Origin: Peredibacter starrii
GTDB taxonomy: Bacteria > Bdellovibrionota > Bacteriovoracia > Bacteriovoracales > Bacteriovoracaceae
Assembly: GCF_034259205.1 (NCBI RefSeq)
Contig: NZ_CP139487.1
Coordinates: forward strand, 3,720,001 to 3,784,000
Length of the DNA: 64,000 nucleotides
Direction of reading: 5' to 3'
The translations under genes and the position numbers were made by a program. Under the pieces are notes generated by a model, which made no database searches, was not told the DNA's origin, and was given only the letters and a program-made list of their open reading frames with translations. Position 1 is the stretch's first letter, and every line of letters starts with the position of its first letter. Below, piece after piece: positions 1 through 64,000 of this stretch.

Positions 1-87
1 GTTTAGAGCATCATCACCCGCTTTAATCTGATCCGCTAATTCGCGAATAGCATCTTTGTTGTTGTCTGACATTTCAGTTGACGCCAT
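1..87 (-). CDS. fliN: Flagellar motor switch protein FliN, N-terminal fragment (runs off the window)
   Basis: Only the first 29 codons are inside the window, starting at an ATG at 87 that is preceded on the minus strand by an AAAGGAAA ribosome-binding site. The visible residues (MASTEMSDNNKDAI, then an acidic helix-like stretch) are typical of the variable N-terminus of FliN and carry no diagnostic motif. The call rests on position: it directly follows fliM, 14 bases downstream, in the order fliL-fliM-fliN found in many flagellar operons. FliN would form the lower part of the C-ring with FliM and FliG. It could in principle be another flagellar gene, since the conserved SpoA domain lies outside the window. 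Confidence 0.7.
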   Translation of the reverse strand, partial: MASTEMSDNNKDAIRELADQIKAGDDALN

Positions 88-101
88 ATGAGTGTTTCCT
101 T

Positions 102-1109
102 TTATGTAATTCTACGGGTGACTTGTACTGCTCGATTACCTTTGTAGACACCGATCAGGCATTTTAGTTTTTTTGACTCTTCAATCTCGAGATCCAGCTC
201 ACCTGAAACTTCCTGGGCCAGAGGAATGATGTCTCCGACCTGAAGACCGATAAGATCTCCGATCGACATTTCCGTTTCACCCAGTTTTACAACTGCAGTG
301 GCCTGAGCGTGCTGAACGTGTTCCTGCATTGAACGAGTCCACAGAGTGTCCACCACATCATTATCAGTCTGATAACTTGAAGAGAGTTTCTGTTTAATTG
401 GTTCAATGGTTGAGTACGGGATCACCACCATGATGGTTCCCGAAGCAGATTCAAACTCAACTTCGAATGTTGTTGTGATAATTACATCTGAAGGTGGAAC
501 CACACCCACGAACTGCGGGTTGATCTCAGTACGAACATACTGAGCATCGATTCTATGAACTGGTGCCCATGCTTCTTCAAGATCATTGATGGCCATATCC
601 ATCACACGTCTCATGAATGAAAGCTCAATCGAAGTGAATTCCTTCCCTTCAATCTTTGTGAATGGACGGTCAGTACCACCGAAGTATGAATCGATGATGG
701 CGTAAGCGAGCTTTGATTCAAATACGATCAGGGCAGGACCACGAAGTTCATTGAAACGCATGATACACATACACGAAGGAATCGGGAGTGTGTTCACGAA
801 TTCACCGAACTTCAACAGATCTGTCGAGATCATTGAAATGGTAGAAATCTTACGAAGCGAGTTTGAAAGGGAAACTCGGAATTGACGAATGAATCGTTCG
901 TAAATGATCTCCAAAATCGGCATTCGACCACGAATAACTCGGTCTTGGTTGGTGAGATCATACGGCTGAATGTTTGCATCGGATTCTTCTACTTCTCCGA
1001 AACCATCCATTCCACCAGAGCTTGCCTCTGATGCCGAACCAGAATCACCATCATCATTAACGGCATTAAGTAATGCGTCTACTTCGTCTTGGCTCAATAC
1101 TTGGGCCAT
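102..1109 (-). CDS. fliM: Flagellar motor switch protein FliM
   Basis: FliM is the C-ring protein that binds phosphorylated CheY and switches rotor direction. The 335-residue length is normal for the family. The N-terminus carries the CheY-binding segment (LSQDEVDALL, residues 5-14), followed by an acidic linker, the CheC-like middle domain (about 50-240, with the RFRVSLSNSLRK region at the start) and a C-terminal SpoA/FliN-like domain (about 260-330, with GDIIPL). An AGGAGGGGAA-type ribosome-binding site lies just before the ATG. It sits between fliL upstream (54 bases) and fliN downstream (14 bases), all on the minus strand, so the three are presumably one transcript. Recognised from sequence; function is family knowledge. 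Confidence 0.97.
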   Translation of the reverse strand: MAQVLSQDEVDALLNAVNDDGDSGSASEASSGGMDGFGEVEESDANIQPYDLTNQDRVIRGRMPILEIIYERFIRQFRVSLSNSLRKISTISMISTDLLKFGEFVNTLPIPSCMCIMRFNELRGPALIVFESKLAYAIIDSYFGGTDRPFTKIEGKEFTSIELSFMRRVMDMAINDLEEAWAPVHRIDAQYVRTEINPQFVGVVPPSDVIITTTFEVEFESASGTIMVVIPYSTIEPIKQKLSSSYQTDNDVVDTLWTRSMQEHVQHAQATAVVKLGETEMSIGDLIGLQVGDIIPLAQEVSGELDLEIEESKKLKCLIGVYKGNRAVQVTRRIT

Positions 1110-1163
1110 GTTCCCCTCCTGGGACTTAACCGCGTTAGCGGCGACTAAAAAGCATCCTGCTAA

Positions 1164-1709
1164 TTAGTTGATTTGGAAGCTGATGTAGTAAATATCTTCC
1201 ACTCTTCCATCAACCAAAAATGAATTGATAGAAGCTTTAATCTCTTCTTTTAAATAGCTCTTCCCTTCTTTTTTAAGAAGGTCATCCGCTCTCTTGGTGT
1301 TCAGAATGCTGATGATAGTGTCGCGAATTTGCGGCTTACGAGCTTCAAACTCAGGAGCCTTAGCATCATCACTCATTTTAAGAACAGCATCGAGACGAAC
1401 ATAGCGACGTGGACCTTCACCTTGAGCAAGGTTCACAGTGAAACTATCAAGTGGAAGAAGGTTTTCTTTCTTCACTACTTCAGTGGGCTTTTGTTCACCA
1501 GCTGCTTCACCGTCTGCTGTTGCTGCAGGAGCATCTTTTTCTTTTAGGAGTTGAGTAAGGTCAGGGCGTTTCGCTTCCATTTCCATGAATTTCCACTGGA
1601 AGAATGCCACTGTTCCCATCGCAACGATGTTAACGATCATGAGGATAGTTAGTAATGGATTTTTACTACTAGAATTTGAAACCGGTCCTGGTTTATTTTC
1701 TTCAGCCAT
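1164..1709 (-). CDS. fliL: Flagellar basal body-associated protein FliL
   Basis: FliL is a single-pass inner-membrane protein that surrounds the stator units and supports motor torque. The 181-residue product has a short cytoplasmic N-terminus, one hydrophobic segment (about residues 19-38, LLTILMIVNIVAMGTVAF), an acidic Ala/Glu-rich linker (about 45-80) and a periplasmic domain (about 85-181) with PLDSFTVNLA and YVRLDAVLKM, which match the family pattern. It is the first gene of the fliL-fliM-fliN run. A ribosome-binding site (AAAGGTAAC) precedes the ATG. Upstream is a 228-base gap shared with the terminator of the DsbA-like gene, so the operon promoter probably lies between 1710 and about 1880. 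Confidence 0.93.
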   Translation of the reverse strand: MAEENKPGPVSNSSSKNPLLTILMIVNIVAMGTVAFFQWKFMEMEAKRPDLTQLLKEKDAPAATADGEAAGEQKPTEVVKKENLLPLDSFTVNLAQGEGPRRYVRLDAVLKMSDDAKAPEFEARKPQIRDTIISILNTKRADDLLKKEGKSYLKEEIKASINSFLVDGRVEDIYYISFQIN

Positions 1710-1886
1710 TGTTACCTTTAAAGGAAAATGCCCCTTCCTGGGGCCTTGTCAAAATTATAACTTCCATTGGGATTTGAATCAAGAATGTGGTGTTCTGTAA
1801 GGAATATTTTGCCGAAAATACCCGATTCATAGTTGGCACTTTGACCCCGGGTAAGAATTGCCTGTTTGTTTAGTCGGGTTTCAGAC

Positions 1887-1913
1887 AAAAAAAGCCCCGG
1901 CAATTGCCAGGGC
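1887..1913 (-). terminator. Intrinsic terminator of the DsbA-like lipoprotein gene
   Basis: An 8-pair stem with one mismatch and an AATT loop (1894-1913) is followed on the minus strand by seven U residues (1887-1893). It lies 25 bases after the stop of the gene at 1938-2717 and insulates it from fliL. Confidence 0.85.
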
Positions 1914-1937
1914 CCTTTATATCAATTTCTAAAAAGA

Positions 1938-2717
1938 TTAGATGTTGATTTTACCGCGCTTCTTAAGCTCTTCGATTAGACCATCGAAGTGACTTGTAGG
2001 GTAAGCACCTTTAACAGGCACACCGTTAAGTAGGAAGCCTGGAGTACCTTGGAAACCGAACTTCGCAGCTTCTGCCATATCAGCATCGATGCGCTTCTGA
2101 ACTGCTTCAGATTTTGCATCTTTCTCAAGCTTCGCCATATCAACTTTAAGTTTCTTAGCTTCAGCTTTTAGGAATGATTCACCATTCTGAAGAGCACGTT
2201 GATTTTTGTAGATAGCATCGTGGAATTCCCAGGCCTTTTCTGGGCTCTGAAGACGAATTGCTTCGTAGTACTGAGCAGCTGGCATAGCTTGTGGGTGGAA
2301 GCTAAGTGGAAGGTGCTTATATACGAAACGGATTTTACCTTCGTACTTTTTCATAAGCTCCATAACTGTACCGTAACCACGAGAACAGAAAGGACATTCG
2401 AAATCTGAATATTCAATTAGCGTGATTGGAGCATCTTTGTTTCCACGGAAGCTCTCATCAGAACGAATTTCAGCTTGTAGAGGCTTATTGAAAGACTCTT
2501 CAAGAGCTTTCTTCTCTTCTTCCTCACGACGCTTGCCTTCTCCTTCTTGAGCGGCCTTAACAGCATTGTTAAGAGCATCGATGAATTTATTTGGATTAGC
2601 TTCAATAGCTTCAGTGATGATTTCAGGGTTTTCCTTGATCATTTTTTTTAGGTCGTCTTTCGACGTACAAGCAGAGGCCACAACAAGCACAGCTGCAAGA
2701 AGCATCATTCTTTTCAT
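1938..2717 (-). CDS. DsbA-family thioredoxin-fold lipoprotein
   Basis: Predicted lipid-anchored periplasmic thiol oxidoreductase or disulfide isomerase. The N-terminus is a lipoprotein signal (hydrophobic run ending LVVASAC, modified Cys17). Residues 20-80 form a charged, probably helical spacer rich in Glu/Lys that resembles the dimerisation region of DsbA/BdbD-like proteins. The thioredoxin domain begins near residue 95 and holds the active site DFECPFC (Cys108 and Cys111, the CPFC type of DsbA-like proteins) and the cis-proline loop GTPGFLLNG near the C-terminus. It is a single-gene unit: a terminator follows, and the next gene upstream starts 60 bases away. The electron-transfer partner (DsbB or VKOR) is not in the window. 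Confidence 0.88.
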   Translation of the reverse strand: MKRMMLLAAVLVVASACTSKDDLKKMIKENPEIITEAIEANPNKFIDALNNAVKAAQEGEGKRREEEEKKALEESFNKPLQAEIRSDESFRGNKDAPITLIEYSDFECPFCSRGYGTVMELMKKYEGKIRFVYKHLPLSFHPQAMPAAQYYEAIRLQSPEKAWEFHDAIYKNQRALQNGESFLKAEAKKLKVDMAKLEKDAKSEAVQKRIDADMAEAAKFGFQGTPGFLLNGVPVKGAYPTSHFDGLIEELKKRGKINI

Positions 2718-2777
2718 GTCATTCCTTTTCTAACGTAGGTTTGGATCATTAATAAATTATCACAAGGGAGAGGGTTT

Positions 2778-3728
2778 TCAATCTTTGCTCTCAGATTTGG
2801 CCAAATTATTTTGAACGTAATCGAGATATTTGTTGAGCTTTCTGGTGTATTCACGAATGTAGGCATAACCCACAAGATGTACCCGACTATTATAGTTTCC
2901 TTTCATGAAAGCACGCATCGTAGAAAAAATTCCAAAGGCCGCACCTGAAACTTTTGCATACAAGTGAATCCCTAGGAGTATATAGCTTACTGCAATAAGA
3001 ATAACAGTCAGCACCACCATATCATCCAGAACGTACATCTGGTCACTGAAGTACTTGTTCACAGTTTTATCATTGGAAAGAGTCTTGGTGGCCAATTCAA
3101 CCATCGAAATGAAAACGGAAGAAGAGTTTTCAGTAATAAAGACCGCACTACTGATACAGATAATCACCATCAATAAGCCAAAGTGAAGCATGAAGATTTT
3201 ATCAGTAACAGGCTTGTGGATCTTTGAGAATTGAGGAGGAATACTGTGACTAATGATCACACCTTTCTTTCTGGACTCCCTCAGAAACTCAAAGAAGAAC
3301 TCTGAGAAACGAGTAAGAAGTTTATACGTGCTAAACTCATCAACTTTATAAACTGTGTTTGGACTCTCCAAAACATTCTCACAGTACTCGCCAATTCTGC
3401 GGAATGGATGAAGGATCAGCCAGCCGACATAAGTACCAATGAAGAACAACAGAATATGATAGGCAAAGAGCAGAGGCAGATTATCAATCGCCTCTCCGAT
3501 AATCGACTCGAAGAAAAGATTTTGATCCATCAGATCCGGGGATCCATGCGCACGGAAAAAATAAAAATTAAGGCGCATGATTTGAAACAAAAAATAATAG
3601 ATAAAAAGATTAATACAAAATGAGATCGCAGAAACTTTCAGGCCCACCGATAAAATAAATCGACTGTCCTCAGTTTTGAAGACCCTCTTGATTTCAGGGA
3701 TAGGCGACCTTAAGAAATTGGAAAGCAT
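2778..3728 (-). CDS. Four-helix inner-membrane protein of unknown function with HAMP-like ends
   Basis: I do not recognise the family. The 316-residue product has four hydrophobic segments (about 25-50, 84-106, 178-199 and 238-260). Each second segment of a pair is followed by a basic, amphipathic stretch (LHPFRRIGEYCENVL after segment 2; AFMKGNYNSRVHL and a helical tail after segment 4) that resembles a HAMP linker, suggesting two membrane-hairpin units of similar design. There is no kinase, cyclase or methyl-acceptor domain after them, so if it is a sensor it must signal through a partner. It ends 60 bases before the DsbA-like gene and is transcribed in the same direction; a read-through transcript is possible. 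Internal duplication is inference only. Confidence 0.6.
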   Translation of the reverse strand: MLSNFLRSPIPEIKRVFKTEDSRFILSVGLKVSAISFCINLFIYYFLFQIMRLNFYFFRAHGSPDLMDQNLFFESIIGEAIDNLPLLFAYHILLFFIGTYVGWLILHPFRRIGEYCENVLESPNTVYKVDEFSTYKLLTRFSEFFFEFLRESRKKGVIISHSIPPQFSKIHKPVTDKIFMLHFGLLMVIICISSAVFITENSSSVFISMVELATKTLSNDKTVNKYFSDQMYVLDDMVVLTVILIAVSYILLGIHLYAKVSGAAFGIFSTMRAFMKGNYNSRVHLVGYAYIREYTRKLNKYLDYVQNNLAKSESKD

Positions 3729-3883
3729 TCCTTAAATCATAAATTAAATCTAAAGTCTTAAAACTAGGCAGTTTTTGAGCTTTTTTCCCCGACAAAGATG
3801 ATCAAATTCAAAATATAACTAAAGTGAACACCCTTCCTACCCGATAGGTTGACGAGAATCGTTTAAGACGAAGGAGTCTTATC

Positions 3884-4510
3884 ATGAAATCGCTTGGTCT
3901 ATGCTTACTAAATGTCGCTCTACTCGCCATGCTTGTGGCTTGTGGGAAGGACAATGAATCAGGCAAGTCCTCAACATATAGTTGCGGAGCAAATGGAAAC
4001 TATAACTGTTACACTGGATATCCAGGTACTACTGGCGGCTATAATTGGAATAACCCTTATGGCCAGGGCTATAACGGTGTTGGGACTGTGATCCCCAGTA
4101 CAAACCTACCACCGGTTGTTTACAACCTTGTTTCAAATTATCGCTGTAGCTCGACAGGCGCAGTTGCAAGGATTCCGATTTCAATTCCTCTAACGAATAC
4201 TCCATATGTAGTTTCACCTGGTGATTATCACGTTGGTGTTACCTCGTACGGAGACGTTGCAATGATTGTAGGACAAGCTACTGGTCAGGCACCTCTATTC
4301 GTAGGTTTTATGTGTCCTCGTTCATTCACAAGCGCAGGTCAAGGTCAGCTTGTTAACATTGGCTTTGGCTCAGCTTCAGCACGATGTCCGGGCATTAAGC
4401 AATTAAGTAAAGCAACAGTTATCTTCCCAGGCGGAGGAACTGCTGAATTCCGTGAAATGACATTCGGTGCTTATATGTCAGGCGCGCCTTTCACACCTTA
4501 CTGTATGTAA
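3884..4510 (+). CDS. Secreted lipoprotein with Tyr/Gly/Asn-rich N-terminal region
   Basis: The 208-residue product has a lipoprotein signal (LLAMLVAC, lipid-modified Cys about residue 20), then a low-complexity Tyr/Gly/Asn/Pro region (about 30-75, with YNCYTGYPG and GGYNWNNPYGQGYNG) and a more regular C-terminal half (80-208) with four or more cysteines that could form disulfides in the periplasm. I do not recognise a family. A good ribosome-binding site (GAAGGAGT) precedes the ATG. The gene is single, with a bidirectional terminator straight after the stop. Surface or periplasmic lipoprotein is the safest description. Confidence 0.75.
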   Translation: MKSLGLCLLNVALLAMLVACGKDNESGKSSTYSCGANGNYNCYTGYPGTTGGYNWNNPYGQGYNGVGTVIPSTNLPPVVYNLVSNYRCSSTGAVARIPISIPLTNTPYVVSPGDYHVGVTSYGDVAMIVGQATGQAPLFVGFMCPRSFTSAGQGQLVNIGFGSASARCPGIKQLSKATVIFPGGGTAEFREMTFGAYMSGAPFTPYCM

Positions 4511-4524
4511 ATTAAAAAAATACT

Positions 4525-4552
4525 AAAAGGGAGTCTTCGGACTCCCTTTTTT
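4525..4552. terminator. Bidirectional intrinsic terminator
   Basis: Stem AAAAGGGAGTC paired with GACTCCCTTTT around a TTCG tetraloop, with A-run on one side and T-run on the other. It serves the lipoprotein gene (plus) and the convergent amidase gene (minus), whose stop codon lies in the T-run. Confidence 0.93.
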
Positions 4553-5273
4553 ATTTTTGGGCGTTGATAAAAGCGATGACACCCGCTGAGATACTGCGAG
4601 CAAGTTCGTTCAGATATTTTTCCTCATTCACTTTTTTAAGTTCATTCGGATTAGAGACAAATCCTGCCTCAACTAAGAGACCCGGACGTTTTGAAAGAGC
4701 TAGAACGTAAAATAACCCAGGCTTCACTCCCCGATCATCAATCTTATATTTCTTAATAACAGGTTTCACTTTCTCATGAACCAGAGATGCAAGCTGACGA
4801 GAATGAACAACAGTTTGCTGCACTACCAGATCCACCAGAATCTGATTCACGATTAACTCTTCACCTTGAAGGTTTAAGTTCTCCGCACGCTCAACTTTGT
4901 TGGCGGCAACATTTGAGTTGTTATCGAGATAATAAAGTTCAAAACCATGGCTTCGAGCATTCGTTGAAGAATTGAAATGAATTGAAAGAAAGAGATCGGC
5001 CTTCACAAGATCGGCCAGCTCAGCTCGCTCCGGTAATGTTACCAAACGATCGATACTTCTCGTAAGATAGGCCGAAGTATGTTTAGAAAGTTCTTCTTTG
5101 ATTTTTTTTGAAAGTCTGAGGGATAGATCCTTCTCATAAACCTTTCTCGATCTTTTTGGATCAAGATGCCCAATAGCACCTACTTCTTCACCACCATGAC
5201 CGGGGTCAATCAAAACCACTTTCGCAAAAGCAGAGTATGTAAAAAGTAGAAAACAGAGAGCGAGAAATTTCAT
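4551..5273 (-). CDS. N-acetylmuramoyl-L-alanine amidase (Amidase_3, AmiC type)
   Basis: Periplasmic zinc hydrolase that cuts the amide bond between MurNAc and L-Ala of peptidoglycan. The 240-residue protein has a signal peptide (about residues 1-17) and then the whole catalytic domain: LIDPGHGGEEVGAIG (first Zn His and following Glu), LFLSIHFNSS (Zn His) and LVEAGFVSNPNEL near the C-terminus (catalytic Glu). There is no AMIN or SPOR targeting domain. It is the second gene of a two-gene unit: the SpoIID-like gene stops one base before its ATG, so translation is probably coupled. In the SpoIID/SpoIIP system of spore formers an amidase strips stem peptides so the SpoIID transglycosylase can cut glycan; the pairing here suggests the same order of work. 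Confidence 0.93.
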   Translation of the reverse strand: MKFLALCFLLFTYSAFAKVVLIDPGHGGEEVGAIGHLDPKRSRKVYEKDLSLRLSKKIKEELSKHTSAYLTRSIDRLVTLPERAELADLVKADLFLSIHFNSSTNARSHGFELYYLDNNSNVAANKVERAENLNLQGEELIVNQILVDLVVQQTVVHSRQLASLVHEKVKPVIKKYKIDDRGVKPGLFYVLALSKRPGLLVEAGFVSNPNELKKVNEEKYLNELARSISAGVIAFINAQK

Positions 5274-5274
5274 A

Positions 5275-6420
5275 TCAGTAAGCTTTCTTCAGTTGGTGCC
5301 GAGGGAAATAGAATGAAAGTATCTGGCGATAATCATAACCACGTTTTGCAAGTTCCAGAGCACCCAGTTGGCACAGACCCACGCCGTGACCGTAACCTTG
5401 GCCCTTGACCATAAATTCATTGTTCTTCATCGACATAATAAAGTTATTCGAAGGAAGAAGTTCTCGGCCAGCAAGATTTCTCAAATAAGACTTTTTAATA
5501 ATGTGAAGTCGATCGCCCACATACATTCTGAGTTCAGAATTCGCCAAAGAGTCAGGCATTAGTTTTACATCAGTGCCTTGAATCTCGTCCGCGTAATATC
5601 TTTTTAGAACCTGATCCACCATGGATGTAAGCTTTTGGCCCTTAATTTGGTAGTTCCAATCTTTCATGCCTGTCTTCTGACAGAAGGTACAGTTTACTGA
5701 ACGATATCCTTCTTCCACCCCACCCCAAACTTGGTCCGGTCTAAAAGTTTTTCCACCACATTTAGAGTGAAAAAATGCCGGAGCAATCTTGCCCGAAGGG
5801 CCAACCAGAATCATGCCAGAAGTTTCTCTCGAGGCCTGAAGTGTTTTTTGAGTAATATCGTGAAAGGTACCAGACACTTGATCTTTTTCAGAAGACTCTA
5901 AGTGATAAAGCTTATCCGGATTATCAAAACCCATGCCCTTCTTGATTCGATCATAAGCATAAGTTCTAGCGGCAACCGCCTGGGCCTTCAGGGCCTCAAC
6001 AGGCCACGTTCCGTTCATTTCTTTCGAAAGAAGTGTCGTGATGTAATTTTCCATCGGAATAAGATTTACGAGATCACAACTCTCCTGTCCTGGATTAGTA
6101 AGGAGCTGAAGTTCACCCTGATATTTATGCTTCCCCCATGAAACAAGACCCGTAGGAGAACTCAGAGACGCCACGAGAAGCGGATTTTTTGGCATCTGAG
6201 ACTTGGTCTTAGAGGCAGATGGATTACAGTTAAAAGCGATCGTTTTGCGACCGGAGTATTGCTGCTTTTTATGTTGTGTATGAATGGTCTTTTCGAGATC
6301 CATTCCTTCAACCACTACTCTCTTTAATGATTTAGCAATCAGGACCTTAACAGAAGGGACAGCAGCATACGACGATGCTGAAAATAGCAAAAGAAAGAAG
6401 CAACTTCCTGTTTTTAACAT
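5275..6420 (-). CDS. SpoIID/LytB-domain peptidoglycan lytic enzyme
   Basis: The 381-residue protein carries a signal peptide (about 1-19) and a SpoIID domain (about 110-375): PMENYITTLLSKEMNGTW with the catalytic-type Glu, EALKAQAVAARTYAYDR, the Cys/Gly region HSKCGGKTFRPDQVWGG and the C-terminal GYGHGVGLCQLGA. Family members are lytic transglycosylases that act on peptidoglycan denuded of peptides, or enhancers of an amidase. It is cotranscribed and translationally coupled with the amidase at 4551. No sporulation genes accompany it, so a role in the cell's own wall or, in a predator, in remodelling prey wall is likely. That last point is inference. Confidence 0.92.
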   Translation of the reverse strand: MLKTGSCFFLLLFSASSYAAVPSVKVLIAKSLKRVVVEGMDLEKTIHTQHKKQQYSGRKTIAFNCNPSASKTKSQMPKNPLLVASLSSPTGLVSWGKHKYQGELQLLTNPGQESCDLVNLIPMENYITTLLSKEMNGTWPVEALKAQAVAARTYAYDRIKKGMGFDNPDKLYHLESSEKDQVSGTFHDITQKTLQASRETSGMILVGPSGKIAPAFFHSKCGGKTFRPDQVWGGVEEGYRSVNCTFCQKTGMKDWNYQIKGQKLTSMVDQVLKRYYADEIQGTDVKLMPDSLANSELRMYVGDRLHIIKKSYLRNLAGRELLPSNNFIMSMKNNEFMVKGQGYGHGVGLCQLGALELAKRGYDYRQILSFYFPRHQLKKAY

Positions 6421-6479
6421 TAATTCCCTTATCCTTGGAAATTAAAATACCCCCTCCATCATACCTAAATTCTAGAAAT

Positions 6480-7334
6480 TCATGGGAGTTTTTTTAAATG
6501 CTTCATGATTTTTTGCATGTCGGCCCAGGCAGTTTTCTTCATGTTCTGGTTGGTTTCGATGATGCTTGGGTGGAACAGCGGAACTATTTGAAATGTGCTT
6601 TGATTGCCGGCCTTACGAGTGAAGAACTGGCCGTGAACCATAGATAGCCGATCATTTGACTTGAGTATTTTCTGAGTCGCCTTCGCTCCTAAAGTGATAA
6701 TTACTTCCGGATTGAAGAAGGAAGCGATCTCCATCACCTCATGCGAGTAATCACTTTCATCAGTCCCTTCGACCGGGTAGATGATGACCTCTGAAGGATC
6801 CAGCTTCATGGCCATGATCATGCGCTCAAAAAGTTCAGCGGTTTTAAGTGGGAACCCCACGATCAACTCATCAATGAAGCCGGATTTAAGTTCAGCTGAA
6901 AGCTCGTCCCACTGACGGAACTTTTCAGACACAAAAATCGCCTTCACTGAATCTTGGGTCTTATTCTTAAGGATGATATCCAAAACTCGAGAGTCTAATT
7001 TAAGAGCAGATTTTAAGGCCGTGAGGTCTTGGAAATGTTGAAGCCCTTCCCACCCTGGTTCGGCCTTAACACGGATTTCTCCCCCATCAAGTTTCAGAAT
7101 ACTGTGACCAGTCTCTTCTACTTTCTCCTGGGCAAAGCGCTCAAGGGACTCAAGAACCTGGGCCTTTTCTGAAAAAGCTTCTTTGGCAGGAATAATCGGT
7201 TTTGTGGCCTTTATGACAGACGGACTTTTCTTAAGCCAACTCGTTTCTCCCATAAGGGCGTCAGCGAAGGTCGAGGCCTTCGGTGGGTTCCGTAGGGTCA
7301 ATAATTTTTGCTTAAATAAATCGTCCATACCCAT
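6480..7334 (-). CDS. Uracil-DNA glycosylase superfamily-like protein lacking Cys ligands
   Basis: The C-terminal 150 residues follow the layout of family 4/5 uracil-DNA glycosylases: GFPLKTAELFERMIMAM in the position of GxPFVGxAG-LL, then EVIITLGAKATQKIL, and the closing motif LFHPSIIETNQNMKKTAW (HPS plus the following Lys/Trp helix). The 284-residue protein has no cysteine at all, so the four-Cys iron-sulphur cluster of families 4 and 5 is absent, and the N-terminal catalytic GEAPG-type motif is not recognisable. An N-terminal region of about 110 residues has no match I know. It may be a DNA-binding or structural descendant instead of an active glycosylase. ATG at 7334 is used; a second ATG two codons on is equally possible. 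Near uvrC, so DNA repair is a reasonable theme. Confidence 0.6.
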   Translation of the reverse strand: MGMDDLFKQKLLTLRNPPKASTFADALMGETSWLKKSPSVIKATKPIIPAKEAFSEKAQVLESLERFAQEKVEETGHSILKLDGGEIRVKAEPGWEGLQHFQDLTALKSALKLDSRVLDIILKNKTQDSVKAIFVSEKFRQWDELSAELKSGFIDELIVGFPLKTAELFERMIMAMKLDPSEVIIYPVEGTDESDYSHEVMEIASFFNPEVIITLGAKATQKILKSNDRLSMVHGQFFTRKAGNQSTFQIVPLFHPSIIETNQNMKKTAWADMQKIMKHLKKLP

Positions 7335-7434
7335 CTTTTAGCACAAAGTGAACGTTCTTTCCTAGCCTTAAAATCTCTTAAACTCCCACTTCCAGAGCGC
7401 CGAAAAGACTGTTGTACAGAGTGAGGAGCACAAC

Positions 7435-7644
7435 ATGTCTGATATCGATTTTAAATTTGAGAGTTTTGAAGAGTACTTTGGTGGCGCTGAGCAAGTGAAA
7501 AAGACCATGGACGAATGTAAAGTCTGCGGTTCAAAGCTTCTTCTATCTCATATGCCGGATTATAAAAATCTTCTGGTACAGGAAACCGCTCGTTGCATGG
7601 ATTGTGGTTGCGGTAACCGTCGCGTAATTCACGTTCTGAACTAA
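7435..7644 (+). CDS. Small zinc-ribbon protein
   Basis: A 69-residue protein with two cysteine pairs, CKVCGSK (about residues 28-34) and CMDCGCGNRR (about 54-63), spaced as in a zinc ribbon, and an acidic, aromatic N-terminus (DFKFESFEEYF). A clear ribosome-binding site (GTGAGGAG) precedes the ATG. It overlaps the convergent uvrC stop by four bases. Function unknown: zinc ribbons of this size often act in transcription or as small nucleic-acid or protein adaptors. Confidence 0.75.
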   Translation: MSDIDFKFESFEEYFGGAEQVKKTMDECKVCGSKLLLSHMPDYKNLLVQETARCMDCGCGNRRVIHVLN

Positions 7645-9518
7645 TCTTCGATTTCTACATCATCCTCATGCAAATGCGTCCACAGCGCTTTTGCCTGAGG
7701 ACTTTTGATTCCGAAATAATTCATTAAATCATTCACAGTATAGGCCCGTAATTCGTCCTGAGACATGGATAACTGGGAAAGAATTTTTTTCTTAGTGTCT
7801 TCACCAAGTCCCTTCACTTCATCCAACCAAGTTGAAAGAACACGCTTTGATTCAGCTTTATGGTGAAGCTTACGAGAAAATCTATGGGCCTCATCTCGCA
7901 TGCTCACAATGATTTTAAATAGCGGCGGACACTTACTTAGGATGTAAGGATTGGTTCTGCCAGGAATGATGAGTCTCTCCTCTGAACGAACGACTTCAGT
8001 TGCGCGAAGATCTCCTGTTGTAAGATCCTTGGATTTAGCAATTCCAACCACACACATTTCAATTTGAAGTTCACGCAATACGGCCGTAACAGTGTTTACC
8101 TGGGCCACACCACCATCGATGACTAAAACATCCGGCAGATCACCATTGTCCATACGACGAGTGATAACTTCTCTCATCATGGCAAAGTCATTGTTCCCCT
8201 CTGGACGAGTTTCTAAGTGATAGTAGCGATACTTTTTCTTATTGGGCTTTCCTTCTTCAAAAACAATCTGAGATGCTGTCGGTGATTGTCCCTGCCAAAT
8301 TGCAACGTCATAACATTCAAGAACACGAGGACGTTCTTTCATATTCAAAAGTTCACGAAGCTTATGAAGACCCATGTACACACTGTCAGCATTGGCGATT
8401 CGCACTTTCTGTGACTCTTCAGCGTGCTTTCTACACATGGCGATCAATGGGAAATACTTTTTAGAAATACCAAGAACTTTCATTTCTCCAAAAGTTTGAA
8501 GGGCCGAAGAGACATCTTTGATTTCTTCTTCCTCGAAATCCATCACGACCATGTCCGGACTCATTTCTTCCGGATCTGAATAGTACTGAACAATTTTCTG
8601 AAGCACTTCATCTACAAGTTCTTCTATCAACTCACCCTTCACAAAGTGGAAGTTCTTCTGACCGAGTAGGAGACCCGAACGAATCATGTATAAAGAAATA
8701 TCTACTTCTTCATCCCCGTTCCAATATGACCACACATCGATATTTTTTTCGGATTGGATGCTCTCCACTTTCTGATCATATGATTTATCCAGGAAGTCCT
8801 GAAGGAGCTGCACATGATCGCGGATTACTCCGGCCATCTCAAACTCTTCAGCATCTGCATATGCCATCATTTTCTCTTCAAGCTTTTGAATTGTCCGCTT
8901 GGCCTTGATCGGCCCTTGAAAAAATCCCATTGCCGTTTGAAGATCATTCTCGTACTCGGCCGCACTTCTATAACCGACACAAGGAGCACTACATTGTTTC
9001 ATTTGATATAACAGACACGGAGTCTTGCGAGACTTGAATTCACTTAGACTGCAATCACGAAGTCCAAAAGACTTTGTCAGAACTCGCATGATCATCGAAA
9101 TGTTTGAGCCTGGAGGATAAGGCCCAAAGAGTTCTTTCCCCTTCCCCTTTTTTGGACGACGGATGTATTCAAGCCTAGGAAATGGTTCATTCCAATTGAC
9201 CTGTAGATAGGGATAACTTTTGTCGTCCCGCAGTCGGATATTGTATTTAGGTGAATGTTCTTTAATCAGATTATTTTCAAGAACAAATGACTCAGCGTCA
9301 GAACGGGTGATCATAAAATCGAAAGTATCGATATGACCCACCATGTACTCTGTCTTAAGTCCCTTAGCTGATTGATTAAAGTAAGATGTTACTCTCGAAC
9401 GAAGACGCTTCGCCTTACCAACGTAAATCACCCGACCATTCTTGTCTTTCATTAAGTAACAACCTGCTTCTTGTGGCAGGCTTTGGGCTTTATCAAGTAA
9501 TTCGTCGAGCTTCTTCAT
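7641..9518 (-). CDS. uvrC: Excinuclease ABC subunit UvrC
   Basis: UvrC makes both incisions around bulky DNA lesions once UvrA and UvrB have marked them. The 625-residue protein is full length. Order of parts: GIY-YIG nuclease domain (about 12-92, with GCYLMKDKNGRVIYVGKAKRLRSR split as GCYLM and VIYVGKAKRLR), UVR domain that contacts UvrB (about 205-240), RNase H-like endonuclease domain (about 390-545, with ECYDVAIWQG and VLVIDGG supplying acidic residues), and C-terminal helix-hairpin-helix motifs (about 565-615, GLGEDTKKKIL). Its stop overlaps the convergent zinc-ribbon stop in CTAA. It diverges from the gene at 9605 across an 86-base intergenic region. Confidence 0.97.
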   Translation of the reverse strand: MKKLDELLDKAQSLPQEAGCYLMKDKNGRVIYVGKAKRLRSRVTSYFNQSAKGLKTEYMVGHIDTFDFMITRSDAESFVLENNLIKEHSPKYNIRLRDDKSYPYLQVNWNEPFPRLEYIRRPKKGKGKELFGPYPPGSNISMIMRVLTKSFGLRDCSLSEFKSRKTPCLLYQMKQCSAPCVGYRSAAEYENDLQTAMGFFQGPIKAKRTIQKLEEKMMAYADAEEFEMAGVIRDHVQLLQDFLDKSYDQKVESIQSEKNIDVWSYWNGDEEVDISLYMIRSGLLLGQKNFHFVKGELIEELVDEVLQKIVQYYSDPEEMSPDMVVMDFEEEEIKDVSSALQTFGEMKVLGISKKYFPLIAMCRKHAEESQKVRIANADSVYMGLHKLRELLNMKERPRVLECYDVAIWQGQSPTASQIVFEEGKPNKKKYRYYHLETRPEGNNDFAMMREVITRRMDNGDLPDVLVIDGGVAQVNTVTAVLRELQIEMCVVGIAKSKDLTTGDLRATEVVRSEERLIIPGRTNPYILSKCPPLFKIIVSMRDEAHRFSRKLHHKAESKRVLSTWLDEVKGLGEDTKKKILSQLSMSQDELRAYTVNDLMNYFGIKSPQAKALWTHLHEDDVEIED

Positions 9519-9530
9519 TGGTGACTTCGC

Positions 9531-9559
9531 TTTACGTTACGACCTACTAACGCTATAAT
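9531..9559 (+). promoter_or_regulatory. Sigma70-type promoter for the gene at 9605
   Basis: TTTACG (9531-9536), 17-base spacer, perfect TATAAT (9554-9559). Expected start near 9566 gives a leader of about 39 bases ending in an AAAAGGAA ribosome-binding site. Confidence 0.65.
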
Positions 9560-9604
9560 ATTTAGGTCGTCTTTCTCTCTCGAGTCTAAACTAAAAGGAA
9601 AAAT

Positions 9605-10024
9605 ATGTCTCAGTTAACGGTAGGCAAGGATGTGCTTTCTTATTGCACAAAATGTAAACTTAACCTTGGTCATACCATCGTTGCTATGAAGGATTCAAAG
9701 CATATTGCAAAAGTTAAGTGTAACACTTGCAATACTATTCAATCTTTTAAAGACCCATCTCAGTCTTCAAAGCAGAATAAAACTAGGACAAAGAAAACTT
9801 CTTCTGCTCCATCAAAGGTTGTTTCTGTTTCTGATCTTTGGATGGAAAAAATGTCTAATACTAAGAAGAAATCTACTCCATATGCAATGGATGGCAAGTT
9901 CACTGAAGGTGACATCATCGATCACGTGAAGTTCGGCCCTGGTATCGTTGAGAAAGTTGTGGATGATAAAATTGAAGTCATCTTCCGACACGAAATCAAA
10001 ACTCTTGTTCATAACAAGCAATAA
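9605..10024 (+). CDS. Zinc ribbon plus Tudor-like C-terminal domain protein
   Basis: A 139-residue basic protein in two parts. Residues 12-42 hold two cysteine pairs (YCTKCKL and KCNTCNT) in zinc-ribbon spacing. A Lys/Ser/Thr-rich linker (about 48-95) follows. The end (about 100-139, GDIIDHVKFGPGIVEKV then DDKIEVIF) resembles the small SH3/Tudor-like domain at the C-terminus of PcrA/UvrD helicases, which binds RNA polymerase. That suggests a protein that touches the transcription machinery, but the match is by eye and short. It is monocistronic: own promoter upstream and a bidirectional terminator downstream. I know no named gene of this architecture. Confidence 0.7.
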   Translation: MSQLTVGKDVLSYCTKCKLNLGHTIVAMKDSKHIAKVKCNTCNTIQSFKDPSQSSKQNKTRTKKTSSAPSKVVSVSDLWMEKMSNTKKKSTPYAMDGKFTEGDIIDHVKFGPGIVEKVVDDKIEVIFRHEIKTLVHNKQ

Positions 10025-10026
10025 AA

Positions 10027-10055
10027 AAAGGGAGCTTAAGAGCTCCCTTTTTTTT
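10027..10055. terminator. Bidirectional intrinsic terminator
   Basis: Ten-pair stem AAAGGGAGCT/AGCTCCCTTT with TAAG loop, flanked by A- and T-runs, between the convergent genes at 9605 and 10085. Confidence 0.93.
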
Positions 10056-10084
10056 ATCTACACGTAAGTCTTCGGTATATTTTT

Positions 10085-12406
10085 TTACCAACCTCCGAAC
10101 GACCCGCCAATTCCTAGTCCAGCATTTAGAGAGATACCAGCGTTCATTGGGTTGTACATAGCTGAGCCACCCATAGTGCTCATCTGATAACCAGTTCCTT
10201 GCATTTGTAGCATGCGATCGTAATTCGCAGCATTTTGGCTGTTAGCAAAATCAGCATAACCACCATTCATACCGCCGTACATTCCACCGGCCGCACCAGC
10301 AGCGTAGTATCCGCCTGCAACACCAGCGTTGTAGTAACCACCGCCTACGTTACCTGCAGCAATGTAACCACCATTCATACCACCGTACATTCCGCCGCCG
10401 TATAGACCACCACCATATAATCCGCCGCCTGCAATACCACCGGCAATCGAGATACCGTTTACAGCACCACCTGCGATACCGTTACCACCATATAGGCCAC
10501 CGCCATAAAGACCGCCGCCGTATAATCCACCACCGTAAAGACCGCCACCATATAGGCCGCCGTTATACATACCACCGTTGATACCACCGGCAATTGAGAT
10601 ACCGTTTACAGCACCACCCGCGATACCAGAGTTGTATCCACCGTATAGACCGCCACCTGCGATACCGCCGTAGAGACCTCCACCATAAAGACCGCCACCA
10701 TATAGTCCGCCACCCGCGATACCACCATACAATCCACTATTGATACCACCAGCAATCGAGATTCCGTTTACAGCACCACCCGCGATACCACCGTTGTATC
10801 CACCGTATAGACCTCCACCTGCGATACCGCCGTAAAGACCACCACCCGCGATACCACCAACAACTCCACCTACGATACCGCCACCGTATGGATTATATCC
10901 ACCGTATGGTCCCATCATACCGCCAATGAATCCTGGAGTATAACCAGCTCCATACCAACCGTTCAGACCACCACCAAGACCAGCGTACTGACCAAGGTTA
11001 TAACCGTTACAGTTCATATTCGCTTGTTGAGCAGGAGTTAATCCTGGAAGCTCGTTTGATTGTAGGTATTGCATGTAATCTTGTTGAGCAAGACGACACT
11101 GCTCGAAGCCCGCTTCCGCAGCACCGGCCCATGCCTTCTGCGATTTATAACCAAAGTAACCAGAAATACCTGCTACACCGATTGGAGCAAGAGCACCGAT
11201 AACTTCTGCAACACCAGATAGAGTACTTTGTTTACGAGAACCAACACCGCAGTTCACGCAATCAGTTGTGCTATATCGACCCATGATTTCACCACTCGCA
11301 CCAGCAGTACAAGCGTTCATGTTTCCGCCTGAAGAACACTCGAAGCGACTGTTAAGACGCATCCATTCTTCACACATTTCAAAATCTTTTTTCTTAGTAG
11401 GATTGATACAGTAAGCAGGACGGTTATCACCGCGACCGCCGCCAGCTCCTACACCACCAGCAATTGAACCACCGATATTGATACCGCCAGCTACGCCACC
11501 AGCAACACCACTTGCAGCACCACCACCAACGATGATTGTGCCTCCGCCTGAACCAGCACCACCAGCAGCATGAACAGTCATACCAGATGGACAAGCTGAA
11601 CCAGTTACAGAAACAATTTTACCAGAAGCATCTTTACACACGATCACACCAGTTTTTACTGTCACACCTTTTCCAAGGCCAACACTAGAGTCACCGATGA
11701 CTTTTCCGTCTTTATCTTTTGGAAGATATTCGCGCTTAACTTTATAAACACCAGGGTATTTAAGAAGACACTCTACGCAAGACTTTCTTTCAAAACCTTC
11801 TTTCTTTTGAGTCCAAAGAGTTTTCCAGTCACGCTTAGGCTTACATTCTGAGTAACATAGGTCACCCGGATTAAGTCTGCCCTCGCCTTCCAGCTCTTCA
11901 CAATAAACGGCATCGTTCGCACCAGCACCTGAACCTGAAGCAGATCCTGAAGCAGATCCAGAAGCAGAGCCCGACGCTGAACCAGATGCAGAACCTGAAG
12001 CTGAGCCAGAGGCCGAACCAGATGCTGATCCTGAAGATGAACCAGATGAAGAGCCTGACGAAGAACCACTAGATGAACCAGAAGAAGAACCTGAAGAGTT
12101 ACCAGCACCGTTAGTATTGAAGTTACCATCTACGATAGACTTCGCCACACACACTGACTTGGTTGCTTCAACGTTTGCCTCAGGGCCCGCGGCACCATCA
12201 GGAATTTGTAAACGACCATCGGCCGCATTTGTTTTTTTACATGTCACTTGTCGACAGTATTTATCCCCTTGCTCTTGCATCGTACCCATGGAGTAGGCAC
12301 CACCCTTTGAGCGACAGAATTCAACCGCTTCATCGGTGAATGAATCCGCCATTGCACTCGAAAGAGGGATCATTAGTCCTAAAAAAAGAGGGATAAACTT
12401 ATTCAT
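10085..12406 (-). CDS. Large secreted Gly/Ser/Tyr repeat protein
   Basis: The chosen ATG at 12406 has a TAGGA ribosome-binding site and opens a clean signal peptide (MNKFIPLFLG to SSAMA), giving 773 residues; an in-frame TTG five codons earlier lacks these features. Order of parts: Cys-containing N-terminal region (about 20-100), a (SGSS)n then (SGSA)n linker (about 103-160), a Cys-rich middle (about 165-470, many CxxC-like pairs and a Gly/Val/Ala stretch), and a C-terminal half (about 475-755) built from GGGLYGG units and three copies of IAGGAVNGISIAGG. Such Gly/Tyr repeats occur in extracellular fibre or sheath proteins. It is a single-gene unit. Repeat number may vary by recombination. Function unknown; surface or extracellular structural protein is my inference. 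Confidence 0.8.
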   Translation of the reverse strand: MNKFIPLFLGLMIPLSSAMADSFTDEAVEFCRSKGGAYSMGTMQEQGDKYCRQVTCKKTNAADGRLQIPDGAAGPEANVEATKSVCVAKSIVDGNFNTNGAGNSSGSSSGSSSGSSSGSSSGSSSGSASGSASGSASGSASGSASGSASGSASGSASGSGAGANDAVYCEELEGEGRLNPGDLCYSECKPKRDWKTLWTQKKEGFERKSCVECLLKYPGVYKVKREYLPKDKDGKVIGDSSVGLGKGVTVKTGVIVCKDASGKIVSVTGSACPSGMTVHAAGGAGSGGGTIIVGGGAASGVAGGVAGGINIGGSIAGGVGAGGGRGDNRPAYCINPTKKKDFEMCEEWMRLNSRFECSSGGNMNACTAGASGEIMGRYSTTDCVNCGVGSRKQSTLSGVAEVIGALAPIGVAGISGYFGYKSQKAWAGAAEAGFEQCRLAQQDYMQYLQSNELPGLTPAQQANMNCNGYNLGQYAGLGGGLNGWYGAGYTPGFIGGMMGPYGGYNPYGGGIVGGVVGGIAGGGLYGGIAGGGLYGGYNGGIAGGAVNGISIAGGINSGLYGGIAGGGLYGGGLYGGGLYGGIAGGGLYGGYNSGIAGGAVNGISIAGGINGGMYNGGLYGGGLYGGGLYGGGLYGGGLYGGNGIAGGAVNGISIAGGIAGGGLYGGGLYGGGMYGGMNGGYIAAGNVGGGYYNAGVAGGYYAAGAAGGMYGGMNGGYADFANSQNAANYDRMLQMQGTGYQMSTMGGSAMYNPMNAGISLNAGLGIGGSFGGW
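10380..10890. repeat. Imperfect tandem repeats coding for GGGLYGG and IAGGAVNGISIAGG units
   Basis: On the plus strand the unit reads as variants of ccaccgtatagaccgcc, repeated many times, interspersed with three near-identical blocks (about 10435-10480, 10578-10625, 10740-10790) coding for the IAGGAVNGISIAGG module. The repeats differ mostly at third codon positions, so they are old enough to have drifted but are conserved in protein sequence. Confidence 0.85.
11925..12100. repeat. Short-period repeat coding for the Ser-Gly-Ser/Ala linker
   Basis: Twelve-base units coding for SGSS (upstream part) and SGSA (downstream part) of the secreted protein. Synonymous codon changes interrupt perfect identity. 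A linker of this type usually gives an extended flexible spacer. Confidence 0.85.
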
Positions 12407-12611
12407 AGATGTCCTACCCAATATTTGATTTCCCTACCCAGGGAAAATTACCTTTAATCATCATAACACTTGATCAGTTTGGGACTATGTTAGGCAAAAA
12501 TGTCCAACTCTGGGCCCAGAACGTCGTTTTAGTTTCGGAAGAAAGTCAGCAAAACTTTAGCCTTTAAAGTGACTAGAAAGTTTCTGATCCTTGCTATAAT
12601 CTCAGGACGTT

Positions 12612-13196
12612 ATGGATATTTTCTCAAATCACATCTGGGAATGGCTGATTCTCCTCTCTTTAATAGGAGGGGCCTTCTATACCCTGAAAATTATTGGAGA
12701 AGAGAAGTCGACTTTTAAGGACGAGTCCTATGAAGTTCAGTTTTCGAACCTCTCTTTAATGATCCCGAACTGGTGGACCATCGTGGGCCAGACTTCGGAA
12801 GCACTTCGATTTGAGCGCACCGACACTCGTTACGATTGGTACGCCAATTTTACTTATCTTCCACAACATGATGGCAAAACCCTCCCCCAACTCCTGGAAG
12901 AGAAGCTCGATTTGGAGAAAATCGAATTTGATATGGATGTAGTTTTCGAGACCGATTCACGGGTACTTTTTCGAGATTCAGAAATTCAGGAATTTTTTCA
13001 GGAAATCATCCGAGTTGAGGGAAAGGCATCACAAAATGTCGTTGATCGTATCTACTACGATATCTATTTAATGCGCAGTCAGAATGATGCTGGCTATTTT
13101 ATCTTTGAAAGTCGGAGTTCTGTCTTGAATGGACTGGTCGAAGGACCATACTTTGAAGAGAGTCTAGCAGAACTAAGTTTCATCCGTGAATCTTAG
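12612..13196 (+). CDS. Membrane-anchored protein of unknown function
   Basis: A 194-residue product with one N-terminal hydrophobic segment (about 8-25, EWLILLSLIGGAFYTLKII) and an acidic globular remainder with aromatic-rich strands (IPNWWTIVGQ; YDWYANFTYLP) and no cysteine. Not recognised. A TATAAT hexamer at 12595-12600 lies 11 bases before the ATG, so the leader should be very short; an AGGACG sequence just before the ATG could still serve as a ribosome-binding site if transcription starts early. Convergent with the gene at 13209 across 12 bases, with no clear terminator. Confidence 0.65.
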   Translation: MDIFSNHIWEWLILLSLIGGAFYTLKIIGEEKSTFKDESYEVQFSNLSLMIPNWWTIVGQTSEALRFERTDTRYDWYANFTYLPQHDGKTLPQLLEEKLDLEKIEFDMDVVFETDSRVLFRDSEIQEFFQEIIRVEGKASQNVVDRIYYDIYLMRSQNDAGYFIFESRSSVLNGLVEGPYFEESLAELSFIRES

Positions 13197-13208
13197 TTCT
13201 GATAAACC

Positions 13209-13652
13209 TTAGTTACGCTTTGGCGCAAATCCACGAATCTTATCAATTACGAAATCAATTAGTTCTTCATCTGATGAGAATACGTCTTCAATCAGATCAT
13301 TAGTAAGAAGGAAGTTCTTCACGCGGATAGCGATGTTATGGAGAGATTCCATAAGATAAAGACCACCGATGTTCTCACCGTTGAATGATTTGATGATCTC
13401 TTTACGAGCATGGTTGAACATTTCTGTTTCAGTAATGTCACCAGGAATATCGTCACCAAACTTCTCTTCTACTTCTTCAATAGCTTGCTCTTTAATGTTC
13501 TCGTCAGTCGCAAAGCTTACACCGTATTCAGTTGCTAGAGCTTCAATCAGATCTGCGCGAGAGTCTGCTGCGAACTCAATCATTTCAGCCTGCTTTAGGT
13601 GATTGATTGTGTATGTCGAGAGCGCTTTAAGCGTTTCAAAATCTGTTTTCAT
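13209..13652 (-). CDS. Small acidic helical cytoplasmic protein (possibly DUF507-like)
   Basis: The 147-residue product is acidic and looks all-helical, with no signal peptide, membrane segment or cysteine. The C-terminal part (LHNIAIRVKNFLLTNDLIEDVFSSD...) and the general spacing recall DUF507 proteins, which are small helical proteins of unknown function, but I cannot confirm that by eye. It has its own AAGGATG ribosome-binding site. Codon use is regular for the window, and the many GAA/GAC/GGT/CGT codons would fit decent expression. Monocistronic by position: murJ ends 79 bases upstream on the same strand. Confidence 0.6.
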   Translation of the reverse strand: MKTDFETLKALSTYTINHLKQAEMIEFAADSRADLIEALATEYGVSFATDENIKEQAIEEVEEKFGDDIPGDITETEMFNHARKEIIKSFNGENIGGLYLMESLHNIAIRVKNFLLTNDLIEDVFSSDEELIDFVIDKIRGFAPKRN

Positions 13653-13731
13653 AAAAACATCCTTAAATAGGTATTACCAATTCAGGATAACTAAAAAGTC
13701 CCTGCGGCACAAGTTAAAGCGTTGATTTATT

Positions 13732-15291
13732 TTACTTTTTTCGGAACTTTTTTGTGACTTTACTAAGGAGCGCGTTGACTGCTGCACGCTCACCCATCAA
13801 GAGGAGAAAAGTCGCATAAAGTGCTCCAATCGCTAGGATTTGGGCCCCTAAATAAAAGCACTTAGTGATGAATGGTTGAGAGAAAAATTCCACTTTTAGG
13901 AGGGTTTCCGTGATGATTGCACACCCTATAGTTGCCCCTACAACCTTCCAAATTCTGAGCGAAAAGAAGAAATTCCAGGAAAGATTCAGATCCTTTTTAA
14001 GGATCCAACTTTGGAAACATGAATTCACCAGTACCGATAATGTTGTTCCTAAGGCCAAAATTTTGAAACCAAAAATCGGAGTCAGCAGTAAACAAAAAGA
14101 GATGTTGAATGCGATGGAAAAAAGTGAGGCCATCACTGGGATCTTTTGACGATCTAGAGCGTAAAAAGTCGGAACTAAAAGTTTGTAGAGCCCATAAAAT
14201 GGTAGACCCAATGCATACATGCGAAGGGCCTCAGCAGTCATCAGGGTACTTTCATGGGTGAACTTCCCTCTTTCGAAAATGAGATTAATCATTTCTTCTG
14301 ATAAGCAATAAAGCATCACCAGCGCCGGCATCACAGTTAGAAAAGAAAGATAATAACTTTGCTGAAGTGAGGCCTTCGCTCCATCCACATCTTTCTTTTT
14401 CCATGCCTCAGAAAAATGAACCATGTTCGAGTTTCCAATCGAAACGGAAAGAATCCCAACCGGTAACTGGAACAAACGGAAACTATAACTGAGCCACGAA
14501 ACCGCGCCCACAATCGGAGTCGCTAGAATCGTAGTAATAAGAATATTAATCTGAGCGGCCGCAAATCCAATAAGTCCAGGCCCGATCAATTTCACGATTT
14601 TCTTTGAACGGTCAGTCCAAAACTTTTTGGGCCACATTGGTTTGTAACCAAACTGCATAAGCTTTGGAACTTGAACGGCAGCTTGAGCAAAACCACCCAG
14701 CATTGCACCTATCCCTAGAGAGTAAATAGGATGATACCCATTCTTATACAAGAGCCCGCTTAATCCCACCTGACAAATAACACTTACAATGTTGAACCAA
14801 GTAGGTGCAAAGGCCGGCACAAAGAAAACTTTCAGAGAGTTCAACACTCCCATAAATAGAGCGGCCAAAGAAACGAAAGTCAGAAATGGTGCCATGATAC
14901 GAGTGAGATTTACCGTAACAATAAATTTCTCAGGATCTTTTGTGAATGAAGGAGCAAAGATGCTCACGAGTTCAGGAGCGAAGATAAAAATCCCCAGACA
15001 AACTGTTCCTGTAATAAAGAACAACAACCAGAAGAGAGACCACATGAGCTCTCTACTCTTCTCGAATGATTCTTGATTGGCCTCAATGAAAGTAGGAACA
15101 AAAGCAGAAGAGAAAGCACCCTCCGCAAATAGATCTCGGAGAAGATTTGGAATTCTAAATGCGACCAAGAATGCATCGGTCATTCCACTTGCACCAAAGT
15201 AAGCGGCCATAACTTGTTCTCTTACGAGGCCAAAAATACGAGAGAAGAAAGTGGCAATTGCCATCTTGATGCTAGAACGAATGACAGACAT
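13732..15291 (-). CDS. murJ: Lipid II flippase MurJ
   Basis: MurJ moves lipid II across the inner membrane for peptidoglycan synthesis. The 519-residue polytopic protein begins with the family signature (SRIFGLVREQVMAAYFGAS, then TDAFLVAFRIPNLLRDLFAEG) and continues with GAFSSAFVPTF and about 14 hydrophobic segments. The conserved basic residues in the first helices (Arg18, Arg24 region) are present. An AGGAG ribosome-binding site precedes the ATG. Single gene by position. Confidently recognised. Confidence 0.96.
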   Translation of the reverse strand: MSVIRSSIKMAIATFFSRIFGLVREQVMAAYFGASGMTDAFLVAFRIPNLLRDLFAEGAFSSAFVPTFIEANQESFEKSRELMWSLFWLLFFITGTVCLGIFIFAPELVSIFAPSFTKDPEKFIVTVNLTRIMAPFLTFVSLAALFMGVLNSLKVFFVPAFAPTWFNIVSVICQVGLSGLLYKNGYHPIYSLGIGAMLGGFAQAAVQVPKLMQFGYKPMWPKKFWTDRSKKIVKLIGPGLIGFAAAQINILITTILATPIVGAVSWLSYSFRLFQLPVGILSVSIGNSNMVHFSEAWKKKDVDGAKASLQQSYYLSFLTVMPALVMLYCLSEEMINLIFERGKFTHESTLMTAEALRMYALGLPFYGLYKLLVPTFYALDRQKIPVMASLFSIAFNISFCLLLTPIFGFKILALGTTLSVLVNSCFQSWILKKDLNLSWNFFFSLRIWKVVGATIGCAIITETLLKVEFFSQPFITKCFYLGAQILAIGALYATFLLLMGERAAVNALLSKVTKKFRKK

Positions 15292-15546
15292 AGAACTCCT
15301 ATGAAAAGCATTCTCGCTCGAAGTGAAATTTTTGAATAGAGAAGAATTTAAACTTTTTCACTCGGGATTTGGTCCTTTTTCGCCCCTACACTCCATCGGG
15401 GCAAGTGATGAAATTTGCAGTAACACCCGAGCGGGTCCCTTTTTGACTCTACTCTCCTCTGACTTTCTCTCTCATACAGGCCAGTTGATGTTAGCGTAAA
15501 CATCGTTACAATCGTAGGGGCATAAGAGATTCTTAAGGGGAGCAGG
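15292..15546. other. Non-coding stretch between murJ and the compositionally distinct unit
   Basis: No convincing gene. It contains two similar pyrimidine-rich segments (cactcgggatttggtcc near 15360 and cacccgagcgggtcc near 15424, each followed by TTTTT) and a GCCCC/GGGGC inverted repeat (about 15379-15401). These could be remnants of terminator-like hairpins. Towards the right end is the promoter listed at 15485. Confidence 0.4.
15485..15512 (+). promoter_or_regulatory. Candidate sigma70-type promoter
   Basis: TTGATG (15485-15490), 16-base spacer, TACAAT (15507-15512). It would start transcription near 15519 and read through the 29-codon reading frame and the gene at 15658. Confidence 0.5.
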
Positions 15547-15636
15547 ATGCTAGAAGGTCATCCAAATCTCCAGGAAGGAGACCGCGGGGTGACCTCCAAC
15601 ACACACATCAAGCAAGACAAGAAGTCGACAGCTTGA
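15547..15636 (+). CDS. Possible 29-codon leader peptide
   Basis: ATG at 15547 follows an AAGGGGAGCAGG ribosome-binding site and opens 29 codons (MLEGHPNLQEGDRG..., ending in KKSTA) that close with TGA at 15634, 21 bases before the next gene's ATG. The good ribosome-binding site and tight spacing argue for translation, but the peptide has no recognisable motif and the stretch could equally be a structured untranslated leader. It lies downstream of the candidate promoter at 15485. Confidence 0.35.
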   Translation: MLEGHPNLQEGDRGVTSNTHIKQDKKSTA

Positions 15637-15657
15637 GCGAGAGCAAGGAGGTTCCGT

Positions 15658-16002
15658 ATGTTTCTGGCCATCGCCGTGGAGAACAAGCAGCACCCGAAGA
15701 ATCAGAATGATTACCGTGTCTGGTACCTCGAAGTAGATTCGAGTGGACAAGTGGTTGGGGTGGGAGTCAAGACGAAGCAGGATATGGTTGAAAACCTTTT
15801 CGCGAACTATAGGAAGACCGGTAAGTCCAACTGGCGCGCCTTCCAAAAAGGAGCGGAACGTTCAACACCTGTCGAGATCTTCGACTTCGTATCGATGAAC
15901 ATGCATGAGAACACTCATTTCGGTAACTTACCGAGTTTGAGCGAGTTCCAGGGCGTTCTCGATACATTACAAAGCAGACTAGAACTAAGATCGATCGCCT
16001 AA
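15658..16002 (+). CDS. Unknown 114-residue cytoplasmic protein in a G+C-richer patch
   Basis: The ATG is preceded by a near-perfect AAGGAGG ribosome-binding site. The product has no signal peptide or membrane segment; the N-terminal half looks like beta strands (VWYLEVDSSGQVVGVGV) and the C-terminal half helical. I do not recognise it. Codon choice differs from the neighbours: AAG, CAG, GAG and C-ending codons dominate where nearby genes prefer AAA, GAA and T-ending ones. That could mean recent acquisition or selection on the mRNA. A strong terminator follows, so the unit 15485-16071 appears self-contained. Confidence 0.65.
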   Translation: MFLAIAVENKQHPKNQNDYRVWYLEVDSSGQVVGVGVKTKQDMVENLFANYRKTGKSNWRAFQKGAERSTPVEIFDFVSMNMHENTHFGNLPSLSEFQGVLDTLQSRLELRSIA

Positions 16003-16043
16003 ACAATATTCCTCCCAGGATTCGTTTGGGTGCCTTTCGAGAG

Positions 16044-16071
16044 GGGGAGATAGCAATATCTCCCCTTTTTT
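16044..16071 (+). terminator. Intrinsic terminator
   Basis: Nine-pair stem GGGGAGATA/TATCTCCCC with GCAA tetraloop, followed by six T. Ends the unit at 15658. Confidence 0.93.
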
Positions 16072-16116
16072 AATTTAGACGCGCACACCCATCCATCTAA
16101 CAATTACTCATACCCA

Positions 16117-16145
16117 TTCAAATTCACATTCGGCCGAAGTATAGT
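16117..16145 (+). promoter_or_regulatory. Candidate promoter of purA
   Basis: TTCAAA (16117-16122), 17-base spacer, TATAGT (16140-16145), 44 bases before the purA ATG. Confidence 0.5.
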
Positions 16146-16188
16146 GCAGACTCTCCGACATTCATTTAACGTACGAAGGGTTTAATCC

Positions 16189-17457
16189 ATGCAAACGCTC
16201 GCGATTATTGGTGCTCAATGGGGTGATGAAGGTAAAGGTAAACTAACTGACCTTCTCGCTGAAAAATGTGACTTAGTTGTTCGCTATCAAGGTGGACACA
16301 ATGCTGGTCACACAATCTGGGTGAACGGTCAAAAAACTGTTCTTCACGTGATCCCTTCTGGTGTTCTTCACCCACACTGTTTGTCGGTCATCGGCCACGG
16401 TGTTGTGCTTGAGCCGGAAAACTTTTTAAATGAACTTTCTAAGATCAAAGGTGTAACAAATGTTACTCCGGATAATTTAAAACTCTCTTCTACTGCGACT
16501 GTTATCACGAGCTACCACAAGCTCTTAGATGCTGCTCGTGAATCACAAGGTCCTGAGAAAATCGGTACAACTGGAAAAGGCATTGGCCCGGCATACGAAG
16601 ACAAAGTTTCTCGTCGCGGGATTAAAGTGAAAGACCTTCTCGACAAAGACACTCTTGTTCGTCGTCTTTCAACTGGCTACGCTGAAAAAGCGATCCTCTT
16701 TAAACATCTTTATCAAATTGAAATCCCTTCAATTGAATCAGAAGTTGAGCGCCTTTATCGTTACGGTCAGTCTCTTAAAGACTACGTTACTGATACTTTC
16801 AGCTTGATCGACGACAAACTTTCTCAAGGTAAGCGCGTTCTTTATGAAGGTGCTCAGGGAATTCTTCTCGATATCGATTACGGAACTTATCCATACGTAA
16901 CTTCTTCATCAACTGCCGGAGCAGGTATCTACACAGGTGCCGGAATCCCTGGCCGCAAACTGGAAGAAGTAATTGGTGTTGCGAAGGCCTACACGACTCG
17001 CGTGGGTGAAGGTCCCTTCCCGACTGAACTTTTTGATGAGGTCGGTGCCGAGATTCAGGTAAACGGTAATGAAATTGGTGCTACAACTGGCCGTAAACGT
17101 CGTTGTGGTTGGTTAGATATCCCACTTCTTCGCTATTCGGTTAAATGCTCACAACTCACTTCTATCGCTCTGACGAAGCTAGATATTCTTAGCAATCTAA
17201 AAGAGCTTAAAGTTTGTTACGCTTACGAAGTGAACGGTAAAGTGGTTGATTGTGCCTACCCTGGTATCAACCTTTATAACGCTAAACCGCTTTATAAAGA
17301 GTTCAAACCTTTCACTGATGATTTCTCTGGTGGCAAGACATCAAAAGAACTTGAAGACTACATCAACTTCATTCAAGAAAGCCTTGGTATCCAGGTCGGA
17401 ATCTATGCTTATGGACCGGATCGTAATCAGATCGTGTTCCGCAAGCAGTATAGTTAG
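16189..17457 (+). CDS. purA: Adenylosuccinate synthetase PurA
   Basis: PurA joins IMP and aspartate with GTP to make adenylosuccinate, the first committed step to AMP. The 422-residue length is standard. Signatures: GAQWGDEGKGKLTD (residues 8-21, P-loop and catalytic Asp), GGHNAGHT (about 37-44, catalytic His), GTTGKGIGPAYEDK (IMP binding), EGAQGILLDIDYGTYPYVTSS in shorter pieces EGAQG and DYGTYP, and TTGRKRRCGWLD near residue 300. GAAGGG ribosome-binding site. Apparently monocistronic with its own promoter. Confidence 0.98.
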   Translation: MQTLAIIGAQWGDEGKGKLTDLLAEKCDLVVRYQGGHNAGHTIWVNGQKTVLHVIPSGVLHPHCLSVIGHGVVLEPENFLNELSKIKGVTNVTPDNLKLSSTATVITSYHKLLDAARESQGPEKIGTTGKGIGPAYEDKVSRRGIKVKDLLDKDTLVRRLSTGYAEKAILFKHLYQIEIPSIESEVERLYRYGQSLKDYVTDTFSLIDDKLSQGKRVLYEGAQGILLDIDYGTYPYVTSSSTAGAGIYTGAGIPGRKLEEVIGVAKAYTTRVGEGPFPTELFDEVGAEIQVNGNEIGATTGRKRRCGWLDIPLLRYSVKCSQLTSIALTKLDILSNLKELKVCYAYEVNGKVVDCAYPGINLYNAKPLYKEFKPFTDDFSGGKTSKELEDYINFIQESLGIQVGIYAYGPDRNQIVFRKQYS

Positions 17458-17545
17458 TTAAGATCCTCTTAACCCGCCCCCACTGCAAATCTTACCCGCT
17501 TCGTACACTCAGAACCTTGAGTAATAATGGAAGCGGGTGGGATTT

Positions 17546-17917
17546 ATGACTTTCTTTAAACTTTGCGCGCTTATTCTTTGTTACTTCGTTTCTCGTGCGG
17601 CCTTTTCGGCCAATTGCGAGACATGGACCGGTTTTTCTCAAAAAGAAAAAATTTGTTGGGAAGATTCCATCAAGGGATGGGTCTCAGAATCATGTCTTTC
17701 ACAAAAATGTGAAGCGAAAGCATTTTTTAAAACTGAGCAGTCAAAGCCCCGCACTCCTTCAAGCGTTGGTGGTCAGAATCCAGATACAATGGTTTGCCAC
17801 GCTTTGAAACTCCCTGTGATCATTCTTAAAGACGCAAAAAATAACGAACAATCATTCTGTGTATTTAAAGATAAATCAATCGTTTCTGCCGAAGCGATTG
17901 GTGGTTTTGTTAAATGA
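17546..17917 (+). CDS. Small secreted Cys-containing protein, partner of the papain-type protease
   Basis: ATG at 17546 (GGTGGG ribosome-binding site, opens a signal peptide) is preferred over an in-frame GTG three codons earlier; this gives 123 residues. After the signal (about 1-22) come six or seven cysteines (NCETW, KICWE, ESCLSQKCE, VCHAL, SFCVF), consistent with disulfides. I do not recognise a family. It overlaps the protease gene in ATGA, so the two proteins are made together. An inhibitor, prodomain in trans or folding partner of the protease would fit, but that is inference from linkage only. Confidence 0.7.
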   Translation: MTFFKLCALILCYFVSRAAFSANCETWTGFSQKEKICWEDSIKGWVSESCLSQKCEAKAFFKTEQSKPRTPSSVGGQNPDTMVCHALKLPVIILKDAKNNEQSFCVFKDKSIVSAEAIGGFVK

Positions 17918-19056
17918 AGTTTCTTGCCTTATCTCTTGTCCTATTCTCGCAAGCAACATTCGCCACTGTTTGTACTCCAACAAATTTAGTGACTGAACCC
18001 AATTCTCCGTTTCAAAAAATTCCTGTCTATGATCAAGATGGATCAAATATTTGTTACGCCTATGTGACTTCTCAGCTTCTTGACTACAATCTGATGAAGA
18101 AAGGTGTTCAGGAAAGAACCGCGCACCCACTTTGGCTGGCCATGAATCATGGTAAGTATGCCATCAAAAACGTTCCGAATGAAAAAAACCGGACGATGAT
18201 TGGAACCGGAAATGTGAGACGCACTATCGAGTCTCTGAAAACATATCCTGTATGTTCTTTTGATGCTGTTGATAAGTCTCTTGCCCAGATGGCAAAGGCC
18301 GCAAAGACCAAAGATTCTGAAGTCGTGCAGTTTATTGAGACCTATACCCAGAAATTGGGTGCAATTGAAGAAGGTCGCGCCCTTGCCGCTTTGGAAGGAC
18401 GTGAAGCGAATCTGGACGATATTGATATCATCGCGATGATTAAAGAAACGAAATCAGATGCAGATATGAGATGGTGTTCATCCAATGCAACTTGGGACGC
18501 CCTTTTGCCACTGCTTCGTAACCTACACGCGGTCACAACTCCTGAGATGGTGGAAAAGCTCCTCTTTCAAGCATGTCAGAATAAACAATTTAATCTTCAA
18601 GCACCGAAAGCTAATTTAAAAATCTTTGGCGAGACTGACGGAATCGTTACCGGTCAGATTGCTCAGGTCATGGATACAATTAAGGCGCCTGTATCGGTGA
18701 GTTACTGTGCTAAGGCCCTGACCCAGCCAAACCTTCAGGGGATCACTTATAGAAATCCTGATGGTGGAAAACTTCAGTATGCAAATGGTTGTGAACACCA
18801 CGAATCAATCATTGTGGGCAAGAAACAAGTTGGTAATAGCTGTCAGCTTCTTCTCCGTAATACATGGGGAAGTAATTTTGGTACATGGACCAAAGGTAAG
18901 AAGTGTCTTTGTAAAAATCGCCAAACAGGCGCTTATCTGGATGATTGCAACTCAACTGCACACAATAATGGCCAGTATACAGTTGAAGGCTGTTGGATTG
19001 ATGAAGGCGTGATCAACAGAAACGCTTATCAGATGACTTATTTAGATCCTAAATAG
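17914..19056 (+). CDS. Secreted papain-like (C1) cysteine protease
   Basis: The 380-residue product has a signal peptide (about 1-17) and the three catalytic elements of peptidase family C1 in order: DQDGSNICYAYVTSQLL (about residues 40-56; nucleophile Cys in NICYAY, preceded by the oxyanion-hole Gln/Asp position), CEHHESIIVGKK (about 294-305, catalytic His) and LLLRNTWGSNFG (about 312-323, catalytic Asn followed by the WGxxWG-like Gly). A large insertion (about 90-280) separates Cys from His. No typical propeptide precedes the domain. It is translationally coupled to the small secreted protein upstream and ends 8 bases inside the convergent mtaB. Extracellular or periplasmic proteolysis, possibly of prey protein, is the likely role. 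Confidence 0.85.
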   Translation: MKFLALSLVLFSQATFATVCTPTNLVTEPNSPFQKIPVYDQDGSNICYAYVTSQLLDYNLMKKGVQERTAHPLWLAMNHGKYAIKNVPNEKNRTMIGTGNVRRTIESLKTYPVCSFDAVDKSLAQMAKAAKTKDSEVVQFIETYTQKLGAIEEGRALAALEGREANLDDIDIIAMIKETKSDADMRWCSSNATWDALLPLLRNLHAVTTPEMVEKLLFQACQNKQFNLQAPKANLKIFGETDGIVTGQIAQVMDTIKAPVSVSYCAKALTQPNLQGITYRNPDGGKLQYANGCEHHESIIVGKKQVGNSCQLLLRNTWGSNFGTWTKGKKCLCKNRQTGAYLDDCNSTAHNNGQYTVEGCWIDEGVINRNAYQMTYLDPK

Positions 19057-20338
19057 TTCCGATTAGTTTTCCACCCACATAAGAATCAACGCGAACAGAA
19101 CGAACTTCGTTCTTTAAATTCTCAGTTGATTTCACTCTTACGCGAAGATAGTTCGAGCTATACCCTTCCCAGAAGCCATCAGCTTCATTTTCAAACAGAA
19201 CATTTGTCGTGTTACCAACAAAGTTTGCTGAGAATTCATCAAGTTTTGCGTCCCCTAACATCATCAAAGTTCTCACGCGGTCTTTTTTCACCGACGTTTG
19301 AATATGATTATCCATCTTTGAGGCAGTCGTGCCCTTACGTTTTGAATATGGAAACACGTGGAAGTGAGTAATTGGTAGTGTTCTTAGAAGATTAAAAGTT
19401 TCAAGGAACTGCTCTTCCGTCTCTCCAGGGTAACCAACAATGACGTCAGCACCGAAGGCAGCTTGCGGGAAGTAGCTACGAACCATTGAAATGATTTCTT
19501 TATATTGAGTCGAATTATACTTTCTTCTCATTGAAGTCAGGATCGCATCACTTCCACTCTGCATTGGGATATGGAAATGGTCCTGATATTTTCCAGTCGC
19601 TTTTAAAGTTTCAAGAAGTTCGCGAGTCATGGTGTTTGGCTCAACTGAACCAAGACGAAGTCTTTCTACCGTTGGGATATCGGCAATCAGTTTCACGAGG
19701 TCAGTCAGCTTCTCACCACTGATGGCTTCGTATTCGCCAATATTTACGCCCGTAAGAACGATTTCCTTGAAACCCTTGGCCGCCAGCTCCTTCGCCTCGC
19801 GAATCGCGTCCTCAACCGAAATTGTGCGTGAACGACCACGAGCGAATGGAATAATACAGAATGAACAAACGTAATTACATCCATCCTGAATTTTCAGGAA
19901 GGCACGAGTGTGTGAATCGGCGAGAGTTGTGGCAGCTCCCCAGAAATCAGAAGACTTATCAATATGAACTTCTTGATCAGCTTCTGAATCGAGATAATCG
20001 AACACTTTATACTTCTCAGAAGTTCCAAGAATAAGATCCACGCCTTGCATGTTCTTAATTTTGTCTGCTTCCATTTGAGCGTAACAACCAGCTACAACGA
20101 TTTTTGCTTCTGGAGATGATGCTTGTGCCTTACGAATTAAATTACGACAGGTAGAATCCGCGCCATCAGTTACTGTACAAGTATTTAAAAAGACCACATC
20201 GGCCTGATTTCCGAATTCTACGACCTCATAACCCCTATCAACAAACCCCTGCGCAATAGAGCCAGATTCTGAAAAATTCAGACGGCATCCAAGAGTGTGA
20301 AATGAGACTTTTTTAGAAGTAAGATTCGTTGTTTCCAT
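19049..20338 (-). CDS. mtaB: tRNA (t6A37) methylthiotransferase MtaB
   Basis: Radical-SAM enzyme that converts t6A to ms2t6A at position 37 of ANN-decoding tRNAs. The 429-residue protein has the three family domains: N-terminal UPF0004 with three Fe-S cysteines (TLGCRLN, LNTCTVT, VAGCYAQ), the radical SAM domain with CNYVCSFCIIPFARG, and a C-terminal TRAM-like RNA-binding region. TLGCRLN rather than TFGCQMN distinguishes MtaB from MiaB. There is no Shine-Dalgarno before the ATG; a TTAGAC-N17-TTAGAT pair ends nine bases before it, so the mRNA may be nearly leaderless. Divergent from the tRNA pair. Confidence 0.92.
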   Translation of the reverse strand: METTNLTSKKVSFHTLGCRLNFSESGSIAQGFVDRGYEVVEFGNQADVVFLNTCTVTDGADSTCRNLIRKAQASSPEAKIVVAGCYAQMEADKIKNMQGVDLILGTSEKYKVFDYLDSEADQEVHIDKSSDFWGAATTLADSHTRAFLKIQDGCNYVCSFCIIPFARGRSRTISVEDAIREAKELAAKGFKEIVLTGVNIGEYEAISGEKLTDLVKLIADIPTVERLRLGSVEPNTMTRELLETLKATGKYQDHFHIPMQSGSDAILTSMRRKYNSTQYKEIISMVRSYFPQAAFGADVIVGYPGETEEQFLETFNLLRTLPITHFHVFPYSKRKGTTASKMDNHIQTSVKKDRVRTLMMLGDAKLDEFSANFVGNTTNVLFENEADGFWEGYSSNYLRVRVKSTENLKNEVRSVRVDSYVGGKLIGTI

Positions 20339-20438
20339 AGAGCGGGAATCTAACGAATGCCTTTGTATTTGTCTAATAAGTGGGTAAAAAATCTTGGTTT
20401 AGGGCAAAAAAAAATCTTAAATTTTTGCAATTTTGTGT

Positions 20439-20467
20439 TTGACAAATTTCGTCTAAAACAATAACTT
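20439..20467 (+). promoter_or_regulatory. Promoter of the tRNA pair
   Basis: Perfect TTGACA (20439-20444), 17-base spacer, TAACTT (20462-20467), 20 bases before the first tRNA. Confidence 0.8.
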
Positions 20468-20487
20468 GTAGACCTTCGATTGAAAGT

Positions 20488-20564
20488 GGTCTCGTAGCTC
20501 AGTTGGTTAGAGCACCTCCCTTTTAAGGAGGGGGTCCTGTGTTCGAGTCACAGCGAGATCACCA
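20488..20564 (+). tRNA. tRNA-Lys, anticodon TTT
   Basis: Cloverleaf by eye: acceptor GGTCTCG/CGAGATC, D arm with AGCTCAGTTGGTTAGAGC, anticodon stem CCTCC/GGAGG with loop CTTTTAA (anticodon 20522-20524), T arm with GTTCGAGTC and encoded CCA. Followed 35 bases later by tRNA-Glu. Confidence 0.97.
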
Positions 20565-20599
20565 TTTCATCGAAAAATTAAAGAGCACATTCCGGTTAC

Positions 20600-20677
20600 G
20601 CTCCCATCGTCTAGCCCGGTCTAGGACATCGCCTTTTCACGGCGGTAACAGGGGTTCGAATCCCCTTGGGAGTACCA
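20600..20677 (+). tRNA. tRNA-Glu, anticodon TTC
   Basis: Acceptor GCTCCCA/TGGGAGT, D arm, anticodon stem TCGCC/GGCGG with loop TTTTCAC (anticodon 20636-20638), T arm with GGTTCGAATCC and encoded CCA. The first acceptor pair is G-U. Cotranscribed with tRNA-Lys; terminator 14 bases downstream. Confidence 0.96.
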
Positions 20678-20690
20678 AGTTTATAAAAAG

Positions 20691-20720
20691 AAAGCCCTGC
20701 GTATGCGGGGCTTTTTTTTT
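20691..20720 (+). terminator. Intrinsic terminator of the tRNA operon
   Basis: AAGCCCTGC/GCGGGGCTT stem with GTAT loop (one G-U pair) followed by nine T. Confidence 0.93.
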
Positions 20721-20764
20721 GCCTTCACTTCCGCCAGCGAAAGTAAATCTGATAGTCTTACTTC

Positions 20765-21166
20765 ATGAACATTGATTATGTCATCAATCCTACAGATCTC
20801 GATCCTCACGATGTCTTTGAACTCTTTCAAAGAGCCGGCATTTTAAAGCCTAATAAAACAATAGGTCGCATTTCACGCTCTATGAAAGGCAGCGCGGTCA
20901 TTGTAACTGCCTGGCACAATAATCGCCTAATAGGTTATTCCAATGCAATTTCAGATTTTTCCTGGGTGGGACATATTTCTCAGCTGGCCGTGGATCCCGA
21001 ATATCAGGGACAAGGCATTGGAAGAAATCTAGTTGAGAAAATAAAGCAAACACTTGGAGATGAAGTTTCACTCATGGTTCATTCTTCTGAGGTGGCAAAA
21101 GACTTTTATAGGGCCATTGGTTTTAAAGATTATCATGACATGTTTGTTTTACCCCGTTCGCGGTAA
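20765..21166 (+). CDS. GNAT-family N-acetyltransferase
   Basis: A 133-residue single GNAT domain: the acetyl-CoA binding motif A is clear (LAVDPEYQGQGIGRNLVEKI, about residues 76-95; Q-x-x-G-x-G pattern), followed by the motif B region KDFYRAIGFKDY. Substrate unknown; small stand-alone GNATs of this type may acetylate proteins or small amines. No Shine-Dalgarno precedes the ATG, but a GATAGT hexamer sits eight bases upstream, so a leaderless or very short leader is possible. The VOC gene begins 16 bases downstream and is probably cotranscribed. Confidence 0.88.
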   Translation: MNIDYVINPTDLDPHDVFELFQRAGILKPNKTIGRISRSMKGSAVIVTAWHNNRLIGYSNAISDFSWVGHISQLAVDPEYQGQGIGRNLVEKIKQTLGDEVSLMVHSSEVAKDFYRAIGFKDYHDMFVLPRSR

Positions 21167-21182
21167 TAAAGAGGACGATTTT

Positions 21183-21533
21183 ATGAAGGTCAAACGTATC
21201 GTTGCCAACATTCAGACTAAAAAGACCAAAGATGCAAAACGCTTCTATGAAAAGGCCCTAGGTCTGGAAGTTTTGATGGATATGGATTGGATTTGCACCT
21301 ATGGATCTAATTCTAAGTCGATGGTTCAAATAAGTTTTATGGAAGAAGGTGGATCAGGCACTCCCGTTCCAGATCTTTCTATAGAAGTTGATGATGTGGA
21401 AGAAGCATATAAGAGAATGAAAAAAGGGAAATTTAAAATCGAATACGACATCACTGATGAGCCTTGGGGTGTTCGTCGATTTTTCGTACGCGATCCTTTT
21501 GGAAAATTGGTGAATATACTTTCCCATAAGTAA
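21183..21533 (+). CDS. VOC/glyoxalase-superfamily protein
   Basis: Translation starts at the ATG at 21183, which has an AGAGGA ribosome-binding site, giving 116 residues; the longer frame into the GNAT gene is not needed. The product is one vicinal-oxygen-chelate module with paired beta-alpha-beta-beta-beta units: ANIQTKKTKDAKRFYEKALGLEV at the start (cut as KRFYEKALGLEV) and FFVRDPFGKLVNILSHK at the end (RDPFGxxVNI is typical). The usual metal His at the first strand is replaced (RIVANI), so it may be a binding protein and not a metalloenzyme. Substrate unknown. Probably cotranscribed with the GNAT gene upstream. Confidence 0.85.
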   Translation: MKVKRIVANIQTKKTKDAKRFYEKALGLEVLMDMDWICTYGSNSKSMVQISFMEEGGSGTPVPDLSIEVDDVEEAYKRMKKGKFKIEYDITDEPWGVRRFFVRDPFGKLVNILSHK

Positions 21534-21620
21534 TTTCCGATTTTTTTTAAAAAACATGATGTAGGTCAGCTAGGGAATTCCGAAATCACCGAGAAGTTCT
21601 TCAGATTCGGAGCCTAACAT

Positions 21621-23063
21621 ATGACACCTATTCAACATTTCCTCAGTTTTACTAATGACCTTATTTGTATTTTAGACGAACAGGGAAAAATCCATGATGT
21701 GAACGCAAATTGGAAGAACCTTTTTAGCGTTGGCCCTAAACAAGGCATCTCTTTTTTGGATTTAATTCATGATGAGAGTAAAAATAAAATTTGGTCTTTC
21801 TTTAAGAACTCTAAAAACTCAGAACTCCATTTAACAGAATGTCGCTTCACCGATTTTAATGGGCAGAATTATTGGCTCAATCTGAAAATCCGCCGCATTC
21901 AGAACAAAAATCATTATTGGTGCACACTTAAAGATATCACTCAGAGAAGACATATCTTTTCTATCCTGGATCAAATTAGCGATAGCTATAATCTTGGGCA
22001 CTGGGAGTATGACAGTGTTCGCAAAGAAATAAACTGGAGCCTTAAAATCTTCGAGATTTTTGGGCTCGATCCTCTCACCTATAAGCCATTGGTAAAGGAC
22101 ATGAATAACTTCTTCTCTCTAAACGATGTTAAGCAGTTCAGAGAAAAGATTCGCCAGCAAGATGAGTTTGATTTTACCTTTCAGTACACTGATAAAACGG
22201 GCAATCTCAAATGGATCAAATTAAGCGGTAGAAAAGATTCTTTATCTGACAAAAACTTCGTTTTGAAAGGCATCCTCCAGGACGTGACCAAAGAAACGAT
22301 CAAAGAAATCGCCCAGCTTTCTAGTAATGTTGAACTTTCTAGTTTTGAAAAGGGCCTTGATCAATTCTCCATCGTGGCCAGAACTGATGCACGGGGAAGA
22401 ATCATTCATGCGAATGAGGCCTTTTGCCGAATCTCAAAATACTCACATGAAGAACTACTAGGACAAGATCATCGACTTCTTAATAGTGGACACCATCCTA
22501 AATCTTTTTTCAAAGAGATGTGGGAATGTATTCAGAGTGGAAAAAACTGGCGAGGAGAGATAAAAAACCAGGCCAAGGACGGAAGTCATTATTGGGTCGA
22601 CACGATCATCATTCCTATTCGTGATAATGAAGGTGTCTTGAAAGAGATACTTTCGTTTCGTTTTGAAATCACTAATTTCAAACGCATTCAGGAGGAGAAT
22701 CAAATTCTTCAAAACCAGCTTGAGTTACTAAAGATGGAAAGTGAAATCGGTTGTTGGAGTTATGACTTTAAATCGCAACTAATGAAGTTAGATCATAAAA
22801 CTGTTCATCTTATGAATGCGCCTTCTGAACAAGCTCCTTCTTTAACTACATTTTTAGAATCACTAGATGGTTTTGATGAATTAGACTTCGAATTTTTTTT
22901 GAAAGACTCATTACTGAATGAATATCAAACTCTCACTTCTGATTTTTTCTTCCGAGTGAAAGCGATTCGAAATAAAAAAGGTGAAGCCATAAGGGTAGAT
23001 GGAATCCTCTCTAAGAAACGAGAAGAGGATTTCTACCCTCCTCTCTTTCACTCTTGTGCCTAG
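21621..23063 (+). CDS. Multi-PAS-domain protein without an output domain
   Basis: The 480-residue cytoplasmic protein contains about four PAS units: 1-110 (ILDEQGKIHDVNANWKNLF), 115-225 (a PAS_3-like unit with WEYDSVRKEINWS and the PAC-type end LKGILQDVTKE), 245-355 (the most canonical: IVARTDARGRIIHANEAFC, YSHEELLGQDHRLLNSG), and a last, weaker unit (365-470, WSYDFKSQLMKL). It stops there, with no histidine kinase, GGDEF, EAL or methyl-accepting domain. There is no frameshift sign at the 3' end and the following 100 bases hold no kinase sequence, so the PAS-only form looks natural. It may act by binding another signalling protein. Confidence 0.82.
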   Translation: MTPIQHFLSFTNDLICILDEQGKIHDVNANWKNLFSVGPKQGISFLDLIHDESKNKIWSFFKNSKNSELHLTECRFTDFNGQNYWLNLKIRRIQNKNHYWCTLKDITQRRHIFSILDQISDSYNLGHWEYDSVRKEINWSLKIFEIFGLDPLTYKPLVKDMNNFFSLNDVKQFREKIRQQDEFDFTFQYTDKTGNLKWIKLSGRKDSLSDKNFVLKGILQDVTKETIKEIAQLSSNVELSSFEKGLDQFSIVARTDARGRIIHANEAFCRISKYSHEELLGQDHRLLNSGHHPKSFFKEMWECIQSGKNWRGEIKNQAKDGSHYWVDTIIIPIRDNEGVLKEILSFRFEITNFKRIQEENQILQNQLELLKMESEIGCWSYDFKSQLMKLDHKTVHLMNAPSEQAPSLTTFLESLDGFDELDFEFFLKDSLLNEYQTLTSDFFFRVKAIRNKKGEAIRVDGILSKKREEDFYPPLFHSCA

Positions 23064-23189
23064 TAGTATTTACAGGGTGTTTACATAAATAATCAGTAAT
23101 GGAGCGCTATAATCCTCTTAACAAGACCCTAACTTTAGTTTTTTCCCACTCTCGATTAATCTCCGGGCATTCAACCCAAAGGAGATTTT

Positions 23190-23534
23190 ATGAAACTTCT
23201 AATCGCTGCAGTATTCGCTCTTACTTCAACAGTATCTTTTGCTTCTCTACGCCACACTGGCTACGAAGCTCGTCACATCGCTAAAATCGAAAAAGCGATT
23301 GAGAAGAACTGCGGAAAGATGCTTGGCCTAGATCTTATCTCTAAATTTGAAAAAGTTGTTCGTGTAGACCAAGGTATCCGTGACGTTTACTACGTGACTG
23401 TACTTCGTGGTGTTCAAAACAATATCGGCTATAACGTTAAAGTTAAATCTAGCTATGCTGATATGTATGATCACACAGAGCAAGACTGGGGTTACTACTC
23501 AGTTGAATCTGTTGATTGCTCTTCTGCTGAATAA
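23190..23534 (+). CDS. Small secreted protein of unknown function
   Basis: A 114-residue product with a clear signal peptide (MKLLIAAVFALTSTVSFA), two cysteines (NCGKM and VDCSS) that may pair, and a KIEKAIEKNCGKMLGL helix followed by alternating strands (RDVYYVTVLRGV, YNVKVKSSYADMY). The fold recalls small periplasmic cystatin-like proteins, but I cannot assign it. Strong AAAGGAGA ribosome-binding site and C-ending codons (CTC, ATC, TAC, AAC) suggest good expression. A TATAAT hexamer lies at 23108-23113. Confidence 0.72.
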   Translation: MKLLIAAVFALTSTVSFASLRHTGYEARHIAKIEKAIEKNCGKMLGLDLISKFEKVVRVDQGIRDVYYVTVLRGVQNNIGYNVKVKSSYADMYDHTEQDWGYYSVESVDCSSAE

Positions 23535-23549
23535 TTAAAAGATTTTAAG

Positions 23550-23580
23550 GGGCCATCTTTAGATGGCCCTGAGTCCTTTT
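23550..23580 (+). terminator. Weak intrinsic terminator
   Basis: Stem GGGCCATC/GATGGCCC with TTTA loop (23550-23569), followed by TGAGTCCTTTT; the T-run is short and offset. Confidence 0.5.
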
Positions 23581-23667
23581 AAGCACTTAGGTACATATAA
23601 ATCCTTTGAAGAGTTCGACTTGTTTGTGGTATCAAACTTGTGTTCTTTATCACCAACAGAGGATTTT

Positions 23668-24762
23668 ATGATTAGTTCAAAGAACCTTGTGCTCTCGCTC
23701 TCTCTCGTTCTCTCGGCTCCTTCATTTGCTCAAACCACTTTAAAAGAAAGTATTCAGTCATACAGTGAACATGTTCACTCTTCGTATGCGGAAACGCTTA
23801 GACGTGGAGTCTTGCTTCAGAAGGCCCTTTATGCTTTCACTGAAACTCCATCGCTCATGACTCAAACCGTGGCGAAAGAAACTTGGAAATACGCTCGGGA
23901 GGCCTATGGTCAAACCGAAGTTTTCCGTTTCTATAACGGACCAATCGATCGTGATGGAGGCCCAGAGGGACTTCTTAACTCTTGGCCATTAGATGAGGCC
24001 TATATTGATTATGTGAAAGGCGCACCAAACGCTGGGATCATCAATAACACGTCTGAATTTCCCGAGATCACAAAAGAGCTTCTTGAATCGCTAAACGAAC
24101 TAGATGGAGAAAAGAACATCTCTACTGGTTATCACGCGATCGAGTTCCTTCTTTGGGGCCAGGACTTCTATACAGATGGTCCAGGTCAGCGTTCATATAC
24201 AGATTATGTAGATGCTCCTAATGCCGCTCGTAGAGCTGTTTATCTTAATACCATCGCAGATATGCTGGTTGATCACCTGGCCTCTCTAGAAGAGGAGTGG
24301 CGTGTCGGTGAAGAAAACTTCCGTAAGGATTTTGAAAGTCAGAAAGATACTGTTGCTCTTAAAAATCTTCTTTCCGGTGTAATCTTCATGGCGGGAGATG
24401 AGCTTTCAGGTGAAAGAATGTATGTGGCCTACGATACTCAAGGTCAGGAAGATGAGCACTCGTGCTTCTCTGATATGACTCATATGGATATCCAGTGGAA
24501 CTACTGGGGAATTGAAAATGTTATCAAAGCAACGAATCTTCTTAACCAGCCAGAAGTAAAAGGTTCAGCCATTGCTCTAAGAATTGAAGAGCGCATGACT
24601 TCGCTGCACTCACTTCTCGCCACAATCCCTGTTCCTTTTGACCAGGCCATCGCAAATGATGAAGGACGCGCGATTATTTTAAATTCTGTCGAAGAACTCG
24701 AGGCCCTTGCCAGAGATCTTGCGACTGTTTCTAAGATGCTTAAAGCACCAGTTGACTACTAA
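23668..24762 (+). CDS. Imelysin-family (M75) periplasmic iron-uptake protein
   Basis: Start at the ATG at 23668 (AGAGGA ribosome-binding site, followed by signal peptide MISSKNLVLSLSLV...SFA), giving 364 residues; upstream in-frame ATG at 23563 lacks both. Imelysin features: WKYAREAYGQTEVFRFYNGPID, WPLDEAYIDYVKG, and the GxHxxE signature STGYHAIEFLLWGQD. Members of this family (EfeO C-domain, IrpA, ICMP) bind iron or act in iron uptake; they are not active peptidases. It is the first gene of a three-gene operon with a di-haem protein and a small secreted protein. No EfeU/EfeB permease is in the window. Confidence 0.93.
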   Translation: MISSKNLVLSLSLVLSAPSFAQTTLKESIQSYSEHVHSSYAETLRRGVLLQKALYAFTETPSLMTQTVAKETWKYAREAYGQTEVFRFYNGPIDRDGGPEGLLNSWPLDEAYIDYVKGAPNAGIINNTSEFPEITKELLESLNELDGEKNISTGYHAIEFLLWGQDFYTDGPGQRSYTDYVDAPNAARRAVYLNTIADMLVDHLASLEEEWRVGEENFRKDFESQKDTVALKNLLSGVIFMAGDELSGERMYVAYDTQGQEDEHSCFSDMTHMDIQWNYWGIENVIKATNLLNQPEVKGSAIALRIEERMTSLHSLLATIPVPFDQAIANDEGRAIILNSVEELEALARDLATVSKMLKAPVDY

Positions 24763-24765
24763 TTT

Positions 24766-26148
24766 ATGAAGTCACTACTTATACTTCTTCTAGCGTTAGC
24801 AACTTCTGCTTATGCGGAGGTCGCACCTGAATTAGATGCCTCGGAAGAATTTCCTGGAGGAACGGGTACAACTTCTGACTTATCAGTTCAGGCCTATAGT
24901 CATCCGATGAGTGGAACACAAAGTAGAGAACGTCGTGAGTTCACTCTTGGTAATAGTTTCTTTAACACCGTTTGGGTCGCCTCGCCCTCTTCAACAACAG
25001 TCAGAGATGGTTTGGGTCCGATCTATAACGCTGTTTCTTGTAGCTCTTGTCACTTCAAAGATGGTCGCGGACGTGGTCTTCCTGAGACGGAAGGCAAAGT
25101 CGATGTTTCACTTCTATTCCGTTTAAGAATCAAAACGTTGAATGAAGGCATCATTCCGCATCCCATTTATGGCGGCCAGTTTCAGCCCCAAGGGATTATG
25201 GGAGTGCCAGGCGAAGGCGAAGTAGTTGTTCGATATGAAACAATCAGAATTCAATATCCAGATGGATTCTTTGCTGAGCTTCTAAAACCGGTTTACGATT
25301 TTATTAAATTAAACTTCGGCCCGTTAGGCGAAAACACCGTTCGCTCTCCTCGTGTTGCTCCTCAAATGAGCGGTCTTGGACTTTTGGAAACCATCTCTGA
25401 ACAAGACATCCTTAGAAAAGAGGATCCTTACGACATGGATGGAGATGGAATTTCTGGTCGAGCAAACTATGTCTATTCGGCAACTCATCAGTCACAAAAA
25501 CTAGGTCGATTTGGATGGAAGGCCGGTAAAGCAACTCTGAATGATCAGAATGCTGCTGCTTTTAATGGTGATATTGGAATTACCAGTAGCTTGCATCCAG
25601 ATGAAGACTGTACTGAAACTCAGACAGACTGCTTAAAGAATCACACTGAACTAGATATTGATGATGCTCGATTAAACAATGTTACTGTTTATACGCAACT
25701 TCTCTCAGTGCCCGTTCGTCGTGATTTCTCAAAACCAGAAGTTCAACGAGGACGCAGTACTTTTTATAAAATCAATTGTATTGGCTGTCATACTCCGAGC
25801 TACACCACTGGCACGAACTCAAATCTGGAGATTCTCAAAAATCAGAAGATTTATCCTTATACCGATCTTCTCCTTCATGACATGGGAGATGCTCTCGCGG
25901 ATGATAAAGATGAAGTAACAAATGAAGATCTTGCCACCACTCGAGAATGGCGAACACCTCCGCTTTGGGGTCTGGGGCTAACTCAGACTGTGAATGGACA
26001 TACTCGTTATCTTCACGATGGACGAGCGAGAAACCTTGAAGAGGCCATATTGTGGCATGGTGGAGAGGCCCAAAAATCGAAGGAAGCTTTTTTGGAACTA
26101 ACGAACTCTGAAAGATCGGACTTAATAATGTTTTTAAATAGTTTATAA
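24766..26148 (+). CDS. Di-haem c-type cytochrome, DUF1111 thiol oxidoreductase-like
   Basis: The 460-residue product has a signal peptide (about 1-17) and two c-type haem motifs, SCSSCHFKDGRGRG (about 94-107) and NCIGCHTPSYTTG (about 340-352), in the arrangement of the DUF1111 family. Further family residues are PLWGLGLTQTVNGHTRYLHDGRARN in pieces LWGLG and LHDGRARN (distal region). It starts three bases after the imelysin stop. Imelysin plus DUF1111 genes co-occur in iron-regulated operons of other proteobacteria; a redox step in iron acquisition is the likely role. Periplasmic, needing the cytochrome c maturation system. Confidence 0.93.
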   Translation: MKSLLILLLALATSAYAEVAPELDASEEFPGGTGTTSDLSVQAYSHPMSGTQSRERREFTLGNSFFNTVWVASPSSTTVRDGLGPIYNAVSCSSCHFKDGRGRGLPETEGKVDVSLLFRLRIKTLNEGIIPHPIYGGQFQPQGIMGVPGEGEVVVRYETIRIQYPDGFFAELLKPVYDFIKLNFGPLGENTVRSPRVAPQMSGLGLLETISEQDILRKEDPYDMDGDGISGRANYVYSATHQSQKLGRFGWKAGKATLNDQNAAAFNGDIGITSSLHPDEDCTETQTDCLKNHTELDIDDARLNNVTVYTQLLSVPVRRDFSKPEVQRGRSTFYKINCIGCHTPSYTTGTNSNLEILKNQKIYPYTDLLLHDMGDALADDKDEVTNEDLATTREWRTPPLWGLGLTQTVNGHTRYLHDGRARNLEEAILWHGGEAQKSKEAFLELTNSERSDLIMFLNSL

Positions 26149-26166
26149 ATACCTGGAGAACCCAAC

Positions 26167-26691
26167 ATGAAAACCCTGGCGATCTTAACTCTCTTCGCTT
26201 CAACAACTCTCATGGCCCAAACTTGGACCGAAACATTTAAACTTCCGGAAGGGATGACTCATAGAGCTCGTACTGCCGGATATGATTGCGGAATATTTAC
26301 TTCCAAATATGTATCTGCGCCTGAAACATTCAAATCTCGCAGCATTGAATTCAAACAGCTCGCGGCGGATAAAGACCTTAATAAGTTCTTATTCGAAGCT
26401 GTTTATCCAGGAACTGAAGGACAGCAGTGCATTTATGGCATTTACTTAGACCGTAATCGCGCGACTAAGACCTTGGACTTCACTCATTCTTTGGTTGTGA
26501 CAGCTGAAGGCATGGAAGAAGGCTGTAAAGAGACCCAAAGCTTTCTGGACACTGAACTAGCTTCAGTTGCCTATGAGCCATCGAAGCGTGGAATTCGCTA
26601 CATTGCTGTTCAAATTATAAAAGACACTCCCAATGACGTTTGTGAAAATGGAAATGTAAGAGTGGTTTTTGACCGCAGATACACTGAATAA
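26167..26691 (+). CDS. Secreted protein, third gene of the imelysin operon
   Basis: A 174-residue product with signal peptide (MKTLAILTLFASTTLMA) and four cysteines (YDCGIF, QQCIYG, EGCKET, DVCENG) likely forming two disulfides. No haem or metal motif is evident and I do not recognise a family. The gene starts 18 bases after the di-haem gene with a CTGGAGAA ribosome-binding site and ends at a strong terminator, so it closes the operon; a periplasmic accessory role is inferred from that alone. Confidence 0.75.
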   Translation: MKTLAILTLFASTTLMAQTWTETFKLPEGMTHRARTAGYDCGIFTSKYVSAPETFKSRSIEFKQLAADKDLNKFLFEAVYPGTEGQQCIYGIYLDRNRATKTLDFTHSLVVTAEGMEEGCKETQSFLDTELASVAYEPSKRGIRYIAVQIIKDTPNDVCENGNVRVVFDRRYTE

Positions 26692-26696
26692 AAATT

Positions 26697-26723
26697 AGGC
26701 CCAGTTTACTGGGCCTATTTTTT
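26697..26723 (+). terminator. Intrinsic terminator of the imelysin operon
   Basis: AGGCCCAG/CTGGGCCT stem, TTTA loop, then ATTTTTT. Confidence 0.93.
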
Positions 26724-26745
26724 AGTCTTATGCTCTAATTAAACC

Positions 26746-27660
26746 ATGGACTATATCCAAACTTACTTTGAGTGCTTTAAGGCCACAGGTACAGACACGA
26801 CCCTCGAAATCAACCGTATGAGAGGTTCTGAGCTGATTGAGGCCATTAAATTCGATCATGTGAATCATGATGGTGTATCTATTATGACTGAACTTGCGCG
26901 AAGATATCCTGCGGAAGGGTTTCAGGCGCCAACTCTCCTTGTAAAACCCAAACCATCAATGAGTAAGAGGTTAATTGAACTGGCAAAGTGGTATATCCGC
27001 CACTACCCTTTCATGCCGCCGACCTGGAAAGTTGCTTCGAAGGGACGCACTCAAAATGCAAATGGAAAAGTATTAATCGATAATTTCAAGGCAAGCGACC
27101 AAACTTTCTCAACTAACACCAAACTATTATTCGCTCTAGATCTCACCAGTCGAGAGTATATCAGCAATCCAAAACCAGATCGGGTCTGGATGACTCCAGT
27201 TGGTATGTATACAACGATATCGAGAGAGACGCCTCCCAAGAATCGGGTCTCATTCATTGATATTGAAATTGGAAATAATTCGACTCTATCAGATGTACAA
27301 AGCGCTTCTAGGGAACAATTGAAGAATCTCAGTTACTGGGGAACCATTTTGACTATGGCGCTTCCTCAGATCCTGGGGAAATTTCTTTTTAAGTATGTCG
27401 CCAAGTACACTCATTTGGTTTTCAGAAGAACAGGAACACTGACAAATTTAGGTGAATGGACAATTCCTGGAGTTGGAGCTGATGAATGGTGGACCTTTGG
27501 TCAGTTGAGTGTGGCGAAGATGGCACCAGTTGCTGGTACGGCCATCATGGTGAACGGTAAACTCGGACTCAGTGTTCACTTTCATCCGATTGTTGGCTTT
27601 TCAGATGCTGAAGCTCAAAACTTTGCAGAGAAGTGGAAAGCGAATTTTCTAAAGCTATAG
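26746..27660 (+). CDS. CoA-dependent acyltransferase superfamily-like protein
   Basis: The 304-residue product carries DHVNHDGVS at residues 37-45, which matches the HHxxxDG motif of chloramphenicol-acetyltransferase-fold enzymes with the non-catalytic first His changed to Asp. The C-terminal third reads like that fold as well: LTNLGEW, then APVAGTAIMVNGKLGLSVHFHP and a final helix DAEAQNFAEKWKANFLKL. The motif normally sits near residue 130-200, so the usual N-terminal strand-helix region is missing or much reduced. Substrates unknown; acyl or wax-ester-like transfer are options. No Shine-Dalgarno precedes the ATG; TCTAAT ends six bases before it. Converges on the kinase gene with a six-base overlap. 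Confidence 0.55.
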   Translation: MDYIQTYFECFKATGTDTTLEINRMRGSELIEAIKFDHVNHDGVSIMTELARRYPAEGFQAPTLLVKPKPSMSKRLIELAKWYIRHYPFMPPTWKVASKGRTQNANGKVLIDNFKASDQTFSTNTKLLFALDLTSREYISNPKPDRVWMTPVGMYTTISRETPPKNRVSFIDIEIGNNSTLSDVQSASREQLKNLSYWGTILTMALPQILGKFLFKYVAKYTHLVFRRTGTLTNLGEWTIPGVGADEWWTFGQLSVAKMAPVAGTAIMVNGKLGLSVHFHPIVGFSDAEAQNFAEKWKANFLKL

Positions 27661-29613
27661 AATTGGTAATCTCACAGTAAAAACCGCTCCCCCACCATCA
27701 GCAGTATCAACGGCGATTGTTCCCTTATGGGCATTCACAATTGTTTTGGAAACGAAGAGACCAATACCAAATCCTCCAAAGTGTTTCGTAGAAGAGGCCC
27801 TTTCAAATTTGTTGAAGATCCTTTCTTTTTCTTCAGCAGTCACACCTGGACCATGATCACGGATACTGAAGACAGCGTCTCCTCGATCTTTATAGACTGA
27901 AACCTCAATCGGTTTCTGTCCACCGTACTTAATTGCATTATTCAAAAGGTTGATAATGACTTGCTCGATTCGAAGTTGGTCCCATTGACCAGAAACATCT
28001 TCCATTCGTTTGAAGACTAATTCGTATTTTTTAGAGGTCAATTCAAACTCAAAGCGCGAAAGCACATTGCTCACCACTTCTTTGAGATTGATTTTTTCAG
28101 GATCCAACGAGAGTCTACCGGCATCGATATTTGAAATATCGATGAGGTCGTTCGTGAGGTTTTCAAAACGTCTGATCTCTTCCAAGCAAGGCTGAATGAC
28201 CTTTTTCATACTTTCGTCAGTTGTCTTCTTCTGTACGAACTGCATACCAAGTTTCAAGGTCGTCAAAGGAGTCTTAAGTTCGTGTGAAACTAAGAGTAAA
28301 AAATCCTCCCGAATTTGGGCGACTCTTTTCATCTCTTCATAGACTTGTTTTTTCTCTGTGATATCGATGAAAGTCAGTACGCTAAAGCGCTCTTTAAATT
28401 TAGTTTCAACCTTTGAAATCTGCCTCAGCACCGTGATCTTTTGATCATTGGCCAGGTTCAGATCCACTTCTTCCCCGTCCTTAGTGAGTTCGGATAAATG
28501 GGAAAGATCCCCCTTCAAAATATCTTCGGCCTGATTGTTACAAAATACTACTTTTCCGGAGTCCGTATCAATGATCACCAGTCCCGCCGGCATCTGCTGA
28601 ATGACCGCATCTAGTTTCTTAGAATTTTGCTCCGAAATCGTTTGAAGATTGAACTGAGCATTTTGTGAAATCCAGGCCCTTAAACCAATCAACATCGTAA
28701 AAATAACAACAATCAGAAGCATTAGGGTTTCAATGCCTTTGAATCCTGATTGATAGGTATAGGCCGCGATAATGACAAATAATAAGGTCAATCCGGGGAA
28801 TAGTGCTCTTACGAGATTTGGTTTTAAAAGCGAAGGCGAGCTAGGTGTTTTAGTTTTACTCTGCTGTTCCTCCTCAGCAGCGGCCCAAAAGAAGAAGTAA
28901 AATCCCACAGACCATAAAACATCAAGCATATGGCCTGGCTCATAAAAGCGATTAAGAAGACCATAGGCATAAGCAATATTAACTCCTGCCAAACAAGCCA
29001 GACCAACCATAAGCAAAGTGTACGAGAGCTTATTGATTGGGCGAGACTCCCAAATTTGTAAGGTCGCAAAGAACAGGGATGTAATGTACAAACATGGATA
29101 GGCCAAAACCATGATCAGATAAAATTTAGAACCTTGATATTCCAGAATGGGACGGTAAAACAGAATAATGCAGACAAAAGAGATCACGCATAAGCTGATT
29201 CCGATATCGGCCAAAGTTGTAAGTTTATTTTCTTTATGGGAAACATTCCAACAGTAGTGAATCAATGCTGTGACGATACAAGGAACTAAGGCCAGGAAGA
29301 AATAAGTGGATATGTCCGGAAAAGGTACCACGACGTTTTCAACTAATTGTCTCCAGCTCCAGATGACCATTCCAATGGTCCATGAGGACGCTCCAATACC
29401 CAACCATTTCCATGATTGCTTTAAAGAATGAACTTCCATCTTCCCGGAAGTCTTAAAACATCTGATCGCGCAAATGAGGCTGGAACTGGACCAAAAGAAA
29501 TCCGTCCATACGTTCATTAGATAACTGTTGTTTTCGATGAAATGAATCCCCAAAGCAAAAGTTGCTAAGGAGGCCACCATTGTTGTTAGCATCAATGAAC
29601 GGGATTTTATCAT
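27655..29613 (-). CDS. Membrane sensor histidine kinase with PAS domain
   Basis: Order of parts in the 652-residue protein: about nine hydrophobic segments (about residues 5-315) forming a multi-pass sensor, one PAS domain (about 335-435, QQMPAGLVIIDTDSGKVVFCN), HisKA (about 445-510, LLLVSHELKTPLTTLKLG with the phospho-His) and HATPase_c (about 555-650, LLNNAIKYGG N-box, DHGPGV G1-box, GGFGIGLFVSKTIV G2-box). All catalytic boxes look intact. ATG at 29613 is used; a TTG seven codons earlier is possible and neither has a convincing ribosome-binding site. No response regulator is adjacent, so it is an orphan. Its ligand is unknown. Confidence 0.88.
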   Translation of the reverse strand: MIKSRSLMLTTMVASLATFALGIHFIENNSYLMNVWTDFFWSSSSLICAIRCFKTSGKMEVHSLKQSWKWLGIGASSWTIGMVIWSWRQLVENVVVPFPDISTYFFLALVPCIVTALIHYCWNVSHKENKLTTLADIGISLCVISFVCIILFYRPILEYQGSKFYLIMVLAYPCLYITSLFFATLQIWESRPINKLSYTLLMVGLACLAGVNIAYAYGLLNRFYEPGHMLDVLWSVGFYFFFWAAAEEEQQSKTKTPSSPSLLKPNLVRALFPGLTLLFVIIAAYTYQSGFKGIETLMLLIVVIFTMLIGLRAWISQNAQFNLQTISEQNSKKLDAVIQQMPAGLVIIDTDSGKVVFCNNQAEDILKGDLSHLSELTKDGEEVDLNLANDQKITVLRQISKVETKFKERFSVLTFIDITEKKQVYEEMKRVAQIREDFLLLVSHELKTPLTTLKLGMQFVQKKTTDESMKKVIQPCLEEIRRFENLTNDLIDISNIDAGRLSLDPEKINLKEVVSNVLSRFEFELTSKKYELVFKRMEDVSGQWDQLRIEQVIINLLNNAIKYGGQKPIEVSVYKDRGDAVFSIRDHGPGVTAEEKERIFNKFERASSTKHFGGFGIGLFVSKTIVNAHKGTIAVDTADGGGAVFTVRLPIL

Positions 29614-29661
29614 TCCCTGATTTTCAATCTCCAATTTGTAAATGTCATCTTAATAAATAGA

Positions 29662-29683
29662 AAGGCCACCCTGAGGTGGCCTT
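29662..29683 (-). terminator. Intrinsic terminator of the gene at 29708
   Basis: AAGGCCACC/GGTGGCCTT stem with CTGA loop, followed on the minus strand by a U-rich stretch, 25 bases after the stop. Confidence 0.8.
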
Positions 29684-29707
29684 ATAAAGGATCATGTCAC
29701 TTAAAAA

Positions 29708-30169
29708 TTAGTATGCTACTTCTTCCTGAACAACTTCACATCTTGCTGGCGTAACGTTTGCATTTGTACAGAAAGCTACGCGCTGGTTCTGACACTTTTG
29801 ACGGGCAAGGGCCTCGGCTTCAACTCTTGTAGAGGCCTTACCCACGAAAGTTCCATCAAAATTCGTTGTTACTGAACATACGTGAGTTGTTACGATACGA
29901 GTTCTAGGGGCCGAATTAGCTTGAAGCTCATAGACCTTATCCTGAAGGTCACGAACAGCTTGCTCCAGACGACGAACGCGCATAAGTGTATCGCGGTCAT
30001 CACGATCATCACCTACTTCAATTCTAACGATTGAACGACCATCACGAAGAACTACTGTACCACCATCTTTACGATCGTCACGACGGTCATCACGACGAGA
30101 TTGAGCGAAAGCAGAAAGTGAAGATAGAACAACTGAAAGAACTAGAACAAAAGAGATGATCTTTTTCAT
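29708..30169 (-). CDS. Secreted Arg/Asp-rich coiled-coil protein
   Basis: The 153-residue product has a signal peptide (about 1-22), then a highly charged segment of Arg-Asp dipeptides (SRRDDRRDDRKDGG and DDRDDRD, about 23-60), a short coiled coil (about 62-85, MRVRRLEQAVRDLQDKVYELQA) and a C-terminal region with four cysteines (THVCSVTT, RQKCQNQ, AFCTN, PARCEV). I recognise similar small periplasmic proteins only in outline. It has a GGAGGGTTT ribosome-binding site and forms a single-gene unit with its own terminator. Function unknown. Confidence 0.75.
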   Translation of the reverse strand: MKKIISFVLVLSVVLSSLSAFAQSRRDDRRDDRKDGGTVVLRDGRSIVRIEVGDDRDDRDTLMRVRRLEQAVRDLQDKVYELQANSAPRTRIVTTHVCSVTTNFDGTFVGKASTRVEAEALARQKCQNQRVAFCTNANVTPARCEVVQEEVAY

Positions 30170-30258
30170 GAAACCCTCCAGAGGTTTACTTGTAATAGGG
30201 ACTTTGGAGGATTCTAGACCAGACCTAGATTTATTTCATTGAGACTGGAAATGAATAC

Positions 30259-30287
30259 AAAGGCCGTCAAAGTTTTAGACGGCCTTT
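30259..30287 (-). terminator. Intrinsic terminator of the signalling operon
   Basis: AAAGGCCGTC/GACGGCCTTT stem with nine-base loop, just after the stop of the receiver-PilZ gene. Confidence 0.82.
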
Positions 30288-30294
30288 GGTTTAA

Positions 30295-30996
30295 CTACTT
30301 TTTAGGAATATAAGGTCTTACCGAATGACTATCCAGCCATCGATCGTAAGCCGGGATACTGTCCGGCTCCAGATGAAGGAACTCAAGCCCTACACCAGTC
30401 GGACCATCGGCGGCCTGAGTACGAGTCCATCTGACCTGTGCTTTTCCTTTCAGTTCAACTGTCTCAGTTCCGATTTGAGCAGAAAGAGAGACCATTAATT
30501 GTTCACCAGTCGAGTAGTTCGGCTCATCCAGCGAAACAAAAACGCCCCCTCTTCCCACCGCGGCCACATTTTTGCCTGATAATGTTTTAAGTTCGGCGGC
30601 CTCGCCGGAAGGAACCTTCCAGGTACGACCTTTGTGAGTAACAGCATCTTTAATACATTTAACGAGGGCCTTTCGATCAAACGGCTTTGAGAAGATCGCA
30701 TTTGCACCCATATCATAAGCATCTGCTTCGGTGAGATCAGCGAAGGCAGTGATAAAAACTAAAACCGGAATTTCCACATCGTAGTTTTTAACGTCTTTTA
30801 ACAACTCAATTCCGTTTCCACCGGGCATTTGAATATCTGAAACAACAGCATCAATTTTATTGGTCTTAATAATCTCAAAGGCCTCTTTCCCATTACTCGC
30901 AGAAAGCACATTGAAACCTTCGCGTTTAAATTGGAAAACAAGTGCATTTCGAAGAAGTTCTTCATCATCTACCACTAGAATCGTGTTATTTGTCAC
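30295..30996 (-). CDS. Response regulator: receiver plus degenerate PilZ domain
   Basis: Residues 1-118 are a receiver with all key residues: VVDDEE acidic pair, VVSDIQMPGG phospho-Asp (about 54), ITAF Thr position and SKPFD Lys. Residues 120-225 have the strand pattern of PilZ (VGRGGVFVSLDEP, GEQLMVSLS, GVGLEFLHL), but the c-di-GMP contacts are missing: there is no RxxxR before the first strand, and the (D/N)xSxxG motif reads AVGRGG. The output therefore probably does not bind c-di-GMP and may contact a protein instead. Last gene of a five-gene operon; its start overlaps the stand-alone phosphoacceptor gene by 11 bases. Confidence 0.85.
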   Translation of the reverse strand: MTNNTILVVDDEELLRNALVFQFKREGFNVLSASNGKEAFEIIKTNKIDAVVSDIQMPGGNGIELLKDVKNYDVEIPVLVFITAFADLTEADAYDMGANAIFSKPFDRKALVKCIKDAVTHKGRTWKVPSGEAAELKTLSGKNVAAVGRGGVFVSLDEPNYSTGEQLMVSLSAQIGTETVELKGKAQVRWTRTQAADGPTGVGLEFLHLEPDSIPAYDRWLDSHSVRPYIPKK

Positions 30997-31201
30997 TGAG
31001 AACCTCCTCGCGTCGTTCCTTCAACAATATTTTCAATTTTTCCAGACCATTTAGGGCCTCTCTTACTCTTTCTCCATAACCTTCTGGATCTTCACCCTTG
31101 TCCTGGATATCATCCATCACTGACTCTAAAATCATTTCAATTCCGGCCAATGGCGACGCCAAAGCATGGATAAATTCTCTTTCTCTCTTCTGATCGGCCA
31201 C
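30986..31201 (-). CDS. Stand-alone histidine phosphoacceptor (DHp/HisKA-like) protein
   Basis: A 71-residue protein made of two predicted helices. The first holds REFIHALASPLAGIEM (His12), which matches the H-box of histidine kinases (FxHxLxNPLxxI) except that the acidic residue after His is Ala. The second helix follows a Gly/Asp/Pro turn (GEDPEGYG), as in a DHp hairpin. No ATPase domain is present in or near the frame. It starts with GTG in a TAGTG overlap with the upstream gene and overlaps the downstream receiver gene by 11 bases, so it is translated in step with both. A phosphotransfer intermediate between the operon's kinase and receivers is the natural inference. Confidence 0.7.
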   Translation of the reverse strand: MADQKREREFIHALASPLAGIEMILESVMDDIQDKGEDPEGYGERVREALNGLEKLKILLKERREEVLSDK

Positions 31202-32574
31202 TAAGCCTCCACCGGTGCTAAGATTTGAGTTAACTGATATTCCACAAAGGCCTGAGGAATACTGTGATTGAACACCATAAAAAGACTTTCGATTGATTTC
31301 ATATCGTAGGTCCCAATAGAGTTAACTGAAAACTCATCTAAGAGTCCAAATGCCGCTTCAATTGTCAGTGGACGCGATAAAAGTTCAGTCATGAAACTAG
31401 AAGAGACTGTAAGTACTCGGGCCAAAGGATGAATAAAGTGAGAGGTCAGTTTATTGGGAAATCCTGTTCCAATGAAATTCTCGTGTTGTTGTTCAATCAA
31501 AAGCAACACCTCATCTGGGAAATGAGCGATTTTAGAAAGATCTTTGATCGCTCTTTCAGGATGTGTTTCATAAACACTACGATCTTCAAGTGAAAGCTCT
31601 TCAATTGAATCACGATAGGCGGCGAGATGCGTATCCATCAAACCAATGCGATGTAAAAGGCCGCTACAAATAAGAATGAAGTGCTCTCTCGTCGTCGTTG
31701 AACCACGGTATTGACCCATCAATGAAGAAAGAGTGGCGACGTGAATGCTTCTGAAATAGATCTCTGGATAATTAATGCGCATTCTTTCCAAAATATCGAT
31801 CATGTCGTTATTAGCGGTCAAAATCTCCAAAGTCAGGTCCACTAACCAAATGGCCCTTTGAGCGGCCTCACGATTTAATGGTCTAAGATAAGACAGCTTT
31901 TCAATTGCATGATGGGCCTCTTCAATAATGGCGGCCTTTTTCTTCTGATCTACGTTTGTAGTAGGGAAATCTTTAAGTCCGAGATACTCGAGGAAATCTT
32001 TTTTTGCGACATACAGGACTTCAATCCCAGTCTCCCGGTATGAATGAATGCTCTCAGGACTTAGATTTTCACCACCGTTAGAGATCTTAACCATGAAGTC
32101 ATTACGTTTCATAAAAATGTTGAAACTCATCTTCTGGCCCTGAAGAAACTCTTCCAGGTGAAGCTTAATCATTTCCTCTTCTTGTTTCTCGACGGGGGCT
32201 TCGGTCTTTTCAAAGCAGCTCTGAAGGGCATTTGATAGTTCGGCCTTTTTAAATGGTTTAGAGAGAAATGAGCGGGCTCCCATATCAATCGCAGTTTGGG
32301 CCTCTTTAAGGTCACTTAAACCAGTCATAAGGATGACCGGAGTAGGCCTCACCTTCTTCACATGATTCAGAAGTTGAAGTCCATTTCCGTTTGGCATATT
32401 GATATCTGAGACGATGGCATCCACTGAAATTGTTTTCAGCTTTTCTGCCGCCTCTCTTCCTCCAGTGGCCATCACGCACTCATGGCCCAATTGCTTAATG
32501 GTATACATCATACCTTTTAAGAAAATAGGATCGTCATCTACCAGTAAGACCGTTTTAGGCGACTTTGGTTCCAT
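31201..32574 (-). CDS. Response regulator with degenerate HD-GYP domain
   Basis: Residues 1-122 form an intact receiver (LLVDDDP, IVSDINMPNG phospho-Asp about 57, MTG, LSKPFK). After a linker of about 100 residues comes an HD-GYP-like domain (about 250-430): IHVATL (first His kept), LLHRIGL where HDxGK is expected, THPERA, QQHENFIGTGFP where HHExxDGxGYP is expected, and TVSSS where the last metal Asp normally sits. With Asp lost from HD and the final Asp lost, metal binding and c-di-GMP hydrolysis are unlikely. Second gene after the kinase, overlapping it by 20 bases. Likely a binding or regulatory output. Confidence 0.85.
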   Translation of the reverse strand: MEPKSPKTVLLVDDDPIFLKGMMYTIKQLGHECVMATGGREAAEKLKTISVDAIVSDINMPNGNGLQLLNHVKKVRPTPVILMTGLSDLKEAQTAIDMGARSFLSKPFKKAELSNALQSCFEKTEAPVEKQEEEMIKLHLEEFLQGQKMSFNIFMKRNDFMVKISNGGENLSPESIHSYRETGIEVLYVAKKDFLEYLGLKDFPTTNVDQKKKAAIIEEAHHAIEKLSYLRPLNREAAQRAIWLVDLTLEILTANNDMIDILERMRINYPEIYFRSIHVATLSSLMGQYRGSTTTREHFILICSGLLHRIGLMDTHLAAYRDSIEELSLEDRSVYETHPERAIKDLSKIAHFPDEVLLLIEQQHENFIGTGFPNKLTSHFIHPLARVLTVSSSFMTELLSRPLTIEAAFGLLDEFSVNSIGTYDMKSIESLFMVFNHSIPQAFVEYQLTQILAPVEA

Positions 32575-33940
32575 AGGAATCCCTTTTAAAATTTAAAATG
32601 AAGCGTGTATTTGAACATTTTGTATCAATTGAAAGTTCGCCATGGTGGGCATCCATAATGCCTTTAGAAATACTGAGACCAAGACCCGTCCCTTTACCCA
32701 CCTCTTTTGTTGTGAAGAAAGGTTGAAGGATTTTTTCTCTGATGTGTTCAGGGATACCACCACCACTATCAGTAACCATGATTCGAGTGCTCTCTGAATC
32801 TTCCGCGAAAGTAATTTCAACCCATTTTTCAGGAAGCACTTCAACTGCATCCAGGGCGTTTTGAAGAAGATTTAAAATAATCTGTGAGATTTGAACTGAA
32901 CGACAGCTCAGTTTCAACTGATCCGGGAATTTCTCATATCTGAGGTGTACACCGCGGTTTCTGAATTTCTCGTTACAAAGAACCAAAGTTTCCTCAATGA
33001 TCTGATTGACCGGTGTTTCAACCATGGGATCCGTTTCACCATCACGTGCAAAACTTTTTAGTGATCGTACAATTTTCCCGATTCGGCCGACCGTCATCTG
33101 GATGTTCTTCGCCATTTCACGGCTCATCTCAATATCAGGATTCTCGTCTGATAAAACATCCTGAAGTTGTTCTGAGGTCAGCTGAATAACTGAAACTGGA
33201 TTATTAATCTCATGGGCCATCCCCGCGGCCATTTCACCCAGGGCCGCCATCTTCTCACCTTCAAGGGTGCGCTCACGTTGAGCTTCAAGTTCAGCAGTTC
33301 TTGCCACAATCTGGGCCTCGATTTCTGAATTAATGAGCTCTAAAGAGGCCTGACGATTGGAAATTTCCGCCAAACCTTTTTGGGAACGAAGACAAGAATA
33401 AATAAGAAAAACGTCTTCAAAAATTACCCAAGCACCGTGTTCTAACCAGCGCCATGTTCCCACAGTTAGTTCACCATAGGCAGACATGGGCCAATAAACT
33501 CCACGTAGATAGTGGTCGGCAGCAGTGATCAAAGAGGCCGTAATAAGAACTTGCGGGTCATAGTAAAAGGCCAGAAAGGCCAAAGAACCAAAAATATGGA
33601 AATGGCTCTCAATTCGTCCACCTGATACATGAATGATCAAAATAGACATACACATCTGGGCGACAGCAATTAAATGACGAGTAATTTTTTCTGATGGATA
33701 AAAATGCGCCAGGGCCCCAGTGAAAGCACTGATTGCTCCACCTATAAAAATGGCGGCCCAAACATGAACGTGAACAGATGATTCTTCTCCGTTCCAGGTC
33801 TCCGGAGAAACGAAATAAGCAATGACAACACAGGCGAGCCATTGAAAGATCATTAATCTTGCAAAAAGTTTATCAGTGTCGGCCGCACTCTTATTCAGCA
33901 TTTCAGTAAAGAGTTCTTTTGCTCTCTCATTAATCAACAT
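32555..33940 (-). CDS. Membrane sensor histidine kinase of the signalling operon
   Basis: The 461-residue protein has an N-terminal membrane domain of about five or six segments (about 25-185) with several conserved-looking histidines (VHVHVWAA, ESHFHIFGSL, AADHYLRG) that could bind a metal or haem-like ligand, a coiled coil (about 195-225), HisKA (GEMAAGMAHEINNPVSVI, phospho-His about 245) and HATPase_c (LLQNALDAVE, DSGGGIP, GTGLGLSISKGIM). Kinase boxes are intact. It overlaps the thioredoxin-fold gene upstream by 11 bases and the receiver/HD-GYP gene downstream by 20, so it belongs to one tightly packed operon. Confidence 0.9.
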   Translation of the reverse strand: MLINERAKELFTEMLNKSAADTDKLFARLMIFQWLACVVIAYFVSPETWNGEESSVHVHVWAAIFIGGAISAFTGALAHFYPSEKITRHLIAVAQMCMSILIIHVSGGRIESHFHIFGSLAFLAFYYDPQVLITASLITAADHYLRGVYWPMSAYGELTVGTWRWLEHGAWVIFEDVFLIYSCLRSQKGLAEISNRQASLELINSEIEAQIVARTAELEAQRERTLEGEKMAALGEMAAGMAHEINNPVSVIQLTSEQLQDVLSDENPDIEMSREMAKNIQMTVGRIGKIVRSLKSFARDGETDPMVETPVNQIIEETLVLCNEKFRNRGVHLRYEKFPDQLKLSCRSVQISQIILNLLQNALDAVEVLPEKWVEITFAEDSESTRIMVTDSGGGIPEHIREKILQPFFTTKEVGKGTGLGLSISKGIMDAHHGELSIDTKCSNTRFILNFKRDSYGTKVA

Positions 33941-34529
33941 ATTTTCCTACCATGGACAGTGTCTTTAATTTTCCAAAAATGTCGCAACCGAAGACCAGTG
34001 TGTTTTGTGTGCTCTTCTTACCTTTGAAGTATGAAAGAATACTTTCCTTCCCTACACTCGCGCCCTCATGACCTCGGGCCATTGTGAGTCCGCCATTAAA
34101 GATCAGTTCCGATTTTTCGTTATAAAAATATGAATGACCGGAAGTTTCAGCGCCAAAGATCTTTGCCTCTTCACCATGCTCATCAAAAACAATTTCAGTA
34201 CGGGGAAGAGTTTTTGCCTTTGAGATTAGTGGATTCTCAACGAATAGTTTTTCAAGCTTAGGTGTTCGCATGAAAACTAATTGTGCAGAAAGCTCAGGGG
34301 CCTCCGCCAAAAGTCGGCCAAGCTCAGCAAGACTTGCTTTTGAACAAGAACAGCCTGGGTGAAGAAACATAACGAGATGAGGATTTTTCGAAGAAGATAG
34401 TTTTGAACTTGCGGGCCAGTGACCTTCAGCAGGCGTCTGTGCACCGGCCTTGCCTGAATAAGTCATGAGGGAGTGAATCCCCCCCAAGATGCTTAAAACA
34501 AAGAATGTTAGAAACGCGTATTGCTTCAT
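33930..34529 (-). CDS. Thioredoxin-fold membrane-anchored protein, RedB-like
   Basis: The ATG at 34529 opens a hydrophobic N-terminal segment (MKQYAFLTFFVLSILGG), giving 199 residues; an in-frame TTG 18 codons earlier would bury it. The body has a thioredoxin-like start MFLHPGCSCSKASLAELGRL (CSCS in place of CxxC at about 66-69) and later AETSGHSYFY, NGGLTMARGHEG. From memory this pattern resembles proteins annotated RedB, which tend to sit beside sensor kinases; I cannot verify that here. It is the first gene of the signalling operon, and the kinase start lies within its last codons. A periplasmic thiol input to the kinase is an attractive inference. Confidence 0.68.
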   Translation of the reverse strand: MKQYAFLTFFVLSILGGIHSLMTYSGKAGAQTPAEGHWPASSKLSSSKNPHLVMFLHPGCSCSKASLAELGRLLAEAPELSAQLVFMRTPKLEKLFVENPLISKAKTLPRTEIVFDEHGEEAKIFGAETSGHSYFYNEKSELIFNGGLTMARGHEGASVGKESILSYFKGKKSTQNTLVFGCDIFGKLKTLSMVGKYVD

Positions 34530-34780
34530 ATTGAGCCTGATCGGAGAGGCCAAACTAAAGTTAACCTTAAGGAGATTAGACAAATTCTAATTATAGAAAA
34601 GATGACGAATATCAGCTATTTAGAGAAATTTGCGGAAATTTTATCTGTTAAAAAACGACAAAGAAACAAGCCACTTTCTTAAACACTTCTTAATAGTCTC
34701 AGAAAATCTAATGACCATCTTATTTTGAAGAGCTACCCGCATTCAAGTTAACGTCCATCTCCTTAAATCAGAGGTGGATT

Positions 34781-35782
34781 ATGTTTCTATCAGTCGTGGC
34801 CCCTTGTTTTAATGAAGAAGAAGGTCTCAAGGAGTTTTATCACCGAGTGGTAAAAGCGGTTCAAGAGACTCGAGCAACATTCTATGAAATCATTCTCGTA
34901 GATGATGGTTCAAAAGACCGCACATGGGAAGTCATCTGTTCACTCCAAAGATTAGATTCAAACGTAAGAGGATTCAAACTCTCTCGAAATTTTGGGCATC
35001 AATCCGCGCTGACGGCAGGTCTCCTAAGTGCGAGAGGAGATTTCATCTTCATCATCGACTCTGATCTTCAAGATCCACCAGAACTTTTAACACCTATGCT
35101 GGATAAAATGTATGATGGCTTTGATGTTGTTTATGGTCAGAGAAAACATAGGGCCGGTGAAACCTATTTCAAGAAGACCTCAGCTCACCTTTTCTATCGC
35201 TTTCTTTCACTCTTAGCAGACATTGAGATTCCTAAGGACACTGGCGATTTTCGTCTCATGAATCGTAAGGTCCTGATGGCCTATCAATCTTTAAGTGAAT
35301 CGCATCGATTTACGAGGGGTCTCATTGCCTGGCTTGGATTCAAGCAAACGGCATTGCCTTACGATCGTCACGCGAGATTTGCAGGAACAACGAAGTATCC
35401 ATTAATGAAGATGATTAACTTCTCATTGGATGCTGTTACTGGATTCTCTTTAAAGCCTCTTCGTCTCATTATCCTCGTGGGAGTTCTCACATCATTTATG
35501 GCCTTACTTGCCCTCGCCTACACTCTATATGGCTGGGTCTTTTCAAAAAACATTCCTGGCTGGACCAGCTTGATGACAGTGATCTTGCTTCTCAGTTGCG
35601 TGCAGCTCATTTGCGTGGGAGTTGTAGGTGAATATGTAGGGCGCACATTTACGGAAACAAAAAGAAGACCACTGTTTTTTATTCAAGAAAGTAAGGACGC
35701 CACGGTCGATACCCAAGGTGACAAGCTTGAGACACTTGCCATGGCGACCAGCTTCCCCAACATTCAAAATGAGCTCCAATGA
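34781..35782 (+). CDS. Polyprenyl-phosphate glycosyltransferase (GT2, GtrB/DPM1-like)
   Basis: Transfers a sugar from a nucleotide donor to undecaprenyl phosphate on the inner face of the membrane. The 333-residue protein has the GT2 catalytic domain (about 1-225: VVAPCFNEEEGL, LVDDGSKDRTW, DSDLQDPPELL as the DxD-type motif, KDTGDFRLMNR) and two C-terminal membrane helices (about 230-255 and 265-290). The layout is that of GtrB. GAGGTGG ribosome-binding site. It overlaps the GT-C gene downstream in ATGA; together they form a donor-maker and donor-user pair for modifying a surface glycan or lipid. Confidence 0.92.
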   Translation: MFLSVVAPCFNEEEGLKEFYHRVVKAVQETRATFYEIILVDDGSKDRTWEVICSLQRLDSNVRGFKLSRNFGHQSALTAGLLSARGDFIFIIDSDLQDPPELLTPMLDKMYDGFDVVYGQRKHRAGETYFKKTSAHLFYRFLSLLADIEIPKDTGDFRLMNRKVLMAYQSLSESHRFTRGLIAWLGFKQTALPYDRHARFAGTTKYPLMKMINFSLDAVTGFSLKPLRLIILVGVLTSFMALLALAYTLYGWVFSKNIPGWTSLMTVILLLSCVQLICVGVVGEYVGRTFTETKRRPLFFIQESKDATVDTQGDKLETLAMATSFPNIQNELQ

Positions 35783-37122
35783 CATCTGAGAAAAGATATG
35801 ACATCACGGTATTGTCTCTCTTAGTTCTGGCCCTGGCGGTCCGTATTGCTTTTCTTATGATGGGGAGGCCTTTAGAGGATCAGATCTGGTCTGATATGAG
35901 AGAGTATACGGTCAAGGCCGACATGATGATAAATGGTGAATGGAATGCCATGCACTTCTTTCAGTCCATTGGTTATTCCTTCGTTATCGTTTTCTTTAAA
36001 AAGAATTTTGAGAATTGGGGAAAGGCACTTGCCTATTTTCAGGGGATCATTTCTTTCTTAACTGTCTGGCCAATATTCAAAACTGCCACCGAGGCCTTCG
36101 GTAAAAAAGTTGGGTTAATCACACTATTCTTTGTCGCCCTCTATCTTCCGTGGATTGTTTTTATTAATCTCGCTCTGCCTGAGACCATTTTTACTTTTCT
36201 CATGTCACTTCTAGCATGGTTTAGTTATCGGCTCGTTTATAGCGAAAATGGCACCACAAAGTATGCAGTAGCTTGGTCACTCTCCTTTCTCCTCGCCTTT
36301 TGGCTCAAAGGCACGCACGTCTTCCTCATGCCTTTATTCATCTTGGGTTTGTTCGCCATTAAACGCTGGAAGGCAGTGCCTAATATCATCACAATCAGTG
36401 CCATCTTCATGGCGGGCGTTTGTCTTCATGGTGTTCTTGCCTATAACACAATCGGTAAGTTTCAACTCTCCTCCTCCACAGGAGGTCTCAATTTTATTGA
36501 AGGAAAATGCCCAATCAAAAATAACCGCGACTCTGTGGGATATTCATTCCTTTCTCCGGTGTATTTTCAAATGGGTCTTTTCCAAGAGAAGAAATGGGGA
36601 CAACCATTTTCTAATTCTTCTTACTTCATGAAGCAGGGTCTTAAGTGCATACAGGAAAGACCATTGGTTCTCCTTCAATCTTTGGAGGCCATCCCCTTCC
36701 TATTTATGGGCAACACGAGCTGGCCCATGAATCAGATGTCGTTTTCAGAACTCGCACGTTTATATGAACAGGCCATGGCGATTCTTTTCATTACGGGTCT
36801 GGCGCTTTTTGCAGTTTCTTCTTTCAATGATCCAGACAGACTACGTGAGTTCGTGGTTTGGGGACTTCCCGTTCTTTCTATATTTTTATGTGTGTATGTT
36901 TTTAAAAGCGAAGTGAGATATCGGATTCCATTTGATGTTTGGTTCATACCAATATCAATGGCGGGCTGGATAAAAAAAGGCCCCGTTTTCACGGGGCCCA
37001 GGATCTTAGAAGAGATTGATGTTCGCGCTAATTGCGATGTTCGTTCTATCCAGACGAATATCGCTTGGAATGAACTGAATGTTCGGATAAAGGAAAATAT
37101 CACGAGTAACAGAGATACCTAG
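35779..37122 (+). CDS. GT-C family (ArnT/PMT-like) membrane glycosyltransferase
   Basis: A polytopic protein of about 10-12 membrane segments. The first periplasmic loop has the acidic motif IWSDMREYT (about residues 35-43) where GT39/ArnT enzymes keep the catalytic Asp, and the sugar donor would be the polyprenyl-phosphate sugar made by the GT2 gene in front. The C-terminus is odd: after FIPISMAGWIKK (about residue 398) the frame runs through the terminator hairpin of the convergent gene and 117 bases into it, adding a hydrophilic tail of about 50 residues. The natural end of the fold is near residue 398, so the tail may be a late extension after loss of a stop codon. Confidence 0.85.
   Translation: MTSEKRYDITVLSLLVLALAVRIAFLMMGRPLEDQIWSDMREYTVKADMMINGEWNAMHFFQSIGYSFVIVFFKKNFENWGKALAYFQGIISFLTVWPIFKTATEAFGKKVGLITLFFVALYLPWIVFINLALPETIFTFLMSLLAWFSYRLVYSENGTTKYAVAWSLSFLLAFWLKGTHVFLMPLFILGLFAIKRWKAVPNIITISAIFMAGVCLHGVLAYNTIGKFQLSSSTGGLNFIEGKCPIKNNRDSVGYSFLSPVYFQMGLFQEKKWGQPFSNSSYFMKQGLKCIQERPLVLLQSLEAIPFLFMGNTSWPMNQMSFSELARLYEQAMAILFITGLALFAVSSFNDPDRLREFVVWGLPVLSIFLCVYVFKSEVRYRIPFDVWFIPISMAGWIKKGPVFTGPRILEEIDVRANCDVRSIQTNIAWNELNVRIKENITSNRDT
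36972..36998 (-). terminator. Intrinsic terminator embedded in the convergent glycosyltransferase gene
   Basis: GGCCCCGT/ACGGGGCC stem with TTTC loop (36979-36998), then seven U on the minus strand (36972-36978), seven bases after the stop of the gene at 37006. It lies inside the plus-strand reading frame. Confidence 0.92.
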
Positions 37123-37962
37123 ACCAACTGACTGGTAAACTTTACGTTTAGTCCATGTCCCAGTTTCTTGAGTACGGTACTGCTCATAAACCTGCCAACC
37201 AAATACAGTTCTTAGGTTAAATGTATCGTTGATAACGTATTCAGCAGCTGGATAGAGTCCGATTACGTTATGTGACGTGTTCTTATTGTTCTCGCTGAAA
37301 TCATACCAAGTACCCTGGAACGCTAGACCGTAAGAGAATCCAGTCGTGCCGTAGTCTTTCATGAAAACTTGTGAAAGGAAGTACGAAGCTTTGTAACCAA
37401 GATCAGTTTGCTGATTGTTTGTGATCCAAGTTGGCTTAAGTGTTGTCACTGATTGCATGCCAAAAACGCGATCTAAGTGAACATACTTCAAAAATGGGTC
37501 AGCGAAGTTAAGTTCTTGGCTGTTATCATCGAAGTTCTTTTTAAGAGCAGGGTTGTCTGTATCAATTTCATCATGGAATGGAGTTGTCATGAAGAAACCT
37601 GTAGACGCTGTAATACTGTCTAGAGCAGTAAGACGGTATCTAACACCAAGTTCACCCGCTAAACTTTGAAGTGTAAGGGCATCTTTACCATTCGTAATAT
37701 TTGGACGCTCAGGCTGAGTTGGGTTAGCTAGTGAACCACCCTGATAGTTGAAGTACATAGATGCACTCCACTTAGATAGTGAACCAGCATCTGCACGAAG
37801 ACGACGGTTAGTGATAACCTGGTCCGCCTCATCTGGCTTTGCTTCAGCAGGCTTCGTGATCGTTTGCTCTGCTTCTTTTTCTTTCTTTTCTGTTTTTGTG
37901 GCCTGCGCCATTCCCATTGTTGGGATAGCGATTAAAACTAACAATCCAATAATTTTCGACAT
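37006..37962 (-). CDS. Outer-membrane beta-barrel candidate
   Basis: The 318-residue product has a signal peptide (about 1-19), a charged Lys/Glu-rich stretch (about 22-50) and then alternating strands rich in Tyr, Phe and Thr (SASMYFNYQGGSL; LGVRYRLTAL; YGLAFQGTWYDF) up to a terminal strand ending in Phe (IAISANINLF), the usual end of an outer-membrane barrel. I do not recognise a specific family. It has an ATGTATGTCC leader with GGGGACAT ribosome-binding site and is monocistronic. C-rich codon choice for Asn, Tyr and Phe fits strong expression, as expected for an abundant envelope protein. Confidence 0.78.
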   Translation of the reverse strand: MSKIIGLLVLIAIPTMGMAQATKTEKKEKEAEQTITKPAEAKPDEADQVITNRRLRADAGSLSKWSASMYFNYQGGSLANPTQPERPNITNGKDALTLQSLAGELGVRYRLTALDSITASTGFFMTTPFHDEIDTDNPALKKNFDDNSQELNFADPFLKYVHLDRVFGMQSVTTLKPTWITNNQQTDLGYKASYFLSQVFMKDYGTTGFSYGLAFQGTWYDFSENNKNTSHNVIGLYPAAEYVINDTFNLRTVFGWQVYEQYRTQETGTWTKRKVYQSVGLGISVTRDIFLYPNIQFIPSDIRLDRTNIAISANINLF

Positions 37963-38077
37963 GTATGTCCCCTAATTAAAAAACCTTAATCTAAAATAAA
38001 GATTTTTCTCGTGATGTAAAGGCGATGCAAGATTATTTCAGAGAATCACTCAAGAAACCACATGTTATGGAGACAAA

Positions 38078-38184
38078 ATGACAACGATTTCGGTATAACG
38101 CGCCTACTTGAACAGGTGAAGCCCGGTGAAACTCCGGCACAGTCCCGCTACGGTGACCTTTAACTAGGAAGTCCGATCCCTCTC
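38078..38184 (+). ncRNA. Cobalamin (B12) riboswitch
   Basis: The conserved core is plain to the eye: GGTGAAACTCCGGCACAG (38125-38142) followed by TCCCGCTACGGTGA (38143-38156), matching the GGUGnnAnUCCGGnnCnGUCCCGCnACnGUGA consensus, and a B12-box-like GGAAGTCCGATCCCT (38167-38181). It lies on the plus strand 30 bases before the thioesterase ATG, with the GTGGAGG ribosome-binding site just downstream and no terminator hairpin, so control of translation by AdoCbl or a related corrinoid is more likely than attenuation. The 5' boundary is approximate. Downstream genes are a hot-dog thioesterase and a DUF4430-like secreted protein, not a standard BtuB or cob gene. Confidence 0.9.
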
Positions 38185-38212
38185 AAGCAATCAATTATCC
38201 CGTGGAGGAATC

Positions 38213-38578
38213 ATGCATCTCGAAGAAAGAAAATTGGCCGCACGCACTCGCGTTTTCAAAGCGGTCTTTCCTGGCGAAACCAATCATTACGACACACTCT
38301 TTGGAGGCACGGCCCTGCAATGGATGGATGAAGTCGCGTTTATCGCGGCCACTCGCTTTAGTCGTGAAAAAGTTGTGACGGTGAGTTCTGACAAAGTGAA
38401 CTTTAAAGTTCCTATTCCGGCCGGAAGCTTGGTGGAGCTGGATGCACAGATCACAAAAGTTGGAAACACCAGCATTGAAGTCAGTGTCGATGTCTATAAA
38501 GAAGATATGTATTCAGATAAACGCGAACTAGCGCTCCATGGGAGTTTTGTTTTAGTCGCCATTGGGAGAAAGAAATGA
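38213..38578 (+). CDS. Acyl-CoA thioesterase, hot-dog fold (YciA-like)
   Basis: Hydrolyses acyl-CoA to free acid and CoA. The 121-residue single hot-dog domain shows the family start VFPGETNHYDTLFGGTALQWMDE (cut: NHYDTLFGG, LQWMDEVA with the catalytic-type Asp), then VTVSSDKVNFKVPIPAGSLVEL (KVNFKVPIPAG) and ALHGSFVLVAIG. It is shorter than E. coli YciA but complete. First gene behind the cobalamin riboswitch, with GTGGAGGA ribosome-binding site, and overlapping the DUF4430-like gene in ATGA. The physiological acyl-CoA is unknown; control by B12 raises the thought of propionyl- or methylmalonyl-CoA metabolism, which is only inference. Confidence 0.92.
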   Translation: MHLEERKLAARTRVFKAVFPGETNHYDTLFGGTALQWMDEVAFIAATRFSREKVVTVSSDKVNFKVPIPAGSLVELDAQITKVGNTSIEVSVDVYKEDMYSDKRELALHGSFVLVAIGRKK

Positions 38579-39027
38579 AAAAGGTTTTTCTATTATTAAC
38601 TGCACTTCTCACATCAGAAGCGCAAGCTTTGACGATTGAATTCCTGGGACCATGTAGTCACAAACCGGTTCTTTCTTCGCAAGTAAAGAGCACACCTGCT
38701 AAATCAGTAGGCGAACTCACGATTGCGACTCTTGAAAGATTCAGAGCACCTCATGCAGGAAATGCCAGAGGACTAAATACGGCATTCAATACACCAATCG
38801 GAATGGATGCCATGGAAGTGATCAGTGATTATGAAATGAGAAGTTATGGCTGGTGTTACAGTGTGGACAATGCCATTCCAGAAGTATTTCCAGATGAGTT
38901 TCCAATCTCAAATAAGATTCAGAAAATCACCTGGTTTTACGGATATGCTCATTACTATAAGGGCGAGTGGCTGAGCCAATGTGAGCCGGCCTGGGAAATC
39001 AAGCCGGCCTTTCTTTGCATCAAATAA
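38575..39027 (+). CDS. Secreted DUF4430 (transcobalamin-like) protein
   Basis: The 150-residue product has a signal peptide (about 1-18) and a C-terminal segment SYGWCYSVDNAIPEVFPDEF then KITWFYGYAHYYKGEWLSQC, which matches by eye the DUF4430 domain related to the cobalamin-binding beta domain of transcobalamin. Three or four cysteines (GPCSH, GWCYS, SQCEPA, FLCIK) can form disulfides. The gene overlaps the thioesterase in ATGA and so is under the same cobalamin riboswitch, which supports a part in capturing corrinoid in the periplasm. No Ton-dependent receptor is adjacent. Family assignment from memory; function inferred. Confidence 0.75.
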   Translation: MKKVFLLLTALLTSEAQALTIEFLGPCSHKPVLSSQVKSTPAKSVGELTIATLERFRAPHAGNARGLNTAFNTPIGMDAMEVISDYEMRSYGWCYSVDNAIPEVFPDEFPISNKIQKITWFYGYAHYYKGEWLSQCEPAWEIKPAFLCIK

Positions 39028-39035
39028 TGTCCGAA

Positions 39036-40430
39036 CTAGTGAGCGTGACCACCCACGCTCACATCTCTACCCTCTTCAATCTCAACTTCCGATTCAATCA
39101 ATTTTCCACCAGAAGCATAGTCTTTATGAGAGTTAGTAGTGAGGACGACTTTCACTTTGTTCTTTCCTTGCGGAAGGATCACATGGGCCCACTCACTGTA
39201 AACACGTCCGACCTTCTTACCATTTACGAATAAATGAGCGTGGCCTTCACTTGGTTTATCACCAAGTCCACTGTTCTCCGGAGTGAACTTATAGTTAGTA
39301 GTTTGAATGTGCAGGTTCCAGCCACTCACAGGATCTTTCATTGGATGAACTGCAATTGTTGGAACCGGCATATCAGCAGGGATCTCAAACATTGGGTGAT
39401 CAACTTTTTTGGCCATTGATTCAGCATGAATCTCAGTTGCCATCTTCTGATAAGGGAAAGCAAGAAGAGCAAACAGAATCACAAAGTTCACGGCCGCGAA
39501 TAATGATCTTAACCAAAAAGCTTTATGGTAACGAATGGGTGCTTGATAGTAGTGACCAGGACCTTTCACAATAAACACTAATAAAGCGCCGTGAAGCATA
39601 GTGTGTCCAACCACCTCAGTTTTTCCGAAGAAACAAGTTGTAGTGAAGAACACAAGAGTAATCACAATCGCCAGTGGACGGTGAAGAAGACAGATAATAA
39701 GTAAATAACCAAGAGTAAATTCAACGAAGGCACAACTAATAAGGAAGAAGTCATGCGGTAGTCCCATTGTCAGGGCCGGAGCTTTTGCAAGAACCGAAAG
39801 ACCCCAGAATGGATAGAAGATTTTTTCGAAGGCAACCCAACAAAGTGAGAAACCCAGACCAGAGTACAACACCGGTAGATCAAGGTTTTTCAATCTCTCA
39901 TTTTTTAGATTTGAGAAGATGAGATAAAGACCAACTGCCGGATACACAACGTAGTCCAGCATGTGGAAAAGACCCTGGCTGAAAATACACATGACGTAGA
40001 GAAAGATCATCCCTAGGCCGGCCAGAATTGTTGTTTCTTTAAAAAGCAAACATAGTGCTAGAGCAAACTGAAACCAGACCCAAACTTGAGATGAAGCTGC
40101 GATTTCAGGTGCCACGACTGAGTCACCTTGCCACGACATAAGGAGTACTGCTCCCATTGTCACACGCATGATAAGAGGGCCATCTTCCGAGTATCGATCC
40201 AGGAACTCATTTGTTTTAACATAGAGAGTAGATCGATCGGCCAACTTATCCAGATAAACCATCAAAGGTAAGCTCACTACTGAAAGGAGGAACAGACCCC
40301 AAAAGGTTGGCGTATTAAGTTGGGAAAATGATAGAGGAACGGCATCAAAACTGTAATCACTGAACCATTTTACGTGTGCCATGGCCAGAGACGGAACGAG
40401 GGCAAGAACAAGGAACATGAGGGATTTCAT
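39036..40430 (-). CDS. Polytopic membrane protein with C-terminal periplasmic domain
   Basis: The 464-residue product begins with a signal-like helix (about 1-18), has about nine membrane segments (about 42-340) and ends in a His-containing extracytoplasmic domain of about 110 residues (DPVSGWNLHIQTTNYKFTPE, GHAHLFVNGKKVGRVYSEWAHV, and a terminal HAH). The end domain resembles beta-sandwich modules found in proteins linked to copper or other metal handling, but I cannot name the family. The membrane part looks like a DoxX-type or related bundle. It converges on the DUF4430-like gene with an eight-base gap and has no partner on its own strand. Confidence 0.7.
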   Translation of the reverse strand: MKSLMFLVLALVPSLAMAHVKWFSDYSFDAVPLSFSQLNTPTFWGLFLLSVVSLPLMVYLDKLADRSTLYVKTNEFLDRYSEDGPLIMRVTMGAVLLMSWQGDSVVAPEIAASSQVWVWFQFALALCLLFKETTILAGLGMIFLYVMCIFSQGLFHMLDYVVYPAVGLYLIFSNLKNERLKNLDLPVLYSGLGFSLCWVAFEKIFYPFWGLSVLAKAPALTMGLPHDFFLISCAFVEFTLGYLLIICLLHRPLAIVITLVFFTTTCFFGKTEVVGHTMLHGALLVFIVKGPGHYYQAPIRYHKAFWLRSLFAAVNFVILFALLAFPYQKMATEIHAESMAKKVDHPMFEIPADMPVPTIAVHPMKDPVSGWNLHIQTTNYKFTPENSGLGDKPSEGHAHLFVNGKKVGRVYSEWAHVILPQGKNKVKVVLTTNSHKDYASGGKLIESEVEIEEGRDVSVGGHAH

Positions 40431-40502
40431 ATTAGACTCCTGATGATTCTATTTTAGATCATAAGAACGCCCAATACATGATTCAAATCACATAATAGAA
40501 AT

Positions 40503-40526
40503 AAAAAAGGCCCGTTATCCGGGCCT
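40503..40526 (-). terminator. Intrinsic terminator of gloA and upstream lipoprotein
   Basis: AGGCCCG/CGGGCCT stem with TTATC loop (40508-40526), U-run on the minus strand at 40503-40507. Confidence 0.9.
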
Positions 40527-40531
40527 ATTTC

Positions 40532-40912
40532 TTAGTGTTGGATAAGCTCAATTTTGTAGCCATTTGGGTCTTCAACAAAGGCGATCACAGTAGTCCCATG
40601 TTTCATCGGACCAGGCTCTCTCACGACTTTACCGCCCATTGTTCGCACTTTCTCACATGCACCCTTGATATCTTCAGTTCCAAGAGCAATGTGCCCAAAA
40701 GCGTTTCCAAGCTCATATGAATGTTTACCATAGTTGTAAGTAAGCTCAATACAAGGGTCTTGTTTCGTTTTGCCGTAGCTCAGAAAGGCCAGAGTAAACT
40801 CTCCATCAGGATAGTCTTCTTTTGAAAGAAGATTCATGCCCAATACTTTCGTATAAAAATTGATAGATTCATCGAGGTTATTGACTCGAATCATTGTGTG
40901 TAGGTATTTCAT
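40532..40912 (-). CDS. gloA: Lactoylglutathione lyase (glyoxalase I)
   Basis: Isomerises the methylglyoxal-glutathione hemithioacetal to lactoylglutathione. The 126-residue protein is standard length and keeps the metal ligands of Ni-type GloA: His6 (YLHTMIRV), Glu about 57 (IELTYN), His about 75 (FGHIALG) and Glu about 122 (YKIELIQH). FYTKVLGMNLL is the usual first helix motif. GAGAAGAAAATG start context with AGGAGAAG upstream of the ATG. It lies nine bases behind the glycine-zipper lipoprotein gene and is probably cotranscribed with it. Confidence 0.95.
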   Translation of the reverse strand: MKYLHTMIRVNNLDESINFYTKVLGMNLLSKEDYPDGEFTLAFLSYGKTKQDPCIELTYNYGKHSYELGNAFGHIALGTEDIKGACEKVRTMGGKVVREPGPMKHGTTVIAFVEDPNGYKIELIQH

Positions 40913-40921
40913 TTTCTTCTC

Positions 40922-41305
40922 CTAGTCCCAACCGATAACTTGATAACCTTTTTCGGCCAGGCATTGATTAACATAACGACGTTTTAATTCATCCGGTTTA
41001 ATTGCCCCTGCAGTTCCACCACCAGCTGCACCAATGGCTCCCCCACGAACCGCTCCTCTTCCCATATTCCCGGTGAACACACCACTCACAGCACCCATGG
41101 CGGCACCAATAGCAGCACCGGCACCTGCGCCCTTCGCAACTTGTTTTCCCTTGGAGCTCTCCAGATATGCATCTGCATCAGCGATACACTGATCGGTGTC
41201 TTTCTTGGCAGTTTCCTTACCGACTGATTTCAACTTTTGATTGGGATACAGCTGAGGTTTAGAAGCACAAGAGACGACAAGAATGAGGAGTAAAAGGTAT
41301 CTCAT
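40922..41305 (-). CDS. Glycine-zipper lipoprotein
   Basis: The 127-residue product has a short lipoprotein signal (LLLILVVSC, Cys13), a helical segment with two further cysteines, and a glycine-zipper membrane-like region (about 58-100, AGAGAAIGAAMGAVSG and GAIGAAGGGTAGAI), followed by DELKRRYVNQCLAEKGYQVIGWD. Glycine-zipper lipoproteins of this kind sit in the outer membrane and are often stress related. Likely an operon with gloA. Divergent from terC. Confidence 0.82.
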   Translation of the reverse strand: MRYLLLLILVVSCASKPQLYPNQKLKSVGKETAKKDTDQCIADADAYLESSKGKQVAKGAGAGAAIGAAMGAVSGVFTGNMGRGAVRGGAIGAAGGGTAGAIKPDELKRRYVNQCLAEKGYQVIGWD

Positions 41306-41374
41306 AATTTTCTCCAGATGACATTTCCCATATTATACCAGAAGATTTCCCTGCAACTATTGTTGAGGAGATTT

Positions 41375-42097
41375 ATGATCGAACTAAGCGCCGCCAATTT
41401 AACATCGTTAGTTACTTTGACTGCAATGGAAACCGTTCTGGGTATTGATAATATCATCTTTATCGCTATCCTGGTGGCAAAACTCCCTCAAGAATCTCAA
41501 AACAAAATCAGAAATCTCGGAATTGGTCTGGCGTTGATTATCCGCGTTCTTCTTCTGTTCTCAATTAGCTGGATCATGACGCTGACAGAACCATTGTTTG
41601 CCGTTATGGATCATTCATTCTCAGGTCGCGATCTTATTCTTCTTGGTGGAGGTCTGTTCTTGATTGGTAAATCAACTTTTGAAATCCACCATAAGGTTGA
41701 AGGAGATCCACAAGTTCACTTGCATGAGGCAGAGAAGAACGTAAAAAAGAAAGTTAGCCCAGGTATGATGCTGCTTCAGATTCTCATTCTCGATATCGTA
41801 TTTTCATTAGATTCAGTAATCACCGCAGTAGGTATGGCCAATCAAATTTCCATCATGGTGATTGCGATGGTCATCTCTATGATTATTATGCTGGCATCTG
41901 CCGGTCAGATCAGTTCTTTCGTGGATAAACATCCAACGATCAAAATTCTTGCTCTGGCGTTCTTACTACTAATTGGTGTGATGCTGGTTGCAGAAGGAAT
42001 GGGAGCTCATGTTTCGAAGGGCTATATCTACTTCGCCATGGCGTTCTCACTTGCGGTAGAGCTTTTGAATATGCGCTACCGCAAGAAACACGTTTAA
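41375..42097 (+). CDS. TerC-family integral membrane protein
   Basis: Start at the ATG with the GAGGAG ribosome-binding site (41375) gives 240 residues; the upstream in-frame ATG at 41318 has none. Seven or so membrane helices with the family motifs METVLGIDNIIFIAIL and DIVFSLDSVITAVGMA, each holding an acidic pair within the membrane (ExxLGxDNI and FSLDSV). TerC/Alx proteins export manganese, helping metalate secreted proteins and resist tellurite. The C-terminal CBS domains of longer paralogues are absent. Followed by a convergent HTH gene three bases on. Confidence 0.93.
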   Translation: MIELSAANLTSLVTLTAMETVLGIDNIIFIAILVAKLPQESQNKIRNLGIGLALIIRVLLLFSISWIMTLTEPLFAVMDHSFSGRDLILLGGGLFLIGKSTFEIHHKVEGDPQVHLHEAEKNVKKKVSPGMMLLQILILDIVFSLDSVITAVGMANQISIMVIAMVISMIIMLASAGQISSFVDKHPTIKILALAFLLLIGVMLVAEGMGAHVSKGYIYFAMAFSLAVELLNMRYRKKHV

Positions 42098-42100
42098 TTT

Positions 42101-42340
42101 TTACTGATACTCTTTCGGGAACAAGTCAGCGTTTAGATGACGTAGGACTTGAAGAACTTTAGCAAGATGTAGATTTTCATCTCCACCTTCAAGGCGTTTT
42201 AAAAAGGCCAGACCAACACCTGAGCTTTTTGCTAAATGCTCTTGTGTGTAGCCACGCTCTTTTCTTCTTTTACGAATGAAGTAGGCAACAGATCCAATTT
42301 CTCTTTCAATTTCCGCGTTTGAACGGCGAATAACTTCCAT
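42101..42340 (-). CDS. Small XRE/HipB-type HTH regulator
   Basis: A 79-residue protein with one helix-turn-helix of the Cro/C1 type (about 18-70: IRKRRKERGYTQEHLAKSSGVGLAFLKRLE). The N-terminal extension and the LEGGDENLHLAKVLQVLRHLNADL end are like HipB/y4mF antitoxins. No HipA-type kinase or other toxin gene lies on either side: downstream is convergent terC and upstream is the ankyrin gene 125 bases away on the same strand. It is therefore an orphan regulator. GGAGGATGAC ribosome-binding site. Confidence 0.85.
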   Translation of the reverse strand: MEVIRRSNAEIEREIGSVAYFIRKRRKERGYTQEHLAKSSGVGLAFLKRLEGGDENLHLAKVLQVLRHLNADLFPKEYQ

Positions 42341-42465
42341 GTCATCCTCCCCTTTTACTCACCATTTTAATGCTAAAAGCATTTTGTGCAAGTAAGAAGA
42401 GGAAGAGCTGGAATTTGATACTAAAATCTTTTTACTCAACTTCTTTTAGACTCAAATACGAGCTG

Positions 42466-43326
42466 TTAATCAGCAAATTCTGAATACTCAGCCGTCTCTG
42501 TTGCTTCAAGCGGTCTTTCATCTGGTTCGATGAGTGCCGAATGGTCTACGATTTGATCCTTAGGGATCACGCGTTTTTTATAAAAGTTTGGTTCTTCGGC
42601 CTTCACTGATGCAATGGTTCTGGCCGGAGCTTCAAATGATGTAACGAAGGCCATCAAAGCAGCGTCTTTCTTTTTCTTCAGAATCGAAAGCGCAGTAAGT
42701 CCTCTTCCGTCCTTCTTATTAAAGTCGGCCTTTTGTTCTTTCCAATAAGAGAGCATCGGCAAACAGTCATTTTCAGCAGCAATGGTTAATGGAGTAGACC
42801 CGTCCTTGGCCTTGGCGTCCCAACGAAGCTGCCCTTTTTCATGCAGAATCGCAGTCAGCTTATGTGCACAAGCGGCACTCGCCATATGAAGAAGTGTCCA
42901 CCCCTTTGGGCCATAGGCCAATTGATACTTTGGATTCTCAAGGGCCATCTGAGAAAGGAGTTCAGGATTATTTTTTCCAATTGAAAGAGAAACAACGTCG
43001 AAAGGTTTACCTTCGGTCTGTTGAACGTAAGGTACTTTTTTATTGTGAAGGTACTTCATGAAAGAAGCACGTTCAAAATAAGACATCCCTTGAGCAACAG
43101 TGTAGACCTGCCCATCGATTGCAGGAAGATTGTCATGTAGCTTACCACCTGCCTCAATGAATGCTTCAAATGCCTTCTGGTCGTTCTTAATGAGAGCGAG
43201 AAGAGCATCATCGGTTGAGCCTGAACCATTCTGTGCATTTTTTGGATTTGAAAGAAGCCAGACAGTCGAAACTGCAACTACACCTAATAGACAAGCAGCT
43301 GAAATCAGAGCGCGCTTATTATCCAC
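42466..43326 (-). CDS. Membrane-anchored ankyrin-repeat protein
   Basis: The 286-residue product has one N-terminal membrane segment (about 7-26) and then about four to five ankyrin repeats (about 55-245); the best are KGWTLLHMASAACAHKLTAI, DGSTPLTIAAENDCLPMLSY and GRGLTALSILKKKKDAALM. An acidic tail closes the protein. Orientation is probably periplasmic for the repeats. Ankyrin proteins bind other proteins; the partner is unknown. Apparently monocistronic. Confidence 0.87.
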   Translation of the reverse strand: MDNKRALISAACLLGVVAVSTVWLLSNPKNAQNGSGSTDDALLALIKNDQKAFEAFIEAGGKLHDNLPAIDGQVYTVAQGMSYFERASFMKYLHNKKVPYVQQTEGKPFDVVSLSIGKNNPELLSQMALENPKYQLAYGPKGWTLLHMASAACAHKLTAILHEKGQLRWDAKAKDGSTPLTIAAENDCLPMLSYWKEQKADFNKKDGRGLTALSILKKKKDAALMAFVTSFEAPARTIASVKAEEPNFYKKRVIPKDQIVDHSALIEPDERPLEATETAEYSEFAD

Positions 43327-43473
43327 AAATTCCCCCCATGGAAGTAGTGATCAAACGGCATCATTCTAATTTAAGACGCAACCTGAGAATGGGAATTAAT
43401 GTGCAAAATCCATGAATCTGAGCTCTTAGTTAAATAGGCCCTGCACCAAAAACAAAATTTATGACACGAAAAT

Positions 43474-43501
43474 TTGGCAGTTAGAGATTATAAGTTACAA
43501 T
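43474..43501 (+). promoter_or_regulatory. Promoter placed for a leaderless transcript of the gene at 43508
   Basis: TTGGCA (43474-43479), 16-base spacer, TACAAT (43496-43501). The expected start falls on or beside the ATG at 43508, and there is no Shine-Dalgarno. Confidence 0.6.
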
Positions 43502-43507
43502 AATTCC

Positions 43508-44422
43508 ATGAGGTATATCCTTCTCTTGACTCTCCTCATTCAGGCCTTTGATGCATTCTCTTCTCCTGCAGAAGAGCCGCCTGATACCTCTATTCGCTTT
43601 TTGGAATCGGCCCGTGAAATTTTCGGGACACAAGCTAACTTTGCGGCCAACCGCCTCGATTCCTTCTTTGCTACGGAACGAGCAGACGATGAATTTGGAA
43701 GAAGTCGAATCCGTATTCGTTCTCAATATTTTATCCGTGAAAGAGCGGTCTCTGATCTTAACAATCAGTATCGTGTTAACTTAAAACTTCCCCGCCTTGA
43801 GCAAAAGTTTCGTTACGATGACGAAGACGAGAACAGAAAAAAGAAGCGAAGAAAAAATAGTCCTGTTAGAGAAGCGGATCTAACTGAGAAACTAACCAGA
43901 GATAGAATCGCCACAGGCTGGCTCTTCAATGCCGACGTTGGCGTAACTGCCGCCATTCCTCCCCGCTTAACGACGCGAGGTCGTATTCGTAAGACTTTTC
44001 TGACCGGAACCTTGATCAATCGTTTCGTGGAACAGCTTACCTATGTGACGAGCGAAGATGGACTTCAGGAAGAGACCCAACTGAATACAGACTATATTTA
44101 CTCCGACGAGTTTTTCTTTCGATTTGTTAATGAAAAGAGATGGCAGATTCTTCAAAAAGAATTTAATACCAATCATGGTCCAACCTGGTGGCATCGATTG
44201 ACCGAGGATGATGCTTTTATCTACGGGGCAACTTTCCAGACCATCATTAACAATAGTCCTTGGTATGTGAATAATTACAGACTGAGTGTTAACTACCGTC
44301 GAAATTTATATCGACAATGGATTTATTTCGATGTGATTCCTGGTCTGGATTTTCCTAAAGTCTGGTCGTTCCGCCGTACACCCTTCATCACCCTTCAGCT
44401 TGAAGTTCTCTTCGGAACATAG
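43508..44422 (+). CDS. Outer-membrane/secreted protein of unknown function, barrel-like
   Basis: The 304-residue product has a signal peptide (about 1-18) and then a charged Arg-rich region (about 60-140, including a DEDENRKKKRRKN linker) and a C-terminal half with alternating aromatic strands (NNYRLSVNYRRNLYRQWIYF; TPFITLQLEVLFGT) that end like an outer-membrane barrel. I do not recognise a family. Its last 35 bases overlap the convergent dehydratase gene. The ATG has no Shine-Dalgarno and directly follows a promoter-like pair, so the mRNA is probably leaderless. Confidence 0.72.
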   Translation: MRYILLLTLLIQAFDAFSSPAEEPPDTSIRFLESAREIFGTQANFAANRLDSFFATERADDEFGRSRIRIRSQYFIRERAVSDLNNQYRVNLKLPRLEQKFRYDDEDENRKKKRRKNSPVREADLTEKLTRDRIATGWLFNADVGVTAAIPPRLTTRGRIRKTFLTGTLINRFVEQLTYVTSEDGLQEETQLNTDYIYSDEFFFRFVNEKRWQILQKEFNTNHGPTWWHRLTEDDAFIYGATFQTIINNSPWYVNNYRLSVNYRRNLYRQWIYFDVIPGLDFPKVWSFRRTPFITLQLEVLFGT

Positions 44423-45512
44423 TTACGGAACTATTACCGGCCCGCGGATTCACCACTAAAGAATATGGTTCGTCGGCGCTGAGATATTTCAAAAGGACGA
44501 GGGCCTCTTCATCTTTTTTTAAAGCAAGACCTATCATTCTCTGAATGACTTCGATGCTTTCTTCGCTAATATTTTTTCGCGGCAGAACCAAAATATCCTG
44601 GTGCTCAGTAGGAGCTTCATCACCAATCAGATAGAGCTCTTCAAAAAGTTTTTCCCCAGGTCGCACTTGAGTAAAAACAATCGGAACATCTTCTTCACTT
44701 TTACCAAACTGCTGAAGCACTTTCTTCGCCATCTCCACTACTTTAACTGGTTCTCCCATCTTAAGGATATTCACATCTCCGGGACTAGAAATCTCACCGG
44801 CCTTTAGCACTAACCTGACTGCTTCTTCAATCAGCATAAAGTATCTCATCATTTCTGGATGAGTAATCGTAATGGGCCCACCGGAGAGAATTTGCTTCTC
44901 TAAAAGAGGAATCAAACTTCCTGAACTTCCTAAGACGTTTCCGAACCTGACCGAGCAATACCTGTCTCCACTCTTTTCTGCGGCATGTGTAATCAGCATT
45001 TCACAGACCCGTTTGGTGGCACCCATAACACTTATAGGATTTACGGCCTTGTCCGTAGACACCATCACAAAAGAATTTACCCCAAAGTTCAGGGCACAAT
45101 CTATGAGGTGCTTGGTACCTAAAACATTATTGATGATGGCCGTAAAAGGATTGCGCTCGACCAAGTGTACATGCTTATAAGCGGCGGCATGATAGATGTA
45201 TTGAGGACGAAATTTTTCGAATATGGCCTGCAAAGAAGCTTTGTCTTTAATATCTCCCAAAATTGAAATAATCTCTGACAGAGAAGTCAGCTCTCGAAGC
45301 TCCAGATCAATGTTATAAAGATTAAACTCAGAATGATCCAAAAGGAGTAGTTTCTTTGGTCTCATCTGGAGAATTTGTCTTGCTAACTCACTTCCGATTG
45401 AACCGCCAGCACCAGTGATCAACACCACACTATTACTCAATTGATCCTCAACATGACCAAGATCAACTTCCACCGGATTTCGATTAAGTAATTTATGTAA
45501 GTCCAAGCTCAT
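44388..45512 (-). CDS. Nucleotide-sugar 4,6-dehydratase (CapD/PglF/FlaA1-like), soluble form
   Basis: Extended SDR enzyme acting on UDP-GlcNAc or a related sugar, giving a 4-keto-6-deoxy sugar for surface glycan. The ATG at 45512 gives 374 residues, starting just before the family's LLNRNPVEVDL lead-in. NAD-binding GAGGSIGSELARQIL (about 32-46), SxxK-type catalytic region FVMVSTDKAVNPISVMGATKR and RFGNVLGSSGSLIPL are present. The membrane half of PglF/WbpM-type enzymes is absent, so this is the short form. It stands alone, 6 kb from the glycosyltransferase pair at 34781. Start has no clear ribosome-binding site; a weak promoter-like pair precedes it. Confidence 0.9.
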   Translation of the reverse strand: MSLDLHKLLNRNPVEVDLGHVEDQLSNSVVLITGAGGSIGSELARQILQMRPKKLLLLDHSEFNLYNIDLELRELTSLSEIISILGDIKDKASLQAIFEKFRPQYIYHAAAYKHVHLVERNPFTAIINNVLGTKHLIDCALNFGVNSFVMVSTDKAVNPISVMGATKRVCEMLITHAAEKSGDRYCSVRFGNVLGSSGSLIPLLEKQILSGGPITITHPEMMRYFMLIEEAVRLVLKAGEISSPGDVNILKMGEPVKVVEMAKKVLQQFGKSEEDVPIVFTQVRPGEKLFEELYLIGDEAPTEHQDILVLPRKNISEESIEVIQRMIGLALKKDEEALVLLKYLSADEPYSLVVNPRAGNSSVTMFRRELQAEG

Positions 45513-45639
45513 GACTAAACTAAACCAAGAAATCCCAAGATGGTCCAATCTAAATTTTTGGTCTTCCTCATCAATTTAGTTCTAGGGCATCACTCTCTTA
45601 TTTTATGATTATAGGACCATCAATTTTGAGGATAATGAA

Positions 45640-45984
45640 GTGTCTAAGATCCGTTCAGAAGTCAATTTCGAGACCCGCAATGGTCGCACCCTCTCTCATC
45701 GCAGAGAGTTTTTTGAAAATGGAATTCTATTCAGGGAAGGCCACTACTCTAAAAGTCAGGCCAGTTGGGGTTGGGACATCCCTATCGGAACCGTCAAAAC
45801 CTTCGATGAAAATGGAACTTTGAGAAAGGAAGAGCACTTCGATGAAACCGGCTCGCTCAGTGGTGAAAGCAAGTACTTCACTGCCAAGGGCGAACTCCAG
45901 CGAACTGCCACCTACAGTGATGGAAAACTGAAGGATGAGAAAGTGTTAATCGATTTGAGTATTAAAGAAATAAAAGTGATCTAA
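45640..45984 (+). CDS. MORN_2/YwqK-type repeat protein
   Basis: The GTG at 45640 has a GAGGATAA ribosome-binding site nine bases upstream; no ATG is available in frame. The 114-residue product contains three or four copies of a 20-odd-residue motif with FxENGxLxxExxF character (FFENGILFREGHYS, FDENGTLRKEEHFDETGSL, FTAKGELQRTATYSDGKL). This is the MORN-like repeat of YwqK-type proteins. Curiously the codons upstream of GTG also read as sensible protein for about 18 residues before a stop, so the gene may have lost its original start. No signal peptide is visible. Confidence 0.68.
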   Translation: MSKIRSEVNFETRNGRTLSHRREFFENGILFREGHYSKSQASWGWDIPIGTVKTFDENGTLRKEEHFDETGSLSGESKYFTAKGELQRTATYSDGKLKDEKVLIDLSIKEIKVI

Positions 45985-46014
45985 AAAAAAAAGGGCCCCG
46001 TTAGGGGCCCTCAT
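45984..46014. terminator. Bidirectional intrinsic terminator
   Basis: AGGGCCCC/GGGGCCCT stem with GTTA loop (45992-46011), A-run before and T-run after, between the MORN-repeat gene and the convergent pyrophosphatase gene. Confidence 0.93.
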
Positions 46015-46016
46015 TT

Positions 46017-48077
<2,061 letters not shown>

Positions 48078-48223
48078 GCTGATCTCCTCAATATAGTGCA
48101 GAAAAATTTTGTATAGAATTTTGTACTAAAGATGACGGGTATCGTAAATGTAAAATAGGGAAAAGACGTAGATGACTTGGAGCGGCGCGAACGCTCATTG
48201 AAAACGTTCGCACCTGAAAAGAA

Positions 48224-48670
48224 TTACTTACAGATTCCGACGCCCCAACCTAGGGTGAACACCTTTCCAAGCACATTGCCATAATTATCAACGACAACGC
48301 TTAAAGTGATTCCTGCACCGTCATCGCGATTAGCAAATGGGTGAAAATCATACGTTGTTACTGCGACTGCTTTTGCAGTAGGAAGTTTCGCGATTTTTAA
48401 AATCGACTTCACTCTCTCTAGCTCGTGCTTTGAAGTGGTATAACGAACATCAATTTGTTTTTCAGTCGGGGCCTGTTTTCCATCCACCATAATTTTAGCA
48501 GAGTAATTATTCATGTTACGGTTAACCACGATTGAAAAATTGATTGGTTCCAAATGAGGAAGATCATCAGTTCCTGAGATGAATTGGCCGTTACGGCAAG
48601 TTTCAACCACGGCCCCGAAAGAGTGAGCTGAAAACAGAATGAAAGCGACTAAAATCAAAAGATTTTTCAT
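48224..48670 (-). CDS. Small secreted protein of unknown function
   Basis: A 148-residue product with a signal peptide (about 1-19), two cysteines (ETCRNG near the start and GVGICK at the end) positioned to close a disulfide ring, and predominantly beta strands. The region NFSIVVNRNMNNYSAKIMVDG is followed by ITLSVVVDNYGNVLGKVF. Not recognised. It has a GGGAGATC ribosome-binding site and is monocistronic. A GCGAACG/CGTTCGC hairpin downstream (48187-48211) lacks a U-run, so I do not call it a terminator. Confidence 0.7.
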   Translation of the reverse strand: MKNLLILVAFILFSAHSFGAVVETCRNGQFISGTDDLPHLEPINFSIVVNRNMNNYSAKIMVDGKQAPTEKQIDVRYTTSKHELERVKSILKIAKLPTAKAVAVTTYDFHPFANRDDGAGITLSVVVDNYGNVLGKVFTLGWGVGICK

Positions 48671-48789
48671 GGGAGATCTCCAAATAAATTAGTGGCACAT
48701 CTATAAAACAAATTAATTCGGTCTTAAAGCGAGTATGAAAACCTTCTATGCTCATTTGACGAAGTTTGCGCACTCCCTTAATTTGGAGC

Positions 48790-49317
48790 ATGGTCAATCG
48801 TAGGGAAATTCTCATCCAACATATGGAGGCCCTGGAAGCTCGTGGAATGGGCTGTCTGGGATGCAAAGGTACATGCTGTACTTTCGAGGCCAACTCCATG
48901 CTTTTGACTCCGCTCGAGGCCCATGAGCTTTTCACCTTCCTGCAGTCAAGTGGCCAGCTCACCCCTGAGCTTAAGGCCAAACTAGAAGCTACCATCACCA
49001 CCTATCGCTTAGAACCCAAATACCCTAAAACTCGCTCTTATCTTCGTAAAACTTATACCTGCCCTTTCTTCGGACATATGGAACTCGGTTGTCCTCTTCC
49101 TCGCGAAGTAAAGCCCTATGGCTGCCTTGCCTTTGATTCCCATCATGTGGATCTTAAGGCCTCAGAACACTGCTTTTCAGAGATTGAAATTCTAGAGGAA
49201 CGCGAACGTCTCCACCCAGAGGAAAAAGAGCTCAATGAAAAGATCCAGAAAGACTTTAATATCTTCTGGGAAAAGAGCCCTATTCCTAACGCTCTCCTCG
49301 ATTTTTGGAAAAATTGA
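48790..49317 (+). CDS. YkgJ-family cysteine-cluster protein
   Basis: The ATG at 48790 gives 175 residues; a TTG eight codons earlier is the alternative and neither has an ideal ribosome-binding site (GGAG sits one base before the ATG). The N-terminal GCLGCKGTCCTFEANSMLLTP, cut as GCLGCKGTCC, is the cysteine cluster of YkgJ/UPF0153 proteins, which bind zinc or iron. Other ligand candidates are CPFFGHMELGCPLPRE (Cys pair) and GCLAFDSHH, HCFSE. Cytoplasmic. Physiological role of the family is not established. Confidence 0.82.
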   Translation: MVNRREILIQHMEALEARGMGCLGCKGTCCTFEANSMLLTPLEAHELFTFLQSSGQLTPELKAKLEATITTYRLEPKYPKTRSYLRKTYTCPFFGHMELGCPLPREVKPYGCLAFDSHHVDLKASEHCFSEIEILEERERLHPEEKELNEKIQKDFNIFWEKSPIPNALLDFWKN

Positions 49318-49363
49318 CATTTCTACCCGCATCCAGCTGAAATAGAAGTAACAAGGATGTTAC

Positions 49364-49897
49364 ATGAAATTTCTTCTGCTTTGCTCCCTCTTTACCACTA
49401 CCCTTCTTGCTCAGACCTTCGTTTCAAACGAGACCAAGAGTGATTTCAAATTTCAGGGTACTGTCATCAAGGAAGCCACTCAAAAGAAAGCTGTCATGAC
49501 TATCAGGCAGAGTAATGGCAAACAGGACCTGGTACTGGCCATGGAAGTGAAGGACTTCGAGTTCAAAGATTCCTATCAAAAAGAAGAGTTCAATGACATC
49601 TATATGGAGTCTCACCTCTTCCCACAAATTAGAGTGACCGGACAATTGAGTGAGAGCATTGATCTTACTGCCGATGGTCTATACCCCGTCACATTCAAGG
49701 GACGATTCACCATGAGAAAAATTCCGGTTGAAGTCGAAATTCCGATGAAGTTAGAAATCAAAGATAAGACGATGACGGTTTCTTTTGAAAAAGAAGTGGA
49801 CCTGAAGGCCTTTCAAATTTCATATGCTGGAGCAGGTTCCGCCATCGGCAGAACCGCTACATTTATTTTCAATGGAAAATTAGTTCGAACTCACTAA
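49364..49897 (+). CDS. YceI-like secreted lipid-binding protein
   Basis: The 177-residue product has a signal peptide (about 1-16) and the lipocalin-like strand pattern of YceI: VKDFEFKD, FNDIYMESHLFPQIRVTG (the family has LFDAxKYPxITFxS here), GLYPVTFKGRFTMRKIPVEVEIP and FQISYAGAGSAIGRTATF. YceI proteins bind isoprenoid lipids in the periplasm and respond to stress. AAGGATG ribosome-binding site. Its TAA overlaps the convergent TAG in CTAA. Confidence 0.87.
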   Translation: MKFLLLCSLFTTTLLAQTFVSNETKSDFKFQGTVIKEATQKKAVMTIRQSNGKQDLVLAMEVKDFEFKDSYQKEEFNDIYMESHLFPQIRVTGQLSESIDLTADGLYPVTFKGRFTMRKIPVEVEIPMKLEIKDKTMTVSFEKEVDLKAFQISYAGAGSAIGRTATFIFNGKLVRTH

Positions 49898-50436
49898 GGA
49901 AGTTGAGCGGCCAGGTTCTTTACTTCATCAGATACTTTAGCGTCTGAAATAGGAAGAAAGATTTCCCAGTTATTGATTTGCGTAAGTGTTTTTTTCCAAC
50001 ACACAGCTCGGATGGCCGGAACTAGATCATCGTTCTCAGCACAGCTCTTCATAAACTTCAAAGTCTCTTCGCGCTTTGCAGGATTGGCATTGGCCTCATC
50101 AATCAACTGGCCAATTTTCATTCCACCCTCGACGATAAAATCAGGAGTGTGGTGAACTTCCTCATCGGTCAGACCTTCCAGATCTCTGAGTGACGGAAGC
50201 TCCGTCATCTTAACTGAAAGTTCTTTTGGATCAGTAGATGGAGTTGAAGTCGTTGGGGCCACCTTAGGAATCGCCGGTTTGTGATCGTGGTCATGATCGT
50301 GATCATGCTGCTCAGTCGTCTTTTCAGACTCTGTTTCAGAAACCGTCGTTTCAGTGGATTTGTTTCGGAGAAACATCATCGCCCCGAGAACCAGGGCGAT
50401 GACGACAACAAGTGATAACTTGGTTTTTCTATTCAT
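49894..50436 (-). CDS. Membrane-anchored protein with His-Asp repeat
   Basis: The 180-residue product has one N-terminal membrane helix (about 7-24), a Thr/Ser/Glu-rich linker holding HDHDHDHDHK (about 44-53), a Pro/Thr/Ser stretch and a C-terminal helical domain with two cysteines (KSCAEND, RAVCWKK). The His-Asp tract is a typical metal-binding run and should lie in the periplasm. It is the second gene behind the HEXXH protein at 50436, overlapping it in TAATG, so the two are translated together. A metallochaperone-like or metal-buffer role for the protease is an inference from this arrangement. No family recognised. Confidence 0.72.
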   Translation of the reverse strand: MNRKTKLSLVVVIALVLGAMMFLRNKSTETTVSETESEKTTEQHDHDHDHDHKPAIPKVAPTTSTPSTDPKELSVKMTELPSLRDLEGLTDEEVHHTPDFIVEGGMKIGQLIDEANANPAKREETLKFMKSCAENDDLVPAIRAVCWKKTLTQINNWEIFLPISDAKVSDEVKNLAAQLP

Positions 50437-51569
50437 TACTTTCTAATCTTAAGAGAACGATCCATCATCTGTTGAGAAGCTTGTAGAGAAATTGCCTGCC
50501 ACTGACCTTCTGGTCTTGGGTCTAGGATGATGTTCTTGCTTGGCATATTTGAAGGAACATTTCTCTTGTCGTTTTCTAGCTGAGCGATGCGAGCTTCAAG
50601 GTTTTTGATTTCAGCATCAATTTCAGCTTGAACGTCAGGCTTCTGAGAAGGACGCATGGCCTTATATTGCTCGATTGTTTGTTTCTTCTGGTCAATCTGA
50701 GTCTGAATCACGAAACGCTTAGCATCAGGCGTAAGTTTCAGAATACGGTTTAATGAATCTGCAACCTTCACAGTCAAAGCACCAAGTTCTTTTTCAGAAC
50801 ACTTCGTACAGTTCATAAGCATGTGCTTCTCTGAAAGACCGCCAACTGTATAAGAACCGTTTACTGAGAATTCACAGGCCGCAGCACCTTTATACGGGTG
50901 ATTTGGAGGACAGATATCGTGTGTGAACGAGTTGCTCTTCCCGTTACCGTCAGAGTGACGAGCTTCGTGGAAAAGTGTTCCTAGACGAGAAATTGAGTTC
51001 GCAGGTGCATTTACGTCAGGATTAAGAAGGAAGCGTGGAAGGAAAAGACCTTCACCAACTTGAAGAAGTCCAACGCGTGCAGAAGTAAGCATTACTTTCT
51101 CACCGTCGAAGTTAACACCTAGAAGAACGTTGGCCTGCTTACCCATAAGGTAAACTGCGCCACCGAGGTTAGACATAACAACAACTGGTTTATTCTCTTT
51201 GCTCTTTTCACCGTCAGCTTGCATTGACGAGAAAGCATCCGGAAGCGGAGTATTTGGAAATTTGTAACCAGAGGTCTGAAGAACAGTTCTGTCATCAAGC
51301 TGGTAGCTTTCGCCAACGATATAGCGAACACGGTTTACAAGCCAGTTATGCATGTTAGGACCATCGCCCTTAGTAACCTGGGCCGTGCCCATGAAGATAG
51401 GATCTGGTCTTGTAACTGGAGTGTTATATAAATAACCCAAATCAACTTTAAGTTGATCGATTTGAACTTTAGGCATCGAAGAGTGAAATTTCATTCCACC
51501 GAATTCAGTCGCAGCAAATGCAGACGTGAGGGTGGTAGCAGCTAGAGTAAGTACAGCAAGTAGTTTCAT
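50436..51569 (-). CDS. Secreted HEXXH putative metalloprotease, paralogue A
   Basis: The 377-residue product has a signal peptide (about 1-19) and the motif LFHEARHSDGNG (His201, Glu202, His205), a zinc HEXXH site in a helix, followed by a Cys-containing region (DICPPNHPY, AACEFSVNGSYTVGGLSE, MNCTKCSEKE) and a C-terminal coiled coil (about 300-355). Strongly similar along its length to the neighbour at 51761. The third zinc ligand is not obvious; His216 or a Cys/His after it are candidates. I know no named family for this pair. Cotranscribed with the His-Asp-rich gene. Its GAAAGGAATG start has AAAGGA close to the ATG. Confidence 0.75.
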   Translation of the reverse strand: MKLLAVLTLAATTLTSAFAATEFGGMKFHSSMPKVQIDQLKVDLGYLYNTPVTRPDPIFMGTAQVTKGDGPNMHNWLVNRVRYIVGESYQLDDRTVLQTSGYKFPNTPLPDAFSSMQADGEKSKENKPVVVMSNLGGAVYLMGKQANVLLGVNFDGEKVMLTSARVGLLQVGEGLFLPRFLLNPDVNAPANSISRLGTLFHEARHSDGNGKSNSFTHDICPPNHPYKGAAACEFSVNGSYTVGGLSEKHMLMNCTKCSEKELGALTVKVADSLNRILKLTPDAKRFVIQTQIDQKKQTIEQYKAMRPSQKPDVQAEIDAEIKNLEARIAQLENDKRNVPSNMPSKNIILDPRPEGQWQAISLQASQQMMDRSLKIRK

Positions 51570-51701
51570 TCCTTTCCCCTATTTCGTTATGGTTTCTAAA
51601 GGTGAGCTGTAGTAACACTCCGAGGCGCATTAGGCGACTTGTTTTTTCTTATGTGAAAAAAATACATGGGTGGTTTTTTTTGGATTAAAAATCATTTATG
51701 G

Positions 51702-51732
51702 CAAAAAAAAATCACCGCCTTACGGCGGTGAT
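51702..51732 (-). terminator. Intrinsic terminator of paralogue B
   Basis: ATCACCGCC/GGCGGTGAT stem with TTAC loop (51711-51732) and nine U on the minus strand. It separates the transcription units of the two paralogues. Confidence 0.94.
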
Positions 51733-51760
51733 CATTGCTAGAGATAATCTTAGGGAAATT

Positions 51761-52897
51761 TTATTTAAGAGATTTTTCCATCAACTTCGATGATTGCTTA
51801 ACAGTCATCTCAGAGAATTTTCCTTCCGGAGTGGCATCGAAATCGGCCGGCTTCTTAGAAGGGCTGTATGAAAGATTTGCGATCTCTTTTTCAAGTTGAG
51901 CAACCATTTCTTTGAGTGCATTGATCTCACGTTGGTAATCAGCACGTCTCTCTGGAAGGATTGTGATGATGTTCTCGTAAGTCTGAATAAGACTCTTGTA
52001 TTGCTCAACTTGAGCAAGCATTACCGCTCTCTTCTGAGCAGCAGCGAGATCAATCACGCGGTCAAATGAATCAAGAACCTTTACTGCAAGACCAGATAAT
52101 TCAGTTTGAGAACAGTCTGTACAGTTTTGAAGAAGCTGACGTTCAGCAAGTCCACCAATTGTATATGAACCATTACCTACGATCTCACAGGCGGCATATC
52201 CACCGTATGGGTGACCATCAGGACAAACCTTGTGCAAGAAACCTGTCGATTTACCATTACCATCACTGTGACGAGCTTCATGGAATAGAGTTCCAAGACG
52301 AGAGATTGAATTTGAAGAGGCCTTTTCATTATCTTTGTTGATCATGAATCTTTTTAAGAAAAGACCCTCACCAACCTGAAGAACTCCTGTTCTTGCAGAA
52401 GTCACGTAAACTGTTTCATTATCCAGTTTCAGACCGAATGGAACCTTTGCTTTCTTACCAACTAGATAAAGAGCTCCACCAATATTTGTCATGACAGTTT
52501 TAACACCACCATCATCTTCGCCTTCATCGTTCACACGAGAAAGTAATTCGAAACCTTCAGGCATTGGAGTTTCAGGAAATTTGAAGAACAGAGCGCGTCT
52601 GATGCTAATCTCGATATTTTCTTCTTTAAGCTCATAGCTCTGACCCACGATATAGCGAACACGATTAAGGAGCCAGTTATGCATGTTCTTTCCATCTACC
52701 GCTTGCATCTTAGTCGCGGCCAGGAAGTCGTTATCAACTTTTAAAACTGGATTTTGATACACATAACGAAGGTCGTTTTTCAGAATATCGATCTGTTTTT
52801 GTTCAACAGATGAGTGGAATGTGACCCCACCAAATTCAACATTTGCGAATGCAGGTGCCATAGAAACGGCAAGTGTGAGAGCTGCAAGTAACTTCAT
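51761..52897 (-). CDS. Secreted HEXXH putative metalloprotease, paralogue B
   Basis: A 378-residue paralogue of the product at 50436: same signal peptide type, shared blocks MHNWLLNRVRYIVGQSYEL, TSARTGVLQVGEGLFLKRF and NSISRLGTLFHEARHSDGNG in pieces, and the same HEARH site (His206, Glu207, His210), Cys pattern (KVCPDGHPY, AACEIVGNGSY, QNCTDCSQ) and C-terminal coiled coil. The N-terminal part differs more, including an acidic insertion (NDEGEDDGG, about 122-130). It has its own terminator and an AGGAGAAT ribosome-binding site, so it is transcribed independently. Tandem duplication with divergence is the simplest history. Confidence 0.77.
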   Translation of the reverse strand: MKLLAALTLAVSMAPAFANVEFGGVTFHSSVEQKQIDILKNDLRYVYQNPVLKVDNDFLAATKMQAVDGKNMHNWLLNRVRYIVGQSYELKEENIEISIRRALFFKFPETPMPEGFELLSRVNDEGEDDGGVKTVMTNIGGALYLVGKKAKVPFGLKLDNETVYVTSARTGVLQVGEGLFLKRFMINKDNEKASSNSISRLGTLFHEARHSDGNGKSTGFLHKVCPDGHPYGGYAACEIVGNGSYTIGGLAERQLLQNCTDCSQTELSGLAVKVLDSFDRVIDLAAAQKRAVMLAQVEQYKSLIQTYENIITILPERRADYQREINALKEMVAQLEKEIANLSYSPSKKPADFDATPEGKFSEMTVKQSSKLMEKSLK

Positions 52898-52973
52898 TTT
52901 ATTCTCCTAGGTTCTAAGTGGAGCGCTTATAACACGGCGCAACCTTTTAGTGTTCCTAAGATGTAAAAACTAT

Positions 52974-55385
52974 CTAGCGACGTTGATCTAAAACCTGGCT
53001 GATTTTGCCAGTTCTGGGGTTACGAGGAATTGCACCTGATTGCACTGAGGTAAGTAGGATGTCTTTCTTAAATTCCATTAGCGAGATTGTATCTTTTACA
53101 TCCCGAGAGCGCTGATAAAGATCCTGAATCAAGGTCTCCTGATCAAATTCTGTTTGGCCTTTCTCATAGGTAATCGAAAGTTTCTCTCTTACGACATTGG
53201 CCTCGCGACTTTCGGTAATTTTAATCTGAAAAGTGAGAACCCCTCGGTCACTCATTACCGCCTCAACGTCTGTCGTAAGTAATCGGCATGACCAAATCTG
53301 GATCACGTTGTCCACGCGACCCAAAAGCTTAAAGCGCTTATCTAGACTTCCACATTCACAAGTGCCTTCGATCCATTCAATCTTATCGCCGGTGCGGTAG
53401 TTCTTTATCGGCATGGTATTGCGAGCATAAGAAGTTACGATAGCTTCTTCTTCTACGATGTTGAGTTCCACCAAATCACTAAACAAGTGATGCTCACCAT
53501 GACCAGAATGGGAACACTGATATCCAATAACCCCAGCATCCACTGAAGCATAACCAGCAGAACCAAAAAATTTCGTGTTCCAGGTCCGAGTGAGATAATC
53601 TTTTCTAATTTCTGAAAGGGCCTCACCAGCATAGAAGATCATAGGAACTTCGATCTTCTCCCCTTTCTCTTCCATATATTCAGCATTCATGACCAACATC
53701 GATGGAATTCCCATCACGACATCGGGCCTAAATTTTTTAAGGTAAAGAAGAATGTTATCAGTAGTGCACATGCCGCCAATAGGTAGTTGAACCGCGCCAA
53801 TTTTTTCAAGAGCTCGCTCAACACACATGAATGATGACCAGAGATTTCCGGCCACAAATAAATTGGCCACCGTCATTCCCGGACGAACGCCCTGACGAAT
53901 GAGGTTTGAGGCCAGCATATCACTCATATAATCAAACTCTTCGTAACTAAAATGAACAAATTTTGGTTCACCAGTCGTTCCGCCAGAAGAGAACACATAC
54001 CCACGGGGACGTTCTGATTTTTCAAAATGTGATTTCAGAGTCGTAGAGTTTTCGACTTCTAAAATTTCTTCGCCATAATTCTGAGCACGGATTTCATCGC
54101 CAATGAAATTCACCAGTTCGCGAAGTACGAAACGACCATCATGAGGAGCACCATCCATTCCGAATGTGACTGTTCCAAGAGGAGCGAACCGTTTGATTCC
54201 TGTAAGTGAAAGAGTCTCCAGGTATTGAGACTTTTCATCGGTGCCTAATAGATAAGAGCAAGACTGAAGATAGTATGAAAACGGTTCTAGAAGTGAATAA
54301 AGCTCTTCCAGGTCTTTAAAACGCTTCACGATGAGTGAACGGTGAAGAGGCGAAGGCTTCAATAATTTATTTTGCTCTAAATGAATAAGGTGTTCAGGAC
54401 CTGAAGAAACTTTTCCTGCTTCCATCAGTTCAGAATAAAGACCGCGATATTTTTCTTTTAAAATTTCAGTGGCCTCATCATCCGAGATCGTTCCGCGAGA
54501 AGGAGCTTTCAAGAAGGCCCGCTCTAAGGCGCTTAGAAGTTTGGCCTCATCAACGCCTTCTTCTAAATAAAGGTTTTGCGGAGATGCGCAAGCTGACTGG
54601 TCCCAAGGAAGAATATCGGCCACGATCTTCTCTGCCACTACTTCAAGGTTCTTGCCTAGAAGCCCGGATTTAGAAATAAGTTGAAAAGAAATCTTCGGCC
54701 CAAAGTCCAAAAGTTTCACCTGCTTTGGAAGATCTTTCTGGTAACTCGCGATCATTTCCTCACCGCCCCAGGCGATGATGGTATTTACTTTGGACTTAAT
54801 GAAAGTTTCGGTTTCAGAATCTCCGCCCTTCCAATGAAGGACAGCGAATTTATCCGAGAGAATTTTATTTTTATCAAATGCCTTAAGCTTTTCAGCAAAA
54901 AACAGAGGGAAAAATTGATTCTGACTACTCACTTTCACGATGGAGAGATTCTTAGTGAGGAACCCCATGATGAGTGAATCGATTGAACTTAAGAATACAT
55001 TTCCGGCAGTCACATGGAGGACAACCCCATTAGCAATCGCACGAACTTTCCCGCTGCCATAAGGGAGTTTCGTAAATCGATCGAGGACCGCAGGACGAAC
55101 AAACTCTGCTTTGATTCTTTTTTCTAAACTCTCCCGCGACAAAAGCCCAGGAAGAAGTGAAAGAGTTTTTTCTGTTTCTTCAAGTGAGAAACCTGATTCA
55201 AGGATCAGACGAGGTAGGGCCTCTTGTGATAGAGTCGTCCATTCTTTAGAAAAAGAATCCAGGAGTTCAATGATGGAATCAATTGAAGTCGCATGAAGAG
55301 CACGGCGTTTTTGAGACAGAGAAGACCATTTGGCAGAGTCTTGCCATTCCTTCTTATCTGATAAATTTTCGCCAAACCAAAACAT
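52974..55385 (-). CDS. LuxC-type acyl-CoA reductase fused to an adenylate-forming (PaaK-like) domain
   Basis: Residues 1 to about 430 match LuxC/aldehyde-dehydrogenase-fold acyl-CoA reductase: GVVLHVTAGNVFLSSIDSL, WGGEEMI, and WDQSACASPQNLY with candidate nucleophile Cys266. Residues about 455-803 match phenylacetate-CoA ligase-like adenylating enzymes: FSSGGTTGEPKFVHFS (466-481, P-loop), IGGMCTTDN, FYAGEALSE, FFGSAGYASVDAG, YRTGDKIEW and a zinc-like CECGS. In luminous bacteria LuxC makes aldehyde from acyl groups delivered by LuxE. Here 803 residues join the reductase and an activating domain. It overlaps luxE-like in TAATG, and no luciferase (LuxAB) or LuxD is in the window. The substrate and final product are unknown. 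Confidence 0.85.
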   Translation of the reverse strand: MFWFGENLSDKKEWQDSAKWSSLSQKRRALHATSIDSIIELLDSFSKEWTTLSQEALPRLILESGFSLEETEKTLSLLPGLLSRESLEKRIKAEFVRPAVLDRFTKLPYGSGKVRAIANGVVLHVTAGNVFLSSIDSLIMGFLTKNLSIVKVSSQNQFFPLFFAEKLKAFDKNKILSDKFAVLHWKGGDSETETFIKSKVNTIIAWGGEEMIASYQKDLPKQVKLLDFGPKISFQLISKSGLLGKNLEVVAEKIVADILPWDQSACASPQNLYLEEGVDEAKLLSALERAFLKAPSRGTISDDEATEILKEKYRGLYSELMEAGKVSSGPEHLIHLEQNKLLKPSPLHRSLIVKRFKDLEELYSLLEPFSYYLQSCSYLLGTDEKSQYLETLSLTGIKRFAPLGTVTFGMDGAPHDGRFVLRELVNFIGDEIRAQNYGEEILEVENSTTLKSHFEKSERPRGYVFSSGGTTGEPKFVHFSYEEFDYMSDMLASNLIRQGVRPGMTVANLFVAGNLWSSFMCVERALEKIGAVQLPIGGMCTTDNILLYLKKFRPDVVMGIPSMLVMNAEYMEEKGEKIEVPMIFYAGEALSEIRKDYLTRTWNTKFFGSAGYASVDAGVIGYQCSHSGHGEHHLFSDLVELNIVEEEAIVTSYARNTMPIKNYRTGDKIEWIEGTCECGSLDKRFKLLGRVDNVIQIWSCRLLTTDVEAVMSDRGVLTFQIKITESREANVVREKLSITYEKGQTEFDQETLIQDLYQRSRDVKDTISLMEFKKDILLTSVQSGAIPRNPRTGKISQVLDQRR

Positions 55386-56485
55386 TACTTCTCCAACAGT
55401 TCGAGGGCCTTTAGTGCACAGCCCTTGTGTTTTGATACACCGGCGCGTCCTTCAAGAATCAAGACATCACCTTTTATTCCACAAGCACATTCACCTACTC
55501 GACCATAATCAGTGGTAAGAAGGCTTGGAGCTGGATAACTAAAATTATAAGAGCACAGAAAATGTAAAAGACCTCTTTCACCTTTGGGTCTTAAACTCAA
55601 ATCGTGAGGCGAACGAACAAACACTCGGGCATAATTCGGAATATGAAGATTTCCCAGCTCGCAATCAACATAAGGTATACCGTGCTCAACCATTCCGAAA
55701 AGATCTCGTTGATTCTTTTGCGGAATTCCTAAACGCTCTTCAATGAACTTTCTAAACTCCTTCTTGGGAATTTCCTTATCTGCTTTACCCTTCCAACCTC
55801 CCCCGGTTTGTAACCAAGAGTCTGCTCCAAGGTCGAGCTTGATATCATGTTTTTCAATCATCTCGAATAGCAAGGCAGGAAAGCCCAAGATACGAGTCGA
55901 AGTGCCTGAGGCGGCAAAACGCTTCAAGGCCTCAATCACACCTTCTTCATTAAGGGCGAAATCCTGCTTATCTTCTTGCCACTGAATGGCGTAATAAACT
56001 TCTTTTTTGCCGGTGAAGTTCGTTAAGAGCTCATCCGTAAAAGCAGTTCCCAGGTCATTTGCGACCTTAGGATCATAGGTGAAGCAAAGGTAGTTATATT
56101 CTTTATCACTCGCCATCCCTAAGGACTGATGAATGGTAAGAGCGAGCTTTTTCACATTATTAAGGCTTTGTTGATCAAGAAATTGCTGAGACTTTTGTCC
56201 ACCGGTACCAGAACTCGTCAGAGTTAAAACGAGATCTTCTTTTTTAGCAGTTCTTAGCTCATGTTCTTTATATAAGTGCACCATCGTGCCCGGAACTTTA
56301 GTAAGGTCTTCTTCCGTTTTAATGCTAGACGGATGAAAGCCTAACTTGTCCCAAAGCCTTTTCGTGAACGTATGATTGTTATAGTGATGAAGGGCATTTT
56401 CCTTAAAACTCTCAAGGAAGAGTGCCCGAGAAGCCCCAGAAAATTCAAATGGGTTTGAATTAAGAAGTTTCTCAGTTGGGGTCAT
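55385..56485 (-). CDS. LuxE-family acyl-protein synthetase
   Basis: The 366-residue product has the LuxE length and layout. The adenylation motif is LTLTSSGTGGQKSQQFLD (about 86-103), followed by LGMASDKEYNYLCFTYDP and GWLQTGGGWKG-like motif LQTGGGWKGKA (about 225-235), DLFGMVEHGIPYVDCE and DYGRVGECACG. The C-terminal HKGCALKALELLEK keeps a Cys about ten residues from the end (Cys356), which is where LuxE of luminous bacteria carries the acyl group on its way to LuxC. That supports a working acyl relay to the adjacent LuxC-type domain. ATGA overlap with the GNAT gene upstream and TAATG overlap with the reductase downstream. Confidence 0.87.
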   Translation of the reverse strand: MTPTEKLLNSNPFEFSGASRALFLESFKENALHHYNNHTFTKRLWDKLGFHPSSIKTEEDLTKVPGTMVHLYKEHELRTAKKEDLVLTLTSSGTGGQKSQQFLDQQSLNNVKKLALTIHQSLGMASDKEYNYLCFTYDPKVANDLGTAFTDELLTNFTGKKEVYYAIQWQEDKQDFALNEEGVIEALKRFAASGTSTRILGFPALLFEMIEKHDIKLDLGADSWLQTGGGWKGKADKEIPKKEFRKFIEERLGIPQKNQRDLFGMVEHGIPYVDCELGNLHIPNYARVFVRSPHDLSLRPKGERGLLHFLCSYNFSYPAPSLLTTDYGRVGECACGIKGDVLILEGRAGVSKHKGCALKALELLEK

Positions 56486-57615
56486 AGGTTTAATAATTTT
56501 GGATTTAACGACATCCGCTTCCAGGCATTGAAATACTCTTCCAAATAAACTTGATTAAGGCCCTTTAAGCGCACGTTTTGGAAATCAAAGATCTCAAACG
56601 AGCGACTAAAAACCACGAAGTCATGACGACGATCTCCCACCTTCTGAAAGGCAGGGAAAAGGCCACACGGAATGAACTTCGCTCTTAAAATACTCTCTAA
56701 AATCTTTGGACGATCTGCTCTTGCAATGACTTCAATATAACGAGCACCGGCGTCTCTCAAAAGTTTATTGGAACGAAGGAAGAGATCCGTGAAGTTAAGG
56801 TTTCCAGGCATCTTACCGCCAACAATCACGCAATAGCCGTCGACACTTGAAAGATGGCAGAACAACTCTACCGATTGATCGGGAGTCAGGATCACAAGAT
56901 TTGGTTGATGAAACGGGAAGAACTCAAACTCTAATTGTTTTTCGTTCTTCAGATGCTGATAACGGTAGTTCACAAACTTTGGAGATTTCACCACTTCCAA
57001 GTCACCTGGCTCAACCAAAACTTTAGAGGGCTTATCTGGGATGATGGTTTCCAGAGCACCCATCCCCACTTCATTTTGAACAATATCATAAAGAGAAGCG
57101 ACTTCATGATGGATCATGTAGCTTTTGTTTCTCTTCTCCAAGGCCTCAGGATAAACAATTGCCGCCAGACAATGAGTCTCATAATCATTCGTTCGATGAG
57201 CATTAGGAAAAATCCCTAACTTTTTAAAGCCCAATTTCTCAGTCAAAGTTTGGGCCGCTTCGTTTACAGTTCGAGTGGTCGAATAGATCACATCCACGCC
57301 ACCGGTTTTCTCACGGAGATATTTAATTCCGTATGCAAGAAGCTCTTCCATGATGCCACGTTGGCGATATTCATTTCTCACCACTGCTCCAAAGGCCTTG
57401 GCGATCAAATTTTCTTTATCGTACGCAGTGAGAACTGAAGCAATGATTTTACCATTGTCCTTGGTCACGAACCAGAATCCCGCCTCGGATTGAATGAACT
57501 GACGGATAAGGCCGAAGTCCTTCATCAAAGGATCAGGATACGTTCCTTGATATACATCAAAGTAAAGCTGAGATATCTGAAAGATGTCTTCTTCGGTGGC
57601 CAGTTGTAGGTTCAT
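56482..57615 (-). CDS. Two-part GNAT acetyltransferase heading the LuxE/LuxC-like operon
   Basis: The 377-residue product has an N-terminal GNAT domain (about 1-160; AVVRNEYRQRGIMEELLAYGIKYL as the acetyl-CoA motif A, cut RNEYRQRGIMEELL, then AAQTLTEKLGFKKLG) and a C-terminal half (about 200-365) whose order of strands and closing DFVVFSRSFEIFDF suggest a second, degenerate GNAT-like fold. Substrate unknown. It is the first gene of the operon and overlaps luxE-like by four bases. An acyl-transfer step on the same lipid or amine as the reductase module is inferred. Divergent from the AlkB-like gene, sharing a 102-base region. Confidence 0.78.
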   Translation of the reverse strand: MNLQLATEEDIFQISQLYFDVYQGTYPDPLMKDFGLIRQFIQSEAGFWFVTKDNGKIIASVLTAYDKENLIAKAFGAVVRNEYRQRGIMEELLAYGIKYLREKTGGVDVIYSTTRTVNEAAQTLTEKLGFKKLGIFPNAHRTNDYETHCLAAIVYPEALEKRNKSYMIHHEVASLYDIVQNEVGMGALETIIPDKPSKVLVEPGDLEVVKSPKFVNYRYQHLKNEKQLEFEFFPFHQPNLVILTPDQSVELFCHLSSVDGYCVIVGGKMPGNLNFTDLFLRSNKLLRDAGARYIEVIARADRPKILESILRAKFIPCGLFPAFQKVGDRRHDFVVFSRSFEIFDFQNVRLKGLNQVYLEEYFNAWKRMSLNPKLLNL

Positions 57616-57675
57616 GGCCAGAGAGTACCATCACTAGAATTTTCCTCAAGCGACCGCTACCTTTTTACAAGGTGT

Positions 57676-57704
57676 TTGACTCCGAAAAGCAATATAAGTA
57701 CCTT
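57676..57704 (+). promoter_or_regulatory. Weak promoter-like pair before the AlkB-like gene
   Basis: TTGACT (57676-57681), 17-base spacer, TACCTT (57699-57704). The expected start near 57711 leaves about seven bases before the ATG at 57718, and there is no Shine-Dalgarno. Confidence 0.35.
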
Positions 57705-57717
57705 ACTTTCCATCCTT

Positions 57718-58542
57718 ATGAAGAATGTCACCACCCCAATGGGGCTTTATTATCAATTTCCTTTCGTGGACCGGAAAGAGCGGGCCCAGATTCTGGCCTG
57801 GCTTGAGACCCTTCATCCACTATGGGAAATGCGATTTTCAGAACACAACCCACCTCCGGAAGGTGATGAGCAGCGACCGCTTTTGAGACCCGTTTACTGG
57901 CTGGGAAACTGGCAGTTTGCTTGTTTAGATTATTATCATCCACCTAAGGGAATCCTTCATCGCTGTGTTCGCGCAGAAACTTATCCCCCACTACTTCAAA
58001 AACTTGTGGATCGAATTGAATTCATCGCCAAGAAGCGTTTCCCGAAAAGTTACTTCCCTGAGAAATGGAAACTCAATACATGTCTCATTAATTTCTACGG
58101 GAATAAATTTGAAGACGGCAAATGGGTCGATCGCGCTCGCGTTGGCGAACACAAAGATTTTGAGCCAGGACCGGTAGGATCACTGTCTCTGGGAGATCGC
58201 GCTTTCTTTCAATTTGTGAATGGGAAATCGACTCTGGGTGAAGACAATATTGTGTTCTCACAGTGGCTTGAAGATTCTTCGCTTCAAATTTTTGGTGGCG
58301 ATAAATGGAAGATGAAAACTTTCCATCGCGTTCAGAGAGTTGAAGATAAACGTAAGGAAACCCTCGGCCCTAAAATTGAAAACTTCCAAACTCGCAGGAT
58401 TAACTTCACTTTCAGATACGTTCCTGAGGAACACATCTATCAATTGAAAGATATGCCGGCCCCTAAGCTTCAGGACATCCGTCCCTATTTGGAGACCCTG
58501 GCCCAGAACTCTACCTACTTTAAAAAGCTTATAACCCCTTAA
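57718..58542 (+). CDS. AlkB-like 2-oxoglutarate/Fe(II)-dependent dioxygenase
   Basis: The ATG at 57718 gives 274 residues; an upstream in-frame TTG at 57676 coincides with the candidate promoter. Iron and 2-oxoglutarate residues are in the AlkB order: GEHKDFEPGPV (HxD, His145/Asp147), KTFHRVQRV (His203) and RRINFTFRY (Arg227 and Arg233 as in RxNxTFR). LNTCLINFYGN and DSSLQIFGGD complete the family pattern. AlkB enzymes demethylate alkylated DNA or RNA; others act on protein. It diverges from the LuxE/LuxC-like operon; a functional link is only speculation. Confidence 0.87.
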   Translation: MKNVTTPMGLYYQFPFVDRKERAQILAWLETLHPLWEMRFSEHNPPPEGDEQRPLLRPVYWLGNWQFACLDYYHPPKGILHRCVRAETYPPLLQKLVDRIEFIAKKRFPKSYFPEKWKLNTCLINFYGNKFEDGKWVDRARVGEHKDFEPGPVGSLSLGDRAFFQFVNGKSTLGEDNIVFSQWLEDSSLQIFGGDKWKMKTFHRVQRVEDKRKETLGPKIENFQTRRINFTFRYVPEEHIYQLKDMPAPKLQDIRPYLETLAQNSTYFKKLITP

Positions 58543-58627
58543 AAACACACTTAATCAGATAAAAGCACTCAAGTTACCTGATTACCTGACGAAAAGACTC
58601 TAAACAAGCTAGGAGAGGATTTACCTC

Positions 58628-59761
58628 ATGTTTAGAGTACTACCTGTACTCGTGGGGGTGTGGTGTGCCTGCAGTTTCGCGGACACTACTACCAACCAGG
58701 AGCTCTTAAAAAATTTGAGTGCACGAATGGAGAAGCTTCCTTCGAAGAACGGCACACTTATTAAGAGTTTCACTCATCACACTCAAAGTTACATTTACGA
58801 TCAAGCGTTGGCGGTCATTGCATTCGCTAAGGCAAAAGAAAAAGATAAGGCGAGGTCACTCCTGCTCGGACTAGAGTCCCTTCAGATGAAGGACGGCTCG
58901 CTTTACTTTTCTTATTACATGGATGGAGTTTCTCCTTATCCAATCGAAGGTGATAAGCGTTTCGCCGGAGCGATTGCCTGGGTGGCACTGGCGGCCTCGC
59001 ACTATCAGCATGCTTTTCACTCAAAAGAATTTTCGCCGTTCAATTATCGCATTCTCTCTTATCTTCAATCACAAATGGCAGATTTGAAAGTTAATGGCGA
59101 AGAGGTCAAAGCAGTCCGCTTTGCGCCGACTGATATTAAGGCGACTCGCTGGAATGAAGCTGAGACCGTGGCCCTTGAACATAATCTGGATGCATATGCG
59201 GCCTTTAAACACTTTGCTCAGTTGAATAAAACTGAGAAATGGAACAAAGAAATTAAAAGTCTTAATCTTTTCATCTTGAGTATGTGGGATTCTTCTCGCT
59301 CTCACTTTTGGTCTGGGGCCAATGTAAAAACTGGTGCCATTAACAAAGATGAATTGTATCTGGATAATCAAAGCTGGAGTTTACTTGCTTTGGATCGTGA
59401 TTCCCTCCGGGAAATTAACCCAAAGCTTGCCATGGATCTAAACTGTGAATCTTTCTATGTTGAACATGAAAACGTGAAAGGCTTTATGGATAGTAAACCC
59501 ACTCGCAGACCCGCCTCTTCTCAATTTGTGTGGTCAGAAGGAACGCTTGGGCAAGTGTTGGCCATGAAAAAGGTCGGCTCTACTTGTAATAATCAATCGG
59601 CCAATCAGTTCATGTATTCGGTTCATAAAATGAAGAAAGAAGATGGCGGTATTGCATACGCCACTTTCACTCCCAACCCTGACTTCACTACTGCCTCATC
59701 TGTGGCGGGGACTGCTTGGTTATACTTTGCCGTGAATGATGTGAATCCGTTTGATCTTTAG
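58628..59761 (+). CDS. Secreted alpha/alpha-barrel (six-hairpin glycosidase-like) protein
   Basis: The 377-residue product has a signal peptide (about 1-18) and a chain of paired helices typical of six-hairpin folds: SYIYDQALAVIAFAKAKEKDKARSLL (cut YIYDQALAVIAFAKA), GAIAWVALAASHYQ, VALEHNLDAYAAFKHFAQL, LYLDNQSWSLLALDR, and the late SVAGTAWLYFAV. The repeated D/N-Q-A-L and N-L-D-A-Y patterns occur in cellulase- and unsaturated-glucuronyl-hydrolase-like families, with carboxylates as catalytic candidates. I cannot name the substrate. Strong AGGAGAGGA ribosome-binding site. Its TAG overlaps the convergent ABC-F TAA. Confidence 0.72.
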   Translation: MFRVLPVLVGVWCACSFADTTTNQELLKNLSARMEKLPSKNGTLIKSFTHHTQSYIYDQALAVIAFAKAKEKDKARSLLLGLESLQMKDGSLYFSYYMDGVSPYPIEGDKRFAGAIAWVALAASHYQHAFHSKEFSPFNYRILSYLQSQMADLKVNGEEVKAVRFAPTDIKATRWNEAETVALEHNLDAYAAFKHFAQLNKTEKWNKEIKSLNLFILSMWDSSRSHFWSGANVKTGAINKDELYLDNQSWSLLALDRDSLREINPKLAMDLNCESFYVEHENVKGFMDSKPTRRPASSQFVWSEGTLGQVLAMKKVGSTCNNQSANQFMYSVHKMKKEDGGIAYATFTPNPDFTTASSVAGTAWLYFAVNDVNPFDL

Positions 59762-61590
59762 ACTTCTAAATCTTTCAGTTTGAGTTCGTAGCTCTGAAAA
59801 ATCTCATCATGCTTCATGGTGATTTCAGTCAGCTCTTCAAAAGATGAATCAATTTTTTTATTCACCTGACCCAATCTCTGAGATGACTCCTGCATTTTTT
59901 TGGAATCATTCGATGGATCGATAAGTATGCCCTCAAGTTGCTTCTGTTCATCCTCGAGCTTCATGATCTCTTTCTCAAGACTCTCCATCTTCTTTTTCAT
60001 CGGATTAAGTTCACGACCGCGCTCGATGATCATTTCTGAACGAAGACGTTTTACTTCCTGACGATTTGGTTTATCAGCGGTCTTTTGAGGAACTGGAGCG
60101 GCCTCCTCTTCTTCCCAACCAATTTTCTTCAAGAAATCGTCATAAGTCTCAGACAGGAATTCCACTTTATCGTGGTGGAAAACCACGAGTTTGGTCGCCA
60201 CGTCCCGGAGCATACTCTCTGAGTGGGTAACAATAATCACGGCACCCGGGTAGTTTTGTAATTCGAGTGTGAGTGCTTCCACTGATTCTTGGTCCAGGTG
60301 GTTGGTGGGCTCATCCAGAAGTAAAAGATTGGTAGGTTTAACTAAAAGTTTACCCAGAAGAACTCTTGCTCGCTCTCCCCCGGAAAGAACCTTGATTTTT
60401 TTCTTGGCCAGATCTCCACTAAACATCATGACACCCGCAATGCTGCGAGCGCGCTGAAGACCCATCATGGGATTTACCGCGAGAATTTCTTCTTCAATAG
60501 TATTCTCAAGATTCAGGCGATTGATATTGGTTTGGCCAAAGTGACCCATCAGAAGATTTACGTTTGAATTAATTGAACCAGTTTTCGGTTCTAATTCACG
60601 GGCGAGAAGATTCAAAAGAGTCGACTTCCCTTTTCCGTTTTTACCAATGATGGCAATTTTGTCATTCCTCTGAATGAGAAGATTAAGATTTGAGATAAGG
60701 TTCTGGTCGGTATATCCAAAGCTCAGTTCCTTAGCATCAATCAAAACTTTGCCAGGACATTCTTGAAAGTTAAATTCAAAATCCAGAGTCGCTTGCATCG
60801 CCAAGGCATCCATCGTCGGCATCTTTTCTAAGAGCTTCATACGAGATTGCGCCTGAGTGGCCTTACTTGCTTTCGCTTTAAAGCGGGCAACGAACTCTTC
60901 CAGGTCTTTGCGCTTTTTCTCCGCATTGACTCGGGTTTTTTCATACATTTCTTCTTCGGCCACGATCTGTTCAAAGTACTTGGTCGAGTCACCTTTGATC
61001 TTGAAAAGTTTTTGCCGCCAAATCCCCATGGTGTGTGTCGTAACATCATCCATGAATCCCCGATCATGGGTAATCAAAATCATCTCGCCCTTAAACTCAC
61101 GAAGAAACTTCGTTAACCAGCGCATCGAGACGATATCGAGGTAGTTGGTTGGCTCATCGAGAAGCAAACAATCAGGCTCAGAAAGAAGGACCTTCGCAAG
61201 ATTTAAACGAATTTGATAACCACCAGAGAAGTCAGAAGGTGCTCTGGTAAAATCGGACATTTTAAATCCTAAACCCAGAAGCATTTTTTCAACTTTATAT
61301 TGTTCAAACTCTGCGTTCTCTCCACGAAGTGCAGTTTTACATTCATCCAAAATTGTTGAATGAGTGAAATGAAGATGCTGCTTTAAAGTCCCAATTTGGT
61401 AGTTTTTAGGAATGATATATTCACCACTATCATAAGACTCTTCACCCAGAAGAATTTTAAACAGAGTCGATTTCCCGGTTCCATTCCTTCCAACAAGTCC
61501 GACACGTTCGCCTTTACCCAGAGTGAAAGTGACGTCCTGAAACAACACCTGTGTTCCGAATCCCTTACTTAAATTTACAACTTGAATCAT
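59758..61590 (-). CDS. ABC-F family ATPase (Uup/YheS type)
   Basis: ABC-F proteins bind the ribosomal E site and relieve stalled translation. The 610-residue protein has two ABC domains: the first with GRNGTGKST (35-43), FSGGYQIRLNLAK and LLLDEPTNYLD; the second with GKNGKGKST, LSGGERARVLLGK and LLLLDEPTNHLD. Between them lies the charged linker (about 200-285) that contacts the P-site tRNA. A C-terminal coiled coil (about 520-605) matches YheS and Uup, not EttA. No membrane domain. ATGA overlap with the gene upstream. Confidence 0.94.
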   Translation of the reverse strand: MIQVVNLSKGFGTQVLFQDVTFTLGKGERVGLVGRNGTGKSTLFKILLGEESYDSGEYIIPKNYQIGTLKQHLHFTHSTILDECKTALRGENAEFEQYKVEKMLLGLGFKMSDFTRAPSDFSGGYQIRLNLAKVLLSEPDCLLLDEPTNYLDIVSMRWLTKFLREFKGEMILITHDRGFMDDVTTHTMGIWRQKLFKIKGDSTKYFEQIVAEEEMYEKTRVNAEKKRKDLEEFVARFKAKASKATQAQSRMKLLEKMPTMDALAMQATLDFEFNFQECPGKVLIDAKELSFGYTDQNLISNLNLLIQRNDKIAIIGKNGKGKSTLLNLLARELEPKTGSINSNVNLLMGHFGQTNINRLNLENTIEEEILAVNPMMGLQRARSIAGVMMFSGDLAKKKIKVLSGGERARVLLGKLLVKPTNLLLLDEPTNHLDQESVEALTLELQNYPGAVIIVTHSESMLRDVATKLVVFHHDKVEFLSETYDDFLKKIGWEEEEAAPVPQKTADKPNRQEVKRLRSEMIIERGRELNPMKKKMESLEKEIMKLEDEQKQLEGILIDPSNDSKKMQESSQRLGQVNKKIDSSFEELTEITMKHDEIFQSYELKLKDLEV

Positions 61591-62318
61591 GGTTCCTCAG
61601 TACTTGCAGCTTGATCTTCTTCACCTGGAGGCGGAGGTGGCGGGGCCATCTTTGAGATCTGTACATTCAATATCAACTGGCAGTTAGTGGCCAGGGCCCG
61701 GACAGTCGGATCTAGTTTATCGTTGGTTAAAATCTTTGCGATGGCCGCTTCACGATCAATGTACTCATTGAGCTTTTCTTCTTCCGGAATACTGTCTCCG
61801 AAAGTCGTTGCCACCATACAGTTAGTGTCTTTAGTTTTTGAATAAGCCGTCAGGAAATTTTGCATATCAATTTCCATCCATAAAGAGAAAAACCGCTTAA
61901 TCATTTCCTGGTTTTCACCTTGGAGAACATTTAAAAGATCCAGAAGAAAGTTCACCATTTCTGGTTCATTATTATTTAATAGATCTCTCCAGCGAAAAAC
62001 CACCATCTCAAGTTCTTTATCCAGAGTCAGGTTGAACATTGTGGGGTGACTCTTGAAATGAGTCATCGCCGTTTCACGAATGTCTTTCGTCGGATTATTG
62101 TGAAAATCGTCCAATAAGGCCAGGAAGACCTGACGTGATGTTTGCTTTAACGTTTTGTCCTGAGACATCGACACGACTTCATGAACTGCGGTTGGTTCAC
62201 TTGTTTGAGTTTCAGGTTGAGATGAGTTGATTTTTTCTGATGCTTTATCGAAAAGGCGCAAGACCACATCAATGCGGACCAGGACCACTACGATGACTAA
62301 GACAACCAGATATTTCAT
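61587..62318 (-). CDS. Membrane-anchored helical-repeat protein
   Basis: The ATG at 62318 gives 243 residues beginning with a membrane helix (MKYLVVLVIVVVLVRIDVVL); a TTG six codons earlier is the alternative. The body (about 55-225) looks all-helical with a HEAT-like rhythm (TRDI-RETAMTHFKSHPTMF, VNFLLDLLNVLQGENQEMI, RALATNCQLIL) and the tail is PPPPPPGEEDQAAS. I do not recognise a family. It overlaps the ABC-F gene in ATGA. Its start lies 34 bases from the divergent symporter start, so the two share a very small control region. Confidence 0.68.
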   Translation of the reverse strand: MKYLVVLVIVVVLVRIDVVLRLFDKASEKINSSQPETQTSEPTAVHEVVSMSQDKTLKQTSRQVFLALLDDFHNNPTKDIRETAMTHFKSHPTMFNLTLDKELEMVVFRWRDLLNNNEPEMVNFLLDLLNVLQGENQEMIKRFFSLWMEIDMQNFLTAYSKTKDTNCMVATTFGDSIPEEEKLNEYIDREAAIAKILTNDKLDPTVRALATNCQLILNVQISKMAPPPPPPGEEDQAASTEEP

Positions 62319-62340
62319 AGCAAAAGGATAAATCAAAACA

Positions 62341-62346
62341 TATAAT
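62341..62346 (+). promoter_or_regulatory. -10 hexamer six bases before the symporter ATG
   Basis: Perfect TATAAT at 62341-62346; no clear -35 at the usual distance. The expected transcription start coincides with the ATG at 62353. Confidence 0.55.
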
Positions 62347-62352
62347 CTAGCT

Positions 62353-63756
62353 ATGATTTCCCATCATGCCTTATTGCAATTCCTGAACCCTTTGGACTGG
62401 ATTATCTTCTTTGCCGTTTTAGCGGCAACTTTCGCATGTGTGGTATGGGGACAGAGTAAGAAACAGAAGCTTTCAGAGTCTGAACAAATGAGTACGGTGG
62501 AACTTCTCCTTATGGGTAGAAGACTAACTCTGCCAATTTTTGTGGCAACTCTTGTGGCCACTTGGTACGGTGGGATTTTCGGAGTAACCGCACTCTCTTA
62601 CGAAAAAGGGATCTACAATCTTCTGACTCAAGGGATTTTCTGGTACGGAAGTTACCTCATCTTTGCTTTTTTTCTAGTCAAAAAGATTCGCAACTACAAC
62701 GTCATGACCATCCCAGAGATGGCGGGTAAGGTCTTCGGACCGAAAGCAGAAAAACTCACTGCTACTCTGAATTTCCTGAATCTCTTACCACTCGCCTACA
62801 CCATCAGCCTTGGCCTTTTTCTTCAGGCTGTCTTTGGTGGTTCCCTTTTCATCAATACATTTTTGGGTGTTTTACTTGTGACTCTATGGTCACTGTGGGG
62901 CGGATTCCGAGCGGTAGTCTACTCAGATATCGTTCAATTCGTAGTGATGATTGTAGCAGTGTTTTTAGTGGTGATATTTGCTTGGGCACAAATGGGCTCC
63001 CCGTTTACACTCATGAGTCAACTTCCCGCCACTCACCTGGATTGGACCGGCGGTGAAAAAACCAGCACGATTTTAGTCTGGGGATTCATTGCTCTATCAA
63101 CCCTGGTTGATCCGAATTTTTATCAACGAGTTCTCGCAGCTGACAGTGAAAAAACCGCGAAACGCGGAATCATTATCTCAACAATTATTTGGTTCTTCTT
63201 TGATTGTTGTACCACTTTAGGTGCTCTCTACGCTCGAGTGGCACTTCCCAATGTTGATCCTAACAACGCTTATTTGCAATTTGCGATTCAACTAGTTCCT
63301 CATGGGGTGAGAGGGTTTATCCTCGCTGGAATTCTCGCCATCATTCTCTCTACTCTTGATTCTTACATCTTCAATGCTGCCACTTCTGTCAGTTATGATT
63401 TTTTCAAAATCAAAGATCGCTTCAAAGTTTGGCATCACCATATTGCCCTTATATCAGTGAGCCTTGCATCAGTTTTGATCGGTCTTCAATTTGAAGGAAA
63501 TGTTGTGGAAGTTTGGCGCACCTTAGGTGGATTTTCGGCCGCCTGTCTTCTTTTTCCACTCTTGGTTGGACAATGGAAACCGGGAGTCATTTCGGAGAAA
63601 AGTTTTTGTTGGGCCGTATCATTTGGTTGTATTGGCATTGTGTCATGGAAAGTTATTAACAAAGTTTTTGAGTTATCCACAATCGACGAGTTCTACATCG
63701 GACTTCTTTGTACAACTCTGCCCCTAATTCCGTCCCTCCTTCGTAAAAAAGCCTGA
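62353..63756 (+). CDS. Sodium:solute symporter (SSS family)
   Basis: The 467-residue protein has about 12-13 membrane helices with SSS features: ATWYGGIFGVTALSYEKG after the first helices (family: TxxGxxxxxG), MTIPEMAGKVFGPKA, LWGGFRAVVYSDIVQFVVMI (the GGFxAVxxTDxxQ signature, about 175-190) and the unwound-helix Ser/Thr region ILSTLDSYIFNAATS with the expected Na+-site residues. Substrate cannot be told; proline, pantothenate and other organic acids are typical. No Shine-Dalgarno; TATAAT ends six bases before ATG. Divergent from the gene at 61587. Confidence 0.92.
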   Translation: MISHHALLQFLNPLDWIIFFAVLAATFACVVWGQSKKQKLSESEQMSTVELLLMGRRLTLPIFVATLVATWYGGIFGVTALSYEKGIYNLLTQGIFWYGSYLIFAFFLVKKIRNYNVMTIPEMAGKVFGPKAEKLTATLNFLNLLPLAYTISLGLFLQAVFGGSLFINTFLGVLLVTLWSLWGGFRAVVYSDIVQFVVMIVAVFLVVIFAWAQMGSPFTLMSQLPATHLDWTGGEKTSTILVWGFIALSTLVDPNFYQRVLAADSEKTAKRGIIISTIIWFFFDCCTTLGALYARVALPNVDPNNAYLQFAIQLVPHGVRGFILAGILAIILSTLDSYIFNAATSVSYDFFKIKDRFKVWHHHIALISVSLASVLIGLQFEGNVVEVWRTLGGFSAACLLFPLLVGQWKPGVISEKSFCWAVSFGCIGIVSWKVINKVFELSTIDEFYIGLLCTTLPLIPSLLRKKA

Positions 63757-63858
63757 TCGACTCTCTTGTCTCTGCGCATTCTAGAGTGTCATTTCGCACA
63801 AAAGCTGTTATCGTCGGTGCATATTTTTTCGACAGTTTCGCCAACAAAAGGATGACGT

Positions 63859-64000
63859 GTGACTACACCTACAAATGAAACGACGTCGGCCGAAGAGAAG
63901 TATCGTCTGGCCCTCGACTATCACGCCCACGGACGCGCTGGTAAAGTTGAAATCACTCCAACAAAACCAACAATGACTGCGAGAGATCTCTCACTTGCAT
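63859..64000 (+). CDS. maeB: NADP-dependent malic enzyme, N-terminal fragment (runs off the window)
   Basis: GTG at 63859 with AAGGAT ribosome-binding site opens 47 complete codons before the window ends. Residues 16-47 (LALDYHAHGRAGKVEITPTK and MTARDLSLA) match the start of bacterial malic enzymes (LxYHxxxxPGKxEIxPTKP then RDLSLAYSPGV). The enzyme converts malate to pyruvate with NADP reduction. Only the first 47 residues are seen, so whether a phosphotransacetylase-like C-terminal half follows cannot be said. Confidence 0.88.
   Translation, partial: MTTPTNETTSAEEKYRLALDYHAHGRAGKVEITPTKPTMTARDLSLA

Follow-up and report, generated by a model that had tools for sequence, protein, structure and literature searches.

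Several B12-dependent enzymes have B12-independent counterparts: MetE stands in for MetH, and NrdAB or NrdDG stand in for NrdJ. The remaining common B12 enzymes are the acyl-CoA mutases. In C. elegans, a B12-independent propionate shunt is induced at low B12 and disposes of propionyl-CoA. Genes under cobalamin riboswitches are turned off at high B12, and among them are B12-independent isozymes, as described in the available excerpts of PMC2211319 and PMC3766115. According to the excerpt of PMC3766115, their regulons are made up of B12 synthesis, the uptake of B12 and cobalt, and isozymes of B12 enzymes, and the excerpt of PMC2211319 adds a new target that is a fatty acid desaturase and not a thioesterase. 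Thioesterases are not among the cobalamin riboswitch targets named in the available parts of PMC8620254, PMC2211319 and PMC3766115, and in our searches of open-access full texts we found no report of a thioesterase under a cobalamin riboswitch. The cobalamin riboswitch and the YciA-type thioesterase are each known. The recurrent union of the two that we describe here, across the family of Peredibacter starrii (Bdellovibrio-like bacteria), the Bacteroidota and their relatives, and the Deinococcota, is unreported in the literature searched.

The window analyzed here is a stretch of 64,000 nucleotides from P. starrii (contig NZ_CP139487.1, positions 3,720,001 to 3,784,000), and the locus lies on its forward strand. 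A compact riboswitch for cobalamin (B12), expression platform included (38078-38212), recognized from alignments to RF00174 and RF01482, family conservation and covariation, is followed by a gene for a single hot-dog acyl-CoA thioesterase of 121 aa (38213-38578, hereafter TE). The start of a second gene (38575-39027), encoding a 150-aa exported-looking protein with weak similarity to DUF4430, overlaps the TE stop codon (ATGA). The aptamer (38107-38187) is closed by an outer stem, assigned by eye, between CUUGA (38107-38111) and UCAAG (38183-38187), with the core hairpins inside it, and the inner pairs covary. The expression platform, CCCGUGGAGG (38199-38208), contains the Shine-Dalgarno sequence GGAGG (38204-38208) and corresponds to a conserved CCCGnGGAG element, for which CCCGC in the L5-type loop (38144-38148) is a possible kissing partner. 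Similar to the Rfam cobalamin riboswitches (RF00174; RF01482, AdoCbl; RF01689, AdoCbl-II), the RNA has the shared core, covarying stems and a ribosome site in the expression platform. It differs from them in being compact, in falling below every gathering score and, as far as the excerpted accounts of their targets extend, in having a thioesterase as its target class.

No cobalamin-family match reaches the Rfam gathering score anywhere in the window. A search of 37900-38700 (801 bases) with an E-value threshold returned a sole RF01482 match, confined to the core (38118-38181; 40.7 bits against a gathering score of 50, E 6.5e-6), and RF00174, run on the whole genome, aligned from end to end of the model at 38078-38199 (21 bits; gathering score 31.5). 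An earlier note on this DNA, made from the letters of the sequence, had called the riboswitch and proposed a covariance search with RF00174; the match is present, but it falls short of the curated cut-off. Peripheral parts of the Rfam models are simply missing from the compact form. A stronger RF00174 match in the same genome (39.1 bits, over the cut-off) precedes a TonB-dependent receptor gene that is taken as btuB-like, and a further match of 9.5 bits (G000:C1:1664566) falls within an open frame of 635 aa and was regarded as a chance hit. Because the window RNA scores below gathering, the case for it rests on comparison across orthologous loci.

TE is present in 25 of the 129 family genomes, spanning 11 genera, and at 23 of these 25 loci a cobalamin-clan match lies upstream on the same strand, at or above gathering in 10 of them. 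The weakest matches are those at L084 (E 0.033) and L090 (E 0.0036), and the two loci at which no cobalamin-clan match was found upstream of TE (L080 and L081) come from one genus. Twenty-one of the 23 riboswitches were aligned; L091 and L096, which the core motif does not match, were left out and have a larger riboswitch, 300-430 bases upstream. The alignment has 14 consensus pairs, 9 of which show both-side (compensatory) changes. CCCGnGGAG, in which the first gene's Shine-Dalgarno sequence lies, is found in 17 of the 21 and is present too in the btuB-type riboswitch of P. starrii, and this conserved ribosome-site element indicates control of translation. CCGC in the L5-type loop, found in 20 of the 21, is near-invariant and could possibly kiss the GnGG of CCCGnGGAG. 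The sub-gathering scores would suit a degenerate relic without switching function, but such a relic is scarcely credible given that the core, the covarying stems and the ribosome-site element are conserved across the 21 aligned loci. Comparison across the family, through the 23 of 25 loci and the covariation, confirms the riboswitch despite its low score in the window. At two loci, L093 (1279-1492) and L095 (769-1017), a 7-aa open frame sits at the ribosome site of the riboswitch, with TE 80 to 115 bases further on; this frame is possibly a leader peptide or a coupling device.

Of the 26 genomes of the genus, 23 have an RF01482 match at E <= 0.5, and 30 loci were retained from this search, with a btuB-like gene behind the match in 23, TE in 2 and neither in 5. 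Three of these last five (L029, L030 and L032, reread as L075, L076 and L077) lie ahead of nrdG-nrdD, and in another (L058) the match is inside a different gene on the opposite strand. An RF01482 match of 21.7 bits (G004:C4:30325) was dropped, as it lies within a guaA-like frame (named by eye) on the opposite strand. TE orthologs occur in 5 of the 26 genomes, with a cobalamin-clan match directly upstream in all five, and within the genus btuB, nrdG-nrdD and TE all stand behind the same type of RNA. The nrdG-nrdD genes, for the class III ribonucleotide reductase that is a B12-independent backup, stand behind RF01482-type riboswitches in G003, G008 and G007, and a TPP riboswitch (RF00059, 61.6 bits; L062 2253-2355) is located near the TE locus of G007.

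The TE protein matches PF03061 (4HBT) with 70 bits, well over the cut-off of 20.6, in agreement with the hot-dog acyl-CoA thioesterase named in the earlier note, and the observation that no btuB, cob or metE gene stands behind the window riboswitch also holds. The nearest solved structures are 2gvh and 2eis (TTHB207). With these and 1yli (HI0827), all YciA/ACOT hot-dog thioesterases, TE shares its superfamily and a segment of the form FPxxTNHYxTLFGG...WMDE. Unlike that type, TE misses the cut-off of the YciA equivalog NF007970 (162 bits), three TE proteins scoring 40.6 to 52.5 bits, and in our tree it forms a branch distinct from the paralogs encoded alongside it. An identity as Kal, the 3-aminobutyryl-CoA ammonia lyase of lysine fermentation, was rejected (NF052388, 30.5 bits against a cut-off of 160).

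The second gene had been read as a possible periplasmic corrinoid binder, given a relationship between DUF4430 and the cobalamin-binding domain of transcobalamin. At the family level, the second gene weakly resembles the transcobalamin C-terminal domain and DUF4430 (PMC4350170), whereas the window copy is below the cut-off and B12 binding is without support. Against PF14478 (DUF4430), the window copy scores 14 bits (cut-off 23.8, E 0.073). Of eight relatives scanned singly, two pass, namely L019, with the same gene order as the window (37.9 bits), and L015 (26.6 bits), and 10 of 20 members of the second-gene family match at E <= 1, the best at 2.5e-9. The similarity to DUF4430 is therefore genuine for the family, although the window copy itself does not reach the profile cut-off.

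Joint action of the riboswitch, the thioesterase and a periplasmic corrinoid binder of the DUF4430 kind in capturing B12 from prey would be consistent with the ATGA coupling of the two genes and with L019, in which the same gene order accompanies a protein that passes the DUF4430 cut-off. The wider distribution of the second gene makes this highly improbable. The gene family occupies 22 places in the genus, one of them a fragment, and a riboswitch core lies near only two, in the window and in G012, whereas a DsbA-like gene precedes 10 of the 22, including the paralog in the P. starrii genome at 2970658 (L028 8003-9105). Furthermore, of the five genus units, two have the second gene downstream of TE, two have a GNAT acetyltransferase there, and the fifth has no co-directional gene. 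The second-gene family profile matched no solved structure in the PDB at E <= 10, and a single-sequence structure model of the protein was unusable, with a mean pLDDT of 33.9. We therefore do not adopt the corrinoid-binding role as the main reading, and the inclusion of the DUF4430-like protein in a B12 unit is not supported. The second gene is most likely a bystander; on the sequence comparisons, the riboswitch has TE as its conserved target and not the DUF4430-like protein. The DsbA-like partner is, by eye, of the 2-hydroxychromene-2-carboxylate isomerase type. In G001 (L069 26-757 and 4262-4714), a homolog of the window gene at 39036-40430 lies near a second-gene copy without riboswitch or TE, an arrangement which suggests that the second gene has been at the locus for longer.

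Beyond the family, we examined stretches of up to 3 kb on each side of the best 80 of 581 confirmed candidate TE relatives, mostly from Bacteroidota, among which two Bacteriovoracaceae MAGs (L098 and L099) are near relatives by TE. RF00174 is present at gathering in 46 of these best 80 (9, 6, 15 and 16 per 20), and in all 46 it lies upstream on the TE strand. The riboswitch is directly upstream of TE in Chryseobacterium, Pontibacter, Flavobacterium suaedae, Galbibacter and Fluviicola, metE is located between the two in Pedobacter, most Mucilaginibacter, Spirosoma, Siphonobacter and Taibaiella, and a TonB-receptor-like gene occupies this position in L164. Plasmids of Thermus carry the order riboswitch-TE-nrdB-nrdA, with RF00174 over the cut-off just upstream in both records searched, and the Thermus TE is TTHB207 in strain HB8 (PDB 2eis). 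Four Deinococcus plasmid records have TE-nrdI-nrdE-nrdF, and in Allomeiothermus TE is behind nrdI-nrdE-nrdF. Two of the four Deinococcus records, the D. radiodurans and D. ficus plasmids, were searched with RF00174, and neither showed a match upstream of TE-nrd. TE occurs without nrd in D. radiophilus and D. proteolyticus, and the upstream match in D. radiophilus reaches only 10.9 bits. A rationale specific to predators, as offered in the earlier note, finds no support in a link that is common to free-living Bacteroidota and Thermus. One of the loci (L123) is titled Glaciecola amylolytica, and its TE groups with Fluviicola-type (Crocinitomicaceae) sequences; its species label may be wrong.

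For an even sample, 345 genomes were drawn from the phylum to which a Mucilaginibacter genome belongs. The TE profile matched at E <= 1e-25 in 118 of the 345, with a gap between 2.1e-45 or better (37 genomes) and 1.9e-29 or worse, and the 37 were counted as TE carriers. RF00174 was run genome-wide on 31 of these, leaving out G351, G511, G198, G399, G202 and G383, in which TE is behind ribBA and no motif was seen. A match upstream of TE on the same strand, at 0.1 to 6.3 kb, is over the cut-off in 17 of the 31 and reaches 29.2 bits in two more, where 0.06 such cases would be expected by chance (71 matches in ~135 Mb). Three further loci (L189, L222 and L223) have the core motif only, and one (L197) has only metE beside TE. 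A B12 link is thus seen in 23 of the 37 TE genomes; in the remaining 14, TE is behind ribBA in 11 and has neither neighbor nor link of this kind in 3. The 11 (L204-L214) have TE directly behind ribBA, and no riboswitch was found there. Some riboswitches detected with Rfam, such as those at L124, L164, L171 and L198, escaped our exact-motif script, and the script picked up L189, L222 and L223, which Rfam did not report at E 1e-4.

The same sample contains several gene strings that join TE to known B12-independent enzymes (metE, nrdAB), an association seen in relatives and not in the window. These include riboswitch-metE-TE; riboswitch-nrdB-nrdA-TE in G282, G427 and G207, and also in G372 and G324 with riboswitch matches below the cut-off; riboswitch-nrdB-TE-nrdA in G194 (L243), with TE between nrdB and nrdA; and riboswitch-metE-nrdB-nrdA-TE in G451 (L240 421-7232), one apparent operon with three B12-shortage functions. 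Strand and spacing lead us to infer that these strings are operons. The genes of G451 alone were named with Pfam, those of the other strings by BLAST against the G451 genes or by eye. Riboswitch and TE are separated by a PF01902 protein in L191. As far as the excerpts of PMC3766115 and PMC2211319 describe the B12-repressed isozymes metE, nrdAB and nrdDG, TE has the same riboswitch and the same kind of operons, and it would follow the same low-B12 logic. TE differs from them in not being the isozyme of any B12 enzyme; it would relieve a blocked step instead of replacing it. Taken together, comparison of sequences gives good support for a riboswitch at this position, for its link to TE, and for TE sharing operons with metE and nrd.

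YciA-type enzymes are broad in substrate, and TE could be a general housekeeping hydrolase of acyl-CoA or fatty acid metabolism that hitch-hikes in metE and nrd operons which themselves need B12 control. That B12 control is not universal, with ribBA-TE lacking a riboswitch in 11 of the 37 carriers and no link in 3, agrees with such a hydrolase. Nevertheless, in the window family, Chryseobacterium and Pontibacter, TE comes first behind a riboswitch of its own. Additionally, the second-best thioesterases in 15 of the TE-bearing genomes, paralogs with 34-44% identity to TE of the window, show none of these links, with core motif, metE or nrd in the surrounding stretch in 0 of 15, compared to the core motif at TE in 9 of the 15 genomes (Fisher p 0.0007). 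In 116 loci the core motif occurs 60 times, against 0.4 expected under a first-order model. On a tree of TE, made from 135 rows hand-picked from the fetched loci and 121 columns and with many forks unresolved, we count 7 changes for metE (at least 3 forced by starred branches), 7 for nrd (at least 3) and 8 for the direct riboswitch (at least 2), so that each of the three links arose several times. These counts include faulty labels: L198 is marked as without link though a riboswitch was found directly upstream; L113, L115 and L197 are marked as riboswitch-metE with metE but no riboswitch seen; L191, L215 and L164 are marked as direct despite an intervening gene; and some nrd rows are without a detected riboswitch. 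Repeated attachment of TE to B12 control favors function over hitch-hiking, and we regard the housekeeping reading as rather unlikely.

The reading that we lean towards, with somewhat better than even confidence, is that the compact riboswitch controls translation of TE and that TE is a B12-shortage thioesterase relieving idle acyl-CoA mutases. With ample B12, the folded aptamer would hide the ribosome site CCCGUGGAGG and keep TE off; with B12 short, TE would be translated, placing it in a B12-shortage set with BtuB, MetE, class I NrdAB and class III NrdDG. A mutase without its cofactor would let propionyl-CoA, methylmalonyl-CoA or a related acyl-CoA pile up and trap CoA, and TE would hydrolyze the accumulated acyl-CoA, so that CoA is freed and the acid leaves the cell. 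The enzymes served would most likely be acyl-CoA mutases (methylmalonyl-CoA or isobutyryl-CoA mutase). A role of TE in B12 shortage is very probable, and propionyl-CoA or methylmalonyl-CoA as the substrate is an evenly balanced call. Clearance of acyl-CoA tied to B12 status, as suggested in the earlier note, remains the best fit to the wider comparative evidence, with the substrate conjectural. The C. elegans shunt likewise connects low B12 to the disposal of propionyl-CoA, but it belongs to an animal and employs transcription factors and several enzymes, as opposed to a single riboswitch-controlled thioesterase.

TE is probably an unrecognized part of how bacteria cope without B12. More tentatively, and with a little less than even confidence, we propose that in bacteria of at least three phyla riboswitch-controlled TE forms a third, unrecognized arm beside MetE and B12-independent ribonucleotide reductase, venting propionyl-CoA or methylmalonyl-CoA when the mutase is idle, with attachment to riboswitches, metE and nrd having arisen several times and G451 joining all arms. 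The recurrence of TE with metE and nrdAB would then show how bacteria deal with the acyl-CoA mutases, common B12 enzymes for which no simple substitute exists. Cultured carriers of the link include Chryseobacterium, Pedobacter and Thermus, and for 2eis (TTHB207), deposited as the structure of a hypothetical protein, a physiological setting is suggested.

The distribution of mutases says little about the substrate. PF01642 is matched in 25 of the 25 TE-bearing family genomes, but in 123 of the 129 family genomes overall; among the best relatives it is found in 47 of 49 TE-bearing genomes (counted from 50 of the best 80 loci), and in the phylum sample in 340 of the 345 genomes. Being near-universal, the mutase provides no test of the TE substrate through co-occurrence, and 104 of the 129 family genomes are without TE, though most have the mutase. 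No PF01642 match was found in the genomes of Siphonobacter (L171, riboswitch-metE-TE) and L136 (without riboswitch), nor in G179, whose TE diverges furthest among the 37 and lacks a riboswitch. PrpD, which marks a rival route, occurs in 0 of the 25 TE-bearing and 8 of the 104 other family genomes, a difference that is not significant (p 0.35). The Siphonobacter string without PF01642 is not predicted by the mutase reading, and it would be compatible with TE as B12-shortage gear for another substrate, such as isobutyryl-CoA or butyryl-CoA (of an IcmF-type mutase), a malonyl-type CoA (keeping methyl-branched fatty acids out of lipids) or a further cobalamin-linked thioester. We consider this alternative unlikely, as no positive evidence singles out any one of these substrates, and the crotonase-like gene (named by eye) ahead of TE in L105 does not discriminate between them. 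On its side, the P. starrii genome holds three PF01642 mutase matches, one of them in a 1061-aa frame of IcmF-like size, together with a MeaB gene.

Follow-up and report, generated by a model that had tools for sequence, protein, structure and literature searches.

A GNAT, LuxE and LuxC/PaaK-fusion operon of Peredibacter starrii and its possible role in NRPS-free peptide-aldehyde synthesis

A three-gene operon of Peredibacter starrii encodes a tandem GNAT N-acyltransferase, a LuxE-type acyl-protein synthetase and a fusion of a LuxC-type reductase to a PaaK-like adenylating domain. The enzyme classes of the three proteins are secure. The gene set is real and conserved and appears to be undescribed: we found no description of it in the literature searched, which covered few subscription papers. 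We tentatively propose, with a probability of about 0.4, that the operon works without an NRPS and leads to the N-capped aldehyde of an amino acid or very small peptide, which would serve as a protease inhibitor or a signal. The operon is closest in logic to peptide-aldehyde pathways and closest in parts to LuxE/LuxC. An earlier sequence-only reading of this DNA held that no described system has such an architecture; the literature searched did not contradict this, but the architecture itself proved to be widespread.

Three coupled genes and their products

We analyzed a window of 64,000 nucleotides (contig NZ_CP139487.1, positions 3,720,001 to 3,784,000); the coordinates below are positions within it, and all features lie on the minus strand. 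The genes are translationally coupled in the order GNAT, LuxE, LuxC/PaaK, with the GNAT stop codon within the LuxE start (an ATGA overlap) and the LuxE stop codon within the fusion start (TAATG). Coordinates and overlaps are exactly those given by the sequence-only reading, which also described the three proteins as a two-part GNAT, a LuxE-like protein with its acyl-accepting cysteine near residue 356, and an 803-residue LuxC/PaaK-like fusion with Cys266; all three descriptions held up as follows.

The first gene (56482..57615) encodes a 377-residue protein that matches PF00583 over residues 13–130 (Pfam, E=1.2e-12), and its AlphaFold model (pLDDT 91) has two GNAT-like halves. Many acetyltransferases and other GNATs matched the first half in a structure search; the top matches, mostly covering that half alone, were tied within 1 Z unit, and VIA-align singled out no one relative. 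The best NCBIfam match was beta-lysine N-acetyltransferase (1.2e-8, under its cut-off).

The second gene (55385..56485) encodes a 366-residue protein that belongs to the LuxE family by its PF04443 score (E=2.3e-30, 106 bits against a cut-off of 24.9), its SSGT motif and its acyl cysteine, and that matches the LuxE chain of PDB 7xc6_E at 2.8e-17. C356 (codon 55418..55420), the presumed acyl-accepting residue, aligns with the KGC-L acyl-cysteine motif of luminous Photobacterium (P. phosphoreum) LuxE and is invariant in 45 of 45 relatives, as are S91, S92, G93 and T94. The score against the long-chain-fatty-acid–protein ligase LuxE model NF052244 was only 80.1 bits, versus an equivalog cut-off of 550. 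LuxE proteins from the cassettes described below are 33–56% identical to each other and 19–22% identical to LuxE of luminous Photorhabdus and of the Pantoea LuxE-LuxC-SDR type.

The third gene (52974..55385) encodes the 803-residue fusion, whose AlphaFold model has a pLDDT of 90. Its LuxC-type reductase domain (approximately residues 1–435; 54081..55385) matches PF05893 strongly (E=3.8e-66, residues 31–425, 224 bits against a cut-off of 21), as the sequence-only reading had anticipated, and aligns structurally with P. phosphoreum LuxC, 7xc6_A (Z 40.8, rmsd 5.0, 428 residues). C266 (codon 54588..54590) falls on the ACxSxQ segment that forms the catalytic cysteine region of that protein. Against the long-chain fatty-acyl-CoA reductase LuxC model NF052251 the score was 119.9 bits, versus an equivalog cut-off of 750.

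The PaaK-like adenylating domain (approximately residues 440–803; 52977..54068) is missing most of the N-terminal stretch that PaaK proteins usually have, and its match begins at PaaK position 80–85. An AMP-binding match had also been anticipated; in Pfam it was weak (1.9e-4, under the cut-off), and the PaaK model TIGR02155 matched residues 464–802 from profile position 80 at 2.1e-22, with 79.3 bits against an equivalog cut-off of 646. Residues 433–802 of the model superimpose on PaaK-type ligases such as 4rvo_B and 2y27_A (Z ~35, rmsd 2.8, 344 residues). Motifs, catalytic lysine and fold together place the domain among the PaaK-like adenylate-forming enzymes: it carries SSGGTTGEPK, G468/G469, D667, R690 and K794 are invariant, and K794 (codon 53004..53006, in RTGK), the catalytic lysine of adenylate-forming enzymes, aligns with the TGK of PaaK 2y4o. 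Unlike the phenylacetate-CoA ligases 2y27 and 4rvo, with which it shares fold, motif and lysine, the P. starrii domain is fused to LuxC, truncated at its N terminus, below the TIGR02155 cut-off and only ~18–19% identical to them. C266 and K794 are unchanged in 48 of 48 fusions, so both halves of the fusion look catalytically alive, judging by conservation.

The operon shares with the bioluminescence LuxC-LuxE complex of P. phosphoreum (7xc6) both protein types, the catalytic cysteine in each and the LuxC fold. Unlike that set it has a GNAT, a LuxC fused to a PaaK-like ligase and no luxA or luxB, neither of which was found around the operon within the window. The absence of luxA, luxB and luxD had been claimed earlier; for the first two it stands at the operon, and a genome search for luxD gave zero matches here as in every control genome. 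The genome has one luciferase-like protein, of a family present in most bacteria, 1.3 Mb from the operon. No further LuxC, LuxE or stand-alone PaaK copies were found in the genome, and a search of it for a close MFS partner returned only weak matches (21–23% identity). A promoter scan gave fewer sites than shuffled sequences did. We also considered whether the secreted proteins encoded downstream are known proteases and rejected this, as neither family nor structure matched.

Spread and subtypes of the cassette

A search of 291 sampled Bdellovibrionota genomes with the fusion protein gave a match in 104, of which 84 (counted from the table) had E < 1e-30; in the same genus, 16 of the 18 genomes sampled, the source genome included, matched strongly. 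The recurrence of the GNAT-LuxE-LuxC/ligase order, which the sequence-only reading had suggested surveying, was borne out: the order is nearly constant in 46 loci (the source locus included, a few cut by contig ends), and in all 36 loci with a measurable junction the GNAT and LuxE genes either overlap or directly adjoin. An order repeated across these 36 loci is not due to chance. The conservation counts above come from a set of 48 fusions and 45 LuxE proteins.

Trees of the adenylating domain, LuxC and LuxE are concordant and define at least three subtypes. Beyond the three genes, many relatives have a stand-alone PaaK-like ligase, a dedicated MFS exporter or the two together. Most type I loci have a stand-alone PaaK beside the fusion. 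Type II has a different kind of stand-alone PaaK and usually an MFS protein; four of five type II loci also encode a 480-residue protein that contains a GNAT region and is related to a HATPase_c_2/GNAT protein of locus L057. Type III, to which the P. starrii operon belongs, consists of the three genes alone, with neither stand-alone ligase nor linked exporter, and forms its own branch of the fused ligases. A type I cassette (L051) occupies the same chromosomal site as the P. starrii type III operon, between the same flanking genes, and its proteins are 27–38% identical to those of P. starrii; this means either replacement in place or fast divergence.

Outside the phylum, the genes PaaK, MFS, GNAT, LuxE and LuxC/PaaK are consecutive on three Streptomyces-group megaplasmids, and the MFS protein family of these cassettes is present in 11 loci of relatives. 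A Salmonella IncFIB/FII plasmid (CP054717) carries LuxE, LuxC/PaaK, PaaK and GNAT, and LuxE, LuxC/PaaK and PaaK are annotated in CP053580. The Streptomyces and Salmonella cassettes belong to type I, and with them the fused architecture is not unique to the P. starrii genome. Among E. coli genomes, the Salmonella cassette matched at an insertion-sequence end and nowhere else, and a distant search was empty; phages gave partial, distant matches only.

Candidate product and competing explanations

The amino-acid substrate, step order, product, export and biological role set out here are those that we infer from the enzyme classes and their neighbors. The GNAT would transfer an acyl group, probably acetyl, from CoA to an amino acid and so cap its amine, and the PaaK-like domain would convert a carboxylate to an acyl-adenylate (or CoA thioester), enabling amide formation. 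LuxE would then activate the final carboxylate with ATP and load it onto C356, from which it could pass to C266 of the LuxC domain, where NAD(P)H would reduce it to the aldehyde. The aldehyde might inhibit proteases in the manner of leupeptin or antipain, or cyclize to a pyrazinone-type signal; in relatives, the dedicated MFS protein would export it. An aldehyde or N-acyl product, as the sequence-only reading had envisaged, is still judged likely. The peptide-aldehyde interpretation draws on the invariant active-site residues across ~45 loci, the coupling of GNAT, LuxE and fusion in 36 loci, and the added stand-alone PaaK-like ligase and MFS protein in relatives. It is also consistent with the beta-lysine N-acetyltransferase match of the GNAT, with the fact that we found no NRPS condensation domain in the genome, and with leupeptin-type peptide aldehydes being already known from bacteria. 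The bareness of type III, without stand-alone ligase or linked exporter, argues against it.

Further support comes from an unfused LuxE/LuxC pair on a Streptomyces europaeiscabiei plasmid (locus L090), which is nested within type I (SH-aLRT 99 for LuxC, 95–97 for LuxE). Its neighbors encode a SagB/YcaO-type protein, an MNIO (DUF692) maturase, an MFS protein and a 53-residue peptide with four (D/E)FPFR repeats. Three equal 4-mers occurred in only 48 of 100,000 shuffled versions of this peptide, and the arginine codons of the four repeats are all different (CGC, CGA, CGG and CGT), so the repeat appears to be maintained at the protein level. The proximity of the genes at this one locus suggests that the FPFR peptide is a putative substrate of LuxE/LuxC, and, as the repeat ends in arginine, that the pair may convert the C-terminal residue of the peptide by reduction into argininal, which is also the warhead in leupeptin and antipain. 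Counting against a transfer of this argument to P. starrii, L090 is a single locus of subtype I, and the P. starrii proteins are only 33% (LuxE) and 22% (LuxC) identical to its pair.

We consider it doubtful that the operon is instead a fatty-acid reductase for an envelope lipid or signal, in which LuxE and the LuxC domain convert a fatty acid to the aldehyde and the other two activities, PaaK domain and GNAT, produce an N-acyl or ester derivative. LuxC and LuxE do have the same folds and residues as the fatty-acid reductase of P. phosphoreum, and luciferase-free LuxE-LuxC-SDR operons exist elsewhere. However, both proteins score far under the curated fatty-acid cut-offs, the LuxE subfamily is distant from the luminous and LuxE-LuxC-SDR types (a distance that also favors a peptide aldehyde), ACP, SDR and lipid genes are absent from the operon, and the closest unfused relative sits with peptide-modifying genes. 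The name 'fatty-acid reductase' given in the sequence-only reading is therefore open to doubt.

We also think it unlikely that activation, capping and reduction lead instead to a different exported small molecule that does not inhibit proteases, for example an alcohol, an N-acyl amide, a cyclic imine or a pyrazinone signal. This explanation would draw on the same enzyme evidence as the peptide aldehyde and on the MFS exporters linked in relatives; SpoIIE and STAS signaling genes occur in one relative operon, and the leupeptin operon of Klebsiella gives pyrazinone signals as well (PMC11480411).

LuxE and LuxC also occur in the V. cholerae O-antigen locus (RfbN) and in flagellin glycosylation islands of Aeromonas and Enterobacteriaceae (PMC4772473, PMC7874193, PMC4875605), where, as proposed here, they serve roles other than light, together with an AMP-ligase and an acetyltransferase. 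A pathway of this type, in which the GNAT attaches activated, reduced short acyl groups to a surface sugar, is quite improbable for P. starrii: a Deinococcus locus (L094) shows the same co-occurrence, but those sets are embedded in sugar genes, along with ACP and SDR, we recognized no glycosyltransferase, sugar-nucleotide or ACP gene beside the operon in the window and none conserved in relatives, and LuxE from these glycan-linked sets is only 25–27% identical to the RiPP-linked subtype I LuxE.

If the peptide-aldehyde interpretation is true, predatory bacteria have a conserved pathway to a small molecule that can be tested for, and LuxE/LuxC chemistry reaches from light-emitting fatty aldehydes to peptide aldehydes. 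The LuxE subfamily and the LuxC/PaaK fusion would then be a sequence handle for protease-inhibitor pathways that tools based on NRPS domains would probably overlook. A wider claim strikes us as unlikely, namely that a phylum-spanning NRPS-free cassette (GNAT, LuxE and LuxC/PaaK, often with PaaK and MFS) makes peptide-aldehyde inhibitors or signals, occupies one chromosomal site in predatory Bdellovibrionota, and has its LuxE/LuxC pair in common with a ribosomal-peptide cluster turning FPFR into argininal.

Relation to known peptide-aldehyde pathways

Leupeptin is reportedly built by discrete ligases and accessory enzymes, as a 2020 Angewandte paper is said to describe. Small peptide aldehydes such as leupeptin are bacterial protease inhibitors, and in Klebsiella leupeptin comes from the leup operon (PMC11480411, PMC10548850). 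The leupABCD operon is reported from Photorhabdus, Xenorhabdus and Klebsiella (Li et al., 2020, as cited in PMC11480411 and PMC8283571); its four genes and a transporter make an acyl-peptide aldehyde, a likeness to the P. starrii operon drawn from the product description. An attempt to identify the Salmonella cassette as leup by primer sequence gave no support. The leupA and leupB primers of PMC8283571 were unmatched in it at 3 mismatches, and the peptide MKIAIHN encoded by the leupA primer is unlike the cassette genes, which also weighs against the peptide-aldehyde interpretation. On this primer comparison we have not filed the operon as leup. The livipeptin cluster of Streptomyces lividans 66 (PMC10548850) is likewise a minimal set, with an N-acyltransferase, for a predicted N-acyl peptide aldehyde; where the P. 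starrii operon has LuxE/LuxC, it employs a tRNA-dependent transferase together with an NRPS-like A-PCP-R protein.

Neighbours and chromosomal site of the cassette

The gene for a 2OG-Fe(II) oxygenase of the AlkB type (window 57676–58542, plus strand) lies divergent from the GNAT gene of the operon, with 60 bp separating the two. An oxygenase of this type is found close to the cassette in 14 loci, one of which carries a different cassette subtype. Directly downstream of the operon, two minus-strand genes (window 50436–51569 and 51761–52897) encode paralogues of 377 and 378 residues, both probably secreted, that share the HExxH-like motif HEARH. Family and structure searches with these paralogues returned nothing convincing; the pair is kept in eight loci. 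Comparison with L051, a type I locus from another genus of the same family, showed that its cassette (7040–13035) and that of the window (52974–57615) occupy the same chromosomal site while belonging to different subtypes.

A run with signalling genes

In L057, a locus from one Bdellovibrionota family, the cassette is part of a run of eight genes (4350–16134) that also encodes an MFS protein, an unannotated 456-residue protein that looks like an adenylating enzyme, an RsbW-like HATPase/GNAT fusion, a dCache-HAMP-SpoIIE phosphatase and a STAS protein. This gene run ties the cassette to partner-switching signalling.

LuxE on plasmids

A Streptomyces europaeiscabiei plasmid locus (L090) encodes a 53-residue peptide with four (D/E)FPFR repeats (11564–11725) beside LuxE/LuxC, MNIO and YcaO genes, and this peptide is a possible precursor of a ribosomal peptide-aldehyde. 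A Priestia plasmid locus (L091, 4681–10613), where LuxE occurs with a fatty acyl-AMP ligase, a carrier protein, an oxidoreductase and a cysteine desulfurase, is a further non-light setting for LuxE.
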